From Selenomonas ruminantium subsp. ruminantium ATCC 12561 (GTDB lineage Bacteria > Bacillota > Negativicutes > Selenomonadales > Selenomonadaceae): a DNA stretch of 64,000 bases. The notes under the pieces were generated by a model. It was given only the letters and a program-made list of their open reading frames with translations, was not told where the DNA came from and searched no databases. This document shows, piece by piece, positions 1 to 64,000 of this stretch. Position numbers and translations under genes: made by a program. The stretch covers positions 1-64,000 of the forward strand of contig NZ_AUJE01000015.1 of NCBI RefSeq assembly GCF_000424065.1, given 5' to 3'. Position 1 is the first letter of the stretch. Every line of letters begins with the position of its first letter.

Positions 1-1
1 T

Positions 2-250
2 CACAAATTGGAAAAACAGGGAATGACCCAAAGTATGTCCCGTGTAGCCCACTGCATTGACAACGGGCCTATGGAAGGATTCTGGGGCATCCTAAAGCGA
101 GAGATGTACTACGGCAAACGATTTACCAGCAAACAGAATCTAATAGATTCGATTGAAAACTACATTCAGTATTACAACTACAAGCGTGTGCAACGTAATC
201 TCGGAATCCTAACACCGATAGAGAAACACACCTTGTATTTAGCCGCATAA
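2..250 (+). CDS. IS3-family transposase OrfB, C-terminal fragment cut by the window edge
   Basis: This is the C-terminal part of a DDE integrase-type transposase that cuts and joins the element ends. The visible 83 residues contain the family signature SMSRVAHCIDNGPMEGFWG, a version of the usual SMSRxGNCxDNAxxE motif that carries the last catalytic Glu, followed by the typical YNYKRVQRNLGILTP tail. The frame is open to base 2, so the start is outside the window. The end looks intact (stop at 248-250). Catalytic Asp residues would be upstream and are not visible. Confidence 0.85.
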   Translation, partial: HKLEKQGMTQSMSRVAHCIDNGPMEGFWGILKREMYYGKRFTSKQNLIDSIENYIQYYNYKRVQRNLGILTPIEKHTLYLAA

Positions 251-251
251 A

Positions 252-280
252 AAGACCGGCAGACGAATCTACCGGCCTAA
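252..280 (+). terminator. Hairpin after the transposase gene
   Basis: AGACCGG and CCGGCCT can pair across a 14-base loop directly after the transposase stop, within the insertion sequence. No strong T-run follows within a few bases, so it may be a weak terminator. Confidence 0.4.
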
Positions 281-325
281 GAAATCTTATAATTTTTTAT
301 TGTCCTCTTGACGGGGAGCGGTTCA

Positions 326-795
326 AAGGGCAGGCTGGCAAAATCCCAGCCGCTTTCCTTATACCATTTGTCATACATCCAGGAACCCTTGCAGACAATG
401 CAGTTGCCCTTCTGCGGGGGGATGCGCTGAGAATTCAGCTGGTCCACACCGGCCCAGGTATGCCCGCGGGCCACATCATACTGCACCGAGAATTTATAGC
501 CTTTGAAATTCTCCTTGATTTCCGGCTGCATTTCGATATAGGATTTTCCCGGGTCGCTGCCGCCGTAACCGGTGGGGCTTTCCCCGCCCTGATTGTTTTT
601 CATATAGGAATTGTATTCCAACGGATAAGCCTCTTTATAGGCTTCTTTGCCCACATGGGCATAATTTTCATGGGATATCTTGGCCAATTTTACGCTGTCA
701 TCATTGGGCGCTGCACCCAGACGCACCACCACGAAGCCGAAGAACAGCGCACAGACGGCCACAATCCCTGCTAGAATCTTTTGCAGCTTACTCAA
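326..795 (-). pseudogene. nrfA: nrfA, cytochrome c nitrite reductase, truncated by IS insertion
   Basis: NrfA is the periplasmic pentahaem enzyme that reduces nitrite to ammonia. The fragment has an N-terminal signal anchor (about residues 7-28) and the family's special first haem site CIVCK at residues 132-136, where Lys replaces His as ligand of the catalytic haem. After about residue 157 the frame runs into the insertion sequence and reads 15 foreign residues to a stop at 277. Normal NrfA is over 400 residues, so haems 2 to 5 are missing here. The start is a TTG that overlaps the nrfH stop, as expected for a coupled pair. The rest of the gene may lie on the far side of the element. Confidence 0.8.
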
Positions 796-1276
796 CTTTT
801 ATCCCCCCTTCGAGATGGTTGCTTCCATGAGCTATGCGGCTGTGACATTTCAAACAGTCCGCTCCGGTGTCCTTGTCCACGCCCACGGCCATATGCACGC
901 CGCTCATGGTCTGTTCATGGCAGCGCAGGCAGTTGCCATTCACAGTCTTTTCTCCACCCGCAGACAAATCAATCCGCGCCGGATAGTCGCGCAGTACCGC
1001 ATGATAGGTATCCACCATGCCCGTACGGCCCTTCTCAATCATATAGATGGCCATATTGTCATGGGGAAGATGACATTCCACACAATCCTGTTTGCTATGC
1101 GTTGACTTGGCAAAGGATGCTGCTTCACCCTTCATCGCATGGCAGGATCCACAAAACGCCACCGACCCGGAAAAAGACATCATGCCCGCTCCGATGGCAC
1201 AAACCACCAGACCAATCGCGAATCCGCCCGCCAGACAGCCCAGGGTATGTTTGGTAAAAAATGCTTTCCAATCCAC
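788..1276 (-). CDS. nrfH: NrfH, tetrahaem quinol dehydrogenase subunit (NapC/NirT family)
   Basis: NrfH anchors NrfA to the membrane and passes electrons from menaquinol. The 162-residue protein has one N-terminal membrane helix (about residues 12-36) and exactly four CxxCH haem sites: CGSCH 42-46, CVECH 65-69, CLRCH 116-120 and CLKCH 141-145. This is the usual size and haem count of NrfH. The start is GTG at 1276, preceded by GGAGGGGAGC. Its stop overlaps the nrfA start, so the two were one operon. With nrfA broken, NrfH has no visible partner unless another nrfA copy exists. Confidence 0.9.
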   Translation of the reverse strand: MDWKAFFTKHTLGCLAGGFAIGLVVCAIGAGMMSFSGSVAFCGSCHAMKGEAASFAKSTHSKQDCVECHLPHDNMAIYMIEKGRTGMVDTYHAVLRDYPARIDLSAGGEKTVNGNCLRCHEQTMSGVHMAVGVDKDTGADCLKCHSRIAHGSNHLEGGIKVE

Positions 1277-1306
1277 TGCCGCTCCCCTCCTCTCGACTTT
1301 GGCCCC

Positions 1307-1335
1307 ATTATATCATTATTCAGAATACTTTGAGG
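1307..1335 (-). promoter_or_regulatory. Possible promoter of nrfHA
   Basis: A TATAAT -10 element lies on the minus strand at 1312-1307, about 30 bases upstream of the nrfH start. The matching -35 position (CCTCAA) is poor, which would fit an activator-dependent promoter, but no clear FNR-type site is visible. Confidence 0.35.
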
Positions 1336-1375
1336 TTGCTACAGCAACTTCCCTGAAAAAAAATTGCAAAAAAAA

Positions 1376-1418
1376 GCTGAAAAAGCCCACTGCCTGCTTG
1401 CAGTTTAACTTTTCCAGC
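1376..1418 (-). terminator. Terminator of the rbs-like operon
   Basis: On the minus strand, just after the rbsK stop, a two-part hairpin (outer arms GCTGGAAAAG and CTTTTTCAGC, inner ACTGC and GCAGT) is followed by a run of eight T residues. This is a good Rho-independent terminator. Confidence 0.75.
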
Positions 1419-1433
1419 CTGTAAATCTTATCC

Positions 1434-2342
1434 TTATTGGAAATTCTGTACTTCTTCCACCGTGGGAATCGAAGTCTGTGCCCCCTGACGGGTTACGGCA
1501 ATCGCGGAGGCTTTGGCACCAAAGTCGATGGCTTCGGCAAAGTTCTCACCGGTAAACCGGCTCATAAAGGCTGCCAGGAAGCAGTCGCCGGCCGCCGTGG
1601 TATCCACAGCCTTGACCTTGTATGCGGGGAATTTTTCAACCTGCTCTGCACTTACGAGCAAAGTACCGTCCCCGCCCAAAGTGACCAGCACATGTTTTAC
1701 GCCTTTGGCAATCAGCGCCTGCGCAGCCGTGACCACTTCTTCTTCCGTTCCCGTGGGCAGGCCCGTGAGCAGCGCCAGTTCCGTTTCATTGGGCTTGGTG
1801 ATGTCCACCTGTGCCCAAAGTTCATCCGGCAAATCCTTGCGTGCCGGCGCCGGGTCAAGCACGACGGTTTTGCCATGCGCCTTCGCTAGTTTAGCGGCAG
1901 CAATCACAGCAGGCACAGGAATTTCAAGCTGCATGACTACCGCATCTGTCTGCGAAAAGCGTTCTTCCTGCTCCAGCACCATTTTTTCGTCCACAGCCGC
2001 ATTGGCACCGGCAATTACGCTGATGCTGTTCTGCCCACTGTTTTCGATTTCAATGAAGGCCTTGCCGGTTTCCACACCGGCAATTTTTTTGATGCCGTCT
2101 GTGTTTACGGAAACCTGTTCCAGATTTCTAAGCATCTGCTGGCCAAAGGTATCCGTGCCGACAGCACCAATCATGGCGGTATTGGCCCCGAGTTTGCCCA
2201 GCGCATAAGCCTGATTAGCCCCCTTGCCGCCGGGTACAAGCTTCATGCTGCGTGCCATCACGGTTTCCCCAGCCTGCGGTCTTCTGTCCATATAAACCGC
2301 AAAATCCATATTCAAACTGCCGACAACCAATACCTTATCCAT
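1434..2342 (-). CDS. rbsK: Ribokinase (PfkB family)
   Basis: Phosphorylates D-ribose to ribose 5-phosphate with ATP in the cytoplasm. The 302-residue protein has the PfkB signature GGKGANQA near residue 38 for substrate binding and the C-terminal DTTAAGDCF motif with the anion hole and catalytic Asp, matching RbsK (E. coli has DTxAAGDTF). Length is normal. It is the last gene of a five-gene operon that also has rbsD, so ribose or a similar pentose is the likely substrate. Other PfkB sugar kinases are possible, but rbsD in the same operon supports ribokinase. Confidence 0.92.
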   Translation of the reverse strand: MDKVLVVGSLNMDFAVYMDRRPQAGETVMARSMKLVPGGKGANQAYALGKLGANTAMIGAVGTDTFGQQMLRNLEQVSVNTDGIKKIAGVETGKAFIEIENSGQNSISVIAGANAAVDEKMVLEQEERFSQTDAVVMQLEIPVPAVIAAAKLAKAHGKTVVLDPAPARKDLPDELWAQVDITKPNETELALLTGLPTGTEEEVVTAAQALIAKGVKHVLVTLGGDGTLLVSAEQVEKFPAYKVKAVDTTAAGDCFLAAFMSRFTGENFAEAIDFGAKASAIAVTRQGAQTSIPTVEEVQNFQ

Positions 2343-2357
2343 GAAAATCCCTCACAA

Positions 2358-2981
2358 TTACCTTATTTCTATGTTTTCTCCCACGAGGCCTATCCAGGCA
2401 CCGTCCTTATCAAGGCCGCTGTCCTTATGCGCCAGCAGCCATTTATTCCGCTGCAGGAGAAGTTGATTCTCCCCGTTTTTCTCCAGCACAACGTCCAGCG
2501 GTTCATTCGTGCCACGGGGCAGCGCCACGCCCATGCGGAACTCCTTGCCGGAAACGCTGCAGGGCGCAAAGTGCAGGGTGGTGGCATAAAGCTCCACCGC
2601 CGTACCTGCGGGCACAAGGAAGGCCTCCACCTTAGCGGTATCATAGGTGAAATTTTTCCAGTCAATATCCTGCTGACAGCCCAGCAGCAAAATCAAATCC
2701 GTAGCGGCCATATCCACTTCCGAAGAACGGTGATATTCCAAGCCGTTGAGCTTGTTATTCCAGCCGCTGCAATGCCCCAGTTCCACCGGCATTCCGCCAA
2801 AGACCTCATCCCGCAAACGGGAAAATACAGGCAGCTGCTCAAACTCCGGTACCGATGGTTCATATTCCACCTGACCTTGTGCCACAGGCTTCCGCTCCCC
2901 TATGCAATTGCTAAAATCCTGCAAATCCAAGGGAAGCACACGGCCATATTTACGAAAGGCATCAGCCATTACAGTCTGCAA
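2358..2981 (-). CDS. DUF4867 family protein of unknown function
   Basis: A 207-residue soluble protein with no signal peptide or membrane segment. I recognise it as DUF4867-like from features such as GHCSGWNNKLNGLEYHRSSE and a cupin-like stretch (VPAGTAVELYATTLHFAPC) that could bind a sugar. It overlaps the end of the fucP-like symporter gene by about 20 bases and is followed closely by rbsK, so it is tightly bound to pentose use. A sugar-binding, isomerase or mutarotase-like role is only a guess from the fold hint and the context. Confidence 0.7.
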   Translation of the reverse strand: MQTVMADAFRKYGRVLPLDLQDFSNCIGERKPVAQGQVEYEPSVPEFEQLPVFSRLRDEVFGGMPVELGHCSGWNNKLNGLEYHRSSEVDMAATDLILLLGCQQDIDWKNFTYDTAKVEAFLVPAGTAVELYATTLHFAPCSVSGKEFRMGVALPRGTNEPLDVVLEKNGENQLLLQRNKWLLAHKDSGLDKDGAWIGLVGENIEIR

Positions 2982-4299
2982 GTTTCATTTCCTCCCCTTC
3001 TTCTAAGCGGGCTTCCTTATGGAAGTACCAAGCGATAAAGGCAAAGCATACGACATTAACGATGAAGGACAGCTGCATGGAACCCGTGATATCGGATACA
3101 TACCCCTGCAGAGCCGGCACGAAAGCGCCGCCGATAATGGACATCACGATGATGGCGCCAGCCGTTTCCGTGTATTTCTTTTCCACAGCATCCAGCGTGC
3201 GGGCATAAATCGTTGCCCAGCAGGGGCCAAAGAGGAAGCTGGCAAAGACTGCACCATAGAGAGCTGCCATGCCCGGAGCAAAGGCCACCACGAAGATATC
3301 CAGCACACCGATAGCAGCATAGAGAGCCAGAACCTTGTTGGCCGAGAATTTCGTCATCAAGAAGTTAGCCACAAATTTGCCGATAAAGAAGAAGATAAAG
3401 CTTACGACCATGTAATTGGCGGCAGCACGTTCATTGATGGACGGGTCCAGATGCAGAGCCAGACGAATCGTAAAGGACCAGACAGCCACCTGCATGCCCA
3501 CATAGAGGAACTGTGCCACAATACCGCGTTTGAAGCGGCCATTGCCTGCCAGATAAGAAAGCGTCTTGCCAATGCTGGGCACACCTTCTGTCGAAGCACT
3601 CTTAACCTTGCATTTCGGATAGGCCGTAACCGCAAACAGCACAAAGATACCGAGGAGAATGTAAATCATGATATGATAGGGTTCCAACGTATGCTGCAGC
3701 ATTTCCATTTTATAGGCAGCTGCCTGCACGGCATCCATGCTGGCCAGCTGTGCAGCCATGGATTCGCCTTCCTGGAAGATGAGGTATTTGCCTAAAAGAA
3801 TGCCGGCAATGGAACCAATCGGCTGGAAGGTCTGGCTGATGTTCAAGCGCAGCGTAGCCGTTTCCTGCGGGCCAAGCATTGTGCTATACGTATTGACCGA
3901 GGTTTCCAGGAAGCCCAAGCCGATAGCAATGGCAAAGATGGCCACGAGGAACATCGTATACGTTGCCATATGCGAAGCGGGGAAGAACAGGCTGCAGCCG
4001 GCAATGTAGAAGCCCAGACCGCAGAGAATCGCCGTCTTATAGGTCGTATTGCGAATGACCATGGAGGCCGGAATCGAAATCAGAAAATAACCGCTGTAAA
4101 ACGCACTCTGCACCAAAGCACTGGCAAAGTCGCTCAAGGCAAACACGCTCTTAAACTGCGTGATGAGCACATCATTTAAGCTGGCTGCCGCCGCCCACAG
4201 AGGCACCAGACAGGAAAGGAGAATAAACTGAAATACCGGAATCTTGCTGATATAACCATTGTCATACTGTACAATATCGTTGCGATTACCAAAGAGCAT
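2962..4299 (-). CDS. FucP-like MFS sugar:proton symporter
   Basis: A major facilitator of the FHS family, whose best known member is the L-fucose:H+ symporter FucP. About 446 residues with some twelve membrane helices. The stretch LGFLETSVNTYSTMLGP and the following SQTFQPIG are typical of FucP. The chosen start is the ATG at 4299, preceded by AGGAGGT at the right spacing; the in-frame ATG at 4323 would put the ribosome site inside the coding region. The gene lies between a lacI-type regulator and DUF4867 in a ribose-type operon with no fucose enzymes, so the cargo is more likely ribose or another pentose than fucose. Confidence 0.85.
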   Translation of the reverse strand: MLFGNRNDIVQYDNGYISKIPVFQFILLSCLVPLWAAAASLNDVLITQFKSVFALSDFASALVQSAFYSGYFLISIPASMVIRNTTYKTAILCGLGFYIAGCSLFFPASHMATYTMFLVAIFAIAIGLGFLETSVNTYSTMLGPQETATLRLNISQTFQPIGSIAGILLGKYLIFQEGESMAAQLASMDAVQAAAYKMEMLQHTLEPYHIMIYILLGIFVLFAVTAYPKCKVKSASTEGVPSIGKTLSYLAGNGRFKRGIVAQFLYVGMQVAVWSFTIRLALHLDPSINERAAANYMVVSFIFFFIGKFVANFLMTKFSANKVLALYAAIGVLDIFVVAFAPGMAALYGAVFASFLFGPCWATIYARTLDAVEKKYTETAGAIIVMSIIGGAFVPALQGYVSDITGSMQLSFIVNVVCFAFIAWYFHKEARLEEGEEMKLADCNG

Positions 4300-4322
4300 T
4301 GGTATACCTCCTAAAATTTTCA

Positions 4323-5330
4323 TTAGCCAGCGGCAGGCGCCGCCGTACTACCACGAACCACAAAGTCCGTGTACATCTGCGTTTTCGTATGGATGCTGCC
4401 GGGATTCTTGGCCAGCTGCAGAAGCTTCTGCACGGCCAACTCACCGAGTTCCTTTGTATGCACCTTAATGGTCGTAAGCCCCGGCGCAAATACCGCACTG
4501 AACTCAATATCATCAAAACCGATTACCGACACATCCTCCGGAACCCGAATATGATGCTTCTGCAAGGCCTGCATTACCCCTAACGCCACCATGTCGTTGT
4601 AAGCCACAAAGGCTGTAGGCAGTTCCACGCCTTTAGCAATAAGCCCGTCAAAATATTCGTAGGCCCCGGTAATGGATACCGGCAGGCTAAATAAATACTT
4701 TTTCTCCACAGAGAGATTATGCTTGGCCATCCCCTGTTCATAGCCTTCATAGCGTTCATCGCCATTGGGAGAGCTTACATCCCCCTGCAGATAGCCGATT
4801 TTCTCATGGCCCAAAGAAGCCAGATAAGACACCGCCCGCGACACGGAATGACGATTTTCCATCAATACCGCGTGGAAGGGCAGGTCGGCAAAATTGCAAT
4901 CCAGAAGCACCAACGGAATATCCGTCTGCGCAAAGATCTTCGCGTCATTTTCATTAAGCTCGGTCCCCACCAGCAGGATAGCTGCCGAAGGGTCTTCCAA
5001 AAGCCGTTCCACCTGCTGCTCGTAATCATCATCATGGCGATAGATGTTTACCAGTTTCGCCTCCATGCCATTTTCGCGGCAGGCAGCCGTGACGCTTTCC
5101 AGAAGATTATTAAAGAACGGGGCGTCCGACAAAATCTTACCCGAATCGTGATAAATCACCAGCTTGATGCTTTTGATTTTGTTCTCCGTGATATAGCCGC
5201 ACTCTTTGGCAATGGCCAAAATCTGCATGGCCGTATCGTGATTTACGCCCTTCTTGTTATTGAGGGCATTGGACACGGTTGCGGGAGAAAAACCGGACAG
5301 TTCGCTAATCTTCTTGATATTAACCTTCAC
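4323..5330 (-). CDS. LacI-family transcriptional regulator of the pentose operon
   Basis: A 335-residue repressor with an N-terminal helix-turn-helix (IKKISELSGFSPATVSNALN, residues 5-24) and a periplasmic-binding-protein-like effector domain (about residues 58-330). The hinge region NKIKSIKLVIY follows the DNA-binding head. It is the second gene of the operon, between rbsD and the symporter gene, so it probably controls its own operon in response to the transported sugar. A near-palindrome at 5782-5801 downstream of the promoter is a candidate operator. Confidence 0.9.
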   Translation of the reverse strand: MKVNIKKISELSGFSPATVSNALNNKKGVNHDTAMQILAIAKECGYITENKIKSIKLVIYHDSGKILSDAPFFNNLLESVTAACRENGMEAKLVNIYRHDDDYEQQVERLLEDPSAAILLVGTELNENDAKIFAQTDIPLVLLDCNFADLPFHAVLMENRHSVSRAVSYLASLGHEKIGYLQGDVSSPNGDERYEGYEQGMAKHNLSVEKKYLFSLPVSITGAYEYFDGLIAKGVELPTAFVAYNDMVALGVMQALQKHHIRVPEDVSVIGFDDIEFSAVFAPGLTTIKVHTKELGELAVQKLLQLAKNPGSIHTKTQMYTDFVVRGSTAAPAAG

Positions 5331-5346
5331 GCTTTGTCAACTCCTA

Positions 5347-5742
5347 TTAAAAGACAACTCCTGCCCGCAGGATGACATTGGGATATGGCGTGAACTCGCC
5401 GGTACGAATAGCGAAGCGAACCTTTTGCGACAGCTTCTTCAAGTCATCATGGGGCATATATTCATATTCGATATTCCCCAGCTTTTCCTTGATGTACTTG
5501 TGCAGCTCCGGGTTATGTTCGTGGATTTCCTCTGCCAGATAGCAGCCTTCCACAGCGGCTTCTGAAAGCAGCGCATCCATAACCTGACGGAATGTGGGCA
5601 CCCCTTTGGTCACAGCTAAATCAATCACCGTGACTCCCGGAGGGATGGGCATTCCCGCATCCCCGACCATAAATAAATCCTTATGGCCGAGGGCAGCTAC
5701 ACAGCCGGATAACTGGGCGTGTAATATTCCTGACTTCTTCAT
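5347..5742 (-). CDS. rbsD: D-ribose pyranase
   Basis: Interconverts the pyranose and furanose forms of ribose so that ribokinase can use it. The 131-residue protein aligns with E. coli RbsD from the first residue, with the catalytic His at position 20 (ALGHKD) and the conserved DAGMPIP at 28-34. Length is normal. It is the first gene of the operon. No Rbs ABC transporter genes are present; a FucP-like symporter takes their place. Confidence 0.93.
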   Translation of the reverse strand: MKKSGILHAQLSGCVAALGHKDLFMVGDAGMPIPPGVTVIDLAVTKGVPTFRQVMDALLSEAAVEGCYLAEEIHEHNPELHKYIKEKLGNIEYEYMPHDDLKKLSQKVRFAIRTGEFTPYPNVILRAGVVF

Positions 5743-5781
5743 TATCCATTACCTCCCCGATAAACGTCAAGCGGACTATAT

Positions 5782-5801
5782 AAATATTTGGCCATTTATT
5801 T
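5782..5801. promoter_or_regulatory. Candidate operator for the LacI-type regulator
   Basis: AAATATTTGG followed by CCATTTATTT makes an imperfect palindrome centred on GGCC, like LacI-family operators. It lies between the promoter and rbsD. The sequence around it is AT-rich, so chance cannot be excluded. Confidence 0.4.
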
Positions 5802-5827
5802 ATATAATTTTTATATTTACAAATGTC

Positions 5828-5856
5828 ATTATAATTACATATCTAAAACAAGTCAA
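5828..5856 (-). promoter_or_regulatory. Promoter of the rbsD operon
   Basis: On the minus strand TTGACT (5856-5851), a 17-base spacer and TATAAT (5833-5828) form a near-consensus housekeeping promoter about 85 bases upstream of rbsD. Confidence 0.75.
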
Positions 5857-5937
5857 TAGTTTTTCTTATTTTTTTATATTATTTTCGCTATAAATAGCAT
5901 AAAAATCGTTTTTTGTTCGCCAAAGTAATAGAAAACC

Positions 5938-5983
5938 AAAAAATTCCTGTAAATATTTTTATAAATATTTACAGGAATTTTTT
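5938..5983 (-). terminator. Terminator of ilvBN
   Basis: Perfect 21-base arms (left arm 5938-5958, right arm 5963-5983, core TTCCTGTAAATATTT) flank a 4-base loop. The stem ends in A and T runs, so it can act in both directions. It lies directly after ilvN on the minus strand. Confidence 0.85.
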
Positions 5984-6005
5984 ATGTTTTATTATTAAAT
6001 GCTAT

Positions 6006-6509
6006 TTACATCTGCTTAACCGGCACCGGCCCACGAGAAAGGGCGATGGCGCCCGTACGGGCAATTTCGATGATTTCGTATTCGGAAAGGACTTCGATAA
6101 TGCCGTCAATCTTGCTCTGTTGACCCGTAAGTTCGATAACGACATTTTCCTGGCTCACATCCACGATACTGGCGCGGAAGATATTGACGATATCGATAAG
6201 CTCGGCACGGTTGCTCTTATCCGCCCGAACTTTAATCATCACGAGTTCCCGCTCAATGGAATCCACCTCGGACAGGTTGACGATTTTGATGACGTCAATG
6301 AGCTTGCCCAGCTGCGTAACCACCTGGTCCAGCTCATTTTTCGATTCCACCGACACCACGATATTGATGCGGGTCACATCCGGCTCTTCGGTGTAACCAG
6401 CGGAAATGCTTTCGATATTGAAGGCCCGGCGGCTGATCAGCCCCGATACATGGGTCAGAACACCAGGTTTATTGTCTACGAGAACCGCGAGTAAATATTT
6501 TTTCATCAT
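6006..6509 (-). CDS. ilvN: Acetolactate synthase small (regulatory) subunit
   Basis: Regulates IlvB and confers valine feedback. The 167-residue protein has an N-terminal ACT domain (LAVLVDNKPGVLTHVSGLISRR near residues 7-28) and the C-terminal ALS_ss domain. Length fits the IlvH/IlvN type. It overlaps the end of ilvB by four bases, so the two are translationally coupled and made in step. Confidence 0.93.
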   Translation of the reverse strand: MMKKYLLAVLVDNKPGVLTHVSGLISRRAFNIESISAGYTEEPDVTRINIVVSVESKNELDQVVTQLGKLIDVIKIVNLSEVDSIERELVMIKVRADKSNRAELIDIVNIFRASIVDVSQENVVIELTGQQSKIDGIIEVLSEYEIIEIARTGAIALSRGPVPVKQM

Positions 6510-8197
6510 TTTTTACCTCCCAGTACCATCTGGTCAAGCCGCTTGCCGCCCGGAACCATCGGCAGGACATCTTCCTCCTCCGGAATCAGCACATCGATAA
6601 GGGCAGGGCCTTCTTCGGCCATGATTTGCGGCAATACCGTATCGAGTTCTTCCTTCTTGGTCAGACGGTAGCCTTTAAGCCCCATGGCTTCCGCCAGTTT
6701 CACAAAATCCGTCTTGCCCTTGAGTTCCGACTGGGAATAATGATGATTGTAGAACAGACGCTGCCACTGGCCCACCATGCCTAAGATGCAGTTATGGACA
6801 ATGACCACCTTCACGTCGATATTGTTGTCCGCAATGGTGGCAAATTCCTGACAGTTCATCATAATACTGCCATCACCGGTAAAGAGTACGACTTTGCTCT
6901 TTGGTGCACCTATCTTAGCCCCCATAGCTGCAGGCAGACCGTAGCCCATGGTGCCCTGACCGCCGGAAGTCAGGAAATGACGGGGCTTGAACACATCAAA
7001 GAACTGCGCCGCCCACATCTGATGCTGCCCCACATCCGTGACCGCAATGGTATCCTTATCGGAAAGCTCGCTGACTTTCCGAATAAGTGCTCCCGGCTTA
7101 ATCGCATCGCCTTGTTCCACGAAGCTGAAGGGGTGCTCCTTATGCATTTTGAGGACTTCTTCCTTCCAGCCCTTGAACTTTTCGGCAAAGGATTCTCCAA
7201 CCGCCGCCAGCTGCTCATTAAAGCGGGGCAGTGTCCAACGCAAATCCCCCAATACCTTCAAGTCAGCCGTAACATTCTTGTTGATTTCCGCCCGGTCAAG
7301 CTCAAAGTGAACGATTTTCGCCTTGGGCGCAAAACCATCCACCCTGCCGGTCACGCGGTCGCTGAAGCGCATGCCGATGCACAGCAACAGGTCGCATTTC
7401 TGAATGGCCATATTGGATGCATAACTGCCATGCATCCCCGCAAAGCCCAAAAATCCCTCGGTATCAGCTGGCACGGAGCCCAAGCCCAAAAGCGTTGAAG
7501 TCACCGGCACGCCTAAAACCTGCGCCAGCTTCTGCACCTCGGCCGCCATATCGGAACTGATGATACCGCCACCGGCAAAAATCAGCGGGCGTTCAGCCTT
7601 GCGTACGGCCTCCACTACTGCCGCAATTTCCTCTTCATGACCATCATAGACACCGGAATAACCGCGCAGGTTTACCTTTTCTGGATATTTATAGTCGATT
7701 TTGGCGTCAAAGACATCTTTGGCTACATCAATGACTACCGGCCCCTTGCGTCCCGTACGGGCGATAAAGAACGCCTCTTTAAGCACACGCGGCAGTTCTT
7801 TTACATCTTTGACCAGATAGTTGTGCTTGGTAATCGGCGTCGTGATACCGAAAATATCGGCTTCCTGGAAAGAATCCTTGCCAATATAGGGATTGGCCAC
7901 CTGCCCTGTGATGCAGACCAGCGGCACCGAATCCGTGCACGCCGTGGCAATGCCTGTAATGAGGTTCGTTGCCCCCGGCCCGGAAGTGGCAAAGACAACT
8001 CCGACTTTCCCTGTAGCCCGCGCATAACCGTCCGCCGCATGAATGGCCCCCTGCTCATGCCGGGTCAATATATGCGGAAATTTCATCTTGTAAACCGCAT
8101 CATACAGTGTCAGCACCGCTCCTCCAGGATAGCCGAACACCACATCTACGCCTTCCTTTTTCAGGCTTTCCAATACCGCCTGAGCTCCATTCATCAT
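6506..8197 (-). CDS. ilvB: Acetolactate synthase large (catalytic) subunit
   Basis: Condenses two pyruvates, or pyruvate and 2-oxobutyrate, in branched-chain amino acid synthesis. It has the three thiamine-diphosphate enzyme domains; visible motifs are YPGGAVLTLYDA, the cofactor-activating Glu in RHEQGAIHAADGYAR, and the metal and cofactor site GDGSIMMNCQE. About 563 residues, normal length. The start chosen is the ATG at 8197, preceded by GGGGAGGG; the frame is open 13 codons further upstream but without a ribosome site. No T-box or long leader is seen upstream. Confidence 0.95.
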   Translation of the reverse strand: MMNGAQAVLESLKKEGVDVVFGYPGGAVLTLYDAVYKMKFPHILTRHEQGAIHAADGYARATGKVGVVFATSGPGATNLITGIATACTDSVPLVCITGQVANPYIGKDSFQEADIFGITTPITKHNYLVKDVKELPRVLKEAFFIARTGRKGPVVIDVAKDVFDAKIDYKYPEKVNLRGYSGVYDGHEEEIAAVVEAVRKAERPLIFAGGGIISSDMAAEVQKLAQVLGVPVTSTLLGLGSVPADTEGFLGFAGMHGSYASNMAIQKCDLLLCIGMRFSDRVTGRVDGFAPKAKIVHFELDRAEINKNVTADLKVLGDLRWTLPRFNEQLAAVGESFAEKFKGWKEEVLKMHKEHPFSFVEQGDAIKPGALIRKVSELSDKDTIAVTDVGQHQMWAAQFFDVFKPRHFLTSGGQGTMGYGLPAAMGAKIGAPKSKVVLFTGDGSIMMNCQEFATIADNNIDVKVVIVHNCILGMVGQWQRLFYNHHYSQSELKGKTDFVKLAEAMGLKGYRLTKKEELDTVLPQIMAEEGPALIDVLIPEEEDVLPMVPGGKRLDQMVLGGKK

Positions 8198-8288
8198 CAA
8201 ATCAAGCCCTCCCCATCGTCTGCGTAGCCATGACAAAACACAACTTCGCCGTCTCTAAGTTTACATTTCAAGTCAAAGTCATAGGATT

Positions 8289-8318
8289 ATTATACACTAT
8301 TTGTATACAATATTACAA
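8289..8318 (-). promoter_or_regulatory. Promoter of ilvBN with an internal palindrome
   Basis: Minus-strand TTGTAA (8318-8313) and TATAAT (8294-8289) are separated by 18 bases. The spacer holds the perfect palindrome TTGTATACAA (8301-8310), which could be a repressor site. Confidence 0.6.
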
Positions 8319-8362
8319 TATGAGAATACCATAAGTATTTATCCTATAAAAGCAAGATAAAA

Positions 8363-8394
8363 AATACCGGCTAACTTATTCGTCAGCCGGTATT
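8363..8394 (-). terminator. Terminator of the chemoreceptor gene
   Basis: AATACCGGCT and AGCCGGTATT form a 10-base stem followed on the minus strand by six T residues, directly after the chemoreceptor stop. Confidence 0.85.
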
Positions 8395-8404
8395 GAATTT
8401 CCTG

Positions 8405-10111
8405 CTATACCTTAAATTTCGCTACTTGTTTTTTAAGGTTTTCCGCACCTTCCATAGATGCGTTCATCTTATCTAAAATATCGTTGGCTTTCTGCGCCAC
8501 ATCGGTAACCTTTTCGGCCACGGTGGTGTTGCCCACAGCCCCTTCATGAGTGGCCTTGGCGATTTCTTCCATGGACTGGTTCATGGTTTCCACGGCGCGG
8601 ATAAGTTCCTGCGATGCCGTGTTGCTCTTTTGGGCAAAATCATTCACATAATCGGCATCCTCCTGATAGCGGATAGCCGTTTCATTGATGAGTTCGTAAT
8701 CCTTGCCGACCTTTTCATCCATGAATGTCAGCAGGTCAAAAGCACCATCAGAGAGGTTCTGTACCGAGCCGGTCACCTTGCCGGTCAGCTCCTTAATCTT
8801 TTCGGCGGTGTCATGGGACTGTTCGGCCAGTTTTCTAACCTCGTCAGCAACTACAGCAAAGCCGCGGCCGGCATCGCCAGCTCTGGCCGCTTCGATAGCA
8901 GCATTGAGCGCTAGCAAATTGGTCTGTTCGGCGATTTCCGTAATATCCTGCGTGAGGTTATTGATGTTATCAACAACCTTAACGGATTCGATGGCTTCTT
9001 CGAGGGATTTTTTCGTACCTTCATACATCTGTTCTGCTTCTTTGCTGGATTTTTCCATGGTTGCCTTTAGAGAACTTGCCCGCTTGGCGATTTCCACCGT
9101 ATAGCCCTCGCTATCGGCAGCAGCCTTAGCTGTAGCATGAATCTTATCGCGGAGATGATCAGAAAGGTTCTGCATGCTCACGGTGGAGGCAGCGGTTTCT
9201 TCCATGCCGGCAGCCATTTCCTCGGTTACCGCCGACATATCCTGCGTGCTTTCATTGAGGTTGCCGACCAAAGCCTGAACATCCGTAACCATGTTGGCGC
9301 TGTTTTCCGCCTCGTCATGGACATTTTTCAGCACAGTGCGCAAGGATTTCTGCATTTTGGCCAAAGCCTGCACCATCATGCCCACTTCATCCTGACGGGC
9401 AGCCAGTTGCTGCGGGATATCCTGGGTCAAATCCCCATCGGCAACAGCGTTGAGCTGTTCGATGGAAGCCGAGAGCGGTGCGGCGATGTTCCGGGCAATC
9501 AGGAAGCCCACGGCAATCCCCACCAGCAGGCCTGCCAGAATAATGCCCAGGAAAATCTTGATGGTCAAATCGTAATTGGCGTTGTTTTCCTCAAAGAGCA
9601 CCTTGCCCTGCAATACATTATCCGGGGTCAGCACCGCCATATCCGTGGCAATAACACCGGTGGCGGAGAGGTTTTCAAAAAGCTTTACCTTATCCTCCTG
9701 GGTATTGCCCAGCGATTCGCAGTCCTTGACCTTGGAGGCTACCGTCACGAGGTTCTTTTCCAGGCTGGCGATTGTTTCCTGCGCCCGAGGGCTTTTATCG
9801 ATTTCCTTGACCTTTTCAATGTCCCCCTTGATGGAGTCCAATCGCCCGCTGATGTCCGCCAGGATGATCTTGCGGCTGTCGGCAGAGAAATCCTGCTGCA
9901 AGAGGTAAGCCACATCCACATCAATGCCCCGCAGATGATTGTTGGCATCATTGAGGTACTGGGTGGTCATCAGGTTGTAATTATACATATCATCCAAGGA
10001 CTGTTTGGACTTGTGATTGGAATAAATCCCTACTGCTGCCACCACACAGGTGATAATCAGCATAATCGCAGAAAGCAGCAGTATCTTGGTTCTTACACTC
10101 AAATTTTCCAT
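8405..10111 (-). CDS. Methyl-accepting chemotaxis protein
   Basis: A membrane chemoreceptor of 568 residues. Order: membrane helix at about 8-30, a helical periplasmic sensor of four-helix-bundle type (about 31-185), second membrane helix (about 186-207), HAMP linker (about 208-262) and a long signalling domain. The highly conserved tip that binds CheA and CheW is present ([36 protein letters not shown]). It starts 18 bases after an orphan sugar-binding lipoprotein gene on the same strand, which suggests the lipoprotein presents a sugar to this receptor. No other chemotaxis genes are in the window. Confidence 0.93.
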
Positions 10112-10129
10112 GACTGTATCCCCCTTCCC

Positions 10130-11062
10130 TTATTTGCGGAACTGCGCTATGTTTTCCTTGGTAATGGGGGTAAAGTCCACAGTGATGTTCTCCGTGGGAG
10201 TCGTCCCCTTCAGACAGGCGTCGGTGAGCTTAAAGGCACCCTCTGCCAAAGCATCCGCATCCTGCTTGACCGTCTGGCTCATTTCCCCACTAGCGATAAG
10301 CTTCAGGGCATCATCCACCGCATCAACGCCGGATACCAGACAGCCATTCAAGCGGCCTGCATCTTTAAGAGCCTGCACGGCACCAACAGCCATGCCATCA
10401 TTTGCTGCAACCACGCCGTCAATCTGCGGGAACAGCTTTAGCCAGAGAGCTACGTCTTTGAGGGCATCTGCTGTGCGCCAATTAGCCGATTTGCTGGCCA
10501 GAAGCTGCACATCCGGGCGCTTGTCCAGGCAGGCCTCCTTAAAACCTTCCCAGCGCTTTACGCTGGCATCAAATCCCGTTTCGCCTTCGAGATAGACCAC
10601 CTTGGCATTGGGCGGCAGATTCTTGGCCATGTATTCGCCCTGCATTCTTCCAGCCTGCTTCTCATCCGTCATGCAGGAAAAGAATTTGCCGCCGTTCAGG
10701 CCACGATTGGTAATAATAATGGGAATACCGGCCTCATTGGCCTTCTCCACCATGGGCACCAGCGCCGTAGCATCCACCGCTAGCAGCACAATGGCACCGG
10801 GCTTAGCCTCAATTGCTTCCTTCATCTGGTCAATCTGCAAGCTGACATCGCCCTTGGCATCCCGGAATTCCACAGGAATCCCCGCAGCCTGGGCTTTGTT
10901 GGCAAAAGATTTCCGGATCATATCCGTAAATCCATTTCCATCCTGATGGCTCAAGTAAAACACCGTGCTTGAAGCACTTCCACCGCCGCCACAACCGCTA
11001 AAACACAGCATAGTCATGGCAATCAACATCAACCCCAGTAGTGCACGAAAATTTTTCATCAC
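10130..11062 (-). CDS. Sugar-binding lipoprotein of the RbsB type
   Basis: A periplasmic binding protein (peripla_BP_4 family) of 310 residues. It has a lipoprotein signal (basic start, hydrophobic stretch, then FSGC near residue 24) and the type I two-lobe fold with typical motifs such as AIVLLAVDATALVPMVEKAN, GIPIIITNRG and VVAANDGMAVGAVQAL. Ribose, galactose or a related sugar is the likely ligand. No ABC ATPase or permease gene is nearby; its partner is the chemoreceptor gene 18 bases downstream. A role in sugar sensing rather than transport is inferred. The start may be the second Met. Confidence 0.88.
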   Translation of the reverse strand: MMKNFRALLGLMLIAMTMLCFSGCGGGGSASSTVFYLSHQDGNGFTDMIRKSFANKAQAAGIPVEFRDAKGDVSLQIDQMKEAIEAKPGAIVLLAVDATALVPMVEKANEAGIPIIITNRGLNGGKFFSCMTDEKQAGRMQGEYMAKNLPPNAKVVYLEGETGFDASVKRWEGFKEACLDKRPDVQLLASKSANWRTADALKDVALWLKLFPQIDGVVAANDGMAVGAVQALKDAGRLNGCLVSGVDAVDDALKLIASGEMSQTVKQDADALAEGAFKLTDACLKGTTPTENITVDFTPITKENIAQFRK

Positions 11063-11100
11063 ACCGTCACCTCTTTATCTCCCATAATAAATATAGATAA

Positions 11101-12429
11101 TTAAACGATTTCCTCATGTTCCTCTGTGAGTTCATGAGCTAATTTTATTAAAACACGGGTAATCCGTGCTCCGTCCACTTCTTCCACGTAGAAAAGGTTG
11201 CCCTGTGCCGCGGCCATCTGGCCGACTTTCGGCTCGCTGCCAATCTGGTCATAGAGCCAGCCCCCTACGCTGTCCACATCTTCATCTTCAATGGTGAGTT
11301 CCAATATATCTTCGAGTTCTTCCAACAGCATCTTGGCATCCACCGAGTAAACATTGTTTCCCCGCGCTTCTGCCGTAGGCCGTTCCTCGTCAAATTCGTC
11401 CTGAATATCACCGACGATTTCTTCCATGATATCCTCAATCGTGACCATACCTGCTGTACCGCCGTACTCGTCCACCACAATGGCCATCTGGCTGTGGCTG
11501 CCCTGCATGGTCTTCAACAGAACGTTGACATCCATGCTCTCCGGCACCACCAGCGCCTTGCGTGCCAGCTTGCGAAAATTGGGACGCTTGCCGCTGGCCA
11601 TAGCCTTCATGAGGTCTTTTACATGGAGGAAACCGATAATATGGTCTTTATCCTCTTTGCAGATGGGATAACGGGTCATTTGCTCCGAGAGAATGACATC
11701 CATATTGTCCTGCCAACTGTCTTCGAGATAAATGACCACCATATCCGTGCGGGGCGTCATGATTTCCCGCACGTTGAGTTCCGTGAAGTCAAAGACATTG
11801 TCCACAAAGTCTGCTTCGGTATCGTCAATCAGCCCCTGCCGATGGCTTTCCTCCATGAGCAGGCGGATTTCTTCTTCGGTATGGGCCGACTCGCTTTCAC
11901 TGGCGGCCTTAAAGCCCATGCGCGCCGTCACCCAGTTGGCGACATGATTTAAGAGCCAGACAAAGGGATACATGATTCTATGAAAAATCAGCATGGGCAG
12001 GGCCACCGAAAGCATGATTTTTTCCACATTCTGAATAGCCATGGTCTTCGGCGTAAGCTCGCCCAGCACGATATGTCCCGCCGTGATGATGGAAAACGCC
12101 AGCACCAGCGACAAGGTATGTCCAACCATATCATCAAGACCAACTAAGTGCGTCACAGGTAAAATAAGCTGCGCCACCACGGGTTCACCGACCCAGCCCA
12201 GACCCAGCGACGCCAGTGTTATGCCCAACTGCGTGACCGACAGAGACGCATCCAGATGGTCGGTGAGCCGCTTGGCATAAACCGCCCGCCGGCTGCCCTC
12301 CGCAATCAGGGTTTCCAGCCGGGAGGAACGGATTTTCACGCAGGCAAACTCTGCCGCCACAAAAAAGCCGTTCATAAAGATTAAAAACGCGACCAGTACT
12401 AACTGCAATAGTATCGGCACAATGTCCAA
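11101..12429 (-). CDS. CNNM/CorC-HlyC family membrane protein with CBS domains
   Basis: A 442-residue inner-membrane protein probably involved in divalent cation (magnesium) export or homeostasis. Order: DUF21/CNNM membrane domain with about four helices (to about residue 180), containing the conserved HIVLGELTPKTMAIQ; a CBS pair (about 205-330), ending in the DEYGGTAGMVTIEDIMEEI stretch; and a C-terminal CorC_HlyC domain. Often annotated as hemolysin, but toxin activity is not implied. It stands alone between the sugar-binding lipoprotein and a helicase gene. Confidence 0.88.
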   Translation of the reverse strand: MDIVPILLQLVLVAFLIFMNGFFVAAEFACVKIRSSRLETLIAEGSRRAVYAKRLTDHLDASLSVTQLGITLASLGLGWVGEPVVAQLILPVTHLVGLDDMVGHTLSLVLAFSIITAGHIVLGELTPKTMAIQNVEKIMLSVALPMLIFHRIMYPFVWLLNHVANWVTARMGFKAASESESAHTEEEIRLLMEESHRQGLIDDTEADFVDNVFDFTELNVREIMTPRTDMVVIYLEDSWQDNMDVILSEQMTRYPICKEDKDHIIGFLHVKDLMKAMASGKRPNFRKLARKALVVPESMDVNVLLKTMQGSHSQMAIVVDEYGGTAGMVTIEDIMEEIVGDIQDEFDEERPTAEARGNNVYSVDAKMLLEELEDILELTIEDEDVDSVGGWLYDQIGSEPKVGQMAAAQGNLFYVEEVDGARITRVLIKLAHELTEEHEEIV

Positions 12430-12477
12430 AAGTTATTCCCTCCAAATTTTTTCGTTTACTTGCTTTATTTACCTAGT

Positions 12478-13716
12478 CTACTTCGCCGTTGCCTTGCGTT
12501 TTCCCTGCCGGTTAGTGTGTTTCTTGCTTTTATTTGCCGTCTTTTTTTGCCCGCTTCCGGTGCCCTGTTTTACCGAAGGTTTCTTTTTCGACGGTGCAGG
12601 CTTGTCGCCGCCCTTTACGGGCTTAAACGCTATGCCCAGTTTCTTTTCAAGCTGTTCCAGCTTGTAAGCTTCCTTGTTGTCAGCCAAAGTGATAACCGTT
12701 CCCTTGGCACCGGCACGGGCCGTACGCCCTGCCCGATGCAGATAAATTTCACTGCTTTCCGGCAGGTCGAGGTTGAATACATAGTCCACATCCGGAATAT
12801 CGAGGCCGCGAGCCGCTAAATCCGTGGACAGCAGGAGCTTAATGCGCCCGGCCTTAAAATCGGCAATAGCCTTCTGACGGGCCTGTTTGTTGTTGTGCCC
12901 CAAAAGCGTCCCCACCATGAAGCCTTCATAACGCAGCTGCGCCAAAATACGCTCGGCATCAAAGACCTTATTGATAAAGACCAGACCGCGCTTCACCGCC
13001 AGACGGCGGGCCAGATGGCGCACCGTTTCCACCTTGCTGCGGAATGGCGTCATGCGGTAAAGGTCTTCCCGCAAAGCCTGCACCGCGGGGTCAGCCTCAA
13101 CCTTGACCACTTCCGGATGCTGCAGGAAATCCGCCCTTTCCAAGGCTTTTTTCGGTGCCGTAGCCGAAACCATCACCACCTGCCGGTCTTCGGGCAACAG
13201 GCGCACGACATCCGCCGTATTGGTCATATTCTGATCATCAAACAGCCGGTCAAATTCGTCGAGCACCAGCATTTTAACCTTGTGCAGCTTCAATTTATTC
13301 TTTTGCGCCAGCTCGATAATCCGCCCGGCAGACCCCACAATCAGCTGTGGCTTATCTTTCAGCTTATCCATCTGACGGGCAATATTGGCCCCGCCGATAA
13401 GCCCCTGCACCTTGATGCCGAGGTTTGCCCCCTGCGCGAGGTCGCGAGCCACACTTACAATCTGCATGGCCAGCTCATAGGTTGGCGCCAGAATAACGGC
13501 CTGTACATCGCGGGATTCCGCATCGATTTTCTGCAAAACCGGCAGCAGGTAGGCCAGCGTTTTACCCGTACCAGTGGGGGCCTGCGCCACCAGATTGCCG
13601 CCGCCCATTACTTTGGGAATGACCGCGTCCTGTACCTGCATGGGGGATTCGATATTCTGTTTCGTTAAAACAGCGGCTAACGCTTCGCTGATGCCAAAGT
13701 CTATAAAATTGCTCAT
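12478..13716 (-). CDS. DEAD-box type RNA helicase with divergent motifs
   Basis: A superfamily 2 RNA helicase of 412 residues, likely acting in RNA unwinding, ribosome assembly or cold adaptation. Motif I is APTGTGKT, motif III SAT, and the C-terminal half has ARGLD and HRAGRTARAG. Several usual motifs are altered: motif II reads DEFD rather than DEAD, motif Ia PTYELAMQ rather than PTRELAxQ, and the TPGR motif is GSAGRI. The tail is rich in Lys and looks RNA-binding. All catalytic residues still seem present, so it is probably active. Confidence 0.9.
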   Translation of the reverse strand: MSNFIDFGISEALAAVLTKQNIESPMQVQDAVIPKVMGGGNLVAQAPTGTGKTLAYLLPVLQKIDAESRDVQAVILAPTYELAMQIVSVARDLAQGANLGIKVQGLIGGANIARQMDKLKDKPQLIVGSAGRIIELAQKNKLKLHKVKMLVLDEFDRLFDDQNMTNTADVVRLLPEDRQVVMVSATAPKKALERADFLQHPEVVKVEADPAVQALREDLYRMTPFRSKVETVRHLARRLAVKRGLVFINKVFDAERILAQLRYEGFMVGTLLGHNNKQARQKAIADFKAGRIKLLLSTDLAARGLDIPDVDYVFNLDLPESSEIYLHRAGRTARAGAKGTVITLADNKEAYKLEQLEKKLGIAFKPVKGGDKPAPSKKKPSVKQGTGSGQKKTANKSKKHTNRQGKRKATAK

Positions 13717-13764
13717 TTTTTGATTACCTTTCTCTTGTTCGTGGTGATTGCTAATGCTTGCTCA

Positions 13765-13929
13765 GAGCGGGGACACGATTGGGGAGCTGCACTAAATGGC
13801 TGGCATGATTATTACATGAATCTAGTTACACGCGCCGGTCACCACGGCGCATTGACATCGCTCTGTCCAGTTTTTTACGTTTGCCAGCCAGCGGAGCAGT
13901 CGTTCCGCTCCCCAATCGTGTCCCCGCTC
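13765..13929. repeat. Structured intergenic repeat, family 1 copy 1
   Basis: A 165-base element with perfect 23-base terminal arms (13765-13787 and 13907-13929; core CACGATTGGGGAGC). Inside is a second palindrome (13832-13850, GCGCCGGTCACCACGGCGC). The inner sequence is shared with the elements at 15927-16107 and 19296-19469, while the terminal stem is different in each. On the plus strand it runs opposite to copy 3. Confidence 0.8.
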
Positions 13930-14104
13930 CTGCCTCTTTAGCGGCCGTTGCTTGTTTTTTTGTCGCGTTCAGCGACTACTTTATTGAAAATGTGCTTTCA
14001 TGTCCCAAAGCACTTCTAACACGCTCCATAGATTCTGACAGCATTATACCATAAAAGACTAGCTTGCGCACAAAACATCGTATTAAAATTAGCTAGCATT
14101 GACT
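13930..14104. other. Spacer with no gene
   Basis: This stretch between the helicase side and the DUF4127 gene shows no coding region. It holds only AT-rich sequence between two repeat elements. Confidence 0.5.
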
Positions 14105-14173
14105 TGGGGTAGGGGGCATATTTTGTTCATGCCAGACATTTAGTGCCACCCGCAAAATATGCCCCCTTCCCCA
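14105..14173. repeat. Short stem-loop related to family 1
   Basis: Arms of 21 bases (14105-14125 and 14153-14173) pair with one mismatch around a 27-base loop. The loop contains CATGCCAGACATTTAGTGC, which occurs with one change (CATGCCAGCCATTTAGTGC) on the minus strand inside the copy at 13765-13929. It may be a deletion form of the same repeat. Confidence 0.7.
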
Positions 14174-14262
14174 GCCACAACGTACAAAAAGCAGGAATCT
14201 CCACCTTTCACCACGAATAAAAATATGGTATTTTATATATGCAACAAAGGAGGTCTATCGAA

Positions 14263-15864
14263 TTGAAAAAAATACTTACGCTGCTTTCCATCGCTCTCTG
14301 CCTGAGCCTGCTGCCCAGTAATTTCAGCACCGCAGCAGCCACCCCGGCAACGCATGGCAAGAAAATCATCTTTATCCCACTCGACAACCGCCCCATTACG
14401 GACAAGGAAACCCGTGAAGTGGCCGAAAAAGCCGGCTATAACATCGTCGTTCCGCCCGAAACCTTGCTCGGCAGCCGTGAACAGCACGGCGACCCGGACG
14501 GACTTTGGCAGTGGCTGCGGGAAAATGCTCCCGGAGCAAAGGCCGCGGTTGTTTCTACCGACGCCATGCTCTATGGCAGCCTTGTCGCTTCCCGCAACCA
14601 TGAATTAACGCAGGAGCAAATCAACGACCGCGTGAGCCGTTTCCAAAAACTCCATGAAGATTTTCCCCGCCTGCCCGTTTATGGCTTTGGCACCATTTTA
14701 CGGACGCTTTTAACCGCCAACCATTCTGGTGCAGGCATGGAGCCGGCAATTTATCAGCAGAACGCAGTAAAAATCCGCGACTACAGTGCACTCCGCGATA
14801 AAACCGAGATGGGCAAGGCTTCCAAAAAAGAACAGCGGGAAATGCAAAAACTCGAACAGGAAATCGCCCCGGCGGTAATGGAGGACTGGACACACCGCCA
14901 CAACCTCAACTTCAACGCCAATAAGGACCTGCTGGACCTCACCCAAGCAAATAATTTATCCTTCCTGTTTTTAGGCGGCGATGACGGTGCTTTTTATTCC
15001 CAAACCCATTACGAAATCCGCCATCTGCAGGAGTACAGCAAAAACATTGGCAAAACGAAGGTGCAGATAACGTCCGGCGCCGATGAACTCGGCATGGTCA
15101 TGCTCTGCCGGGCTATCCTCGATGATAAGCGGGATATTCCCTTTGTCTATACCGCCTACAACACCGGCAAGGGGCGCGACACCATTCCCGCTTATTGCAA
15201 CGAAAAAATCGGCGACGACATGGACAACACCATTATCGCCGCCGGCGGTATGCAGGTTCCTGTACCAGAACGCGCAGAACTGATCATGGCCATCAACACG
15301 AATCCGGATGGCAAAACCGGCAGTGCCAATAACCCGGACAACACCATTGTCCCCCGCAAAGGCACTATGCCCTTTGTCCATATGGTCAAGGATTTTGTAG
15401 ATAAAGGCTATCCCACAGCCGTAGCGGATATCGCCTATGGCAACGGTGCGGACAACGCCTTGATGAATGAGCTGCACAAGGCCGATTTGCAATTCAAGCT
15501 GCTGGCCTACGGCGGCTGGAACACCGCAACCAATACCACCGGCTTCCTGCTCGGCACCGGCCTGCTCGCCAAATGGATGGACAGACCGGCACAGGAAGAA
15601 CTGATGCTGGCCCGTTATTTGGAGGACTGGGGCTATCAGGCCAATGTCCGCCAGAGCCTTGGCAGCGCCGTATGGAGCCAGCCCGGCTACAATCAAGCAA
15701 CCGGCAATCTGGACGGCGCCCGCAGCTTTGCCGCAACACAGGGCACGATTCTCTTAAAAGATTTTGCCCAGCAAAACATCAGCCTGCCCGCAGGGCTTTC
15801 CTTGGAAAAATTACAGATTACCCATCCCTGGAACCGCCTATTTGAATGTGAAATCTTCTTTTGA
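14263..15864 (+). CDS. DUF4127 family exported protein, function unknown
   Basis: About 533 residues with an N-terminal signal peptide (hydrophobic stretch ILTLLSIALCLSLLPSN, then an Ala-rich cleavage region). The mature part begins with the DUF4127 hallmark IIFIPLDNRPI and has TDAMLYGSLVASR, FLGGDDGAF, SGADELGMV and DIAYGNGADNALM. These Asp-rich motifs could be metal or substrate sites, but no function is established to my knowledge. The start is TTG at 14263, set by AAGGAGGT nine bases upstream. It stands alone and is flanked on both sides by structured repeats. Confidence 0.82.
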   Translation: MKKILTLLSIALCLSLLPSNFSTAAATPATHGKKIIFIPLDNRPITDKETREVAEKAGYNIVVPPETLLGSREQHGDPDGLWQWLRENAPGAKAAVVSTDAMLYGSLVASRNHELTQEQINDRVSRFQKLHEDFPRLPVYGFGTILRTLLTANHSGAGMEPAIYQQNAVKIRDYSALRDKTEMGKASKKEQREMQKLEQEIAPAVMEDWTHRHNLNFNANKDLLDLTQANNLSFLFLGGDDGAFYSQTHYEIRHLQEYSKNIGKTKVQITSGADELGMVMLCRAILDDKRDIPFVYTAYNTGKGRDTIPAYCNEKIGDDMDNTIIAAGGMQVPVPERAELIMAINTNPDGKTGSANNPDNTIVPRKGTMPFVHMVKDFVDKGYPTAVADIAYGNGADNALMNELHKADLQFKLLAYGGWNTATNTTGFLLGTGLLAKWMDRPAQEELMLARYLEDWGYQANVRQSLGSAVWSQPGYNQATGNLDGARSFAATQGTILLKDFAQQNISLPAGLSLEKLQITHPWNRLFECEIFF

Positions 15865-15865
15865 C

Positions 15866-16286
15866 AAATTGCAGTTTGTCGGCAAGTTCGTGATAAAGGT
15901 ATCCAGTTCATGCGTTGTCAGGGGCAAACGGGGAGTACTTTTTCTGTTTCCCGCTAAACGACCCCCTCGGAAAAAATAGCTGTCCAGTTACCCGCGCCGG
16001 GCAGGCCAACGGCGCTGCTTTCAGCGTATTTGCTTAGCGGCTTCCTACAGGGGCCGGCCTTCACTACGTTCAGGCAGTCGCTCCTAACAGAAAAAGCACT
16101 CCCCGTTCACCCCAAGTTGCGGATTAGCCTATTGCCACGAACTCGTTGCTCCCGTCACAAGAACATCGATGTACTTGTTGCTTATCACTACGAAAATGAC
16201 GGTTTGTACGGACATCACCACCTACGCCTAAACTGAGCTGTAACAAATAAGTTCAATCTCGCAATAACATCGATAAACTGCAATTT
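15866..16286. repeat. Outer inverted repeat enclosing family 1 copy 2
   Basis: AAATTGCAGTTTGTCG (15866-15881) is matched by an inverted copy at 16271-16286 with one mismatch. The pair encloses 421 bases that start two bases after the DUF4127 stop and end just before the topB terminator. No open reading frame fills it. It could be a larger non-autonomous mobile element with copy 2 nested within. Confidence 0.5.
15927..16107. repeat. Structured intergenic repeat, family 1 copy 2
   Basis: A 181-base element with 22-base arms (15927-15948 and 16086-16107, one mismatch; core CTTTTTCTGTT). After two mismatches the pairing goes on outward for four more G-C pairs to 15921 and 16113. The internal palindrome is at 15994-16015 (GCGCCGG and ACGGCGC). 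It shares GTTACCCGCGCCGG with copy 1 and, on the minus strand, the GCTGAAAGC and GCGCCGTTG blocks with copy 3. Confidence 0.78.
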
Positions 16287-16292
16287 ATAAAA

Positions 16293-16322
16293 ACTCTGTT
16301 GACGTTTTCATGTCAACAGAGT
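16293..16322 (-). terminator. Terminator of topB
   Basis: ACTCTGTTGAC and GTCAACAGAGT pair around an 8-base loop, with A-runs and T-runs on the two sides. It lies 15 bases after the topB stop on the minus strand. Confidence 0.85.
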
Positions 16323-16336
16323 TTTTTATTTTCCAT

Positions 16337-18832
16337 TTATGAATCCAGCAGCGGCATTCCTTTGCTATCATCGAACGTCGCCGTACACCGCGGATAATTC
16401 GTGCATCCCCAGAATGCCCCGTTCTTTCCGCGAATCAGCCGCAAATGCCCTTCCCGGCATTTCGGACATAAGTATTTATCATCAGCCGCCTTGTTTTCCT
16501 TGGCGGCTTTTTCGAGCGGGCTTGCCGAATACTTTGGCTTATCGCCCCAGTTCTGCCACTGGCGCGGGGCAGGACGGCTGGCCTCGTAGCTGGCCATATC
16601 CGCCGCCATCTGCGCCTCGTAATCAACTGCCGCGAACAGGGAATTCAAATCCGCCATATCCTGTGCACTCGGGCCTGCGCCTGTTTGAGCATACGCCATC
16701 GTTGGATCAGGTCTTGGCTCCGTCCGCACTGCCCCGCCGCTTTGCCGTGCCAGCTGGCTGGCCGATACTGCCGCGGGGGCCGTACTGCGGAAACTGCGTG
16801 CCATTCTGGCCTTGGCATCCTCCAAGTCCGGCTGACCATCTTTGTCGTTGCAGGTCATACGGCATTTCGGGTAGTTTGAACACCCCCAGAACAGGCCGTT
16901 CTTGCCTTTGCGCTGGGTCAACACGCCGCTATGGCAGCGCGGGCAGACATTATCCCCCGTGACTTCCATCTGGGCATTGCCCGCCTTAGCGCAGAGTTTT
17001 TTGGTAAATTCAATCTGACCGGTCAAAAATTCGGCTAAGGTGCCGTCCCCTTCGGACATGGAATGAAGCTTATCCTCCCAGATGGCCGTAGAATCGGGAT
17101 AGGTCATTTCGTCAGGCAGGGCATCAACCAGAAGATAGGCCGCCGGCGTGGGCACAAGGTATTTTTTCTTGCCCTGTTTCTGCATGAACTTGCGCTTGAC
17201 CAAATCCTCGATAATGGTCGCGCGCGTAGCTTCGGTACCGATGCCGTAGACGTCCTTTAACTGCTTTTTGGCTTCGGGATTCTTCACATACTTATGGATT
17301 TCCTTCATGCCCGCAAGCAGCGTGGACTCGGTAAAGCGCACCGGCGGTTTGGTGGCCCGCTGAATAATATCGCCCTTTTCATAGGTGACATTATCCTTTT
17401 TCTTCATCACGGGCAGGGTGCCGTCGCTTTCCTCACTGTCGTTTTCGTTATCGCTGTCCTCGTCAGCCGCCTTTTTCTTCGCGGATTGGTACATGATTTT
17501 CCAGCCCAAATCTCGCTCCGTGCGGCCACTGGCCGTGAACAGTTCCTCCTTATACGTAACCTCCACCTTGGTCTGGTCGTAAAGGTGCACCGGATAGAAC
17601 TGCGCCATATAGCCACGGGCAATCAGGAAGTAGAGATTACGCTCCTCGGTGGTCATAGTCTGCATGTTCGCCTTGACCGTAGTGGGAATGATGGCATGAT
17701 GGGCCGAAATCTTCTTGTCATTCCAGGCCCGGCTTTTGCTTTTCGTATCTACGCCGTTCGTCCAGCCCGCCAGCCGTTCGTCTCCGGCCTGTGCCAGATT
17801 GGTGATGATTTTCACAGCATCGCCAAACTGATTGGTTGGCAGATACTCACAGTCGGAACGCGGATAGGTGGTGAGTTTTTTCTCGTAGAGCTTTTGCGCC
17901 GTATCGAGTACGACCTGCGGCGCATAGCCAAACATCTTGCCCGCCAAAACCTGCAAGGAGGACAGGGAAAAGGGCAGGGGCTGCGGCTCCTGCTTTTTCG
18001 TCTTTTGGTAAGCCGAGATTACGCCTTCGCGCGGCTCCTGCTGAAATTCTGCGAGCTTCGCCTCGGCGATTTTCTTATCAATCAGGCGGTTTTCGCTGTC
18101 CAGCCCCGCCATGGTATCCTTAGGCTTCCACTGCGCCGTGAAACGGCCATTTTCATGGGCAAACTCGGCCTTGATTGTATAGTAATCGACGGGCTTAAAA
18201 TTTTCAATCTCCCGTTCCCGGCGTACGACCAAAGAAAGCGTCGGCGTCTTGACCCGGCCAATGGGCAGCACCAGTTTATCATGCCCCGCCCGCCTTGCCG
18301 CCAGCGTATAGGCCCGCGAAAGGTTCATGCCGATAAGCCAGTCTGCCCGCGCCCGCGCTAGTGCCGACTGCTTGAGATTAAAGAACTCGCTGTTCTCCCG
18401 CAGATTGGCATTGGCCTTCTTGATGCTCGCTTCATCTAAGGCGTTCAACAAAATTCGCTTGACCGGCTTTTTATTACCTAGATAGTCGAGCACCTCATCC
18501 ACCAACAGCTGCCCTTCACGGTCAGGGTCGCCGCCATGGACGATTTCATCACAGCGCTCAATGAGTCCCTTGACGATAGCAAACTGCTTTTCGCAGGATT
18601 TATCGACAAAAAGCTTCCACTCCTGCGGGATAATCGGCAGGTCTTCGGCCCGCCATCTTTTATACTTCGGGTCGTATTCATCCGGTTCTGCCTGGCGCAG
18701 GATATGGCCAAAGAGCCAGGTCACGACCCCTTCCCCGGTTTCGAGATAACCGTCGCAGCGGCGCACAGGCCCCTTTAAGCATTTGGCAATTTCCCGCCCC
18801 ATGCTGGGTTTTTCGGCAATATATAAACGCAA
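16337..18832 (-). CDS. topB: DNA topoisomerase III (type IA)
   Basis: Cuts and passes single DNA strands to resolve recombination and replication intermediates. 831 residues. The Toprim domain has the catalytic Glu in IAEKPSMG (residue 7) and the GGDPDREG metal site (100-107). The active-site Tyr is residue 323 in TTYPRSDCEYLP. The C-terminal region carries two zinc ribbons, each CPxC followed by GCxNYPxC (near residues 640-670 and 795-825), separated by a low-complexity linker. Longer than E. coli TopB because of these ribbons, which is common in Firmicutes. It is followed by its own terminator. Confidence 0.95.
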   Translation of the reverse strand: MRLYIAEKPSMGREIAKCLKGPVRRCDGYLETGEGVVTWLFGHILRQAEPDEYDPKYKRWRAEDLPIIPQEWKLFVDKSCEKQFAIVKGLIERCDEIVHGGDPDREGQLLVDEVLDYLGNKKPVKRILLNALDEASIKKANANLRENSEFFNLKQSALARARADWLIGMNLSRAYTLAARRAGHDKLVLPIGRVKTPTLSLVVRREREIENFKPVDYYTIKAEFAHENGRFTAQWKPKDTMAGLDSENRLIDKKIAEAKLAEFQQEPREGVISAYQKTKKQEPQPLPFSLSSLQVLAGKMFGYAPQVVLDTAQKLYEKKLTTYPRSDCEYLPTNQFGDAVKIITNLAQAGDERLAGWTNGVDTKSKSRAWNDKKISAHHAIIPTTVKANMQTMTTEERNLYFLIARGYMAQFYPVHLYDQTKVEVTYKEELFTASGRTERDLGWKIMYQSAKKKAADEDSDNENDSEESDGTLPVMKKKDNVTYEKGDIIQRATKPPVRFTESTLLAGMKEIHKYVKNPEAKKQLKDVYGIGTEATRATIIEDLVKRKFMQKQGKKKYLVPTPAAYLLVDALPDEMTYPDSTAIWEDKLHSMSEGDGTLAEFLTGQIEFTKKLCAKAGNAQMEVTGDNVCPRCHSGVLTQRKGKNGLFWGCSNYPKCRMTCNDKDGQPDLEDAKARMARSFRSTAPAAVSASQLARQSGGAVRTEPRPDPTMAYAQTGAGPSAQDMADLNSLFAAVDYEAQMAADMASYEASRPAPRQWQNWGDKPKYSASPLEKAAKENKAADDKYLCPKCREGHLRLIRGKNGAFWGCTNYPRCTATFDDSKGMPLLDS

Positions 18833-18848
18833 TTTTCCTTACTCCTAC

Positions 18849-19217
18849 TCAAAAAATCAACCGATACAAACCATAGATAACCAGCCCCAGCCAACAGATG
18901 ACAAAGAGCGTTGCCGTAAACAGAATGGCCGGCATATAGCGCAGCATTTTCCCGGCCTGCGCTTCTGCCTGATAGCGCACATGTGAAGGCAGCATATTCG
19001 TAAGCCCCATAACCGCCGCCGGCACAATCACCGCATCATCAATAACTCCCGCCAAGGGAATGGCATCGGGTATAAGGTCAATCGGACTGATCAGATATAT
19101 AATCGCCGCTATCAGCAGCCCCTTCAAATTCCGGGGCGTATCCCGATGCTTAAGCGCCACCAGCATCACGAGCAAATCATAGCGGAACAGCTTCAAAAAC
19201 GTAAGAATCCTGCGCAT
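18849..19217 (-). CDS. YkvA-like DUF1232 membrane protein
   Basis: A 122-residue protein with the DUF1232 signature YLISPIDLIPDAIPLAGVID (about residues 41-60) and a C-terminal membrane helix (about 98-118). Function of the family is unknown. It lies 16 bases upstream of topB on the same strand, so the two may be cotranscribed. Confidence 0.85.
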   Translation of the reverse strand: MRRILTFLKLFRYDLLVMLVALKHRDTPRNLKGLLIAAIIYLISPIDLIPDAIPLAGVIDDAVIVPAAVMGLTNMLPSHVRYQAEAQAGKMLRYMPAILFTATLFVICWLGLVIYGLYRLIF

Positions 19218-19295
19218 ATTAACCCCTCTTTCCGTAATCTATTTTCTAATGTTACCACAAACCCAGTCATACTTCAAAGCAAATTGACAGCCATA

Positions 19296-19469
19296 GGCAC
19301 AGGTGCTTGCTTTGTGGCAATGAGCGCACTGCCGCAGGCTGGCTCACAAAGCTGCTCCACTAAATACCTCGCTGAAAGCCGCGCCGTGGTAACCGGCGCA
19401 AGCAGCTAAACAGGCAAAAGTCCCCATGTGAGTCATTTGCGCGACTGCCACAAAGTAAGTACCTGTGCC
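19296..19469. repeat. Structured intergenic repeat, family 1 copy 3
   Basis: A 174-base element with 24-base arms (19296-19319 and 19446-19469, two mismatches; core CTTTGTGGCA). The internal palindrome GCGCCGTGGTAACCGGCGC (19381-19399) differs by one base from the reverse complement of that in copy 1. The terminal arms have no likeness to those of copies 1 and 2. Confidence 0.8.
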
Positions 19470-19497
19470 CCCTCGCATGAACATTGATAATAGAAAC

Positions 19498-19536
19498 AAA
19501 GCACCCCTTCGCATGAGCAGTACGAAGGGGTGCTTT
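19498..19536. terminator. Strong hairpin, probable terminator of the DUF2325 gene
   Basis: AAAGCACCCCTTCG and CGAAGGGGTGCTTT form a perfect 14-base stem around an 11-base loop. It is about 100 bases after the DUF2325 stop on the minus strand; the T-run that follows is interrupted (TTTGTTT). The stretch 19537-19639 is AT-rich and shows no gene. Confidence 0.6.
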
Positions 19537-19639
19537 GCTGTGTATTATATTTTAGGAGAGCTTTAACGAAAGCCTGTATATAATATAGCATTATTGAGAA
19601 TGAAAATCAATAGATGATTGAGATTTTTTTCAAAATCTT

Positions 19640-20206
19640 TTACATGAGCAATGTCTGAATTTTTTTATCCAAAATCTCCAGATTGTTACTAGAGATAATG
19701 AGTATCTCCGTGCCCCTGTCAACTTCGCCCTTGGCCTTCTGCGTACAGGCATGGGATACGGCATTGGTATTGATGACGAGGATATCCGTACCGGCAAGCT
19801 TATCCCGGTCAAAATTCTTGCTGCTGCCAATAATCTTAAAGCCGGGATGGCGCTCCGCCACTTTTGCCTGCCAGGCATCTGTGCCCCCGATGACCGCCAC
19901 CTTCAAGGGCAGGTCAGCAAAGCAGTCCACGGGAACTTCCTCGACTTCTTCCTCTGCTTCTTCGGCAATTTCTTCCACAGGCTGCGGCTCTATCGGCTCA
20001 TGCCGGCGCAGACGCTCTCGAATTTCTTTTAAGCTGTCCTGCAGGCGAATATTTTCCACCAAAATATCTTCGTACTTTTCCTTATAATTGTTGCGTTCAG
20101 CCTGCACGACAGCCAGTTGATTTTCCAAGTCCAGGCATTTACCTTCCAACTCCGCCAGCCGCTTCAACGCACTTTTAGGCGGTTTTGTCTGCGCCATATT
20201 CTTCAT
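19640..20206 (-). CDS. DUF2325 domain protein with coiled coil
   Basis: 188 residues. The N-terminal half (about 10-65) is a coiled coil rich in Leu, Glu and Lys, followed by an acidic linker (EEIAEEAEEEVEEV). The C-terminal part is a DUF2325 domain starting at KVAVIGGTDAW, with the typical DILVINTNAVSHACTQKAK. The family is widespread in Firmicutes and its function is unknown; the fold is Rossmann-like. The stop of the PAP2 gene is 26 bases upstream on the same strand. Confidence 0.82.
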   Translation of the reverse strand: MKNMAQTKPPKSALKRLAELEGKCLDLENQLAVVQAERNNYKEKYEDILVENIRLQDSLKEIRERLRRHEPIEPQPVEEIAEEAEEEVEEVPVDCFADLPLKVAVIGGTDAWQAKVAERHPGFKIIGSSKNFDRDKLAGTDILVINTNAVSHACTQKAKGEVDRGTEILIISSNNLEILDKKIQTLLM

Positions 20207-20231
20207 CTCTCCTCACGCTTTTGTGCCCCAT

Positions 20232-20756
20232 TCAACCAACGCCAATCACTTGACCGATTTTCTTCCACATACGCCATACAAAAGCACTGCCCAAATAGGC
20301 GACCACCACGCCAGCCAGCACATCTGTAGGGTAATGTGCGCCCAGATAAAGGCGGGAAAAGGCCATCACGACCGCCAAGGCCATGACCAAAACACGCTCC
20401 CAGCCGCGATGCAGACGCCAAACGATAAAGGCCAGCGCAAAAGCACAGACTGTATGCCCAGAAGGAAAGGAAAACGAACGGGGCAAAGGTCCTAACAACA
20501 TAAGGTCGGGAATTTGCAAAAAAGGGCGGGGACGCATGACCACATGCTTTATGCATTCCCCCACACCACCACAGAACAGTATCGAGATGAGCAACAGAAT
20601 TCCCTGTCCCCGGCTGCTCCGCCGAAAGGCCAGCAGCATCGCCATAAACAGCCATACGGCACCGAAACTGCCGATAGCGCTGACAAACAGCATGACCGGC
20701 GTCAGATAATCGTTGCGTATATATTCCTGTATTCCCAAAAGTATTGCTTTATCCAT
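20232..20756 (-). CDS. PAP2-family membrane phosphatase
   Basis: 174 residues with about five membrane helices. The three phosphatase motifs are present: KHVVMRPRP, PSGHT and SRLYLGAHYPTDV. Length and layout fit BcrC-like undecaprenyl pyrophosphate phosphatases that recycle the cell-wall lipid carrier, but phosphatidylglycerophosphate or other lipid phosphatases share these motifs. It lies upstream of the DUF2325 gene in the same direction. Confidence 0.88.
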   Translation of the reverse strand: MDKAILLGIQEYIRNDYLTPVMLFVSAIGSFGAVWLFMAMLLAFRRSSRGQGILLLISILFCGGVGECIKHVVMRPRPFLQIPDLMLLGPLPRSFSFPSGHTVCAFALAFIVWRLHRGWERVLVMALAVVMAFSRLYLGAHYPTDVLAGVVVAYLGSAFVWRMWKKIGQVIGVG

Positions 20757-20846
20757 CGAAAAACCTCCATTGTCCTAGTATAGCATAACCAGACCGGATT
20801 CTGCTAATCAAGCCCACATTTTCTTATAACAGAGTGTATATAATAA

Positions 20847-20875
20847 TTGACAATAGTATACCCTCCTGTTATAAT
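20847..20875 (+). promoter_or_regulatory. Promoter of lysA
   Basis: TTGACA (20847-20852), a 17-base spacer and TATAAT (20870-20875) match the housekeeping consensus at all twelve positions. It lies about 55 bases upstream of lysA. No lysine riboswitch fits in the short leader. Confidence 0.9.
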
Positions 20876-20928
20876 AAGTTACAAATTTACAGCTAATAAT
20901 CATTCTCTCTATCACAAGGAGGAAAGCG

Positions 20929-22185
20929 ATGAGTAAAAAATATTTCCCTTTGTCCGCTGACAAGCTACACGAAGTCATCCAGAAATTCCCTACCCCCTTC
21001 CATATATACGAAGAAAAAGCCATTCGCGAAAACATCCGCGCCTTGCAGTCCGCTTTTAGCTGGGCACCGGCCTTTCACGAGCAGTTTGCCGTCAAAGCCC
21101 TGCCCAATCCCCGCATTGTGCAGATTCTTCACGAGGAAGGCGCCGGTACCGACTGCAGCAGTCTGGCCGAACTGTTGATTTCCGAAGCCGCAGGATTAAA
21201 GGGCGAAGAAATCCTGCTGACTTCCAACGACACGCCCGCCGACGAATTCCAAAAAGCCGTAGAGCTTGGTGCCATCATCAATTTGGACGATATCACTCAT
21301 CTCGACTATTTGGAAAAGCATGCCGGACTCCCCAAGGTGCTCTGTTTCCGCTATAATCCTGGTGATGAAGTGGAAGGCAACGATATCATCGGCCAGCCCA
21401 CGGAAGCCAAATACGGCCTGACTCACGAGCAGATGCTGGAAGGCTACCGCCGTGCCAAGGAAAAGGGCGTCAAACGCTTCGGCCTGCACACGATGGTCGC
21501 TTCCAATGAGCGCCGTACCGAGGCCTTTCTGCTCACGGCCCGCCTGATGTTTGAACTGGCCATTGAGCTCAAGGAAAAACTGGACATCACAGTTGAATTT
21601 GTCAATCTCGGCGGCGGCTTTGGCATTCCCTATCGCCCGGAAGAAGAACCGCTGAACCTGCAGGAAATCGGCGAAGGCATACATCAGCTTTACGACAAAA
21701 TGATGGTGCCTCACGGGCTCGGCAATACGGCCATTATGACGGAAAGCGGCCGCGCCATGACCGGCCCCGCGGGCTGGCTGGTCTCCACCGTCCTGCACGA
21801 AAAGCATACCTACAAAGACTATATCGGTCTGGATTCCTGCATGGCCAACCTCATGCGCCCGGCCCTGTACGGTGCTTACCATCATATCACGGTCGCCGGC
21901 AAGGAAGATGCTCCGCTTGACCATGTATATGACGTAACCGGCTCCCTCTGCGAGAATAACGACAAGTTTGCTATCGACCGTAAGCTGCCGGAAATCAATG
22001 TCGGCGATATCGTGATTATCCACGACACGGGAGCGCATGGCAGCTCCATGGGCTTCAACTACAACGGCAAGCTCTGGTGTGCTGAACTCCTGCTCCGCGA
22101 AGATGGCAATATCGAGCTCATCCGCCGCGCCCAAACAATCGATGATTACTTTGCTACATTGAAATATCCCGGCTCATTGCTATAA
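20929..22185 (+). CDS. lysA: Diaminopimelate decarboxylase
   Basis: A pyridoxal-phosphate enzyme of alanine racemase fold type III that makes lysine from meso-diaminopimelate. 418 residues. The cofactor Lys is residue 56 in EQFAVKALPN; phosphate-binding GGGFGIPY, ESGR and the C-terminal DVTGSLCENNDKFA with the substrate Cys are present. The usual GLHxHxGS stretch reads GLHTMVASN, an unusual variant. The substrate could be another diamino acid, but length and motifs fit LysA. Ribosome site AAGGAGG is at good spacing. It is monocistronic. Confidence 0.85.
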   Translation: MSKKYFPLSADKLHEVIQKFPTPFHIYEEKAIRENIRALQSAFSWAPAFHEQFAVKALPNPRIVQILHEEGAGTDCSSLAELLISEAAGLKGEEILLTSNDTPADEFQKAVELGAIINLDDITHLDYLEKHAGLPKVLCFRYNPGDEVEGNDIIGQPTEAKYGLTHEQMLEGYRRAKEKGVKRFGLHTMVASNERRTEAFLLTARLMFELAIELKEKLDITVEFVNLGGGFGIPYRPEEEPLNLQEIGEGIHQLYDKMMVPHGLGNTAIMTESGRAMTGPAGWLVSTVLHEKHTYKDYIGLDSCMANLMRPALYGAYHHITVAGKEDAPLDHVYDVTGSLCENNDKFAIDRKLPEINVGDIVIIHDTGAHGSSMGFNYNGKLWCAELLLREDGNIELIRRAQTIDDYFATLKYPGSLL

Positions 22186-22198
22186 AAAAAAACAATAT

Positions 22199-22243
22199 AA
22201 AAATACCTGCTTACATTGCTCAAAACAGTAAGCAGGTATTTTT
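22199..22243. terminator. Bidirectional terminator between lysA and a diguanylate cyclase gene
   Basis: AAAAATACCTGCTTAC and GTAAGCAGGTATTTTT form a perfect 16-base stem with A and T runs at the ends, placed between two convergent genes. Confidence 0.88.
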
Positions 22244-22245
22244 GG

Positions 22246-23934
22246 TTACTCCCCCACAACCACTTTATTGCGACCACTTTTCTTAGCCTGATAAAGTGCC
22301 TCATCTACGCGTTTAAACAGCTCGGCTGTGGTATCGGAATCCGTTTGCCACAGTGTAAGCCCCAAACTACAGGTTATCTTATGTCCGGCCATAGGTTTTT
22401 GCTCAACCTGCAGACGAATCTTTTCTGCCAGTGCCTGCAATTCCGGTAAAGTTTGGATATTGGTAAGCACGAGGAATTCTTCTCCCCCCCACCGAATGCA
22501 GTCGGATTCATTGTCCAAGAGCTGCCGTACGACAGTGGCAAAACTGCGCAAAACAGCATCCCCCGTATCATGTCCATAACTATCGTTGATTTTCTTAAAG
22601 AAATCAATGTCCATCATCAGCAGGCCAAAAGGCTTTCCTGTCTTGCGGGCCACCGCCACTGCGGTTGCCAGTAGTTCTTTTAGTTTGTTGCGATTCCAGC
22701 ACCCCGTAAGCGCATCGGTCTCGGATTTGCGCTGAACAGCAGCCACTTCTTTCTCCAGCCCCACAGTCCGCCGCAGCAGATTTTTCTCATGGCGCACCTG
22801 TTCCCGCAAAATGATGATCACAAAATACAAAAAAGCATAAACGCCCAACGGCGTCAGATATACATGCCAGGGAAGAAGATGATAACGTCCGCCCATACCA
22901 TCAAAAACGCCCAACAGCGTAAAAACAGCCGTAGGCAAAAGCACCGTCCGGCACAGGACATCTCCCTGCCGCGCCGCCTTTATACACCAGAACATAGCCC
23001 AGCCCTCGCATACGGGCAACAAGATGTAAAACACTCCCATAAGGCCATTCATGGTATGCAGCCCTATAAGCTCCCCGCTCATCGCCAGCACAAACAGACC
23101 GATATTTGCCGCCAATACATAGTTCATGCGGGCATAAGGTTTATCCTCTAAAAGACTGGCCAGAATCAGATTCGCTGCAATGGGCAGCAGATAAGCCAGC
23201 ACACTCAAACCATACCACCAAAAAACAGGCCAGTCCCAAAATAGGCTTTTCACATTAGAGGCACAGACAATCCAAAATGCAAATATCACCATAAAAAGAA
23301 TGATATAGCCATAGAGCCGTTTCCATCCCGGATGATTGAAGTAGTAATAAAGAAACATGATGAAGATTATGGCCACCGCCACAGGAAAGGCCAGTACCAG
23401 AGGAACATCCGAAAAAAACAGCTGTGCCATCTGCGCCTGCTCCGTATCCACGGAAAACATGCTGAACCAGCCTAAATCCCTTGGTGAATTGGCATAAAGC
23501 TCCATCACCAGCAGCTGCTCTCCGGAAAATTCCGGCAACGAAAGCATATACGGCTGTGAACCATCATCAAAACGATGGGGCTGAAAATTCCCTTTGGCAA
23601 AGAAGAATTCCTCCCCCAGCCACATGCGCACTGCCTGTTTCGCCGTCATAAAGAGTAGCACTCTTTTTTGCGGGTCCAAATCCTGTACCGGCACTGCCAG
23701 CAACAACCGTTCTATTCCCGGGCTAAAAACAGGCCGCTTTTCCTTATCCCATATCGGCCAATCGCTGACATGCTGCCGTACAAATTCCGGTACACTCTGC
23801 CCGGCAGGCAGGGGCTGGGTAAGTTCATAATAACGCCATTGTGTTTCAAATTGCGCAGCTTCCGCCGTGCTGCCATCTGCTCCAGCCAGCCACAGACCCA
23901 GGCAGAGCAACAGTCCATATATGATTTTTGCCAA
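22246..23934 (-). CDS. Membrane diguanylate cyclase 1 of 3 (7TM-type sensor plus GGDEF)
   Basis: About 562 residues. Order: signal peptide, an extracytoplasmic beta-rich domain (about 30-180), seven membrane helices in the style of 7TMR-DISM receptors (about 180-375), a short coiled linker and a C-terminal GGDEF domain that makes cyclic di-GMP. The active site reads RWGGEEF, with MMDIDFFKKINDSYGHD upstream. The RxxD inhibitory site before it is replaced by NESD, so product inhibition is probably lost. The start is TTG at 23934, set by AAGGAGG nine bases upstream; a longer frame would overlap the preceding gene. Confidence 0.88.
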   Translation of the reverse strand: MAKIIYGLLLCLGLWLAGADGSTAEAAQFETQWRYYELTQPLPAGQSVPEFVRQHVSDWPIWDKEKRPVFSPGIERLLLAVPVQDLDPQKRVLLFMTAKQAVRMWLGEEFFFAKGNFQPHRFDDGSQPYMLSLPEFSGEQLLVMELYANSPRDLGWFSMFSVDTEQAQMAQLFFSDVPLVLAFPVAVAIIFIMFLYYYFNHPGWKRLYGYIILFMVIFAFWIVCASNVKSLFWDWPVFWWYGLSVLAYLLPIAANLILASLLEDKPYARMNYVLAANIGLFVLAMSGELIGLHTMNGLMGVFYILLPVCEGWAMFWCIKAARQGDVLCRTVLLPTAVFTLLGVFDGMGGRYHLLPWHVYLTPLGVYAFLYFVIIILREQVRHEKNLLRRTVGLEKEVAAVQRKSETDALTGCWNRNKLKELLATAVAVARKTGKPFGLLMMDIDFFKKINDSYGHDTGDAVLRSFATVVRQLLDNESDCIRWGGEEFLVLTNIQTLPELQALAEKIRLQVEQKPMAGHKITCSLGLTLWQTDSDTTAELFKRVDEALYQAKKSGRNKVVVGE

Positions 23935-23954
23935 GCCGCTCTGCCTCCTTCTTC

Positions 23955-25577
23955 CTATTCGGTAACTACCTGATTGCGCCCATTGCATTTTGCCGCATAC
24001 AGAGCATCGTCCATACGGCGGAAAATGCCCACCTGACTGTCATTTCCATCATACCACTGCGCCACTCCGGCACTGACTGTAATCTGCTGATGCCGGAAAA
24101 ATTGGTGCACTTCCACCTGATGACGGATGCGCTCAGCCAGCGCCCGCGCCTGCTCCCGCTTAAAGCCGGGACAATAGACCACAAATTCTTCCCCGCCCCA
24201 GCGGAAAAATTCCTGTTTTCCCGTCAACTGCGAACGCACCAGCTCACCGAACTGATAAAGCACCCTGTCTCCTGCCTCATGCCCATACGTGTCATTGACG
24301 TTCTTAAAATAATCAATATCCAGCATGATGAGCGAAAATTCCTTGCCTGCCGCGATTTTCTGCCGGATAAAATCCTCAAAAGCCCCCCGGTTGCGACAGC
24401 CTGTCAGCTCGTCCATCTCCGCCTTGGCCATTGTAGCAGCAATTTCTGCCAGCAGTTCCTCTGCATGCGCCTCCAGTTCCCGTTCCCGGATAACCTGCTC
24501 CCGCACCATGCAGACCACAAAGCTGATGCAGGCATAAATGCCCAAAGGCAGCAAATAGACATGCCAACGCCAAAAATGCAGATACAAAAGCACACCATCA
24601 GCTATCCCGAGTACGCCCATAACAATCATCGGCACCATGGCAAATCTTGCATATACACGCCCGCGCTTAATCGCTTCCCATAGATTACGGAAGACAACAG
24701 CCTGCAAACAAAGCACCGCAGCATAGAGCAGCTGGCGGCACACCAGCAGCCCGTCAAATCCTGCCAATTCCAGGCTCAAAGCCAGTGCCGCCAATCCCGC
24801 ATAACCCTTCACTACACGTTTTACCGACAAACGCAAATCTTCATCGAGAATTTCCACGATAATGGAATTGGCCGCCACCGGTAACAGATAACAAATGAAA
24901 TTTTCCAAAAACCGCCAGATTACCGGTGCGTCCCACAAAAATTGCTTAACATTGGACAGGCTTACTGTCCATAGCGACATCAGCAGCAACAACGTCAGCA
25001 GTTTAACATTCAAGCACCGCTGTTTTGGCCGATTAAACATATACATCAGTGTAACCATACTCAGCAGCACCGCCACGGGGAGCGCAATAACATAGGGAAA
25101 ATCCACCGCAAAAACCCGTCTTGCCTGAGCCTGCTGAGTATCCACCACAAAATTTTTGAACACGCCCAACTGATGTGGGAAGTCCGCATACAAATGAAAG
25201 AGCAGCATGGTCTCATGCGGCACATAAGGCAGCTCCACCATGTGCCATTTTTTTCCATGCCCTAAAAATTGTGGGCCAAAATTGCCATCGGCATAAATCT
25301 TGCTGCCATCGACAAAAACTTCTACAGCCTGTCCATCAAGCGAAAAAAGCAATGTATTTTTCCATGGCTCTGTAGGCTGCATGGATACTTCCAGCCAGAC
25401 TTCCTGATTTTTCCCCGGGATAGGCGATTGAAAGCTGCCAAAATCAAAGTACTTCCATTTCCCCTGACTTTCCGAAGTGAGATACTGCCAATCGTCGCCA
25501 ATAACCGCAGCCTCACAGGGCAGCAGCCCCATAAGCATACAAAGAAGGCATAGCACCATTACACCTATCCGTTTCAT
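23955..25577 (-). CDS. Membrane diguanylate cyclase 2 of 3 (7TM-type sensor plus GGDEF)
   Basis: 540 residues with the same layout as its two neighbours: signal peptide (MVLCLLCMLMGLLPCEAA), extracytoplasmic domain, about seven membrane helices and a GGDEF domain with RWGGEEFVVY and MLDIDYFKNVNDTYGHE. The position of the inhibitory RxxD site reads TGKQ. It is 20 bases upstream of cyclase 1 on the same strand, so they are likely one transcript. What ligand the sensor domain detects cannot be told; related extracytoplasmic domains often bind carbohydrates. Confidence 0.88.
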   Translation of the reverse strand: MKRIGVMVLCLLCMLMGLLPCEAAVIGDDWQYLTSESQGKWKYFDFGSFQSPIPGKNQEVWLEVSMQPTEPWKNTLLFSLDGQAVEVFVDGSKIYADGNFGPQFLGHGKKWHMVELPYVPHETMLLFHLYADFPHQLGVFKNFVVDTQQAQARRVFAVDFPYVIALPVAVLLSMVTLMYMFNRPKQRCLNVKLLTLLLLMSLWTVSLSNVKQFLWDAPVIWRFLENFICYLLPVAANSIIVEILDEDLRLSVKRVVKGYAGLAALALSLELAGFDGLLVCRQLLYAAVLCLQAVVFRNLWEAIKRGRVYARFAMVPMIVMGVLGIADGVLLYLHFWRWHVYLLPLGIYACISFVVCMVREQVIRERELEAHAEELLAEIAATMAKAEMDELTGCRNRGAFEDFIRQKIAAGKEFSLIMLDIDYFKNVNDTYGHEAGDRVLYQFGELVRSQLTGKQEFFRWGGEEFVVYCPGFKREQARALAERIRHQVEVHQFFRHQQITVSAGVAQWYDGNDSQVGIFRRMDDALYAAKCNGRNQVVTE

Positions 25578-25673
25578 AGCTCCATGCCTCCTTCACCTCA
25601 CCAATCTGCTCACTATATATATTAGGCAATATCGTAATGTTTTCCTGCTAATCAGGCAAGGTCTTACGTCTCT

Positions 25674-27395
25674 TTATTCAGTTTCATCATCACTATAGAG
25701 GTTCTTGAACCAGTGCATATTGGTCTTCGGTTCCCGGCAAACCCGGTTACGCCCCGTCCGTTTAGCCATATAGAGTGCCTCATCTACCCGTTTCAGCAGT
25801 TGTGCCTCGGTATCTTCTGCTCCATGCCAGGAAGCCACGCCCAGGCTGCTGGTAATATGAATATTCCCCTCATGCAGTGGCGTATCTTCCACCTTGGAAC
25901 GCAGCCGTTCGGCAATCATCATGGCCTCATCTCCGGTGCAATGATGGAAAAGAATGATAAACTCCTCCCCGCCCCAACGCACAAATACATCTTTTTTCTT
26001 GATATTTTTCCGGACGGTTTCCGCAAAACCGGCCAGTACCACATCCCCCACCTCATGCCCATAGTTATCGTTAATCCGTTTGAAAAAATCGATATCCATC
26101 ATGATGAGGGAAAAGGGTTCTTCCTCGTTTTTATGCTGCAAGATTTCTGCTGCCAGCACCACTTCCAGCTTATTGCGATTGTAGCATTTGGTCAGATTAT
26201 CCGTTGTCGCTTTTTCGATAGCCTGCGTAACTTCCTGCTTGAGCCCCTCCTCCCGGGTCATCAGCATGCGTTCCCGCTTTATCTGATGGCGCACGATAAA
26301 GGCTGCAAACACGCACAGGGATAAGGTTGTGTACGGCAGCACATAGCCATCCAGCACATACCAGTGCTGATACATGGATATGCCGTCAATCGTGCCGGCA
26401 CCCGCCATAAACAACAGCGGCACAGACACTGCCTTGGCGTACATATTGCCATAGCGCACAGAACGAATGATTGCATATAACGCCACCAGTTCCAGCACAG
26501 GCAGCAGGATATAAAATGCAGCCAGCCCCCTGCTCATGCCATTAAAGCCCAGCAGTTCCGCAGCCAATACCCCAATCAGCAGCAGCGCATAAGCCAATAC
26601 TGTCCAGCGCACCAGCCGTTTGCCCTTCCTGTCCACCACCTGAAAAATGACGATATTGGCCAAAAGCGGCAATAAATATTCCGATAATTGCATAAGGAAC
26701 CGCCATAAAACAGGTGCATCGAGCAAATATTGCCTGGAATTGGCCGCACAGACCAGCCAGACCAAAAATGCCGTCATAAAGGCAATAAAGGATTTGTAAA
26801 GCCGTTTAGGCGCTGCAGGGCCGCCGGCATAGATCAAAATCAGTACCAACAAAAATCCTGTCAGGGGGATGTTCATCAAATACGGTATATCCTGCCGAAA
26901 AAGACGCAGCACCTGGTCTACATCACTGTCCAGCCATATCTTGCCAAAATATCCCCGGCTTTGGTCTGCCGGCGAATAGGCGTGAATCCGCAATTCCCTG
27001 CCAGCACTTTCAGCCGGCAATGCAACGATATGCCAGCGCTGTCCATAAGCCATAAAAGCCGGCCGCAGTTCGCCATACTTATAGATGCATTCGTTCTCCA
27101 GCCAGATTTCAAAAGCCTGATCATGAACCTGCAGGAGCAATGAGGCATCGCGAGGCAAAACGTCCGGCAAAGTGGTTTTCAGCCAGACTTTGCCCTCACG
27201 ACTATCCAATGGCGGCGTATGGGGAAAATCAAACGGGTACCACTCTGCACCTTCCTCGGCCTGCCAATACCATTGACCTTCCAGTTCAGCGGCCAGAGCG
27301 CTGGCCGGCACCAGCCATAAAAATAATAGCAAAAAGAGAGGGAACAGCCCACGCAAAGCAACAGCCGTATACCATTCTGCTGATTTAACCTGCAA
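25674..27395 (-). CDS. Membrane diguanylate cyclase 3 of 3 (7TM-type sensor plus GGDEF)
   Basis: About 573 residues, third of three tandem paralogues. Signal anchor (ALRGLFPLFLLLFLWLVPAS), sensor domain, about seven membrane helices, then a GGDEF domain with RWGGEEFIIL and MMDIDFFKRINDNYGHE. The inhibitory site position is KKKD, with Lys for the key Arg. The start is TTG at 27395, preceded by GAGGGGGG; a TTG seven codons upstream lies before that site. It ends about 100 bases before cyclase 2. Confidence 0.87.
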   Translation of the reverse strand: MQVKSAEWYTAVALRGLFPLFLLLFLWLVPASALAAELEGQWYWQAEEGAEWYPFDFPHTPPLDSREGKVWLKTTLPDVLPRDASLLLQVHDQAFEIWLENECIYKYGELRPAFMAYGQRWHIVALPAESAGRELRIHAYSPADQSRGYFGKIWLDSDVDQVLRLFRQDIPYLMNIPLTGFLLVLILIYAGGPAAPKRLYKSFIAFMTAFLVWLVCAANSRQYLLDAPVLWRFLMQLSEYLLPLLANIVIFQVVDRKGKRLVRWTVLAYALLLIGVLAAELLGFNGMSRGLAAFYILLPVLELVALYAIIRSVRYGNMYAKAVSVPLLFMAGAGTIDGISMYQHWYVLDGYVLPYTTLSLCVFAAFIVRHQIKRERMLMTREEGLKQEVTQAIEKATTDNLTKCYNRNKLEVVLAAEILQHKNEEEPFSLIMMDIDFFKRINDNYGHEVGDVVLAGFAETVRKNIKKKDVFVRWGGEEFIILFHHCTGDEAMMIAERLRSKVEDTPLHEGNIHITSSLGVASWHGAEDTEAQLLKRVDEALYMAKRTGRNRVCREPKTNMHWFKNLYSDDETE

Positions 27396-27414
27396 GCGTA
27401 TCCCCCCTCTTGTC

Positions 27415-27448
27415 AAAAAGCTCCACCGGAAAACCGATAGAGCTTTAT
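27415..27448 (-). terminator. Terminator of pfkA
   Basis: On the minus strand AAAGCTC and GAGCTTT, with an inner CGG/CCG pairing, are followed by a run of five T residues 25 bases after the pfkA stop. Confidence 0.7.
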
Positions 27449-27471
27449 TATTTTACTGTATATGTTTCCGC

Positions 27472-28437
27472 TTAAGCCAGCACGCGGGCGAGTCTGACCA
27501 ATTCCGGATTCAGCGTCTTAGTGTTGTTTACCGCGTCAAAGAGATTTACGCCGACAACCTTGCCTTCGTTGAAGCCAAAGACCACATTGGTCGCACCGGA
27601 GATGATGGCCAGTGCTGCCTTTTCGCCCAGCATCGAAGCCTTGATACGGTCCTCAATGGTCGGGGAACCACCGCGCTGAATATGACCGAGTACGGATACA
27701 CGGGTATCAATACCCGTCTTATCCTCAACCAGTTTGCCCAGACCAACAGCCGAACCAGCACCTTCTGCTACTACGATAATGCTGTAACGCTTACCAGCAT
27801 CATACATGGCCTTGAGCTCATGGCAGATTTCATCGAGGTCATATTTCACTTCCGGTACGAGAACGTATTCTGCACCACCGGCAATACCGGCCATCATCGC
27901 GAGCCAGCCGGAGTTGCGGCCCATAACTTCTACGAGCATGATGCGGCGATGGGCTGACGCCGTATCGCGCAGCTTGTTGATGGCATCCACGATGGTGTTG
28001 GCAGCCGTATCACAGCCGATGGTGTAATCCATGCCCCATACATCGTTATCAATCGTGCCCGGCAGACCTACGATAGGCATACCCGTTTCCTTGGACAGGA
28101 GAGAGCCGCCAGTCAGGGAACCGTCACCGCCGATGATGACCAGACCCTCAATGCCCCGCTTCACCAGATTGTCAAAGCCCTTCTTACGGCCTTCAGGCGT
28201 TTTGAACTCCATGCTGCGAGCCGTTCCCAGGAAAGTACCGCCGCGCTGAATCATATCCGCCACGCTGCGGCTGGTGAGTTCTACGATATTGTCATCAATC
28301 ATACCGGCGTAACCATCATAGATACCATAGACCTTCACCCCTTCATGCAGGGCAGTGCGGACTACGGCGCGGGCAGCCGCATTCATCCCCGGGCTGTCGC
28401 CGCCAGAGGTCATTACGGCAATTGCTTTTTTAATCAT
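27472..28437 (-). CDS. pfkA: ATP-dependent 6-phosphofructokinase
   Basis: Phosphorylates fructose 6-phosphate in glycolysis. 321 residues, normal for bacterial PfkA. Visible motifs are the ATP site TSGGDSPGMNAAARAVVRTA, GGDGSLTGG, the catalytic PGTIDNDVWGMDYTIGCDTA and EVMGRNSGWLA. It is alone between the cyclase genes and the PTS operon, with its own terminator. Confidence 0.96.
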   Translation of the reverse strand: MIKKAIAVMTSGGDSPGMNAAARAVVRTALHEGVKVYGIYDGYAGMIDDNIVELTSRSVADMIQRGGTFLGTARSMEFKTPEGRKKGFDNLVKRGIEGLVIIGGDGSLTGGSLLSKETGMPIVGLPGTIDNDVWGMDYTIGCDTAANTIVDAINKLRDTASAHRRIMLVEVMGRNSGWLAMMAGIAGGAEYVLVPEVKYDLDEICHELKAMYDAGKRYSIIVVAEGAGSAVGLGKLVEDKTGIDTRVSVLGHIQRGGSPTIEDRIKASMLGEKAALAIISGATNVVFGFNEGKVVGVNLFDAVNNTKTLNPELVRLARVLA

Positions 28438-28563
28438 GCAAACATCTCTCCTATATAGAAATCCATAACTAACACTATCAATCTATAGCATACCTGCCTA
28501 TTATTTTACGCAAGTATCCTGTAAATGTAAAGTATTTACACGCAATTTGTTCGGAAAATATTA

Positions 28564-28589
28564 AAGCCTTCCCCAAGCGGGGAAGGCTT
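28564..28589 (-). terminator. Terminator of the mannose-family PTS operon
   Basis: AAGCCTTCCCC and GGGGAAGGCTT form a perfect 11-base stem with a 4-base loop, 15 bases after the IID stop on the minus strand, followed by an AT-rich stretch. Confidence 0.8.
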
Positions 28590-28603
28590 CGTATTTCAGG
28601 AAA

Positions 28604-29428
28604 TTATTTCACACTCATGATGCCCAGAGCATAGCAAACGATACCGAGAGCAAAGAGACCGAAGATAATCCAGATTGCGTTGACCTTGCGGCGCAGCAGA
28701 GCCATGCAGGCAAAGGTCATGAGCAGAGGTACAAGACCCGGCATAAGCTGGTCGAGGATACCCTGAACCGTCGTTACCACATGTTCGCCTTTGGCATTGG
28801 TAATTTCCGAAACGACTACCGGAATGTTGACCGAAGTCCATTTGTTAACGAGCGCACCCATGACGAACAGACCGAGAATGGAAGCACCTTCCGTAATCTT
28901 CTGGAGCTTGTTGCCAGCGATATCCTGTACGATGTCCGTACCTTTTGCATAACCGTACTTAATGCCGTACCAACGAACACCAATACGGATGAGGTTAAAG
29001 AGAACGAAGAACAGGATAGGACCGATGATGCTGCCGGTCAGTGCGAAGGAAGCACCGAGAGCAGCGGTAATCGGACGGAGCGTACCCCAGAAAATCGGGT
29101 CGCCGACACCAGCCAGAGGGCCCATCATACCAACTTTGATACCGTTGATAACACCGTCGGGAATGTCTGCACCATTAGCCTTCTTTTCCTCGAGAGCGGC
29201 CGTGATACCGATAATCGGAGCAGTTACGAACGGCTGCGTGTTATAGAATTCCAGATGACGTTTGATTGCCTTTTTGAGTTCTTCACCTTCATAAAGGCGG
29301 CGCAGAATGGGAACCATGCCGAAGCAGTAGCCCAGGCCCTGCATACGTTCCATGTTCCAGGAAGCCTGCAGGAAATTAGAACGGACGAAAGTCCAGAAAA
29401 AGTCGCTAGAAGTAATCTTCTTTTCCAT
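28604..29428 (-). CDS. PTS mannose/fructose/sorbose family IID component
   Basis: Membrane component that, with IIC, forms the sugar channel. 274 residues; family features are the N-terminal FVRSNFLQASWNMERMQGLG stretch and MMGPLAGVGDP. The C-terminus has several membrane helices. Last gene of the IIA-IIB-IIC-IID operon. Substrate could be mannose, glucose, fructose or a related sugar. Confidence 0.93.
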   Translation of the reverse strand: MEKKITSSDFFWTFVRSNFLQASWNMERMQGLGYCFGMVPILRRLYEGEELKKAIKRHLEFYNTQPFVTAPIIGITAALEEKKANGADIPDGVINGIKVGMMGPLAGVGDPIFWGTLRPITAALGASFALTGSIIGPILFFVLFNLIRIGVRWYGIKYGYAKGTDIVQDIAGNKLQKITEGASILGLFVMGALVNKWTSVNIPVVVSEITNAKGEHVVTTVQGILDQLMPGLVPLLMTFACMALLRRKVNAIWIIFGLFALGIVCYALGIMSVK

Positions 29429-29464
29429 TATATTATCCTCCTCTAGTTGCTGATTAACACGAGA

Positions 29465-30265
29465 TTAGTCCAGTTCGTCATCAAGGTCACTGGAGCTTGC
29501 AGCAGCGGCAGCAGCCGGAGCAGCAGCAACTTCCTGATACTTCGGGTTAAGCTGAATGTAAACCACAGCGCAAACGAGACCGATAACGCCCAGAGCAACC
29601 AGGTTGAAATCCGTGAAAGCAGCTACAACGAAACCGAGGAAGAAGAACGGCATGAGATACTGTGCGCCCATCATGTTGATAACCATTGCATAACCAACAA
29701 CTACGATGAAACCGCCGGCAACCTGCAAACCACCGGAAATAACAGGCGGAATAGCATTGAGCATATCCTGTACAGCGCCCGTACCAACCGTCATAGCAAC
29801 GAGCAGTGCGGGGATACCAACGCGCAGACCCTGCAGAATGAGTGCACCATAGTTACAGAGGTCAATACCGAAGAGGTTGCCTTCTTCAGCATAATCATCA
29901 GCTTTGTGCTGGAATACTACGGAAATCGTCTTACAAATGATAGCCAGAACCTGACCAGCAGCTGCCAGCGGCATTGCGATAGCAATACCCGTTGCCACAT
30001 CCTGATGGCTGGCAACAACGAGAATCGTGGAAATTACGGAAGCAAGAGCAGCATCCGGAGCGATAGCTGCACCGATGTTCATCCAGCCCAGAGCCATCAT
30101 TTCCAAAGTACCGCCAATGATAATACCAGTGGTCATATCGCCTAAGATAAGTCCAGTAACGGTGCACGCAATCAGGGGACGATGCGTCTGAAATTCATCG
30201 AGGCAGGAGCCCATACCCGCAATCGTGGCGAAGATAAAGATTAGCAAAACTTGCATAGTGCCCAT
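29465..30265 (-). CDS. PTS mannose/fructose/sorbose family IIC component
   Basis: Membrane channel component, 266 residues with about eight helices. It begins with the typical IIC sequence and has GMGSCLDEFQTHRPLIACTV and GGTLEMMALGWMNIGAAIAP, the latter a family hallmark. The C-terminal tail is Ala-rich and acidic. It ends 37 bases before the IID gene. Confidence 0.93.
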   Translation of the reverse strand: MGTMQVLLIFIFATIAGMGSCLDEFQTHRPLIACTVTGLILGDMTTGIIIGGTLEMMALGWMNIGAAIAPDAALASVISTILVVASHQDVATGIAIAMPLAAAGQVLAIICKTISVVFQHKADDYAEEGNLFGIDLCNYGALILQGLRVGIPALLVAMTVGTGAVQDMLNAIPPVISGGLQVAGGFIVVVGYAMVINMMGAQYLMPFFFLGFVVAAFTDFNLVALGVIGLVCAVVYIQLNPKYQEVAAAPAAAAAASSSDLDDELD

Positions 30266-30345
30266 TATATATTCCCTCCATTATGAAAATCCTGCGGTGG
30301 CGAGCTGTCATACACCCCAGCCCGCCGTCGCAAAAATACGGCCAA

Positions 30346-30822
30346 TTATTTAAGGACATCCATCAGCATAACTTTCTTATCCGTATCAACTTTGCGGATT
30401 TCCAGTTCAATGCCTTTTTCATTCAGTTTCTTGAAGGATTCGATATCCTGGTCGTCTACGGAAACAGCACCGGTAATCTGATGCTTGCCTTCATGGAAGC
30501 TCATGCCGCCGATATTGACACTCTTGATATCCACGCCATGTTCTACCATGTAGAGCACGCTGGTCGGATTCGTGAACAGGAGCAGGCATTTTTCATTTTC
30601 GTATTTCGGGTTGTTGTATACGCGAACAGCCTTTTCGAGGTCAACAACGTGGGATTTGATGCCAGCCGGAGCAACCTGCTTCAGGAGCGTTGCACGGATC
30701 GTGTCTTTTGCGACTTCATCATCGCAGACGATGATGCGGGTGCAACCCGTAACCTTGGACCAAACAGTAGCTACCTGACCATGGATAAGACGGTCATCAA
30801 TTCTTGCAAGTACGATATTCAT
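30346..30822 (-). CDS. PTS mannose/fructose/sorbose family IIB component
   Basis: Cytoplasmic phosphotransfer protein of 158 residues. The phosphorylated His is residue 14 in ARIDDRLIHGQVATVW. It takes phosphate from IIA and passes it to the incoming sugar. Its start overlaps the IIA stop by one base, so the two separate proteins are translationally coupled. In E. coli ManX these domains are fused; here they are split. Confidence 0.94.
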   Translation of the reverse strand: MNIVLARIDDRLIHGQVATVWSKVTGCTRIIVCDDEVAKDTIRATLLKQVAPAGIKSHVVDLEKAVRVYNNPKYENEKCLLLFTNPTSVLYMVEHGVDIKSVNIGGMSFHEGKHQITGAVSVDDQDIESFKKLNEKGIELEIRKVDTDKKVMLMDVLK

Positions 30823-31253
30823 TATAAATCCTCCTCCTCATCATCGGCAATCTGGCTGGCATGGAATGTCTGCAAACCACTCTTGCCTGCTTCTACAGCA
30901 CGCTCCATCAGAGCCTTGATATCCGAACCATCATCAGCCAGCTGAGCGCTGCACATCTCAATGAGCATGGGCAGGTTCACGCCGGTCACGATGCCATATT
31001 TCTCATTGCTAATCACCAGACGGCAAGCTGCATTGTAGGGGCTGCCACCGAACAGGTCATTCAGGAAGAGCACGCCATCCTCACAATCCAGATCCTTGAT
31101 GGCCGCTTCATACTTGGCCACCACATCATCCGGTCCTTCACCAGGAACCAGTGTAACCGCAGCTACATTTTTCTGCTCACCGCAGATCATTTCGCAAGAA
31201 CGAACCAGTTCTTCAGCGAAGATACCGTGCGTACCAACAACAATACCAAACAT
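30822..31253 (-). CDS. PTS mannose/fructose/sorbose family IIA component
   Basis: Cytoplasmic phosphotransfer protein of 143 residues. The active His is residue 9 in VVGTHG; the LFLNDLFGGSPYNAA stretch is typical of the ManX IIA domain. The tail is acidic (DDEEEDL). First gene of the operon, preceded by AGGAGG and, about 90 bases upstream, by a sigma-54 promoter. Confidence 0.94.
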   Translation of the reverse strand: MFGIVVGTHGIFAEELVRSCEMICGEQKNVAAVTLVPGEGPDDVVAKYEAAIKDLDCEDGVLFLNDLFGGSPYNAACRLVISNEKYGIVTGVNLPMLIEMCSAQLADDGSDIKALMERAVEAGKSGLQTFHASQIADDEEEDL

Positions 31254-31343
31254 TCTCTCTACCTCCTAAAAATTTCCCCAAAATTAACATTTATGGTTGA
31301 ATTTGAACGTTTTTGGCTTTTTTTGCCTTACGCCCCTATATAA

Positions 31344-31360
31344 TGCAAGAAGCATGCCAA
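31344..31360 (-). promoter_or_regulatory. Sigma-54 promoter of the PTS operon
   Basis: On the minus strand TTGGCATGCTTCTTGCA matches the -24/-12 consensus (TGGCAYG, four bases, TTGCA). Transcription would start near 31333, about 80 bases before the IIA start. It agrees with the LevR-type activator encoded just upstream. Confidence 0.88.
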
Positions 31361-31373
31361 CTTTGTGTATCAA

Positions 31374-31397
31374 AAACGAAATTTTATCTTTTCGTTT
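31374..31397. promoter_or_regulatory. Candidate upstream activator site
   Basis: AAACGAAA and TTTCGTTT form an 8-base dyad with an 8-base centre, 14 to 37 bases upstream of the sigma-54 -24 box. Low sequence complexity makes it uncertain. Confidence 0.35.
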
Positions 31398-31445
31398 GTT
31401 TCACCCGTGTTTTTCACTTATTTTTCATAAAAGTTTTTGCTTTAT

Positions 31446-31495
31446 GATACTATAAGTATTATTTTGATACACTTCAATACACTTTCCGATACTCT
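31446..31495. promoter_or_regulatory. GATAC repeats upstream of the PTS promoter
   Basis: GATAC occurs at 31446-31450, 31466-31470 and, as GATACTCT, at 31488-31495. They lie about 110-160 bases upstream of the expected transcription start, the usual distance for enhancers of sigma-54 activators. The same GATACTCT forms a dyad at the levR start (34394-34425). Confidence 0.45.
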
Positions 31496-31529
31496 ATTAT
31501 ACAAAATGACCTCCATCACGATAAAAAAA

Positions 31530-31563
31530 ATACACTATGACAAATGTCATTGTCATAGTGTAT
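31530..31563 (-). terminator. Terminator of levR
   Basis: ATACACTATGACA and TGTCATAGTGTAT form a 13-base stem followed on the minus strand by a long T-run, 9 bases after the levR stop. Confidence 0.88.
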
Positions 31564-31571
31564 GAACTGTA

Positions 31572-34376
31572 TCACAGCATATTCGCCATAAAATAATATT
31601 CATCTTCGTCAAAACGTAATTTTAAAGTTTCGTCAAAGATTTGTGCGGCTTTTTTCAAAGCCATCAGTTTCTTTTTATCGACCAGCGACTTATCTTCCTT
31701 GTAGACGAGCGGACTGCGGGTTACTACCCGCTCCAAAGCACAGCCGCAGTGTACCAACAGCCGCACCCGCAAAGGATTGGAAAGTTTTAACTGCAAGTCC
31801 TTTTCCAGCGACTTATCAAATTCCAACAGTACGCTCATAATCTTGGCGGGATTTAAATAGGTAAGAAAACGCTGCAAAGACTCCTCACAAAGACGCTGGA
31901 CAACCATATTGCCCTTGCCTTCTCCTTGTGGAATCCGCGACTCAAGAGCCGATTCACTGTTAAAGACCAATTCCGTCAGCAGGCGCTCCCCTTCTCCGTC
32001 GATGAGTTGTTCCAAGGGAATAAACGGCACATTCATGGCCGGCTTCTTCATGCCTACCGCTGCTACTATGCGGTATTCCTTGGCAATTTCTGCCAGCCGG
32101 TCATCCAGATGCAGTACGCCTACGGGAATGACTTCGATTATCCGCCCGGCATGGCGCAATACGTCCTCGACCAAAGCTTTTATCTTCATGGCAGCACCAT
32201 GCCCGGACGAGCATATCGTCACAATCGCTTCCTGTGTATTAACAGGACCTTCATGTGTATCAACCGCCTCATAGCCTTTGAAGTTCAGCAGCGATTCATA
32301 GATACTCTCCAAATCCATCCCGGCAATATCCACCTTGCGCATAGCTTCGAGTATCAACGGTGTCGAAACCATATCCAATGTGCGCACAGGAATCTTCAGC
32401 CGCTCAGCCAAAAGCGCACCGATATTACATAACGAGCCCATATCTGCTAAGATAAGAACCCCCTTCTGGCACTCCATCCCCTTGAGCATGGCCGCCGTTT
32501 GCTCCAACACTTCCTGCGGATTGACCTCCAGCGGCATATCAATGGCAATGATATTGGTATCCGTAGAGCTGAACAGCCTTTTCGCCACCTCCACCATGGA
32601 ACTGGCCGTGTTCTTGCCATGCGTAGCCACCAGAATGATAATTTTCTCTTCCAGTTCATCATCTTCAGCCGACTCCAATAGCAGAGCAATATACTCAATT
32701 TCCGCACGGGGCACCGTCACATGATAGTGCTGTTCAATCAGCACGCCGATTTCTTCTGCCATCCGCATATAGTCAGAGTCCTGAGGAATAGCCCCCTCGA
32801 TTTCCGTATAAGGAATGGCTTCATGCGCCTTGACCCGCTTCAAAAAAGCCGACAGATGCAGGCTGAACGCATAGAGGAACCGGTCACGATAGCTGCGATT
32901 CAATCGTTTCTGCACATAAAGGGAAATCTGCTCAGAAAAGTCGACCAAAGCTTCATCGACGATTTTCAAGAGCCGCTCCCGGGTGGTCATATTGACCGAA
33001 TGCTTCTTATTATATAGGTCTTTGACATAAACATTTACGTCTGTAGCCACAATCTGTTTAATCAGGTCATCACTGATGCCCTCGCCTTTCAGCAAAGCCA
33101 CCTTATTTTCGACCACCTGATAGAGATTAAAGCCCTCGCGGCTGCCCTCATCATCAAGCTTGAACTTTCCTCCCGGAGGAGATACCAGCAAAGGTTCGCT
33201 GACATATTGGGTAAGTTCGGCAAGCGCCTGCCGGTTGGCCGATAACGTCAGCAAACCGTCCCGTACACCAGGCGGCAGCATCCGAAAATCCGCTTCGATA
33301 AAGCTGGGATTATCGATGCCATTCAAAAACGCCTGTGCGCAGAGCAATTTGATGTTGGATTTCAGCTGCCCCACGTTGCCGCTGCCAATACTGCCAATCA
33401 AGGCCTTCACCGCTTCCACGCTGATGCGTACCGGTTTTTTCACCCGCTGGGCTTCTTCCATAAACAACAGTTTCAGGATATCCAGCTTTTCCTCCAAGGT
33501 ACGCTCCGAAAGCGGCTTGATGGTGATGATGTTCGGGATACGCCGTACAAAGGTCTTGGTCAAAGCCGATTTCGGGTCTTCCGTTGTCGCGCCGATAATC
33601 AGCACTTTTGCCCTGCGGCTGCGGGTGGTTTCGCCCAAACGGTTAAACGTCCCCGTATCCATAAAATAGAAAATCATTTCCTGCCCTTCCGGCGGCAGGC
33701 GATGAATTTCATCGAGGAACAGGACGCCGCCATCGGCTTCTTCCACCAGGCCGGCTTTGGCACTGTCTGCCCCCGTAAAAGCGCCTTTGATATGGCCAAA
33801 CACATGGGAAATCAAGAGCTGCGGGTTGTTATAGTAATCCGCACAGTTAAACGTGATAAACGGCGCATCTTCGGCGAAACGGTGCATGGCCTTGCCATAA
33901 GCAAACATCATATGGGCAAAGAGCGTCTTGCCGACACCGGTCTGCCCGACTATCAAGGTATGCAGCCCATCCGGCGGATACAAAATCGCCGCTTTGCCCT
34001 GTTCCACCTGCCGTTTCAAGCTCTTGTCCGCACCAATCAGGCGGGCAAAGGGATTGGCCTCCTCCTCCGCATTGCGGACAAACAGACGCTTGCACTCCTC
34101 GACATCACGGAACTGCAATGGTCCCTGCCCCAATTCTGTCTCCAACAGCTCGGCCAGCGTTTCCCGGTCAAAATACCGCACCGGCCGCCCGGTAAATTTT
34201 ACAATCTTGTCCTGCCGATGCAGTTCGTTTAGTTCCTTGGACACATTATTGCGCAGGATATCCAGCTCATCAGCGATTTCCTGCGCATCAAAACCAATCT
34301 GACCGGATAATTTATTCCCCTTGAACGTCCCTGAACGTTCCTTTATATAGAGATAAATCCGCTCACTTCGTTTCAT
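31572..34376 (-). CDS. levR: LevR-type sigma-54 activator of the PTS operon
   Basis: About 934 residues. Order: N-terminal winged-helix DNA-binding head, AAA+ sigma-54 domain with Walker A GQTGVGKT and the sigma-54 contact loop GAFTGADSAKAG, a PRD, a PTS IIA-like domain (VATHGKNTASSMVEV), a IIB-like domain and a second PRD. These PTS-type domains let the PTS and HPr adjust its activity through His phosphorylation. The ATG at 34376 is chosen because GAAGGGG lies at a proper distance; the GTG three codons upstream is too close. It is adjacent to the PTS operon with a matching sigma-54 promoter. Confidence 0.93.
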   Translation of the reverse strand: MKRSERIYLYIKERSGTFKGNKLSGQIGFDAQEIADELDILRNNVSKELNELHRQDKIVKFTGRPVRYFDRETLAELLETELGQGPLQFRDVEECKRLFVRNAEEEANPFARLIGADKSLKRQVEQGKAAILYPPDGLHTLIVGQTGVGKTLFAHMMFAYGKAMHRFAEDAPFITFNCADYYNNPQLLISHVFGHIKGAFTGADSAKAGLVEEADGGVLFLDEIHRLPPEGQEMIFYFMDTGTFNRLGETTRSRRAKVLIIGATTEDPKSALTKTFVRRIPNIITIKPLSERTLEEKLDILKLLFMEEAQRVKKPVRISVEAVKALIGSIGSGNVGQLKSNIKLLCAQAFLNGIDNPSFIEADFRMLPPGVRDGLLTLSANRQALAELTQYVSEPLLVSPPGGKFKLDDEGSREGFNLYQVVENKVALLKGEGISDDLIKQIVATDVNVYVKDLYNKKHSVNMTTRERLLKIVDEALVDFSEQISLYVQKRLNRSYRDRFLYAFSLHLSAFLKRVKAHEAIPYTEIEGAIPQDSDYMRMAEEIGVLIEQHYHVTVPRAEIEYIALLLESAEDDELEEKIIILVATHGKNTASSMVEVAKRLFSSTDTNIIAIDMPLEVNPQEVLEQTAAMLKGMECQKGVLILADMGSLCNIGALLAERLKIPVRTLDMVSTPLILEAMRKVDIAGMDLESIYESLLNFKGYEAVDTHEGPVNTQEAIVTICSSGHGAAMKIKALVEDVLRHAGRIIEVIPVGVLHLDDRLAEIAKEYRIVAAVGMKKPAMNVPFIPLEQLIDGEGERLLTELVFNSESALESRIPQGEGKGNMVVQRLCEESLQRFLTYLNPAKIMSVLLEFDKSLEKDLQLKLSNPLRVRLLVHCGCALERVVTRSPLVYKEDKSLVDKKKLMALKKAAQIFDETLKLRFDEDEYYFMANML

Positions 34377-34393
34377 CTGTATCACACCCCTTC

Positions 34394-34425
34394 GATACTC
34401 TTTTTAAATCATATAACAGAGTATC
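34394..34425. promoter_or_regulatory. GATACTCT dyad at the levR start
   Basis: GATACTCT (34394-34401) and AGAGTATC (34418-34425) are inverted copies flanking the presumed levR promoter region. The same octamer occurs upstream of the PTS promoter. Possible operator, perhaps for LevR itself. Confidence 0.45.
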
Positions 34426-34443
34426 AAATAAGGCAAGCTGTGA

Positions 34444-35712
34444 TTACTTGAGCAAACCATTATTTTGGGCAATCGTCCCTAAATACCGGCAGCTGGGCTT
34501 TACTCTGCGGTGCATGGTCTGCCTGTCCACCGCAATCAGACCAAAATGCTTGTCAAAGCCCATGGCCCATTCCAGATTATCCATAGAGCTCCAATAGATA
34601 TAGCCCAGCAGAGGTACTCCGTCTTCTACAGCTGCATGCAGCCCCGTCACCGCCTCACGGATAAAATCAATGCGGCGGCTGTCATCCTGCGTGGCAATGC
34701 CGTTTTCCGTAACCATGACCGGCAAGCCTGTTTCCTTATACACACGACGCACGACGGAACTTACTGCCTCCGGACAATAGGGATAACCGCATTCCGTAAG
34801 TTCTTCATCCGCACCATGCGGCACCCGACCATTTGCATCATAGATTTCCCGCTCATAATTCTGCACAGCCGCAAAATCGGCATTCATATAGATATCCTTG
34901 TATTGGCCAAAGTAGCTCTGCCAAACTTTTTCCGCCACCTGTTCTCCGCCCGGAGCGGCACAAACATCCGACAAAGCAAGGCTCACGCCGACTTTGGCCT
35001 GCGGCGCAAACTCCCGCGCGGCTTTGACCGCTTCATTATGTGCCTGCCGGATGATTTCAATATGTTCCGGCTCGGAGGCCATATGAATGGTAAAATAATG
35101 TTCCAAATCCGTTCCACAGGCCTTTGCTGCCTGCTCCCGCCACTCCGGCGCCGTCCAGCCTTCTGCGGCCATGCCGATGGGCGGCACAAAATTCCATTCT
35201 GCAAACAACTGCTTGAGCATGGTGGCAATGTTTATCTCATTCATCGTAATGATATAGGGAATATGTTTTCCCAAGGATTTCAGCACATAGCGGGCATAAC
35301 GGCCAAAGTAATACGGCGTTTTCTCGCCCTTCCAGCCGCCGTATTTCATCAGCCACTGCGGGCTGGTAAAATGATGCAGCGTTACCACAGGAGTGATTCC
35401 ATGTTCCTCACAGGCAGCCAGCACATCAGCATAGTGCGCGATAGCCTCAGCAGGAAATTCACCTTCCCGCGGCTCAATCCGTGCCCATTCAATCGAGAAG
35501 CGATAGGCCTTCAGCCCTGCGCCCGCCATCAGGGCAATATCTTCCCGATAGTGCTGATAATGGTCGCAGGTATGATCCGATTTATCCTTGTAAATGGAAC
35601 CTTCCACATGTTCTTCCGCCCAAATGTCAGAATGGATATTCATGCTCTCTACCTGATGGGCGGCCGTCGCACTGCCCCAAAGAAAATTCTGCGGAAAAAG
35701 CAGCTTACTCAT
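34444..35712 (-). CDS. Glycoside hydrolase family 1 beta-glycosidase
   Basis: Splits beta-glucosides or related beta-glycosides by a retaining mechanism. 422 residues, cytoplasmic (no signal). N-terminal FLWGSATAAHQVE is the GH1 signature; the acid/base Glu is residue 159 in TMNEIN (usually TFNEP) and the nucleophile Glu is residue 336 in VTENG. The change of NEP to NEI is uncommon and may mark a subfamily. It is unlikely to be a 6-phospho-glycosidase because the operon transporter is a symporter, not a PTS. Last gene of the operon. Confidence 0.9.
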   Translation of the reverse strand: MSKLLFPQNFLWGSATAAHQVESMNIHSDIWAEEHVEGSIYKDKSDHTCDHYQHYREDIALMAGAGLKAYRFSIEWARIEPREGEFPAEAIAHYADVLAACEEHGITPVVTLHHFTSPQWLMKYGGWKGEKTPYYFGRYARYVLKSLGKHIPYIITMNEINIATMLKQLFAEWNFVPPIGMAAEGWTAPEWREQAAKACGTDLEHYFTIHMASEPEHIEIIRQAHNEAVKAAREFAPQAKVGVSLALSDVCAAPGGEQVAEKVWQSYFGQYKDIYMNADFAAVQNYEREIYDANGRVPHGADEELTECGYPYCPEAVSSVVRRVYKETGLPVMVTENGIATQDDSRRIDFIREAVTGLHAAVEDGVPLLGYIYWSSMDNLEWAMGFDKHFGLIAVDRQTMHRRVKPSCRYLGTIAQNNGLLK

Positions 35713-35728
35713 GGATTATCGTCCTTTC

Positions 35729-36367
35729 TCATACAGCAATATTTAATAAATCACGAATTTCCTGCAATGCATAAGCCGCCTGTGAAACTTTGGCCGCTTC
35801 ACCAATACCGGCTACCTGCATACCGGCATTTACACCTGCCTGAACGCCTGCCGGTGCATCTTCCACGACCAGACAGTTCTCCGGTTTGGCTCCCAGTTTC
35901 TGTGCAGCCAACAGGAAAACCTCCGGGTCCGGTTTGCTATGCGTGATTTCCGTACCGTCGGCAATGGCATCGAAAGCGTTTTCCAAACCGACCTGCGTTA
36001 AGATGCGCATGGTGTTTTTGCTCGATGACCCCACAGCGATATGCACGGCGTTTTTGCGCAAGCCAGCCAAGGTTTCCCGCACACCTTTCAAGGTATCCTC
36101 TATGGTCAGATTCCCTAAGAGTTCCTGATAATAACGGTTTTTCCGCTGGGCAAGTTCCTCTTTTTCTGCCTGCGTATAGTTTTTTTCCGCCCGCTCTAAA
36201 ATGATTTCCAAACTCGCCATGCGGGATACGCCCCGCAGGCGGTTATTAATCGCTCTATCGAAATAAATGCCTTCTTCATCGGCAATTTTCTTCCATGCCT
36301 GATAATGGTATTCGTCCGTAGACACCAGCACGCCATCCAAATCAAAAATCACATTTTCATATCGCAT
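35729..36367 (-). CDS. pgmB: Beta-phosphoglucomutase
   Basis: A HAD-family enzyme that turns beta-glucose 1-phosphate into glucose 6-phosphate. 212 residues. The nucleophile and acid/base Asp pair are residues 9 and 11 in FDLDGVLVST, followed by a helical cap with LRGVSRMASLEIIL; GSSSKN and KPDPEVFLLAA are also present. Its substrate is normally made by a phosphorylase. No GH65 or GH94 phosphorylase is in the window; the neighbours are GH3 and GH1 genes, which raises the question of which enzyme supplies the substrate. Confidence 0.93.
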   Translation of the reverse strand: MRYENVIFDLDGVLVSTDEYHYQAWKKIADEEGIYFDRAINNRLRGVSRMASLEIILERAEKNYTQAEKEELAQRKNRYYQELLGNLTIEDTLKGVRETLAGLRKNAVHIAVGSSSKNTMRILTQVGLENAFDAIADGTEITHSKPDPEVFLLAAQKLGAKPENCLVVEDAPAGVQAGVNAGMQVAGIGEAAKVSQAAYALQEIRDLLNIAV

Positions 36368-36376
36368 AATCTCACC

Positions 36377-38098
36377 TCAAAATTTCGTCTGCCACATGCC
36401 GCAGAAGGGATCTACCGGACTTTTGCCCACAAATTCACTCTTGCCGACCAGTTTATTGACAATGGCTTTAAGCATGGCCGGAGCTGCCGTATAGCCGTTA
36501 ATCAGCGTTTTTAAGGCAGGCATATCCTGCAAGAGATACGGCGAGCCTGTTGCCACACCGATAACCGGCAGGTCATGGATAAACCAGGGCATATTGGAAG
36601 CCATCGGCCAGTTCCATTCCATGCGCAGAGTGCTCTTGTTGCTGGCCGGCTCAATATTGGCATAGTAGATAACGGCATCATACTTTTTCACAATATCAGC
36701 ACGTTTGATATCAATATAGGCAAAGCGCATAGCCTCTTTATCAAATACATCCACCGTAAAGCCAGCATCCTCCAACAGCGATTTGAACAGCTTGGCACTG
36801 CCGTTGCCAAAATAGCCCCATTCATCACCGAAGACATACAGGAGCAGACGCTTTTGCGTGGCAGGATTCAAGGGCAGGACATTTTGCGTATCCTTGACCA
36901 AGGTTGCCGCTTTGTCTGCGGCATCTTCTGCCCATTCCGTAAACTCATTCCTGCCCAGTACCGCCTGCAAAGCCGATTTCTCCGGCACCAGCGTGTTATT
37001 TTGCTGCCGCAGGTGCAGTTTTAAATGCGCTTTCAAGGCCAAAATCCGCGTAACAGCTTCATCTAAGCGTTTCTCCGTCAAAAGGCCATTTTTAAGCCCG
37101 TCCAGCATAAACTGGAAATCCTCTGCCATATTGCGGTTAAAGAGGAACATATCACAGCCGGCTGCTATGGCACGAGGCACGGACTCCCAGCGGCTCATCG
37201 CATTGGTAAAACCGCCCATCGGCGTAGCATCTGTGATAATCAGGCCGTTAAAGCCCAAATGCTCCCGCAAAAGTCCCTGCAACAGTTCCGGTGACAAGGT
37301 TGCTGGCAGTAAATCTTCCAGCGCTAAATCCGGATTGATTTTCTGCTGCCAGGCCGGCTGCAGGATATGGCCGACCATGACCGATTCTGCACCGGCAGCA
37401 ATCAGCTGTCGATAGATTTCCCCATAGGTATTATCCCATTCTTCAGCAGAGCAGGAATTGATGGTCGGGTGCAGATGCTGGTCGCGATAGTCCATGCCAT
37501 CTCCAGGGAAGTGCTTGATGGCGACCGCCATACCTTCTTCCTGCACACCTTTAGTAAACGCCTTGCTCATGGCAATAACCGTATCCGTATCATCGCCATA
37601 GGTGCGCACATTGGTAATCGGATTAAGATAATTTACATTTCTATCCACAATCGGGGAAAACGCCCAGTTGCAGCCCGTGGCATTGCCTTCTGCCGCCGAT
37701 ACCTTGCCCAAATGATAGGCATGTATTTCATCGCCAGTGGCAGCCATTTCCATGGGATAACCAAAGTATGTGCCTTCCGTCATCACGCCGTTGCCGCCCG
37801 CTTCGAGATTGGCCGCCAGCAGCAGCGGTACAGGCGATTTTTCCTGCAAATAGCGCTGTGCTCCTTGTATTTCCTTGCCCGGCAAGGCACGGAACATCAT
37901 GCCGCCGGGGTGCAGGGTGTTCAAGACCTCCTGCAGGGCCTCCTTATCCGGCCCCGGAGCAATCGGGCAAAAGAGCTGGCCGACTTTCTCTTCAGTGCTC
38001 ATTTTCTCTTTGGTTTCTTCCACCCAACGGATATCCTCATCCGTAAGGTAAAAGGGATTTGCATGTAAATCAATCTTGTTCTTCATCAGGGATTCCAT
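36377..38098 (-). CDS. Glycoside hydrolase family 3 enzyme with a NagZ-type Asp-His dyad
   Basis: 573 residues, cytoplasmic. The GH3 barrel has NPITNVRTYGDD, the loop KHFPGDGMDYRDQH (residues 195-208) and the nucleophile Asp 290 in LIITDATPMGG. The loop keeps the spacing of the NagZ signature KHFPGHGDTxxDSH, so Asp206 and His208 would be the acid/base dyad, rather than the distal Glu of classical GH3 glucosidases. A C-terminal alpha/beta sandwich follows. NagZ-like beta-N-acetylglucosaminidase is possible, but the operon, with beta-phosphoglucomutase next door, suggests a glucoside and perhaps phosphorolysis. The start could be five codons further in. Confidence 0.85.
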   Translation of the reverse strand: MESLMKNKIDLHANPFYLTDEDIRWVEETKEKMSTEEKVGQLFCPIAPGPDKEALQEVLNTLHPGGMMFRALPGKEIQGAQRYLQEKSPVPLLLAANLEAGGNGVMTEGTYFGYPMEMAATGDEIHAYHLGKVSAAEGNATGCNWAFSPIVDRNVNYLNPITNVRTYGDDTDTVIAMSKAFTKGVQEEGMAVAIKHFPGDGMDYRDQHLHPTINSCSAEEWDNTYGEIYRQLIAAGAESVMVGHILQPAWQQKINPDLALEDLLPATLSPELLQGLLREHLGFNGLIITDATPMGGFTNAMSRWESVPRAIAAGCDMFLFNRNMAEDFQFMLDGLKNGLLTEKRLDEAVTRILALKAHLKLHLRQQNNTLVPEKSALQAVLGRNEFTEWAEDAADKAATLVKDTQNVLPLNPATQKRLLLYVFGDEWGYFGNGSAKLFKSLLEDAGFTVDVFDKEAMRFAYIDIKRADIVKKYDAVIYYANIEPASNKSTLRMEWNWPMASNMPWFIHDLPVIGVATGSPYLLQDMPALKTLINGYTAAPAMLKAIVNKLVGKSEFVGKSPVDPFCGMWQTKF

Positions 38099-38111
38099 CT
38101 TTCTTCATTAA

Positions 38112-39560
38112 TTAAAACAGCAAGGCAAAGTCCAAACGGAAAATTTTCTTGCGCACCCCGCCCGGAATCGTATATCCATAAGGGCAAGAAGCATCAACCG
38201 TCCTGCCATACATATAGAACACATCAAAAATCGTATTGTTGATCGGTGACCATTGATAACCAGCCACCCAGCCCCGGAAACCTTCACCCAGGGTACTGAT
38301 ATAATCACCAATCATGCCGCCTGAACCACCGATAATCATGGCATCAGCCGGGGCATTATACCACGCCAATGTGTGTGCATGCTTGCCTTTGACTGGTGGC
38401 CAGGGATTGCCAAATTGCAGCTGTATTTTATAAGCATTCTTGCTTACATCCGAATTGGTATGAACCCAATCTGCAGTCAGCGTAGTATCCTTCCAAATCT
38501 GATGGTCAAAGCCCAGTTCTGTAAATCGGGTGCCCGTACTTTCCCAATTCTTAAACGGGAAGGCTGCATTTCTGGTGTTTGGCTTAGTCTGGTAAACGGC
38601 CTTCACATTGGTCTTGGGCGTCAGTTTATAATCCAGTTCCAATGACCAGAAGTTCTTGTTGACCAGGGCCGGATGCAGATTGTGTGAGCTGAGATTGTTG
38701 GTAAAGTCATTATCCGTATCGGCTTCAATCGAAGTCACCGGTTTGTACTGGGCCAAGGTAAAACGTCCGCTAAGCCGCTTCCCTTTGCCATAGCCGATTT
38801 CAATGCCCTGTATCTTTTCATCATTGAACATCAGGCCATAGCCCATAGTCGTTGCATAACGGCCTACCTTCAGCGAAAAGCCTCTATTGTTATAATCTAC
38901 CCACTGCAGGGCGCCGAGATTGGTAAAATCTGCCTGCTCCGACTTGAAGCTGCGATTAAAGGTCGTACTGACGGTAATCATGGTATGCTTGTCAAAATGA
39001 TATTGTGTATCCACCGACAGCTGCGTGGTTTTCTTCATAATCGGATCACTGGCCACGGCCATGCCATGCACATTATCATAACGGGTACCAAAGTAGCCAT
39101 GGAACTGCACGCGGTCTACCTTTTGCTTCAGTTCCTCAATCTGCGCCCCGATATTTTTCAATTCCTTGCTGTATTCATCCTGCAAAGCCTGAATGATGAT
39201 TTTTTGCTGGGCATCGGCTTGTTCCTGCTTATCCATTGCGCGGGAAATGATAACCGCCATTTCATAGCGGGACAGATTCCTGTCCCCATGGAACATGCCA
39301 TCATCAAAGCCTTCGACCAGCCCCGCCTCAGTGAGCTGCTTTACCGCCTGATAAGACCAATGGCTGGACTTGACATCCGCCAGCGTCTTATGCGGAATAT
39401 CCTTCTTTTGTTCGTTTTTATCTGCCTGTGCCAGCGCATTATTTTCCGCTGCCAGCTGCAGGGCTTTCTCGTTCAGAATTTCGGCACCGGCTGTGCCATT
39501 CAACTGCGATAACAACAGTAAAGAGATACCAAAAAGTGCTGCCTTCTTCATAACTCTCAT
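38112..39560 (-). CDS. OmpM-like outer-membrane porin with SLH domain
   Basis: 482 residues. Signal peptide (about 1-26), an SLH domain (about 55-110; SHWSYQAVKQLTEAGLVEGFD and the RYEMAVII stretch), a short coiled coil (about 112-150) and a long beta-rich barrel ending in LDFALLF with a terminal Phe. In Negativicutes such proteins tether the outer membrane to polyamine-modified peptidoglycan through the SLH domain and form pores. Here it is within a sugar operon, between the transporter and GH3 genes, so it may be a dedicated entry pore for the operon's glycoside. Confidence 0.9.
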   Translation of the reverse strand: MRVMKKAALFGISLLLLSQLNGTAGAEILNEKALQLAAENNALAQADKNEQKKDIPHKTLADVKSSHWSYQAVKQLTEAGLVEGFDDGMFHGDRNLSRYEMAVIISRAMDKQEQADAQQKIIIQALQDEYSKELKNIGAQIEELKQKVDRVQFHGYFGTRYDNVHGMAVASDPIMKKTTQLSVDTQYHFDKHTMITVSTTFNRSFKSEQADFTNLGALQWVDYNNRGFSLKVGRYATTMGYGLMFNDEKIQGIEIGYGKGKRLSGRFTLAQYKPVTSIEADTDNDFTNNLSSHNLHPALVNKNFWSLELDYKLTPKTNVKAVYQTKPNTRNAAFPFKNWESTGTRFTELGFDHQIWKDTTLTADWVHTNSDVSKNAYKIQLQFGNPWPPVKGKHAHTLAWYNAPADAMIIGGSGGMIGDYISTLGEGFRGWVAGYQWSPINNTIFDVFYMYGRTVDASCPYGYTIPGGVRKKIFRLDFALLF

Positions 39561-39620
39561 CCTTTTATATGTTCATGCGTTAATTCTTCAACTTAGGCGC
39601 CCCCTATGCAGGGGAACTTA

Positions 39621-40931
39621 TTATGCTTTTACAGGCTCAGCCTGCAGCTCACCTTCCTTTTTTCCCGCATCTACCTCAGGAATGGGAATTACAGCCAGGA
39701 AGGAAATGATCGAACAGATGGACAACAGAACGAAGAAGAAGGTATAACCATCATCACCCAGCAGGTTAACGCCGACAGCGATAAGCAGCGGAGCCACAAA
39801 ATTAACCAGGGAAGATGCCAGATTGGTCGTGATATTCATAATGGCAATATCCTTGCCCGCATTTTCTTTGCTGGGCAGAATGCGGTTGACCAAAGCATTA
39901 TCTACGGCATTATAGAGACCAAAACCAAAGTTGAAGACAAAGAACCCCGCGATTACCGTCCACAAATCCGTAGCAAAGGCAAAGAGAATCAAGCATACAC
40001 CAGTAATCAGCGACGCCCCCATAACAAAGGGTTTCTGCTTGCGGAATTTATCCGACAGCCAGCCGCCGAAAAGACCTGCCAGCACCATCAGCAAGATGGA
40101 CGCGCCCGTATAAGAACCAATTTCGAAAACTTCGGCTTCAGACAGATGGAATCTGGCCACATAGAAAAGCGTCAGCATGGTAAGACCGGCATTGGAAAAA
40201 TTGATAAAGAGCTTCGTTAAGAGCGCCCAAGTGTATTCTGGATATTTCTTAAAGGACGGATAAAAGTTCTTAAAGCCCGTTTTGAAGGGATTGACAGCGC
40301 CCCCCTGTTCTTTCCGCTGTTCAGCAGGAATATAGGTATCCTTGACCAACAAGGCCGTAACAATACCGGCAATCAGCTGTACTGCACTGACCACGGCGAT
40401 TTTCAATTCGACAGGCGTTGCCGCATAGATACCGATAATAATGGAACCGCTCATGACAAAAATAGGTGCTGCCGAACTCATAATCCCCGAAGCCCGGCCA
40501 AAGCGGTCCTCCTCTACCTGCTCAGGAATCATGGCAAAGCAGGACAAAGATACCATGCCATAGAAGAATTGGGCAATGCACCAGGAAGCCACCAGCATAG
40601 GCATGCTCTGTGCATAGGCCATTAACATCATAAAGATAAAGCCGCCCACAGAACCCGCCACCAGCCAAAAACGGCGGCGCCCCATTTTTACATGGGTCTT
40701 ATCGGCAATCACGCCCCCCAGCGGAGTCAATACTACAATGGCCAGACTGGCAATTCCGGAGGCGATACCAAACGCACTGGTCGTTGCCTCTGCGCCAACT
40801 ACGCTCATAATCTTAAACTGTATAAGTCCGAACATCAGCAAAACCAGTGGTGCAATCGCCGTACCGGCCCCAAGCACCATAGCAGCCATCAGGCGATAAA
40901 ACGGTGTCTTATTCCACTTAATCGTATCCAT
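39621..40931 (-). CDS. GPH-family sugar:cation symporter
   Basis: Major facilitator of the glycoside-pentoside-hexuronide type, 436 residues, about twelve helices. Family features are the loops GGVIADKTHVKMGRRRFWL (between helices 2 and 3) and GGWLSDKFRKQKPF. The C-terminal tail is charged. First gene of the operon followed by the porin, GH3, pgmB and GH1 genes. It probably takes up a beta-linked di- or oligosaccharide intact. Confidence 0.9.
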   Translation of the reverse strand: MDTIKWNKTPFYRLMAAMVLGAGTAIAPLVLLMFGLIQFKIMSVVGAEATTSAFGIASGIASLAIVVLTPLGGVIADKTHVKMGRRRFWLVAGSVGGFIFMMLMAYAQSMPMLVASWCIAQFFYGMVSLSCFAMIPEQVEEDRFGRASGIMSSAAPIFVMSGSIIIGIYAATPVELKIAVVSAVQLIAGIVTALLVKDTYIPAEQRKEQGGAVNPFKTGFKNFYPSFKKYPEYTWALLTKLFINFSNAGLTMLTLFYVARFHLSEAEVFEIGSYTGASILLMVLAGLFGGWLSDKFRKQKPFVMGASLITGVCLILFAFATDLWTVIAGFFVFNFGFGLYNAVDNALVNRILPSKENAGKDIAIMNITTNLASSLVNFVAPLLIAVGVNLLGDDGYTFFFVLLSICSIISFLAVIPIPEVDAGKKEGELQAEPVKA

Positions 40932-41076
40932 AAAGCTTTCCCCCTAGAAACAGGTGATTCATTTTACTTTTACAGCAAGACACATCGCCGCGGACAACGC
41001 ATCTATAATGCCAAAAGAAAACCGATTATCACTCTTATGAATTGTCTGTCGATTTTCTTTCTTCCTCACAGTTTAT

Positions 41077-41082
41077 ATTATA
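41077..41082 (-). promoter_or_regulatory. Possible -10 element of the glycoside operon
   Basis: A TATAAT hexamer on the minus strand about 145 bases upstream of the transporter start. No good -35 is seen, as often at activator-dependent promoters. Confidence 0.4.
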
Positions 41083-41141
41083 GCAAAGGAAAAATACGTG
41101 TTCCATGTAGATGACTTATATACATCCGACATATTTTTATA

Positions 41142-41160
41142 TCAATCGTTTTCAATCGTT
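41142..41160. promoter_or_regulatory. Tandem repeat, candidate AraC-type site
   Basis: TCAATCGTT occurs twice with a 10-base period (41142-41150 and 41152-41160), one helical turn apart, between the two divergent genes. AraC-type activators often bind such direct repeats. A TATAAT follows at about 41174 towards the regulator gene. Confidence 0.5.
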
Positions 41161-41246
41161 ATTTTTTCTGTTATAATTGGACTGCATATCATTTATGCGT
41201 TTTCCTTTTGTTTCCTTCGTAATCCAAGGAGGTTTATCCTGTTACC

Positions 41247-42374
41247 ATGCGTTATTTCACCACAGTTGCTAATGTTCAAGCGGAAATCAGCCGGTATTTT
41301 CACGCCACTGGCATAAGGGCCAGCGTTCCCCAAGCACTGGTCAGTATCTATAATTCCGGCAAATATTTGGAACAGTTTCCACCGCTGGCCATAGACAAGA
41401 TTTGGGACACCATGGACGATGATGAATTCCTGCATCATGTCAATCAGCTTCCCATTGGCCTTGACCTCATCATTCAAAACGAAACGGAAAACAACAGCAA
41501 CAAGGGCAACCCCATCGGCGAAGACCTGATGTTCTCCTTAGGCAATGACCTCATTGTCTTTAAGGCTTTTAATTACATCAACATCGATATCCATAAGCAT
41601 AATTTCTTTGAAATGGGCTATATCCTGCGCGGTCATTGCCTGCTGACGGTCGAACAGGAAACCATCGACCTGCAGCCCGGACAGTTCTACATCATCGGCC
41701 CCAACGCCCGGCATTGCATTCAGATGGACGATGATGAGTCCGTACTCATCTGCATCGATATCCGCAAGAGTACCTTTGAAAACGCCTTTTTCAATCTGAT
41801 GGCGGGCGAGGATTTGCTCTCCTACTTCTTCCAATCCATTCTCGCCCGTCCAGACTATCCCAATTACATCATCTTCACCAGCAAAAATGAAGAAAATATC
41901 CGCCGCCTGCTGAAGACCTTGATGATGGAAAGTTATTTAGGTGACAGCTACCATAATCTCTGCGGCATCAGCATCGTCAACCTCCTCATGTGCTATATGC
42001 TGCGCCATTACAGTGATACCATTCAGTTCTACAGCTACGATTTTCTCTCCACCCGCGCCCCTTTAATCATGCGCTATATTCAGACCCACTACCAAACCGT
42101 GACCCTGCGGGAGCTTTCCCAGGTCTTCCACTACAATGAAGCCTACCTGTCCACCTTGATCAGCAAGAACGCCGGCATGAACTTTTCCACCCTGCTCAAT
42201 AAACTCAAAACCGGCCGCGCTAAAACCTATCTCGAAACCAGCAATATGAGCGTACAAGAAATCAGCGAAGCCGTAGGCTACAGCTCCGCTGACCATTTCT
42301 CCCGCACCTTCAAACAATACTATAACTGTTCCCCGCAAAAATACCGCATGAACTTCCGGCGGGAAAAAGAATAA
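41247..42374 (+). CDS. AraC-family regulator of the glycoside operon
   Basis: 375 residues. An N-terminal cupin-like sensor (about 110-200, with HKHNFFEMGYILRGHCLLTV and PGQFYIIGPNARHCIQ) and a C-terminal double helix-turn-helix (about 275-370, with LRELSQVFHYNEAYLSTLIS and ISEAVGYSSADHFSRTFKQY). It is divergent from the GPH transporter operon and probably activates it on binding a sugar. The ribosome site AAGGAGG is 14 bases before the ATG, somewhat far. Confidence 0.92.
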   Translation: MRYFTTVANVQAEISRYFHATGIRASVPQALVSIYNSGKYLEQFPPLAIDKIWDTMDDDEFLHHVNQLPIGLDLIIQNETENNSNKGNPIGEDLMFSLGNDLIVFKAFNYINIDIHKHNFFEMGYILRGHCLLTVEQETIDLQPGQFYIIGPNARHCIQMDDDESVLICIDIRKSTFENAFFNLMAGEDLLSYFFQSILARPDYPNYIIFTSKNEENIRRLLKTLMMESYLGDSYHNLCGISIVNLLMCYMLRHYSDTIQFYSYDFLSTRAPLIMRYIQTHYQTVTLRELSQVFHYNEAYLSTLISKNAGMNFSTLLNKLKTGRAKTYLETSNMSVQEISEAVGYSSADHFSRTFKQYYNCSPQKYRMNFRREKE

Positions 42375-42616
42375 AAAAAATTACCAAATCTAGTCGTTTT
42401 AGCTAATCACCTCATAAACACACTGAATTAGCGTACGAACAAAAAGTTAGGATTCAATAAAAAAGCGCAATATGCTGTTTTCATCAGCGTATAAATAAAA
42501 AATAAGTATGACCATCCATCATAACGATCATACTTATGTCGACTACTACGAACATCATCTATTTCATCGCCTATAAAAGACAATTTTTATGCGAAAATCT
42601 TTTTTCAATGTATCAA

Positions 42617-43108
42617 TTAATGTGTTTGATTCCTATCACCATAAAAATCCATATTATATGATATATACCATGCAATCTCCCCGCCCACCATACAACCTTC
42701 TTCATAATTTGATCTTTTGCAAGTTAAACGTGGTATCTCAAACCATCCATTAGATTCATGTATATACATATGTCTTTCAGATAATACGTCTGACCAAATA
42801 TACTTCCACATTCTGGACGATTCATCACACCATCTGCCTGATGGGTCAAATGTAACCATCGATGCTTGTATCTTGTATTCAGGAGGATTATATTCTAACA
42901 CAGAAACAGTATTCACATCTAGACAAGTCGCGTAACCTTGTCGGAATTGTAAAATAATGTAATTACTACTACCTTTAAAAAAATCGCCATGTTTAATCCA
43001 TCCAGGAATTTTTTTAGATGGAGCGGCATAAGAATCCGCTGTAAAAGCCGACAACAATATCGAACATAATAATAAAAAAAACAGACTTTTAAACAATCGA
43101 ATTTTCAT
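42617..43108 (-). CDS. Small secreted protein, unknown function (type A)
   Basis: 163 residues with a signal peptide (about 1-28, FFLLLCSILLSAFTADSYAA). The mature part has five Cys and a C-terminal block IQASMVTFDPSG...MWKYIW...HMYIHES. This block resembles the protein at 44109-44513 (IKASL...IWKYMW...HSYISSG), so the two are paralogues. No known family recognised. It lies in AT-rich sequence with codon use unlike the sugar operons nearby. Confidence 0.7.
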   Translation of the reverse strand: MKIRLFKSLFFLLLCSILLSAFTADSYAAPSKKIPGWIKHGDFFKGSSNYIILQFRQGYATCLDVNTVSVLEYNPPEYKIQASMVTFDPSGRWCDESSRMWKYIWSDVLSERHMYIHESNGWFEIPRLTCKRSNYEEGCMVGGEIAWYISYNMDFYGDRNQTH

Positions 43109-43346
43109 TAATTATACGCCTCCAAAACCATGTAAATTTTAATCTCGATTCAATTTTATGATATATTTACATACAAGTCAAGAATATTATTTTGAAGTGG
43201 TAATTAAATTCTAAGGACTTAACCGTTTTTTGTATAGTACTGGTCTCACATCAATTGTAAAGCTACAACACATAAAAAATATACATTTTATAGACATTTT
43301 TATATTTTTGTGATATGATTTTTATATATAGAAAGGAGTTGTTTTT

Positions 43347-43883
43347 ATGCGTATTATTTCAAAGATTTTATTGTTAACAGCAGTAATGATTGTCTCATTA
43401 TGCATTACTTGTTTTGCAAAATTACCCAGCAACCAAACATCATTAGGGGGAATCACCTTATTCCAACCAATATCTGATGTATTGAAGGTATATGGCACTC
43501 CCACTTATTTTGACAACAGTAAAATAGAATACGGAACACCTACTACCGTAATTATTGGTAAGACATCAGAATGGACCATAAATGAAGGGAGTGGAGGAAG
43601 TAAAACACCTATTGTAGGTATAATAAGAGTAACCGCCAATAATGGTTTCGCCACGCCTGCCGGAGTTACTGTTGGAATGGATACTGCAGTTCTTTATAAA
43701 GTATATGGGCATCCAGATAGACTAATGAATAAAAAATCTACTCCATATAACATTCCCAAAAGAAATGATTATGATACACTATATATATATTATGGACCAG
43801 CAGGACATAATTTTGCATTCTTTGTCCGCAACGAAAAAATTATTGAAATTTGTTTAGGGCTAGGTATTGGTGCGCTAGGTTAA
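43347..43883 (+). CDS. Small secreted protein, unknown function (type B)
   Basis: 178 residues with a signal peptide (about 1-22) and a clear AAAGGAG ribosome site. The mature part has two similar blocks: GGITLFQPISDVLKVYGTPTYF and, later, GVTVGMDTAVLYKVYGHPDRL, each a stretch ending in VYGxP. Such repeats resemble small exported domains in which the same VYGxP turn recurs, and suggest an internally duplicated fold. Function is unknown. AT-rich and isolated. Confidence 0.7.
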   Translation: MRIISKILLLTAVMIVSLCITCFAKLPSNQTSLGGITLFQPISDVLKVYGTPTYFDNSKIEYGTPTTVIIGKTSEWTINEGSGGSKTPIVGIIRVTANNGFATPAGVTVGMDTAVLYKVYGHPDRLMNKKSTPYNIPKRNDYDTLYIYYGPAGHNFAFFVRNEKIIEICLGLGIGALG

Positions 43884-44108
43884 AATAGAAAATTCTTAAC
43901 ACACATTTTCATTTAGCATAACATACTATTGATAATTATTTATAACACATCTCAAAAACAACGTACTACACGCGTTCGCTAAATGTAATATTCTATTATC
44001 CACAAAATGATATCCTAGAACATTCACTTCTCCTAATCTAAACAAATACACAAAAACATTTACAGCATTGAAATCAACTATAACCAATATAAGAAAAGGG
44101 ACTTTGCG

Positions 44109-44513
44109 ATGAATTTTAAAATTTTAAAATCACATATTTTTATTTATTTTTTCAAATTAATTATTGTCCTAACAGGAGTGCAAATAATGGGGACAGCAGT
44201 TGTCAATGCAGCACCATGGATTGACTTGGGTTATGGCAATTCTCATGGTGCAAAATGGAGTGTAGACAAAGGCTCCCTTACTGCCTGCGGCCACATTCCA
44301 CATTCAACTTTACGCATAAAAGCTTCCTTGTGCGATGAATATTCAGAATGGGAACAACGTGAATACCGTTTTACCAAACAAGAAGGAATTTGGAAATATA
44401 TGTGGACAGGATACACTGGGAAACATTCCTATATTTCTTCAGGATCCAACTGGGAAAAAGTATCTGGCAACCGCCTAGCTAACGATATTCTTTATATCGC
44501 CACACATCATTAA
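44109..44513 (+). CDS. Small secreted protein, unknown function (type A paralogue)
   Basis: 134 residues with an N-terminal signal (about 1-34, ending VVNAAP). It shares IKAS, IWKYMW, HSYIS and a following NW with the protein encoded at 42617-43108 on the other strand. Two Cys remain. No family recognised. The pair on opposite strands flanks the type B gene. Confidence 0.65.
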   Translation: MNFKILKSHIFIYFFKLIIVLTGVQIMGTAVVNAAPWIDLGYGNSHGAKWSVDKGSLTACGHIPHSTLRIKASLCDEYSEWEQREYRFTKQEGIWKYMWTGYTGKHSYISSGSNWEKVSGNRLANDILYIATHH

Positions 44514-44683
44514 TAAATAGTAATTATTCACCAGTGGTCAGTACCAATGGACGTCAAGCCTATTTGTCTATAAAATACACTACGATGTCTACGAACAAAT
44601 GTACAAATTTATCGTTTATGTACTTCATACAGAGTACATAAACGAGGCTGCTGAATAACTACAATAAATATTAATGCTAGTAA

Positions 44684-44737
44684 AAAATAAATCTAGGGGA
44701 CAAAATCTGAACGCATTTTGTCCCCTAGATTTATTTT
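44684..44737. terminator. Terminator overlapping the 3' end of a secreted-protein gene
   Basis: Arms of 23 bases (44684-44706 and 44715-44737; core CTAGGGGACAAAAT) pair perfectly around an 8-base loop, with A and T runs outside. The stop codon of the minus-strand gene lies inside the stem. It works in both directions. Confidence 0.82.
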
Positions 44738-45177
44738 ATCGTCATAACGAGGATACCATTTTTCATATCAAAACTGCCTTTATACCCTGTACTGCCGTTC
44801 CAAATCACTTTATCCGCCGAGCTTTCGTCGGGCCGTCCATAATGAACACTCAGTTTATGCAGAATCTCTGCAACCTCCCCAGTATCCATCTGCACTGCCT
44901 GCCGTGGGCTTATGCAAAGACGCTCAATACGGCCATACGCATCAACAGACTCCTGATACACAGCCACACCGATACGTCCATGAAATTCCTCAAACACATA
45001 TCCCTTGCGCTGCAGCATGGTTGTATACCCCGGCATATCTGCCACATACGTTCCTACCCGCGGCAGCGAATTCAGCGCATTGATATAACTGCGTCCAACA
45101 CCCGCCGCCAGCACAGAACCTGCACAGAACACGATTACCATAGTCACCATCATCAAAATCCGCCATAACTTTCCCAT
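44731..45177 (-). CDS. Small secreted protein, unknown function (type C)
   Basis: 148 residues with a signal peptide (about 1-24, MMVTMVIVFCAGSVLAAG). The mature part has a VAVYQESVDAYGRIERLCI stretch and ends in a beta-rich segment (SFDMKNGILVMTIK). No family recognised. Base use is closer to the main chromosome than that of the three neighbours. Its stop is inside the terminator stem. Confidence 0.65.
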   Translation of the reverse strand: MGKLWRILMMVTMVIVFCAGSVLAAGVGRSYINALNSLPRVGTYVADMPGYTTMLQRKGYVFEEFHGRIGVAVYQESVDAYGRIERLCISPRQAVQMDTGEVAEILHKLSVHYGRPDESSADKVIWNGSTGYKGSFDMKNGILVMTIK

Positions 45178-45343
45178 GCCAATACCTCCAATCCCTTACA
45201 CAGCGAAAAATCGTCTGAATTTTGTTTCTCTATTATTATCATAAGGCATTTCACAACAAAAAGCAAGAATTTTTCTAAATAATTGTCGTATTTTAACTAT
45301 CAAACCTAAATATATGTCGTATTACTAAGCAAGACAATATTAA
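45178..45343. other. Spacer with no gene
   Basis: AT-rich stretch between the type C gene and the tandem hairpins. It holds TGTCGTATT twice (near 45286 and 45316) but no coding region or terminator that I can see. Confidence 0.4.
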
Positions 45344-45426
45344 GCCCGCATGGGGCCGGTGATGTTTTTCGCAGCGTTTGACAAGCCTGTCTAAGCGAAG
45401 AAAAATATTACCAGCCCCATGCGGGC
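45344..45426. repeat. Tandem hairpin repeat, family 2 copy A
   Basis: A long stem (GCCCGCATGGGGC paired with GCCCCATGCGGGC, continuing through an AT-rich part) closes a loop with TTTGACAAGCCTGTCTAAG. The loop itself can form GACA-AGCC-TGTC. First of three related copies at intervals of 130 and 141 bases. Confidence 0.85.
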
Positions 45427-45473
45427 GCCAATCACCTCGTACTCAAAACATACTTCCAGCAAACCAAACCTAA

Positions 45474-45557
45474 GCCCGTGGGGACTGGCAATGTTTTTCC
45501 GCAGCTTTTGACAAGCCTGTCTATGGCGAAGGAAAAATATTGCCAGTCCCCACGGGC
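45474..45557. repeat. Tandem hairpin repeat, family 2 copy B
   Basis: Stem GCCCGTGGGGACTGGCAAT paired with ATTGCCAGTCCCCACGGGC, then an AT-rich lower part; loop with TTTGACAAGCCTGTCTA. Followed by CGCCTTAGCACC, which is also seen after copy C. The stem differs from copy A at many bases but stays paired. Confidence 0.87.
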
Positions 45558-45614
45558 GCCTTAGCACCACGATGTAACACCGCACTATAATATCGTACTA
45601 CAACAACGCACTAA

Positions 45615-45693
45615 GCCCCGGGACTGATTATGCTTTTCCGACGCGTTTGACAAACCTGTCTAAGCAGAGGAAAAACATCATCAGTCCCGGGGC
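45615..45693. repeat. Tandem hairpin repeat, family 2 copy C
   Basis: Stem GCCCCGGGACTGAT paired with ATCAGTCCCGGGGC; loop with GTTTGACAAACCTGTCTAAG. Followed by CGTCTTAGCACC. It lies 37 bases after the GH78 stop. Confidence 0.85.
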
Positions 45694-45729
45694 GTCTTAG
45701 CACCTCATTGTCTCAATGTAATGTATGTA

Positions 45730-48333
45730 TTACGCCAGATACCGTACCTCCCATTCTCCGGACCCAAACACCTGACTCGTTCCGTTCTTGAAATTAAGCC
45801 CTTCTGCCGCCTGCACGCTGGCACCTTCCGGCAAAGTCAGCCGTGCCCCGGCATTGGGCGGAACCGTCATTTTGACCGTTATCTCGCGGCCTGAACGTTC
45901 CCATTTTATCGCGGCCTTGCCATAGGGGGTTTCATGGCAGGCCTCGGCAAAATGCAAACTGCCGCCCGGCTGCGGATGGAAATTAATGAGCTTATAGCCC
46001 GGCTCCCGTTCGTCATAATCCAGACCTGCACCATAACGATAGAGCCAGTCACCAATCGCACCATAGGCATAATGATTAAAGGAGTTCATATCGGGACTGC
46101 AGAAACTGCCATCCGGCCGCTTGCCATCCCAATGTTCCCAAATCGTCGTGGCTCCCTGTTTTACCGGATAGAGCCAGCCCGGGAATTCCTCCCGTTCCAA
46201 AAGCTTCCAGGCCGCAGCGGTCTGGCCATTTTCCGACAAGGCTTGACACAGGCAAGGGGTTCCCATAAAGCCTGTCACCAAATGACCATCTTCTTCGAGC
46301 ATATCGGCCAATTCTTTTGCCAGCTTGGGACGTACATCCGCAGGCGCCAGTTTATAGGCCAGCACCATGGCATAGGCGGACTGCGTTTTCACCGTCAATT
46401 CACCTTCCGGCAGATAATTGGCCCGGAAACGACGCAACAACTTTTCCAATTTTTGATTAAACGCCGCTGCTTCCTGCAGATACCCCAAAATTTTGGCACT
46501 GCGCGCCACAATCTCCAACGACACCAGATGATAGACAGAACAAGTAAACGGCGTAGGCGTTGCGCCCAGGGGAGTCTTGCCGTCACCATCCAAGGCCAGC
46601 CAGTCACCAAACTGCATTTTATAGTTAAACCGTCCCTGTTCATCCATGCGAGCATCCATAAAAGAAACCCACTTTTTCATGGAATCATACTGACAGCGCA
46701 GAATGGCTGTATCGCCCGTGGCCAGATAAAGGTTCCACGGTACAATGGTCGCGGCATCCGCCCAGCCAGAAGCCCCATCCATGCCCATGTGCTCAATCAT
46801 CTCCGGCGAGGCCACAGGGGTCAGTACATCCGGTACTACATGGGGAACAGCACCGTTATCGGCCTGCTCTGCGACCAAATCGCCCAGCCATTTCTGATAA
46901 AAAGCATGGGTATTCACGAGGAAATTGGCCGTACTGCTGAAAATCTCTGCATCACCTGTCCAGCCCAGCCGCTCATCACGCTGCGGACAATCGGTGGGCA
47001 CATCCAGGAAATTCCCTTTCAGGCCCCAAAGGATATTGTGCTGCAGCTGATTGATGAGCTTTTCCGAACACGCAAAAGAGCCTGTCTGCGGCATATCCGA
47101 ATGGAGCACCTGAGCCGTGAAATCATCGGCCTGGGCATCTTCCGGCCAATCTTCCAGCCATGCATATTGGAAGCCCTGATAGGTGAAATGCGGCGTAAAT
47201 ACTTCTTCCGCATCACTGCCCTTGATATAAGTAAGGGTTTCCTTGGCTTCCCGCAGATTTTCCAGATAGACATTGCCGTCCTTATCCAGAACTTCAAAGC
47301 AATGCAGTTTTACCTGCGTGCCCTTGGCGCCCCGCACCTTGAACGTTACCCAGCCGGACATATTCTGCCCAAAATCAAGCACGCGTTCGCCTTTCGGGGT
47401 TACCAGCATTTTCTGAACCGGAATCTCCCCAGCCACACGAATAGGGGAAGCCGTCTGCGGCTGCAAATTATTCAGCGGATAATCGACACATTGAACCTTA
47501 TGCCACATACCGGCCTCCGGTTCTGCTTTGCCGGCATCATAGGTTTCCCCACCATAGATTTCTGCGAAAAGCACCGGGCTGTCCGCCCCCAGCCAGCTTT
47601 CATCTGTGGCAAAGACTTCCTCCGTACCATCCGTGTAACGCACATGCAGCTGGCCAAAGAAGGCCGTCTGCTCACCGTAGAGATTGCGCACATGATGGAA
47701 GGTCAGCATGCCCTTGTACCAGCCGGCGCCCATATGCGCCCGCAGTTCATTGCGCCCATTTTTCAGGTATTCCGTAACCTCATAAGTCTGATAAGACAAG
47801 CGCTTCTGATAAGCCGTCCAGCCCGGTGCCAGTTCCTCCCGGCCAATCCGCTGTCCATTGATAAAGAACTGATACAGCCCCAGAGCCGTGGTATAAATTA
47901 CGGCCTGTTCGACCGCTTTATCCAGTTGAATTTCTTTGCGCAGATACGTTCCCTTGGAATTATCCTTGTCCGCAGGCGTTTCTGCTGAAATAAACTTCCC
48001 CTGCCAGTTTTCTGCGATATTTCCCGTCAAAAAGCTGACCGGTTCAGACCACGGACACCATTTCCCCTCGGCAGCCGCCCGCACACGCACATAATAGCGT
48101 CTGCCGCTTTGCAGCTTCACATGAGGTTTTATCCCATTGGAGTCCTTACCAGCCATTTCGCCGCTGTCATAGATTAATTGAGTAAAATCTACTTTTTCTG
48201 CCGCCTGTATCTGAAAAGCGCTCTGCCGGAAATTCTTTTTCTCCGTGGCAAACTGCCAGCTAAGCACCGGAAAGCTCGTCACACCTGCCGCTTCTTCCAT
48301 AAAATCCAGCAAAATCTTCTTGATGGTAAACAT
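45730..48333 (-). CDS. Alpha-L-rhamnosidase, GH78
   Basis: About 867 residues. Releases terminal rhamnose from rhamnosides such as flavonoid glycosides or pectin pieces. N-terminal beta domains, then the catalytic barrel with DVPTDCPQRDERLGWTGDA, the GH78 hallmark holding the acidic catalytic residues, and a C-terminal beta sandwich. No signal peptide, so it acts inside the cell. The start is the ATG at 48333, set by GGGGAGGA; the frame is open 58 codons upstream through a terminator hairpin, which rules that part out. It follows rhaM but has two terminators before it, so it probably has its own promoter. Confidence 0.92.
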   Translation of the reverse strand: MFTIKKILLDFMEEAAGVTSFPVLSWQFATEKKNFRQSAFQIQAAEKVDFTQLIYDSGEMAGKDSNGIKPHVKLQSGRRYYVRVRAAAEGKWCPWSEPVSFLTGNIAENWQGKFISAETPADKDNSKGTYLRKEIQLDKAVEQAVIYTTALGLYQFFINGQRIGREELAPGWTAYQKRLSYQTYEVTEYLKNGRNELRAHMGAGWYKGMLTFHHVRNLYGEQTAFFGQLHVRYTDGTEEVFATDESWLGADSPVLFAEIYGGETYDAGKAEPEAGMWHKVQCVDYPLNNLQPQTASPIRVAGEIPVQKMLVTPKGERVLDFGQNMSGWVTFKVRGAKGTQVKLHCFEVLDKDGNVYLENLREAKETLTYIKGSDAEEVFTPHFTYQGFQYAWLEDWPEDAQADDFTAQVLHSDMPQTGSFACSEKLINQLQHNILWGLKGNFLDVPTDCPQRDERLGWTGDAEIFSSTANFLVNTHAFYQKWLGDLVAEQADNGAVPHVVPDVLTPVASPEMIEHMGMDGASGWADAATIVPWNLYLATGDTAILRCQYDSMKKWVSFMDARMDEQGRFNYKMQFGDWLALDGDGKTPLGATPTPFTCSVYHLVSLEIVARSAKILGYLQEAAAFNQKLEKLLRRFRANYLPEGELTVKTQSAYAMVLAYKLAPADVRPKLAKELADMLEEDGHLVTGFMGTPCLCQALSENGQTAAAWKLLEREEFPGWLYPVKQGATTIWEHWDGKRPDGSFCSPDMNSFNHYAYGAIGDWLYRYGAGLDYDEREPGYKLINFHPQPGGSLHFAEACHETPYGKAAIKWERSGREITVKMTVPPNAGARLTLPEGASVQAAEGLNFKNGTSQVFGSGEWEVRYLA

Positions 48334-48389
48334 ACTGATTCCTCCCCGAATCCATATTGTTTGTGCTTCGTTGCTATTGTAGCATGAAA

Positions 48390-48412
48390 AAAGCCCCATT
48401 TCACGGGGCTTT
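48390..48412 (-). terminator. Second terminator upstream of the GH78 gene
   Basis: AAAGCCCC and GGGGCTTT form an 8-base stem followed by six T residues on the minus strand. Confidence 0.8.
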
Positions 48413-48488
48413 AAGGGACTGCAAAAGAGATGTCGGAAACTGCTAAAAATACACCTTAATCTATTGGGTGCAACAAGCACACAAGCAA

Positions 48489-48516
48489 AAAGGAGCTGCA
48501 AATTCACAGCTCCTTT
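48489..48516 (-). terminator. Terminator of the rha operon after rhaM
   Basis: AAAGGAGCTG and CAGCTCCTTT form a 10-base stem followed by a T-run on the minus strand, eight bases after the rhaM stop. Confidence 0.85.
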
Positions 48517-48523
48517 ACCTTTG

Positions 48524-48841
48524 TTATGCCAGATAAAATACCTGCTTCATCTTGGGTTGAGCACCCGTTTCCGGGTCCATTTCCATAACCATAACATCTT
48601 TCATATATTCGTTCCACTTGTCTACCACAGAGCTGGCCGCCTGATATTTTTCCGCATAGTCCACGCCCTTGTCACACTCAAAATAGCCAAACAGCTCATT
48701 ACCTGTGTTCCAAATGGTGTAGTTGCTGATCCCTGCGTCCTTTAACACCTGTTTCAGTTCGGGCCAGATATTATCGTGGCGTTTTTTATATTCGGAAAGC
48801 ATGCCGTCTTTTACCACAGCTTTCCACGCAAAACGTTCCAT
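48524..48841 (-). CDS. rhaM: L-rhamnose mutarotase
   Basis: Interconverts alpha- and beta-rhamnose so that RhaA gets its preferred anomer. 105 residues, the usual size; family features are the start region KRHDNIWPELKQVLKDAGI and NELFGYFEC. It follows the transporter gene by 17 bases and ends the rha operon. Confidence 0.95.
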   Translation of the reverse strand: MERFAWKAVVKDGMLSEYKKRHDNIWPELKQVLKDAGISNYTIWNTGNELFGYFECDKGVDYAEKYQAASSVVDKWNEYMKDVMVMEMDPETGAQPKMKQVFYLA

Positions 48842-48858
48842 AAATCATCGACCTTTCC

Positions 48859-50202
48859 TTATTTATGCGCGACGGCATGCGCATGTGCTTCCGGCTCTAC
48901 CAGCCAGCCATTTTCATCGATTTCATCACCATAGCGATCATGGGTGATTTCATCGAGGGTCTTGCCGCGGTCATCGCCGCCCCAGATGGCACCGGCCAGC
49001 CAGCTTACCACACAGAAACCAATCATCAGCACAGCAGCAATCTGGAAGCCCAGTGCCTCCATGATAAGCGGTACCGCAAAGCCCCAAATAGCGGCCGAAA
49101 ATCTCGTCACAAAGAAGGTAAAGCCCTGCGCGGTCGCACGATAGCGTACGGGGAACAGTTCAGAACTCCAAAGCTGATAGAACTGCTGCTGCATGGAAAA
49201 GCCCCAGACAATCGTGAAGAAGAACAACATCCAGGTCTGCAGCATTTCACCGGGTAGTGCCCAGACAAACCAGCTGATAACCCCCAAGCCGGAGAAAATC
49301 GCGTAAACCTTACGACGATTGAACTTATCGGCCGTATACATAAAGATAATCGTGGTGACAATGCAAACGGCGAAATTCAGGGCCGTCATACCAAGTGCCA
49401 TCGAATTGCTGAGATTGCCTACATGTTCATACACATAGGGCATGAAGAAACCATTGGTACTGGCAGCCAGATTCCAGAAGGCATAAACACAGACACACAG
49501 GGCTACCGTCTTAAAGCTGGTACCGCGGAGAATATCGGCATAGCGGACTTTTTTCTGCTTGATGCCGCGAGCAGCTAGTTCTGCTTCCTGTTTCTTGGCA
49601 GCTGCCCATTCGGTGGATTCCGGCATTTTAAGGCGCTGATACCAAATCCAGGCAGCAACCACAATCAAATGCGCAAAAATCAGGCGGTTACCCAAAAGGC
49701 CAAACATCTCATTCATGGGAATCGAGGCTGCAAACACAACCACGGGGCCAAGCATCCACGCTATCTGTGCCGAACCGCAGTGTTTTGCTCGATTTCTGGA
49801 TGGTGCTTCCTCGGCGATAAATGTCCAGGAAGCCACCACATCAGCACCGACCATCAAACCGACAATTACATAACCCAAAAGGAACATCGGATAATTAGTT
49901 GCCAGACAGATAATGGCCACACCAATCATATAAATCAAAAGTGCCCAGTTATACACGAACTTACGACCATACTTGTCGCAAATCTTGCCACCGATAAGTG
50001 CACCTATCGCCGCACCACCGGTATTGGAGGATAATGCAGCCAAGAGCCCCATCTGCACACTGCTCATGCCCAGATAGTCCTGCCACATACTCAGGCCTGA
50101 AGCCCCCGCTACAATGGAGCCGGCATCAATGTAACTGATGAGACCGGCAATCAGGGTCTTTTTCCAGGCAGACATGTTGTAATCCAGTTCTACGTTTAAC
50201 AC
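48859..50202 (-). CDS. MFS transporter, probable L-rhamnose importer
   Basis: 447 residues, twelve predicted helices. Sugar-porter features include GGKICDKYGRKFVY between helices 2 and 3 and a long cytoplasmic loop after helix 6. The C-terminus is charged and His-rich. No RhaT or ABC rhamnose transporter is nearby, so this gene, within the rha operon between rhaD and rhaM, is the likely rhamnose carrier. Confidence 0.88.
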   Translation of the reverse strand: MLNVELDYNMSAWKKTLIAGLISYIDAGSIVAGASGLSMWQDYLGMSSVQMGLLAALSSNTGGAAIGALIGGKICDKYGRKFVYNWALLIYMIGVAIICLATNYPMFLLGYVIVGLMVGADVVASWTFIAEEAPSRNRAKHCGSAQIAWMLGPVVVFAASIPMNEMFGLLGNRLIFAHLIVVAAWIWYQRLKMPESTEWAAAKKQEAELAARGIKQKKVRYADILRGTSFKTVALCVCVYAFWNLAASTNGFFMPYVYEHVGNLSNSMALGMTALNFAVCIVTTIIFMYTADKFNRRKVYAIFSGLGVISWFVWALPGEMLQTWMLFFFTIVWGFSMQQQFYQLWSSELFPVRYRATAQGFTFFVTRFSAAIWGFAVPLIMEALGFQIAAVLMIGFCVVSWLAGAIWGGDDRGKTLDEITHDRYGDEIDENGWLVEPEAHAHAVAHK

Positions 50203-50272
50203 TTCTTACCCTTCCTTTCGCTTCATAAAATTGTCAAGGCTTAAAAGATTTTGATAATTCCTTTTATTGTTA

Positions 50273-50290
50273 CAGGGGCTTTCGCCCCTG
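50273..50290 (-). other. Intercistronic GNRA-type hairpin
   Basis: On the minus strand CAGGGGC, GAAA and GCCCCTG make a stem with a GAAA tetraloop between the rhaD gene and the transporter gene. No T-run follows, so it is more like an RNA-stabilising or attenuating hairpin than a terminator. Confidence 0.6.
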
Positions 50291-50305
50291 CCGCAACCGT
50301 AAATC

Positions 50306-51124
50306 TTAATCCAGCAAATCGGTATTCAGGTCAATATTAAACTCTTTGGCCAAATCCAGGAAATTCTCCTTGGTGATGGTCTGTTTCTTGCCGCCCATGG
50401 AACGGACTTTCACACAGATTTCCGCGGCTTTTTCCACCGTATCCATCAGGCCAAAGGCTTCGTCGAAGTCATCGCCACAGACAAAGAGCCCGTGATGTGC
50501 CCAAACGACTACGCGATATTTTTCCATGAGTTTTGTTGACGCATCAGCAATGGCCTTGCCGCCGGGCACCATCCAGGGAACGACGCCCAAACCTTCCGGG
50601 AAAATCACGGGGTCTTCGGTCGCCATTTCCCAAAGTTCCCGAGTGAATTCCTTGTCGTTCAGCGGCAGAACAAAGGTCAAAGCAATGAGGTTAGTCGGAT
50701 GGGCATGATAGATAATGCGGTTTTTGCCATCCGTCAGCTTCTTTTTAAGCTCATGATTCGCCAAATGGGTGGGCAATTCGCTGGTGGGGCGGCCGCCCTT
50801 GGCCAGCCCCCAGACGATCCCATAGTTTTCGCCCTTTTCATCAATTTTAATCAGGGCCACGTTTTCCTCAGGGGCAAGTTCTACATTGCGCATATACTTG
50901 CCGCTCCCCGTGACGAGGAAGTATTCCCCGGCCAGCCCCGGCACCGTGTTGCCGATGGGGAGCCATTCTTCTACCTCATGCAGGCAGTCCTTCACGGACT
51001 CCACTTCACTTGCCGGCACACGATAAGTCAGATTGCCGCCATTGCGTTCATGCCAGCCTTTCTTGAATGCATCTGCGGTCAGGCGGATAAAGCCTTCCAT
51101 AAATTTTGCTGCTTTGATATCCAT
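50306..51124 (-). CDS. rhaD: Rhamnulose-1-phosphate aldolase
   Basis: A zinc-dependent class II aldolase that splits rhamnulose 1-phosphate into dihydroxyacetone phosphate and L-lactaldehyde. 272 residues, near the E. coli length. Zinc ligands are visible in YHAHPTNLIAL and WAHHGLF; the N-terminal ERNGGNLTYRV is typical. Located after rhaA with a 16-base gap. Confidence 0.95.
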   Translation of the reverse strand: MDIKAAKFMEGFIRLTADAFKKGWHERNGGNLTYRVPASEVESVKDCLHEVEEWLPIGNTVPGLAGEYFLVTGSGKYMRNVELAPEENVALIKIDEKGENYGIVWGLAKGGRPTSELPTHLANHELKKKLTDGKNRIIYHAHPTNLIALTFVLPLNDKEFTRELWEMATEDPVIFPEGLGVVPWMVPGGKAIADASTKLMEKYRVVVWAHHGLFVCGDDFDEAFGLMDTVEKAAEICVKVRSMGGKKQTITKENFLDLAKEFNIDLNTDLLD

Positions 51125-51140
51125 AAAACTACAACTCCTA

Positions 51141-52400
51141 TCAAATGCGCTTTAACTGCACATTTTCCTCATATTCTTCAATCTGACGGAACCATTCGCC
51201 ATCCTGCGGTGCACCATTGCGGCTGCAGAACTCTGCCCAAATATCGCCGAGCGGCAAGGTCTTTAATTCTTCCTGCACCACCATCAACTTGCTGAACTGG
51301 CCTTTATCCTGCAGGGCCTTGAGTTCTTCTACCGGCTGCAACATGGCAAAGAGCAGGGCCTTCTGGAAGTTACGGTAGCCGACAGTCCAGGCCGATACGC
51401 GGTTAATGGAGGCATCGAAATAATCCAGAGCCATCTTCACCCGGCCATCCAGGCCGCCGCAGCGTACGATTTCCCGGGCAATTTCCTTCGTTTCATCATC
51501 AAAGAGCACCACATGGTCGCTGTCCCAGCGCACAGGCCGTGTTACATGCAGAGCGATTTCATCAAAGAAGGTCAGCAGAGCCGGAATCTTGTCACTGACC
51601 ACTTCCGTGGGATGATAATGACCGTTATCCATCAGTGGAATGCACTTATCCTTGTTCATGGCGGCATAGGTCAGCGAGAACTCGCCGCTGCCGGCGGTAT
51701 AAGATTCCACGCCAATGCCGAAGACCTTGCTTTCCACGCAGGGTTTTACCTTGTTAAAATCAAAGGGTTCAGAAAGAATGGCGTCAATGCTTTCCTTATA
51801 GCGCTTGCGAGGGCCAAGGCGGTCGCCGGGAATATCCTTGAAGCCGTCACCGGTCCAAATGTTCATGACACAGGGCTGTCCCAGTTCCTCCGCCAGATAA
51901 GAGCTGATACGGATAGAGGCCTTGCCATGCTCAATCCAAAATTTGCGCGTTTCCTCATTTGCGGAAGACAAGGTCAGCGGGTCGCATTTGGGATGGGAAA
52001 AGAAGGTCGGATTAAAGTCGCAGCCCAGGCCTCTTTCCTTGCAGAACTGCACCCATTTGGCAAAGTGTTTCGGTTCGAGCTTATCCCGGTCTACCCATTC
52101 GCCCTTGTCGAAGATAGCATAGCTGGCATGCAGATTCATCTTGGGCTTGCCCGGCACCAGACTGATGACCTTGTCGATATCGGCCATCAGTTCTTCCGGC
52201 GTGCGTGCACGCCCCGGATAATTACCCGTGGTCTGGATGCCGCCGGTCAGCGGTTTATTCGGGTCTGTATCAAAGCCCCGCACATCATCCCCCTGCCAGC
52301 AATGCAGGGAAATGCTGACGTTTTTGAGTTTTTCCAAAACCTTTTCCACATCAATGCCCAGGGCAGCATATTTTTTCACAGCTTCTTCAAAACGAGACAT
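51141..52400 (-). CDS. rhaA: L-rhamnose isomerase
   Basis: Converts L-rhamnose to L-rhamnulose with divalent metal. 419 residues, the usual length. Family features: SLHCWQGDDVRGFD, GIQTTGNYPGRA, HASYAIF and MDNGHYHPTEVVSDKI, which include metal ligands. Located 14 bases after rhaB. Confidence 0.96.
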   Translation of the reverse strand: MSRFEEAVKKYAALGIDVEKVLEKLKNVSISLHCWQGDDVRGFDTDPNKPLTGGIQTTGNYPGRARTPEELMADIDKVISLVPGKPKMNLHASYAIFDKGEWVDRDKLEPKHFAKWVQFCKERGLGCDFNPTFFSHPKCDPLTLSSANEETRKFWIEHGKASIRISSYLAEELGQPCVMNIWTGDGFKDIPGDRLGPRKRYKESIDAILSEPFDFNKVKPCVESKVFGIGVESYTAGSGEFSLTYAAMNKDKCIPLMDNGHYHPTEVVSDKIPALLTFFDEIALHVTRPVRWDSDHVVLFDDETKEIAREIVRCGGLDGRVKMALDYFDASINRVSAWTVGYRNFQKALLFAMLQPVEELKALQDKGQFSKLMVVQEELKTLPLGDIWAEFCSRNGAPQDGEWFRQIEEYEENVQLKRI

Positions 52401-52414
52401 CTTCTTACCTCCAG

Positions 52415-53836
52415 TTAAAACGATAATTTTCCTTCCACAGGCGAAACCGCAAAGGATTTTGCCACCACCTGCCGGGCTTCATGCAAGTCGGCAAAGCAGT
52501 TGTCTTTAAGCATCTGTGCCATTAAATTGCCTACAGCCGTCGCCTCTATGGGGCCGGCATAGACCTCTTTGCCCGTTTCCGTTGCCAGCAGGGCATTCAG
52601 GAACTTATCCTGGCAGCCGCCGCCCACCACATGAATCCGGGAATATGTTTTGCCCGTGAGTTCCTCAATCTCTGCCACGGTCTGCGCATAACATCTGGCC
52701 AGGCTCATGTATACGCAATACAGGATTTCGCCTTCTGTTTCCGGCACTTCCTGACCATGTTCCCGACAATAATCCTTTATCGCGCCAATCATGCTTTCCG
52801 GTGCCAGGAAACGGTCATCATTCACATTGACCACTGAAGTGAAGTACCTGCCGATATAGGCCAGCTGATAAAGTTCTTCAAAGGTGTACTTATGCTTGAA
52901 TTCACGCCGCAGGGACTGCATCATCCACATGCCCATGATGTTTTTCAGATAACGGTAGCGGTAATGATAGCCGCCCTCGTTGGTAAAGTTATGCTCCCGG
53001 CTCTTTTCCGTACAATCGGGAATCAGTCGTTCGATGCCCATCAGCGACCAGGTGCCGGAACTCAGGAAAATCGCATCCTCAGCACTGGTCGGCACCGCCA
53101 TGACCGCCGCACCGGTATCATGCGTGGCCGGCAAGACCACTTCAGTCTGAAAACCAGCCTCGTTGGCAATCTCCGCTGTTAAGCTGCCTACCACATCTTT
53201 CGGCATATGCAGCTTGCCAAAGATTTTGGTCGGCAGGCCCAATTTTTCCAGCAGTTCATAATCCCAATCCTGCGTCTCAGCATTGACCAGCTGCGTGGTT
53301 GTCGCATTGGTATATTCATTGACCATCTGCCCGGTCAGCAGATAATGCAAATACTCCGGAATCATCAGGAAATGTTCTGCCTGCGCCAAAAGCTCCGGCT
53401 GCGTCTTTTTTATCGCCATGAGCTGATAGATGGAATTAAAGAGCTGCTTTTGAATCCCATTGCGGCTATACAGCTCGCTTTCGCCAATTACCCGGTAGAC
53501 TTCCTCGTCCATACCACGGGTTCGGCTGTCACGATAAGCGACGGTATCGCCGAGCAGTTTTCCCTCCTTATCCAACAAGACGAAATCAACGCCCCAGGTA
53601 TCAATGGAAAGGCTTGCCGGAATGCGGTTCAACTTCCCGCACTCCTTGATTCCGGCCTTTACCTCATTGAATAGATGTTCAATATCCCAGCAAAGATGAC
53701 CGTTTTTCCTGACCAGCTTATTTTCAAAACGATAGATTTCTTCAATGCGTATCTTGCCGTTTTCCAGCCAGCCCAAAATATGCCGCCCGCTGGAGGCACC
53801 GATATCAATGGCCAGATAATATTTACGCTGTGCCAC
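52415..53836 (-). CDS. rhaB: Rhamnulokinase
   Basis: FGGY-family kinase that makes rhamnulose 1-phosphate. About 473 residues. The N-terminal phosphate site is AIDIGASSGRH, with SIDTWGVDFVLLD and LPATHDTGAAVMAVP further on, and a C-terminal VVGGGCQDKFLNAL. The start is GTG at 53836, set by AGGAG eight bases upstream; the nine codons further upstream precede the ribosome site. First gene of the rha operon. Confidence 0.95.
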   Translation of the reverse strand: MAQRKYYLAIDIGASSGRHILGWLENGKIRIEEIYRFENKLVRKNGHLCWDIEHLFNEVKAGIKECGKLNRIPASLSIDTWGVDFVLLDKEGKLLGDTVAYRDSRTRGMDEEVYRVIGESELYSRNGIQKQLFNSIYQLMAIKKTQPELLAQAEHFLMIPEYLHYLLTGQMVNEYTNATTTQLVNAETQDWDYELLEKLGLPTKIFGKLHMPKDVVGSLTAEIANEAGFQTEVVLPATHDTGAAVMAVPTSAEDAIFLSSGTWSLMGIERLIPDCTEKSREHNFTNEGGYHYRYRYLKNIMGMWMMQSLRREFKHKYTFEELYQLAYIGRYFTSVVNVNDDRFLAPESMIGAIKDYCREHGQEVPETEGEILYCVYMSLARCYAQTVAEIEELTGKTYSRIHVVGGGCQDKFLNALLATETGKEVYAGPIEATAVGNLMAQMLKDNCFADLHEARQVVAKSFAVSPVEGKLSF

Positions 53837-53882
53837 TTTCTCAACTCCTCGCGCCAAACTCATCTTTAATCCAATAATGTTG

Positions 53883-53915
53883 TTTTTGTTTGTTTTGTTT
53901 GGACTTGTTTTTGTT
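53883..53915. promoter_or_regulatory. TTTTTGTTT repeats, candidate operators of the DeoR-type regulator
   Basis: TTTTTGTTT occurs at about 53882-53890 and 53907-53915, with a related TTTTGTTT between, over the expected rhaB transcription start. A similar ATTTTTGTTT occurs near 53991-54000 beside the regulator promoter. Direct repeats of this type are known operators of DeoR-family proteins. Confidence 0.5.
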
Positions 53916-53924
53916 TACAACCCA

Positions 53925-53953
53925 ATAATACAACACAATAACAGAAAAATCAA
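53925..53953 (-). promoter_or_regulatory. Promoter of the rha operon
   Basis: On the minus strand TTGATT (53953-53948), a 17-base spacer and TATTAT (53930-53925), about 90 bases before rhaB. Confidence 0.65.
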
Positions 53954-54003
53954 TAGTAAATACAGATATTTTTGTGGTTTTTTCTGTTTTTATTTTTGTT
54001 TCC

Positions 54004-54032
54004 TTGCGTATTCACCTGTATTTCGCTATAAT
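54004..54032 (+). promoter_or_regulatory. Promoter of the DeoR-type regulator gene
   Basis: TTGCGT (54004-54009), 17 bases and TATAAT (54027-54032), 30 bases before the start codon. Confidence 0.7.
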
Positions 54033-54061
54033 AAACCCATAAAGCAAGACGAGGTGATTGT

Positions 54062-54820
54062 ATGTTAGGTATTGAACGGCGCCAATTAATTATGGATAAA
54101 ATTCAACAGGAAAAGAAAGTCTATGTCTCCGAGCTGAGCCAGCTCTTTTCCGTGACGGAAGAAACCGTGCGGCGGGATTTGGAGAAGCTGGAAGGCGAAA
54201 ATTTCCTGCGCCGCAGCTACGGCGGGGCTGTACTCAATGAGCAAAAAGCCAGCGAGGATTTATCCTTCCTCAAACGCAGCACCATCAACAGCGAAGACAA
54301 GGAATATATCGCCCGCAAAGCTCGTGAACTCATCAGCGATGGCGATACCATCATGGTGGATTCCAGTACCACCTGTCTGGCACTGCTACAACAATTAAAA
54401 GAGCACAAAAACATCACCATTATCACCAACTCCATCCGTCTGGCCTATGACTTTGCGGCGGCCCCCTTCCGCATCATCTCCACTGGCGGCAATCTGCGGC
54501 CCAACTCACTGGCACTTACCGGAGCCGCCACCTGCAATGCACTCGAGCGCTACTGCGCCGACATTGCACTCATCAGCTGCAAAGGCTTACACCAGCAGTT
54601 TGGCGTGATGGAATCCAACGAGGACGAGTCCGTAGTCAAACAGGTCATGCTGCAGCAAGCAAAAAAATCCCTGCTGCTCCTCGACCACTCCAAATTCGAC
54701 AAAACCGCCTTTGTCAAGACCTGCGATTTACAGGATATTGATACGCTCGTCACCGACAAGCAGCCCGATGCTCAATGGCAAAAACTGCTGGTGCAAAAAC
54801 AAGTAACACTTATCTGTTAA
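54062..54820 (+). CDS. DeoR-family regulator of rhamnose use
   Basis: 252 residues. N-terminal winged helix (VYVSELSQLFSVTEETVRRD, residues 20-39, and RRSYGGAVL) and a C-terminal sugar-phosphate sensor domain with DSSTTCLAL, TGGNLRPNSLALTG and LLLDHSKF. It is divergent from the rhaBAD operon and is therefore the probable repressor, responding to a rhamnose phosphate. Similar proteins are called RhaR in some Firmicutes. Confidence 0.92.
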   Translation: MLGIERRQLIMDKIQQEKKVYVSELSQLFSVTEETVRRDLEKLEGENFLRRSYGGAVLNEQKASEDLSFLKRSTINSEDKEYIARKARELISDGDTIMVDSSTTCLALLQQLKEHKNITIITNSIRLAYDFAAAPFRIISTGGNLRPNSLALTGAATCNALERYCADIALISCKGLHQQFGVMESNEDESVVKQVMLQQAKKSLLLLDHSKFDKTAFVKTCDLQDIDTLVTDKQPDAQWQKLLVQKQVTLIC

Positions 54821-54847
54821 AATCCTGCATTATACAAGCAGGATTTT
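54819..54847 (+). terminator. Terminator of the DeoR-type regulator gene
   Basis: AAAATCCTGC and GCAGGATTTT form a 10-base stem with a 9-base loop that starts at the stop codon. Confidence 0.82.
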
Positions 54848-54896
54848 CCCCCTTCCGCATAGAATACATAGCACACAGCGAAAAGGAGGGAATTCC

Positions 54897-55208
54897 ATGG
54901 AAAAGCTAATCGCCGTCTGGCTGTTAAAGCGCGGCTATGCCGATGATGTTGAACAAGGGATACGCTTTGCCGAGGCTTTGGCAAAGAATGAATGTACAGA
55001 GGAAATGCTCGAAACCCTCGGACATAATATTGATGTATTTATGACCGTTGGCGGCCCGGTTACCGCCGAAAACCTCATGCCGTTCATGCAGGAAAAATAC
55101 AACATGGCACAAAAGCTCATCAAGTTCTGGAGCGAAAATCCCAAAGACACCAACGCCATTTTCTTCTTTAATGAATGCAGGAAAAATGGTATTGAAGTTG
55201 AACAGTAA
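54897..55208 (+). CDS. Small acidic protein, unknown function
   Basis: 103 residues, cytoplasmic, mostly helical by eye. It has a good ribosome site (AAGGAGG, eight bases before ATG). The N-terminal LLKRGYADDVEQGIRFAEALAKN stretch looks like a helical hairpin. No family recognised. It has its own terminator and is preceded by the regulator's terminator, so it is a separate unit between the two rhamnose regions. Confidence 0.6.
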   Translation: MEKLIAVWLLKRGYADDVEQGIRFAEALAKNECTEEMLETLGHNIDVFMTVGGPVTAENLMPFMQEKYNMAQKLIKFWSENPKDTNAIFFFNECRKNGIEVEQ

Positions 55209-55213
55209 AAAAT

Positions 55214-55255
55214 GGGGATGTTGCAGAAGTGCGAAATCACTTCTGCAACATCCCC
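55214..55255. terminator. Bidirectional terminator between convergent genes
   Basis: GGGGATGTTGCAGAAGTG and CACTTCTGCAACATCCCC form a perfect 18-base stem around a 6-base loop, with T-runs on both sides. Confidence 0.92.
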
Positions 55256-55263
55256 GTATTTTT

Positions 55264-56805
55264 TTATTCCACTGCAACACCGCAATATTTGCGGATAAAG
55301 TAAGCAGGCGTGCAACTCCAGGCATGGCAGTAGCTTTCAATTTCCTTAGCACCATAGGGCGAAAAATCCCGCGCATCAGGATTGAAGGACTCATAATAGG
55401 TATCTGCCCCCTCTTGCAGCATTGCCCCCCAATAAGCTTTCATATGCGCAAATGCTTTATCCTGAAAACGACATTTACAAAGCGCTTCCAGATAAAAATG
55501 ATGCATAAAAGGTGTCTGCGGCTTAAACGGCAAACGGTCCAGCTGCAACAGAAGTCTCCGTGCTTCCTCTTCCGGCAAAACACCCGCAAGGACGGCCCAA
55601 ATTTGGGAGTGCCATGATACCTGTCCAGCTTCACCACTGCGAAAAACTTTTTTATCCTTGTCATAAAGCCGCATAATTGCTCGTTTCGCTTTTTCCATGC
55701 GCGTAAAGAACCCTTGTTTCTCCTCATTTCGTCCCAAGACCTCTGCCAGCCAGGACAATTTTTCCAGTGCCAGAATAAACACTGCCTGCGCACTGCATTG
55801 CTTATTCAGCCCCTCGCCCCAGTCAATAAAGCACCACCAGTCCGCAGAATCCTTGACCAAACCATGCTCATCCAATCGTTCACTAGCGATTTCCACCTGT
55901 CTTTGCGCAGTCGCATAAAGTTCCTGCAGCGTTTCCTCATCGCCAGTATATTTATAGTAGTCATAGAGCGTGAAGATAAAAAATAAGGCATAGTCAAAAA
56001 GATAGATATCGTCAACCTGAAGCCGAGGGCGCACAAAAAGCGTAGCGCCCACACGGCCTTCATTCTGCCGCAAGCCTGCAAAAAGATAAAGACATCGTTT
56101 AACCAAATCCGTATTCCCGAAGGTTAAATAATTGGTCTTGGCCTGCAGGTAAAGGTCTCCTAGCCACATGCGCCGGTCGCGCTTGGGCCCATCTTCAAAA
56201 ACATCCTGCATACATTCATGCAAAGTCCAAATACCAGCCTTGTCTAATTGACACAGCTCGGTGTCCTGCGTATCCGGAGCTTTTACCTGCAAGATATCGG
56301 CCGAACTAACACAGCGCGTATCGACGTTCTGCAGCACCAGCTGATATTTAGGTGAAATCGCCAGAATCTTTATCTCTACATAACGAAAAGCATAACGACG
56401 TGGCAGTTTTATGGTGCAGGGAAATTCATCTACATGTATTCTTTCCTGCTGCAGCCAGCTGGCCGTAAGATTTCCCTTGTAGTTTTCCAATTGAGCCCCA
56501 AGTTCCAGTTCCTTTTCGCCAAAGGATAGTTCAAGCAATGCCGGAGCATCCGGCGGACTCCCCTCTGTGTCAAACGAAAAACGCACATACCCTGTAACAT
56601 GATGACCAAAATCCAGTCGAAGTACGCTGCCCTCGTGCAAGGAAGGAATACTTTCCCCAGCAGCTTGCCATTCCCCCCCATCAAGAGATATACGCATGGG
56701 GGAAGCCATTGTTTCCCGTAACAGCGGTTTTAGTTCTTGGGCTTTTTCTATAAACACAGGATTAACCGTCATCTGAAATCCCGGCAAAGAATTTGTACTG
56801 GCCAT
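55264..56805 (-). CDS. GH78-like alpha-L-rhamnosidase, short form
   Basis: About 513 residues, much shorter than the GH78 enzyme at 45730-48333. A reduced N-terminal beta domain is followed by the six-hairpin barrel with QDVFEDGPKRDRRMWLGDL, the equivalent of the GH78 hallmark CPQRDERLGWTGD. The DERLGWTGD of the family is DRRMWLGDL here, so one acidic residue is an Arg. No signal peptide. The start is ATG at 56805, with AAAGGG upstream. It is four bases after the transporter stop, so the two are coupled. Substrate specificity may differ from classical rhamnosidases. Confidence 0.85.
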   Translation of the reverse strand: MASTNSLPGFQMTVNPVFIEKAQELKPLLRETMASPMRISLDGGEWQAAGESIPSLHEGSVLRLDFGHHVTGYVRFSFDTEGSPPDAPALLELSFGEKELELGAQLENYKGNLTASWLQQERIHVDEFPCTIKLPRRYAFRYVEIKILAISPKYQLVLQNVDTRCVSSADILQVKAPDTQDTELCQLDKAGIWTLHECMQDVFEDGPKRDRRMWLGDLYLQAKTNYLTFGNTDLVKRCLYLFAGLRQNEGRVGATLFVRPRLQVDDIYLFDYALFFIFTLYDYYKYTGDEETLQELYATAQRQVEIASERLDEHGLVKDSADWWCFIDWGEGLNKQCSAQAVFILALEKLSWLAEVLGRNEEKQGFFTRMEKAKRAIMRLYDKDKKVFRSGEAGQVSWHSQIWAVLAGVLPEEEARRLLLQLDRLPFKPQTPFMHHFYLEALCKCRFQDKAFAHMKAYWGAMLQEGADTYYESFNPDARDFSPYGAKEIESYCHAWSCTPAYFIRKYCGVAVE

Positions 56806-56809
56806 ATCT

Positions 56810-58207
56810 TTACCCTTTCTGCTCACAAAGCTCAGCTTCGTTCATATCCACATCTTCCTGCTGGCGGCGTGCGTCCAGCTCAGCTTTAATGCGCGGATAT
56901 TCCTCATCAAGATTATAACGGCTCATCGTCAACATGGAGAAGACAAGCAATATCGCCGGCAGATAAACGTACATCGCCTGAATCGCCCAAATAGCTTCTT
57001 CACCTTGTACAGCCAAACTGCCGTCATAGCCACTCACCGCGAACAACAGCCCGGCCAGGCCGCCTGCAGCTGCCTGAGCACATTTCCCCAGAAAACCATT
57101 TATGGAGGAAAGCGTACCTGCCGTATTTACACCCGTCTTCCATTCGCCATAATCCACTGGGTCGGCTTGTATGGAAAAATAAATGCTTTCCTTCGCTCCA
57201 TAACCAGCAGCCATAACGAAAGCGCCCGCCAGGATAATGAGTTCATTCCTGCCGCCTGCCCAAAGCACAGCCAATCCTAAAAGCTGTACCGCAGCAGACC
57301 AAAGAAACAAACGGCATTTCCCCAAGCGCTTGGCCAGATAAGGAACCAGGAAATTTACCGCCATGGGCACAATGGACATCATGCTGGCTACTGTAGCGGC
57401 CAAAGCCGTACTGCCCACATAGTATTTGAAGTAATAGATAAGGGCCCCCGTCTGCAAAAAGAAACCTGTCCACATAAAGAGAATATTGAAGGCAAATATC
57501 TGCCATGGGCGATTTGCCTTCAATGAGCGCAAAGCATCGCTAAGCGTCACTTTCGCAGGGGAAGCACTAACGCCAATCTCTCGAATGGATGCAAAGGTAA
57601 AGAAGAAAATTAAGCAGCCAACAATACCAAATATCAGCATAACATCATGGTATCCCTGCGCCTCATTGCCCCCGCCTAAATATTCCACCATCGCAAAAGA
57701 GCAAGCACTAACAACACCCGCGCCCAAAAAGCCAAAGAACTTGCGCGCAGTAGAAAGATTTGTCCGTTCCTGCGCATCGCTGGAAAGTGCCGGTAAAACC
57801 GATGCCAAGGGAATATTGACCACCGTGTACATAAAAGAAAGTCCAATATATGTAACAAAGGCATAAATAAGCCGTCCTTCTCCAGAGAGATTCGGAACCG
57901 TAAATGCCAGCACGGCAAATAGGGCAAAAGGCACAGCTCCAAACAAGAAATACGGTCGGGACTGTCCCCAACGGGTATGTGTACGGTCTATTGCATACCC
58001 CACCAGCAAATCGGTAACACCATCAATAATACGGGTAATAACAAACATCAAGGAAATTGAAGCGGCATTCAGCTGCATAATATCCGTGTAGAAAAATAAA
58101 AGATACAACGATATCATTTGCCAGATAAGATTGCAGGCAAAATCCGCACTGCCATAGCCTATACGCTGCCGCCATAGACTGAACTTCGATGAATTCTGTT
58201 GTTCCAT
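56810..58207 (-). CDS. GPH-family sugar:cation symporter 2
   Basis: 465 residues, about twelve helices. Family features: DGVTDLLVGYAIDRTHTRWGQ after helix 2 and DPVDYGEWKTGVNTAGT near helix 9. It probably takes up the glycoside that the downstream GH78-like enzyme splits. It is not closely like the GPH transporter at 39621-40931. The AraC-type regulator gene is divergent. Confidence 0.92.
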   Translation of the reverse strand: MEQQNSSKFSLWRQRIGYGSADFACNLIWQMISLYLLFFYTDIMQLNAASISLMFVITRIIDGVTDLLVGYAIDRTHTRWGQSRPYFLFGAVPFALFAVLAFTVPNLSGEGRLIYAFVTYIGLSFMYTVVNIPLASVLPALSSDAQERTNLSTARKFFGFLGAGVVSACSFAMVEYLGGGNEAQGYHDVMLIFGIVGCLIFFFTFASIREIGVSASPAKVTLSDALRSLKANRPWQIFAFNILFMWTGFFLQTGALIYYFKYYVGSTALAATVASMMSIVPMAVNFLVPYLAKRLGKCRLFLWSAAVQLLGLAVLWAGGRNELIILAGAFVMAAGYGAKESIYFSIQADPVDYGEWKTGVNTAGTLSSINGFLGKCAQAAAGGLAGLLFAVSGYDGSLAVQGEEAIWAIQAMYVYLPAILLVFSMLTMSRYNLDEEYPRIKAELDARRQQEDVDMNEAELCEQKG

Positions 58208-58297
58208 TAGATATACCTCCTCGTAACACTGCTCTAACTATAGATTATATTAAATGTTTTCTGAAAAATGTGTAATGGCTGCGTTTAATCAATCTAA

Positions 58298-58326
58298 CTG
58301 ACTTTTTTTATGAACTATGCTAGAAT
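58298..58326 (+). promoter_or_regulatory. Promoter of the second AraC-type regulator gene
   Basis: CTGACT (58298-58303), a 17-base spacer and TAGAAT (58321-58326), about 25 bases upstream of the start codon. Confidence 0.55.
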
Positions 58327-58350
58327 AAGACAAAACAGGAGGTTAACGGT

Positions 58351-59412
58351 ATGGATAGTTCATTGGCAATACTACAACAGCAATTACTGCAATTAAACGA
58401 AGATGAACGCTTTTATAAAGCCTGCCACGAGGCCAGACAAAAAGGCACACTTCATGACTTTTTATCCCAGCAGGATATGAGCGCCCTAAAAAAACGAAAA
58501 CTTATCATCGAAGAACAATTGCCTGACTACAATAAAGCCGAGCTGGTTGACGAAGAATATTTTGCTGCGGCCAGCCGCAGCGCCGTCCACCTGTCCAAAC
58601 ATAATCGCTACACGCCTGCATTTTGGCATACGCATGTATTCTTTGAAATCATCTGTGTGCTTACCGGAGAGGCCCGACACCAAATCAATGGCGAATCCAT
58701 GACACTCCGCGCTGGAGATTTTTGTCTCGTCTCCCCTGCTGTCCCCCACAGCTTATATGTATGCGATGATAATAGCTTGGTTATCAATCTTTTGCTGCGG
58801 CGAAAAACACTGACGGATGTTTTCTTCTCCATTATGCAGGACGACAGTCTCATCGCCGCATTTTTACGCAACAGCCTGTATCAACGCGAACACTCCAATT
58901 ATCTGCTGTTCCAAACGAGTGAAAATTCCCCCTTCCTCCAAATGATATTAGAAATGTTTCAAGAGCAAATCCGTGCCGACCGGTATAGTGACCGCATCAT
59001 CAGCGGAATGGCAACGGTATTCCTAACCAAATTAGTGCGGGATTTTGGCAACAGCGTGCAGGGAAAAAGCATCAAAGGCACCAAGGAAGCAGCCCAGCTT
59101 CTTTTATATATTCTGAACCATTTGCAAAACGCGACGCTAAAAGACGCTGCCCAACAGTTAGGCTATTCCGTCCCCTATTGTTCCCGCATGGTAAAAGTAT
59201 GGACCGGCAGTACGTTCAAAGAACTGGTATTGGATATCCGTTTTGAACGAGCCGTCCGGCTCTTGGAAGAAACGGTACTCACTATCGGCGAAATCAGTAC
59301 AGCTACAGGTTATGAAAATCCGGAAAATTTCATGCGCATGTTTAAGAAACGATTCGGCTTGACACCTACTGCATATCGTTGTCACTACTCGACTAGATAT
59401 AATCACGGCTAA
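58351..59412 (+). CDS. AraC-family regulator of the GPH/GH78 pair
   Basis: 353 residues. N-terminal cupin-like sensor (about 85-155, HTHVFFEIICVLTGEARHQI and GDFCLVSPAVPHSL) and C-terminal double helix-turn-helix (about 250-345, LKDAAQQLGYSVPYCSRMVK and TATGYENPENFMRMFKKRFG). Same domain layout as the regulator at 41247-42374, so they are paralogues. It is divergent from the GPH/GH78 pair and probably activates it. The ribosome site is AGGAGG. Confidence 0.92.
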   Translation: MDSSLAILQQQLLQLNEDERFYKACHEARQKGTLHDFLSQQDMSALKKRKLIIEEQLPDYNKAELVDEEYFAAASRSAVHLSKHNRYTPAFWHTHVFFEIICVLTGEARHQINGESMTLRAGDFCLVSPAVPHSLYVCDDNSLVINLLLRRKTLTDVFFSIMQDDSLIAAFLRNSLYQREHSNYLLFQTSENSPFLQMILEMFQEQIRADRYSDRIISGMATVFLTKLVRDFGNSVQGKSIKGTKEAAQLLLYILNHLQNATLKDAAQQLGYSVPYCSRMVKVWTGSTFKELVLDIRFERAVRLLEETVLTIGEISTATGYENPENFMRMFKKRFGLTPTAYRCHYSTRYNHG

Positions 59413-59461
59413 ACATATAAGCATTTCATCCAGCTTGCTTTGCATCAACAACTTAGATAGA

Positions 59462-59500
59462 AAAAATCCTGTTGATTCTGCTCGAATCAACAGGATTTTT
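59462..59500. terminator. Bidirectional terminator
   Basis: AAAAATCCTGTTGATTC and GAATCAACAGGATTTTT form a perfect 17-base stem around a 5-base loop between convergent genes. Confidence 0.92.
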
Positions 59501-59501
59501 C

Positions 59502-60317
59502 TTATGCCAGCACATAAACCTCGATGTTTCTCCGACCGAAGTTCATACACTCGCCGTAAGATTCCATGCACAGGTCTACCTTCTGTCCACGGATAGCGCC
59601 GCCGGTATCAGCGGCAATGGCCACGCCATAGCCCGGAATGTACACTCTGGAGCCCAAAGGAATAACGCCGGGATCTACGGCCACTACGCCGCGGCGGGCA
59701 GGAATGCCTGTCGCCGTAATCCCTGAGCCACTTCCATCAGTTGGCAGATAAGCCGTTGCTTCCATGGTGTAAACACCGGTGTAATGCAGATTCCCCAATT
59801 CCGTCTGCACCATGGGTCGCATTTGTTCTTCACGCATACGCTGCAGTGCCTCGCGTTTTTTGGCACTGTCCGTCACTACTATGTCTAAGTTCGTCTGAAT
59901 TTTCGCATCTAGTCCCAGAGGCGTTTCCACATCCTCCAGATTATAACCCAACTCAATCAGGGCGTCGCCTACGGTCTGCTTGCTGGTCATCACGCTCTTG
60001 GCCTGACCATTATACGTTACCGTTACCGGAACCGCGCGGTAAACGGTGATTTTCGTGTTCTTGCCATCTTTTTCCAAATGGTATTCATCGTTGGCTCTAA
60101 GTTTCACGCCATTTTTTCCTAAGATAAACGCTGGATTCGTATGATTGGTCGTGGTCTTGATGGTCTTGCCATCTGCCACAATGGTTACCTGGTGCCAATC
60201 GTCTGGCAGCGAGGTATTGGTAAACCCCGTTGTCATCATCATCATAATGGCCAGCGCCATGCACATTACGACCTTTTTTTCTTTATGATTGAATGCTAAC
60301 AGCTTCGTTAAACGCAT
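59502..60317 (-). CDS. Exported 3D-domain protein with two DUF348-like domains
   Basis: 271 residues. Membrane or signal segment (about 15-33), two DUF348-like domains (about 40-90 and 95-145) and a C-terminal 3D domain (about 178-270) with three conserved Asp in AVDPGVIPLG, AADTGGAI and KVDLCM. The 3D domain is a double-psi barrel of the MltA lytic transglycosylase type, so cell-wall hydrolysis is likely. The layout is like the Firmicute YabE or YuiC proteins. The ATG start is 25 bases before the hydrophobic stretch. Confidence 0.88.
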   Translation of the reverse strand: MRLTKLLAFNHKEKKVVMCMALAIMMMMTTGFTNTSLPDDWHQVTIVADGKTIKTTTNHTNPAFILGKNGVKLRANDEYHLEKDGKNTKITVYRAVPVTVTYNGQAKSVMTSKQTVGDALIELGYNLEDVETPLGLDAKIQTNLDIVVTDSAKKREALQRMREEQMRPMVQTELGNLHYTGVYTMEATAYLPTDGSGSGITATGIPARRGVVAVDPGVIPLGSRVYIPGYGVAIAADTGGAIRGQKVDLCMESYGECMNFGRRNIEVYVLA

Positions 60318-60442
60318 TGAAAGCCCCCTTCAAAATTTTGGTGAAGAACTTCGCGTAGTATAACATGGGATTTAATACCTTGTCAAATCTCATGCTACTA
60401 TTCTCCCACATTTAGCTGAAAAACACATGAAAAATGGGAATA

Positions 60443-60486
60443 AAAAAGCGGTGAACGGTTATTTTTATAATCCGTCCACCACTTTC
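60443..60486 (-). terminator. Terminator of metG-tatD
   Basis: On the minus strand GTGGACGG and CCGTTCAC, with an inner AT-rich pairing, form an imperfect stem followed by a T-run, 25 bases after the tatD stop. Confidence 0.7.
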
Positions 60487-60511
60487 GCCTAAAAACAGGC
60501 ATATTCCGCTT

Positions 60512-61291
60512 TTAGATGGCGTATAATTCCTCAGCATTGATTGAGGTTTGTTTTGCCACGTTTTCCACTGAAATCCTCTTGATTTCGGCGACTTTCTCCG
60601 CCACATAGCGGACAAAAGCCGGTTCATTTTGCTTGCCACGCATGGGTACAGGTGCCAAATATGGGGCATCGGTTTCCACAAAAATGCGTTCTAAGGGAAA
60701 TTTTTCCACAATCTCGGGAAGTTTGGCCGCATTCTTGTAAGTCAGCGGCCCATCTACGCCGATATACCAACCCATTTTACAGATTTCCTGAGCCATTTCA
60801 TAGCTGCCGGAAAAGCAATGCAGAACGCCTCGCAATCCCTTGGCTTCCTTTTTCAGAATCGCCATGGTATCACCATGTGCCTCCCGGTCATGGATGCAGA
60901 CCGGCAGATGCAGCTGACGGGCCAAATCCAGCTGATGAATAAACATACGCCGTTGGAGCTCCCGTTTGGCTTCGTCCTTTTCCCAATAATAGTCAAGGCC
61001 GATTTCACCAATGGCCACCACCCGTTTTTCTCTCGTCCAGGCAGCGAGCTGTTCATCATCAGCCGTACCCAGCTCATAGATTTCCTCGGGGTGAATGCCC
61101 ACACCGGCATATACACCATCATGGGCAGCAGCCAGCTCCACCGCCTTGGCAGAGGATTGCAGCGTATCGCCCATATTGATTAACCGGGTAACACCAGCCT
61201 CTTTAGCGCGGGCGATAACTTCGGCTTCACTGCCGGCAAATTTTTGGTCGTTCAGGTGGGTATGGGTATCCACCAAAGTAAAATCGGCCAT
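60512..61291 (-). CDS. tatD: TatD-family metal-dependent deoxyribonuclease
   Basis: 259 residues. Metal-binding motifs DTHTHLND at the start, IGEIGLDYYW, VCIHDREAHG, LHCFSGS and the late ETDAPYLAP fit the family. TatD-like proteins are 3'-exonucleases in DNA repair. The gene begins one base after the metG stop, a common arrangement in Firmicutes and a sign of coupling. Confidence 0.93.
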   Translation of the reverse strand: MADFTLVDTHTHLNDQKFAGSEAEVIARAKEAGVTRLINMGDTLQSSAKAVELAAAHDGVYAGVGIHPEEIYELGTADDEQLAAWTREKRVVAIGEIGLDYYWEKDEAKRELQRRMFIHQLDLARQLHLPVCIHDREAHGDTMAILKKEAKGLRGVLHCFSGSYEMAQEICKMGWYIGVDGPLTYKNAAKLPEIVEKFPLERIFVETDAPYLAPVPMRGKQNEPAFVRYVAEKVAEIKRISVENVAKQTSINAEELYAI

Positions 61292-61292
61292 T

Positions 61293-63242
61293 TTAGCGCA
61301 CCGTAGAACCGACAGGCATATCTACAGACAGTACCTTCAATTCGTCACCCTGTGAAGCAGCCAGTACCATGCCGTGAGACACAATACCGCGAATCTTGGC
61401 CGGTTTCAGATTGATGACCATAACGACATTCTTGCCCACCAATTCCGCAGGCTCATAATGTTTGGCAATGCCGGACACGATTTCGCGCTGTTCATCGCCC
61501 AGATCCACCGTGAGTTTCAGGAGTTTTTCCGTCTTGGGCACAGGTTCAGCCGCCAGGACCTTGACCACCCGCAACTGAATCTTGGCAAAATCGTCAATGC
61601 TGATTTCTGCATCATCAGCAGCCTGTTCCTTCTTAGCCTCTTTCTTTTCCTGCTTGTTTTTCTTAGCCGGTTTTTCCTGTTTGGCCGGTGCTTCTTCCTT
61701 TTCTACTTCGATGCGTGGGAAGAGCTGTTCCGGCGTGCCAACCTTGTGGCCGCCTTCGATGCCGCCCCAAGTCTTGATATCATCCAGCTGAACATCAGCA
61801 AACTCGCCCGACAGGTTAAGCTGCTGCCAGATGCGCTCTGCAGTAATGGGCATAAACGGGCTGATCAGCACGCTGATATGGCGCAGGGATTCAGCCAAAT
61901 TGTACATGACGTTAGCCAGTTCCTGTTTCTTGCTTTCGTCCTTAGCCAGTGCCCAGGGAGCCGTTTCATCAATATATTTGTTGGCCCGGCTGATAAAGGC
62001 CCAAACCTTCTTGATTGACAGGGAAAGTTCCATCTTTTCCATGTTTTCGGCAAAGTAAGCAACCGTTTCAGCGGCGTCAGCCTTGAGGCTCTTGTCCACT
62101 TCGCTTTCGCCCTGCGGAGCAGTCAGTATGCCGTTCTGGAACTTGCCCACCATGTTGAGGGTGCGGTGCAGCAGGTTGCCAAGGTCGTTGGCCAAATCGC
62201 TGTTGATGCGGCCAATCAGGGCATCACGGCTGAAGTTACCATCCTGACCGAGGTTGATTTCCCGGAGCAGGAAATAGCGGATAGCATCAGCACCGAACTC
62301 GTCAATGAGGCCAATGGGGTCGATGACATTGCCCTTGGACTTACTCATCTTGTCACCATCGACAATCAGCCAGCCATGGCCGTAAACCTTTTTCGGCATC
62401 GGCAGGTCGAGAGCCATGAGGATACAGGGCCAGATGATGGTATGGAAACGCACGATTTCCTTGCCCACGAGGTGCAAATCAGCCGGCCAGTACTTGTTGA
62501 ATTTCTCCTGGTCATCGAGGAAGCCAATCGGCGTCAGGTAGTTGGTCAGCGCATCGAACCACACATAGATAACGTGCTTTTCATCAATGGGTACCGGAAT
62601 CCCCCAGTCAAAGGACGTACGGGAAATGCAGAGGTCTTCGAGTCCCTGCTTGATAAAGTTAATCATCTCATTGCGGCGGGATACCGGCTGAATGAAGTCT
62701 GGATGTTCTTCAATATAGGCGAGAATCTTATCCTGATAATTGCTCATCTTAAAGAAGTAGGCTTCTTCGGAAACCTCCTGCACAGGACGGCCGCAGTCCG
62801 GGCAGCAGCCGTTTTCATCGAGCTGATGTTCCGTCCAATAGCTTTCGCAGGGCGTGCAGTAAAGCCCCTTGTAAGAGCCTTTGTAGATATCGCCTTTTTC
62901 ATAGATGCGGCGGAAAATTTCCTGCACAACCTTTTCATGGCGCTTTTCCGTCGTGCGGATAAAGTCATCATTACTGATATTGAGCTTCTGCCAGAGATTT
63001 TGGAAGCCAGCCACGATTTTATCCGTGTACTCAATGGGCTTAATACCAGCTTCTTCGGCCTTCTGCTGAATCTTCTGGCCGTGTTCGTCCGAACCAGTCA
63101 GGAAAAATACATCATCCCCGGCCAGACGGTGGTAGCGGGCAATGGAATCCGCAATGGTCGTGCAGTAAGCATGACCGATGTGCAGCTTGGCACTGGGATA
63201 GTAAATCGGCGTGGTAATGTAAAATGGTTTCTTTTCAGACAT
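61293..63242 (-). CDS. metG: Methionyl-tRNA synthetase
   Basis: Charges tRNA-Met. 649 residues, class I. HIGH motif in KLHIGHAYC and KMSKS motif in DGDKMSKSKGN are present, with the CTPCESYW and CCPDC zinc region between. A Lys- and Glu-rich linker joins the C-terminal tRNA-binding (EMAP II-like) domain (about 545-649), which allows dimer formation. It starts an operon with tatD. Confidence 0.96.
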   Translation of the reverse strand: MSEKKPFYITTPIYYPSAKLHIGHAYCTTIADSIARYHRLAGDDVFFLTGSDEHGQKIQQKAEEAGIKPIEYTDKIVAGFQNLWQKLNISNDDFIRTTEKRHEKVVQEIFRRIYEKGDIYKGSYKGLYCTPCESYWTEHQLDENGCCPDCGRPVQEVSEEAYFFKMSNYQDKILAYIEEHPDFIQPVSRRNEMINFIKQGLEDLCISRTSFDWGIPVPIDEKHVIYVWFDALTNYLTPIGFLDDQEKFNKYWPADLHLVGKEIVRFHTIIWPCILMALDLPMPKKVYGHGWLIVDGDKMSKSKGNVIDPIGLIDEFGADAIRYFLLREINLGQDGNFSRDALIGRINSDLANDLGNLLHRTLNMVGKFQNGILTAPQGESEVDKSLKADAAETVAYFAENMEKMELSLSIKKVWAFISRANKYIDETAPWALAKDESKKQELANVMYNLAESLRHISVLISPFMPITAERIWQQLNLSGEFADVQLDDIKTWGGIEGGHKVGTPEQLFPRIEVEKEEAPAKQEKPAKKNKQEKKEAKKEQAADDAEISIDDFAKIQLRVVKVLAAEPVPKTEKLLKLTVDLGDEQREIVSGIAKHYEPAELVGKNVVMVINLKPAKIRGIVSHGMVLAASQGDELKVLSVDMPVGSTVR

Positions 63243-63298
63243 GGAAAATGATCCTCCTTATATTGCACCCGCAAATGATTCGGGCGTTGTATCCGCTG

Positions 63299-64000
63299 TT
63301 ACTTCTTGGGCAGCATAACCACCGCTACAGGCAGGTTGGATGCCCCCGGCGGGGAAAATTCAAAGACGGTTTCGCTTCGGCCCACACTCTCGCCCAAAGG
63401 CGCAAGTTCGGTATTTTTAGCCAGCTGCCATGTACCGGCTTCCCGCTGCGCCTGAACGGTATCGCTTTCCGGAGCAGTCCGGTCACCAAAGTAAGCACGC
63501 TCTCCCGGCGTCGGAAACAGGGTATAGGTCTTAGTGGCCTGGAAGCTGCGCATAGCACCGGCATAAGTGCCGCCCAAGGGACTTAAATAATAATCCACTT
63601 TTCCGGTCTGCACCGGCAGTTCAATGCGGTAATTGATGCCATAGTTACCGTAGTTGGTCACGGCACTGCCATCGGTGGCGTCAATTCCCGTACGATATTT
63701 ATCCGATTTATCATCGGCCAGCATAAAATAAACGCCGCCGTCCTCACCAGGATTATAGACCTTCTTGGCCGACAACACGCGATTCATGCCCTTAAACGTG
63801 CCTCGCAGACGCATTTCGTCCTTGGGCAGTACGGGCAGATTCTCCGCCGCCGTCACAGGGTCGCCATAAGCGTCCAGCATGATAACCGAAACCAGCACCG
63901 AATGGTCTGCATGGAAGTCAAATACACCATAGGTCAGTTCACCCGGCTGTAAAATAGTCATATTCATATTTTCCTGCAATAAGCGGGACATACCGGGTTG
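63299..64000 (-). CDS. Beta-rich protein of unknown family, 5' end outside the window
   Basis: The C-terminal 234 residues of a protein whose frame is open to the window edge (an ATG at 63991 could be an internal Met). It is rich in beta-type sequence, with segments such as VYFMLADDKSDKYRTG, NYRIELPVQTGKVDYYLSP and TVFEFSPPGASNLPVAVVML. It could be exported, perhaps with an N-terminal domain outside the window, but I do not recognise a family. It is directly upstream of metG on the same strand, 57 bases away. Confidence 0.6.
   Translation of the reverse strand, partial: QPGMSRLLQENMNMTILQPGELTYGVFDFHADHSVLVSVIMLDAYGDPVTAAENLPVLPKDEMRLRGTFKGMNRVLSAKKVYNPGEDGGVYFMLADDKSDKYRTGIDATDGSAVTNYGNYGINYRIELPVQTGKVDYYLSPLGGTYAGAMRSFQATKTYTLFPTPGERAYFGDRTAPESDTVQAQREAGTWQLAKNTELAPLGESVGRSETVFEFSPPGASNLPVAVVMLPKK

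Follow-up and report, generated by a model that had tools for sequence, protein, structure and literature searches.

The 64,000-nucleotide window from Selenomonas ruminantium subsp. ruminantium ATCC 12561 carries a run of five minus-strand genes at the coordinates given in a preliminary description of this DNA. In order, these code for an MFS/GPH-like sugar transporter (39621..40931; PF07690 and PF13347, with the TIGR00792 gph model under its cut-off), an outer-membrane porin with an SLH domain (38112..39560; PF00395, with an iron-uptake-porin subfamily model under its cut-off), a GH3 protein (36377..38098) predicted from its match to 5VQD, its DQH signature and its place in a tree to be a retaining beta-glucoside phosphorylase of the BglP type, a beta-phosphoglucomutase, PgmB (35729..36367), and a GH1 beta-glycosidase (34444..35712; PF00232 at 242 bits, with 4R27 as nearest solved structure, matched over its full length). 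The intergenic gaps are, in the same order, 60, 13, 9 and 16 bases, and pgmB, previously placed ten bases 3' of the GH3 gene, was correctly located to within one base. The GH1 protein, last in the run, is intact, with the TMNE and VTENG catalytic motifs and the DNLEW motif of enzymes acting on unphosphorylated glucosides, which fits the presence of a symporter rather than a PTS. An AraC-type regulator (41247..42374, plus strand; PF12833 and PF02311) diverges from the run, is kept beside it in relatives and is its probable activator. Promoter and terminator scans gave results near shuffled expectation.

Several other genes surround the run. Immediately 3' of the GH1 gene, and in the same orientation, comes the gene of a DagR/LevR-type sigma-54 activator (NF047795 at 569 bits, under cut-off), with a mannose-family PTS gene set 3' of it (together 28604-34385). 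Farther along, three GGDEF-type proteins in a row (22246-27416), alike in length and layout, look like tandem duplicates. On the other side, four small open reading frames (42617-45177), most with an apparent signal peptide, stand between the AraC gene and the GH78 gene described below; the last of them (44731-45177) is kept in S137 and UBA3715.

Past the divergent AraC gene lies a set of genes for rhamnoside use that was absent from the preliminary description. It comprises an alpha-L-rhamnosidase of family GH78 (45730..48507; PF17389 at 360 bits, solved homologues 3W5M and 6GSZ), an MFS transporter possibly for rhamnose (48859..50202; PF07690 and PF00083), a RhaD-like class II aldolase, or rhamnulose-1-phosphate aldolase, assigned from PF00596 and its position in the rha cluster (50306..51124), the L-rhamnose isomerase RhaA (51141..52400; PF06134 at 583 bits) and a RhaB-like FGGY kinase, or rhamnulokinase (52415..53863; PF00370 and PF02782), all on the minus strand, together with a plus-strand DeoR-type regulator of the rhamnose cluster (54062..54820; PF00455 and PF08220). 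This set of GH78 and rha genes, in unchanged order, is also present in S. ruminantium S137, where GH78 and the rha genes are farther apart. Another GH78-like protein, short at 520 amino acids, is encoded by a gene overlapping that of a GPH-type transporter (55264-58207), and with the divergent AraC regulator beside it (58351-59412) it forms a further rhamnoside locus. No signal peptide is evident on the GH3, PgmB, GH1 or GH78 proteins, which would place the reaction in the cytoplasm, with its presumably abundant phosphate.

The GH3 protein scores 218 bits against PF00933, and its motif KHFPGDGMDYRDQH contains D206 and H208 with a glutamine at residue 207; the Asp-His dyad reported earlier for this protein is real. 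The usual GH3 nucleophile is D290, in the sequence TDAT, and D206, H208 and D290 all align with 5VQD, as does Q207 with a glutamine of that structure. This entry is by far the best solved relative, matched by phmmer over residues 12-572 at 503 bits and E 1e-149; the top NagZ match reaches E 1e-46. 5VQD was deposited as BglX, a beta-glucoside phosphorylase, and a review counts it, under the name BglP, as one of the two GH3 phosphorylases that have been characterised (PMC8950772).

An alignment of 48 proteins and a maximum-likelihood tree allowed us to place the protein among its relatives. It is about 44% identical to BglP/BglX over the full length, and 26 proteins, the window protein and BglP among them, form one clade with 100/100 support. 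The window protein carries the D-x-R-D-Q-H signature of the BglP clade: D203, R205, N214, W221 and G226 are found in 26 of 26 members and Q207 in 25, and none of these six residues occurs in any of the 22 NagZ-type proteins, all of which have D-S-H, D-T-H or D-P-H where the window GH3 and BglP have D-Q-H. By its catalytic loop, which is not D-S/T/P-H, and by its place in the tree apart from NagZ, the protein stands outside the NagZ type, and a role as NagZ in peptidoglycan recycling was ruled out by clade and signature. The one exception at residue 207, from Subdoligranulum (plasmid 12; L067:8965-10764), has D-A-H instead of D-Q-H, possibly a change of specificity. A 2018 study of BglP reportedly found that an active-site glutamine governs the preference for glucosides over N-acetylglucosaminides, and this residue would correspond to the glutamine of D-Q-H. 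The close relatives of the window protein come from rumen genomes of S. ruminantium; a scan of one genome collection returned only these and NagZ-like matches, and the diverse GH3 relatives came from a plasmid collection.

PgmB passes the TIGR01990 equivalog model at 250.4 bits (cut-off 189.4), matches the solved beta-phosphoglucomutases 3NAS, 4GIB and 1LVH, and has the catalytic aspartates of the DxD motif (DLD, within FDLDGV at residues 8-13) aligned with 3NAS and 4GIB. It is the only beta-phosphoglucomutase over the TIGR01990 cut-off in the genome. The operon had been said to contain no other phosphorylase; this is correct, and for GH65 and GH94 it extends to the whole genome: a search for genes of both families found none, so that a hidden member of either was rejected as the source of beta-glucose 1-phosphate and neither occurs in the same regulon.

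Recurrence of the GH3-PgmB pair in other genomes, proposed as a check in the preliminary description, was found both within the Selenomonadaceae and in other Firmicutes. A D-Q-H GH3 gene occurs in seven of 189 Selenomonadaceae genomes and a TIGR01990 pgmB gene in the same seven; the probability of this under independence, 6.5e-13, overstates the evidence, as five of the seven genomes belong to one genus. GH3 and pgmB are neighbours in each of the seven, with the order reversed in one, and the single GH65 gene among the 189 genomes belongs to a genome lacking the pair. Beyond the Selenomonadaceae, Carnobacterium (GH1-GH3-PgmB), Melissococcus and Enterococcus raffinosus (both GH3-GH78-PgmB) and Subdoligranulum (GH3, sulfatase genes, PgmB) also have the pair, and one representative PgmB from each of these four passes TIGR01990. 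Among the 16 wide-flank control loci with NagZ-type or more distant GH3 genes, none has a pgmB gene nearby.

Gene identities, clade, catalytic residues, co-occurrence and context, all read from the sequence, make it very probable that this small group of genes serves to cleave plant sugar compounds by means of phosphate, not water. Its role is best read as the catabolism of imported plant beta-glucosides in an S. ruminantium-type rumen bacterium. That the GH3 protein is a retaining beta-glucoside phosphorylase feeding PgmB is highly likely, and the earlier proposal that predicted GH3 phosphorolysis yields beta-glucose 1-phosphate for PgmB gains support from the homology to BglP, the co-occurrence among 189 genomes and the lack of GH65 and GH94 genes. 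From these lines of evidence we infer phosphorolysis itself and the anomer of its product.

In the proposed mechanism, the porin and the transporter would carry a small glycoside, still intact, into the cytoplasm. Any rhamnose cap would be cut off there by the nearby GH78 enzyme, and the freed rhamnose would be processed via RhaA, RhaB and RhaD. The GH3 enzyme would then act by double displacement, with D290 forming a glucosyl-enzyme and H208 serving as acid/base with D206 as its partner; attack on the glucosyl-enzyme by phosphate, not water, would release beta-glucose 1-phosphate. PgmB would convert this into glucose 6-phosphate, saving the ATP of glucokinase. The intact GH1 enzyme of the run could be an alternative cleaver of the glucoside, and would hydrolyse those glycosides that GH3 refuses.

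The identity of the enzyme is strongly supported and that of its substrate moderately so. The presence of GH78 near the pair in the window, and within the GH3-PgmB run of relatives, directs attention to beta-glucosides capped with rhamnose, for instance flavonoid rutinosides. The run of RUG072 has its GH78 gene immediately after pgmB, and those of Melissococcus and E. raffinosus have it between the GH3 and pgmB genes. A study of cows counts Selenomonas among the rumen bacteria equipped with glycosidases for each of the two bonds of rutin (PMC8780962). We infer that rhamnosyl-beta-glucosides of the rutin type have close to an even chance of being the substrate. The full route, in which such compounds, flavonoid rutinosides for example, would be decapped by an intracellular GH78, phosphorolysed by a retaining GH3 and passed to a dedicated PgmB, is put forward tentatively.

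A phosphorylase acting mainly on a glucose disaccharide or a cello-oligosaccharide, the rhamnose genes being mere neighbours, is a serious alternative, although we put it somewhat short of an even chance. It agrees with the window, where GH78 lies outside the GH3 run in a separate transcription unit, and with Carnobacterium, where the pair is accompanied by GH1 and a PTS without GH78. Against it, GH78 is found in the GH3-PgmB run of three genera in differing orders, and no endoglucanase-type or cellodextrin gene was seen in the run of the window. In view of the adjoining GH78 and rha genes and the GH78 in the run of relatives, plant beta-glucosides that bear rhamnose are preferred over the cello-, gentio- and laminari-oligosaccharides first proposed as substrates.

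Rhamnose is not a constant companion of the pair, since sulfatases take the place of GH78 in Subdoligranulum and in a Selenomonadaceae relative of another genus. In both, sulfatases and a radical-SAM/SPASM protein, a candidate sulfatase-maturating enzyme, surround the pair (L059:5765-17295 and L078:7887-15919, respectively). A second class of substrates may consist of sulfated beta-glucosides, and these loci suggest a common scheme of cap removal followed by phosphorolysis of the glucoside. A sulfatase is also encoded near a D-Q-H-type GH3 gene in Sphingobium (L071).

It is improbable that the GH3 protein is an ordinary hydrolase, either a beta-glucosidase or a beta-N-acetylglucosaminidase, and that PgmB is present for another reason. 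Whether the His dyad means phosphorolysis is disputed (PMC6572805, PMC6987092). LpqI of mycobacteria (PMC6572805) and RmNag3 (PMC6987092) are NagZ-type GH3 proteins with the dyad that were measured as hydrolases without a useful effect of phosphate, and the enzyme of H. seropedicae is cited as a further GH3 hydrolase with the dyad that phosphate does not affect (PMC6987092). As the dyad is common to NagZ hydrolases, it is by itself no sign of a phosphorylase; its presence in the window protein stands, its diagnostic value does not, and it was rejected as sole evidence on the data for LpqI and RmNag3. An ordinary hydrolase would also agree with the 13 of 25 D-Q-H clade members, mostly alphaproteobacterial, in whose fetched DNA no pgmB gene was found nearby (14 of the 26 in the tree with BglP added, the flanks of which are outside the count of 25); these members may have other routes for the sugar phosphate, or some of them may be hydrolases. 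The measured hydrolases, however, are of the NagZ type, whereas the window protein lacks Ser, Thr or Pro at residue 207 and groups with BglP; it is the glutamine of D-Q-H and the clade, not the dyad, that distinguish it in sequence. A hydrolase would moreover leave PgmB with no evident substrate in a genome that has no GH65, and would leave aside the exact co-occurrence in the family. The case for a phosphorylase accordingly rests on clade and genomic evidence, the dyad argument alone being weak. Finally, it is very improbable that PgmB receives its substrate from an unlinked phosphorylase of a further family: the genome search covered GH65 and GH94, but to our knowledge the established sources of beta-glucose 1-phosphate are GH65 and GH3, and the GH3 gene is present and adjacent to pgmB in all seven genomes.

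If GH3 indeed feeds PgmB, the BglP group would gain a physiological role, namely to break down plant glycosides at a saving of energy in anaerobes, for which a single ATP per glucose counts. If rhamnosyl-beta-glucosides are the substrates, bacteria of the rumen, and others associated with bees and the gut, would also possess a phosphorolytic route for flavonoid-type glycosides. A 2022 review lists only two characterised phosphorylases in GH3, a very large family (PMC8950772), and the D-Q-H signature combined with linkage to PgmB offers a simple genomic test for telling phosphorylases from hydrolases within it. GH3 phosphorylases are also of use for making beta-sugar phosphates. No published account of a GH3-PgmB pathway was found in the literature searched, which excluded the primary BglP paper, and priority is uncertain; searches for literature connecting flavonoids and rhamnosidase with phosphorolysis turned up nothing of relevance.

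This type of enzyme has been described before but is rare, and the pathway looks like phosphorolytic sugar use in which a retaining GH3 enzyme, in place of GH65, supplies PgmB. In the pathways built on GH65, maltose, trehalose and kojibiose phosphorylases provide beta-glucose 1-phosphate for a dedicated PgmB. These enzymes are inverting and act on alpha-glucosides, whereas the window GH3 is predicted to be retaining, has a different fold and would act on beta-glucosides. Nag3 of Cellulomonas fimi, a GH3 N-acetylglucosaminide phosphorylase with a His/Asp dyad and retaining phosphorolysis (PMC8950772), is likened to it by description and not by sequence, and prefers a GlcNAc disaccharide of peptidoglycan recycling. 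NagZ-type proteins such as B. subtilis NagZ (3BMX) and LpqI have the GH3 fold and the Asp-x-His dyad in common with the window protein, but differ from its D-Q-H by D-S/T/P-H and by the lack of all six clade residues. The nearest system is BglP/BglX (AUG44408.1; PDB 5VQD, 5VQE), from a metagenomic library, which has the same full-length architecture, a KHFPGDG.DYRDQH motif identical save one residue, the TDAT nucleophile region and the C-terminal GKSPVDPF.G.W motif. In contrast to BglP, which comes from metagenomic DNA and was compared as a protein, the window GH3 sits with its own PgmB, porin and symporter, with a rhamnosidase nearby.
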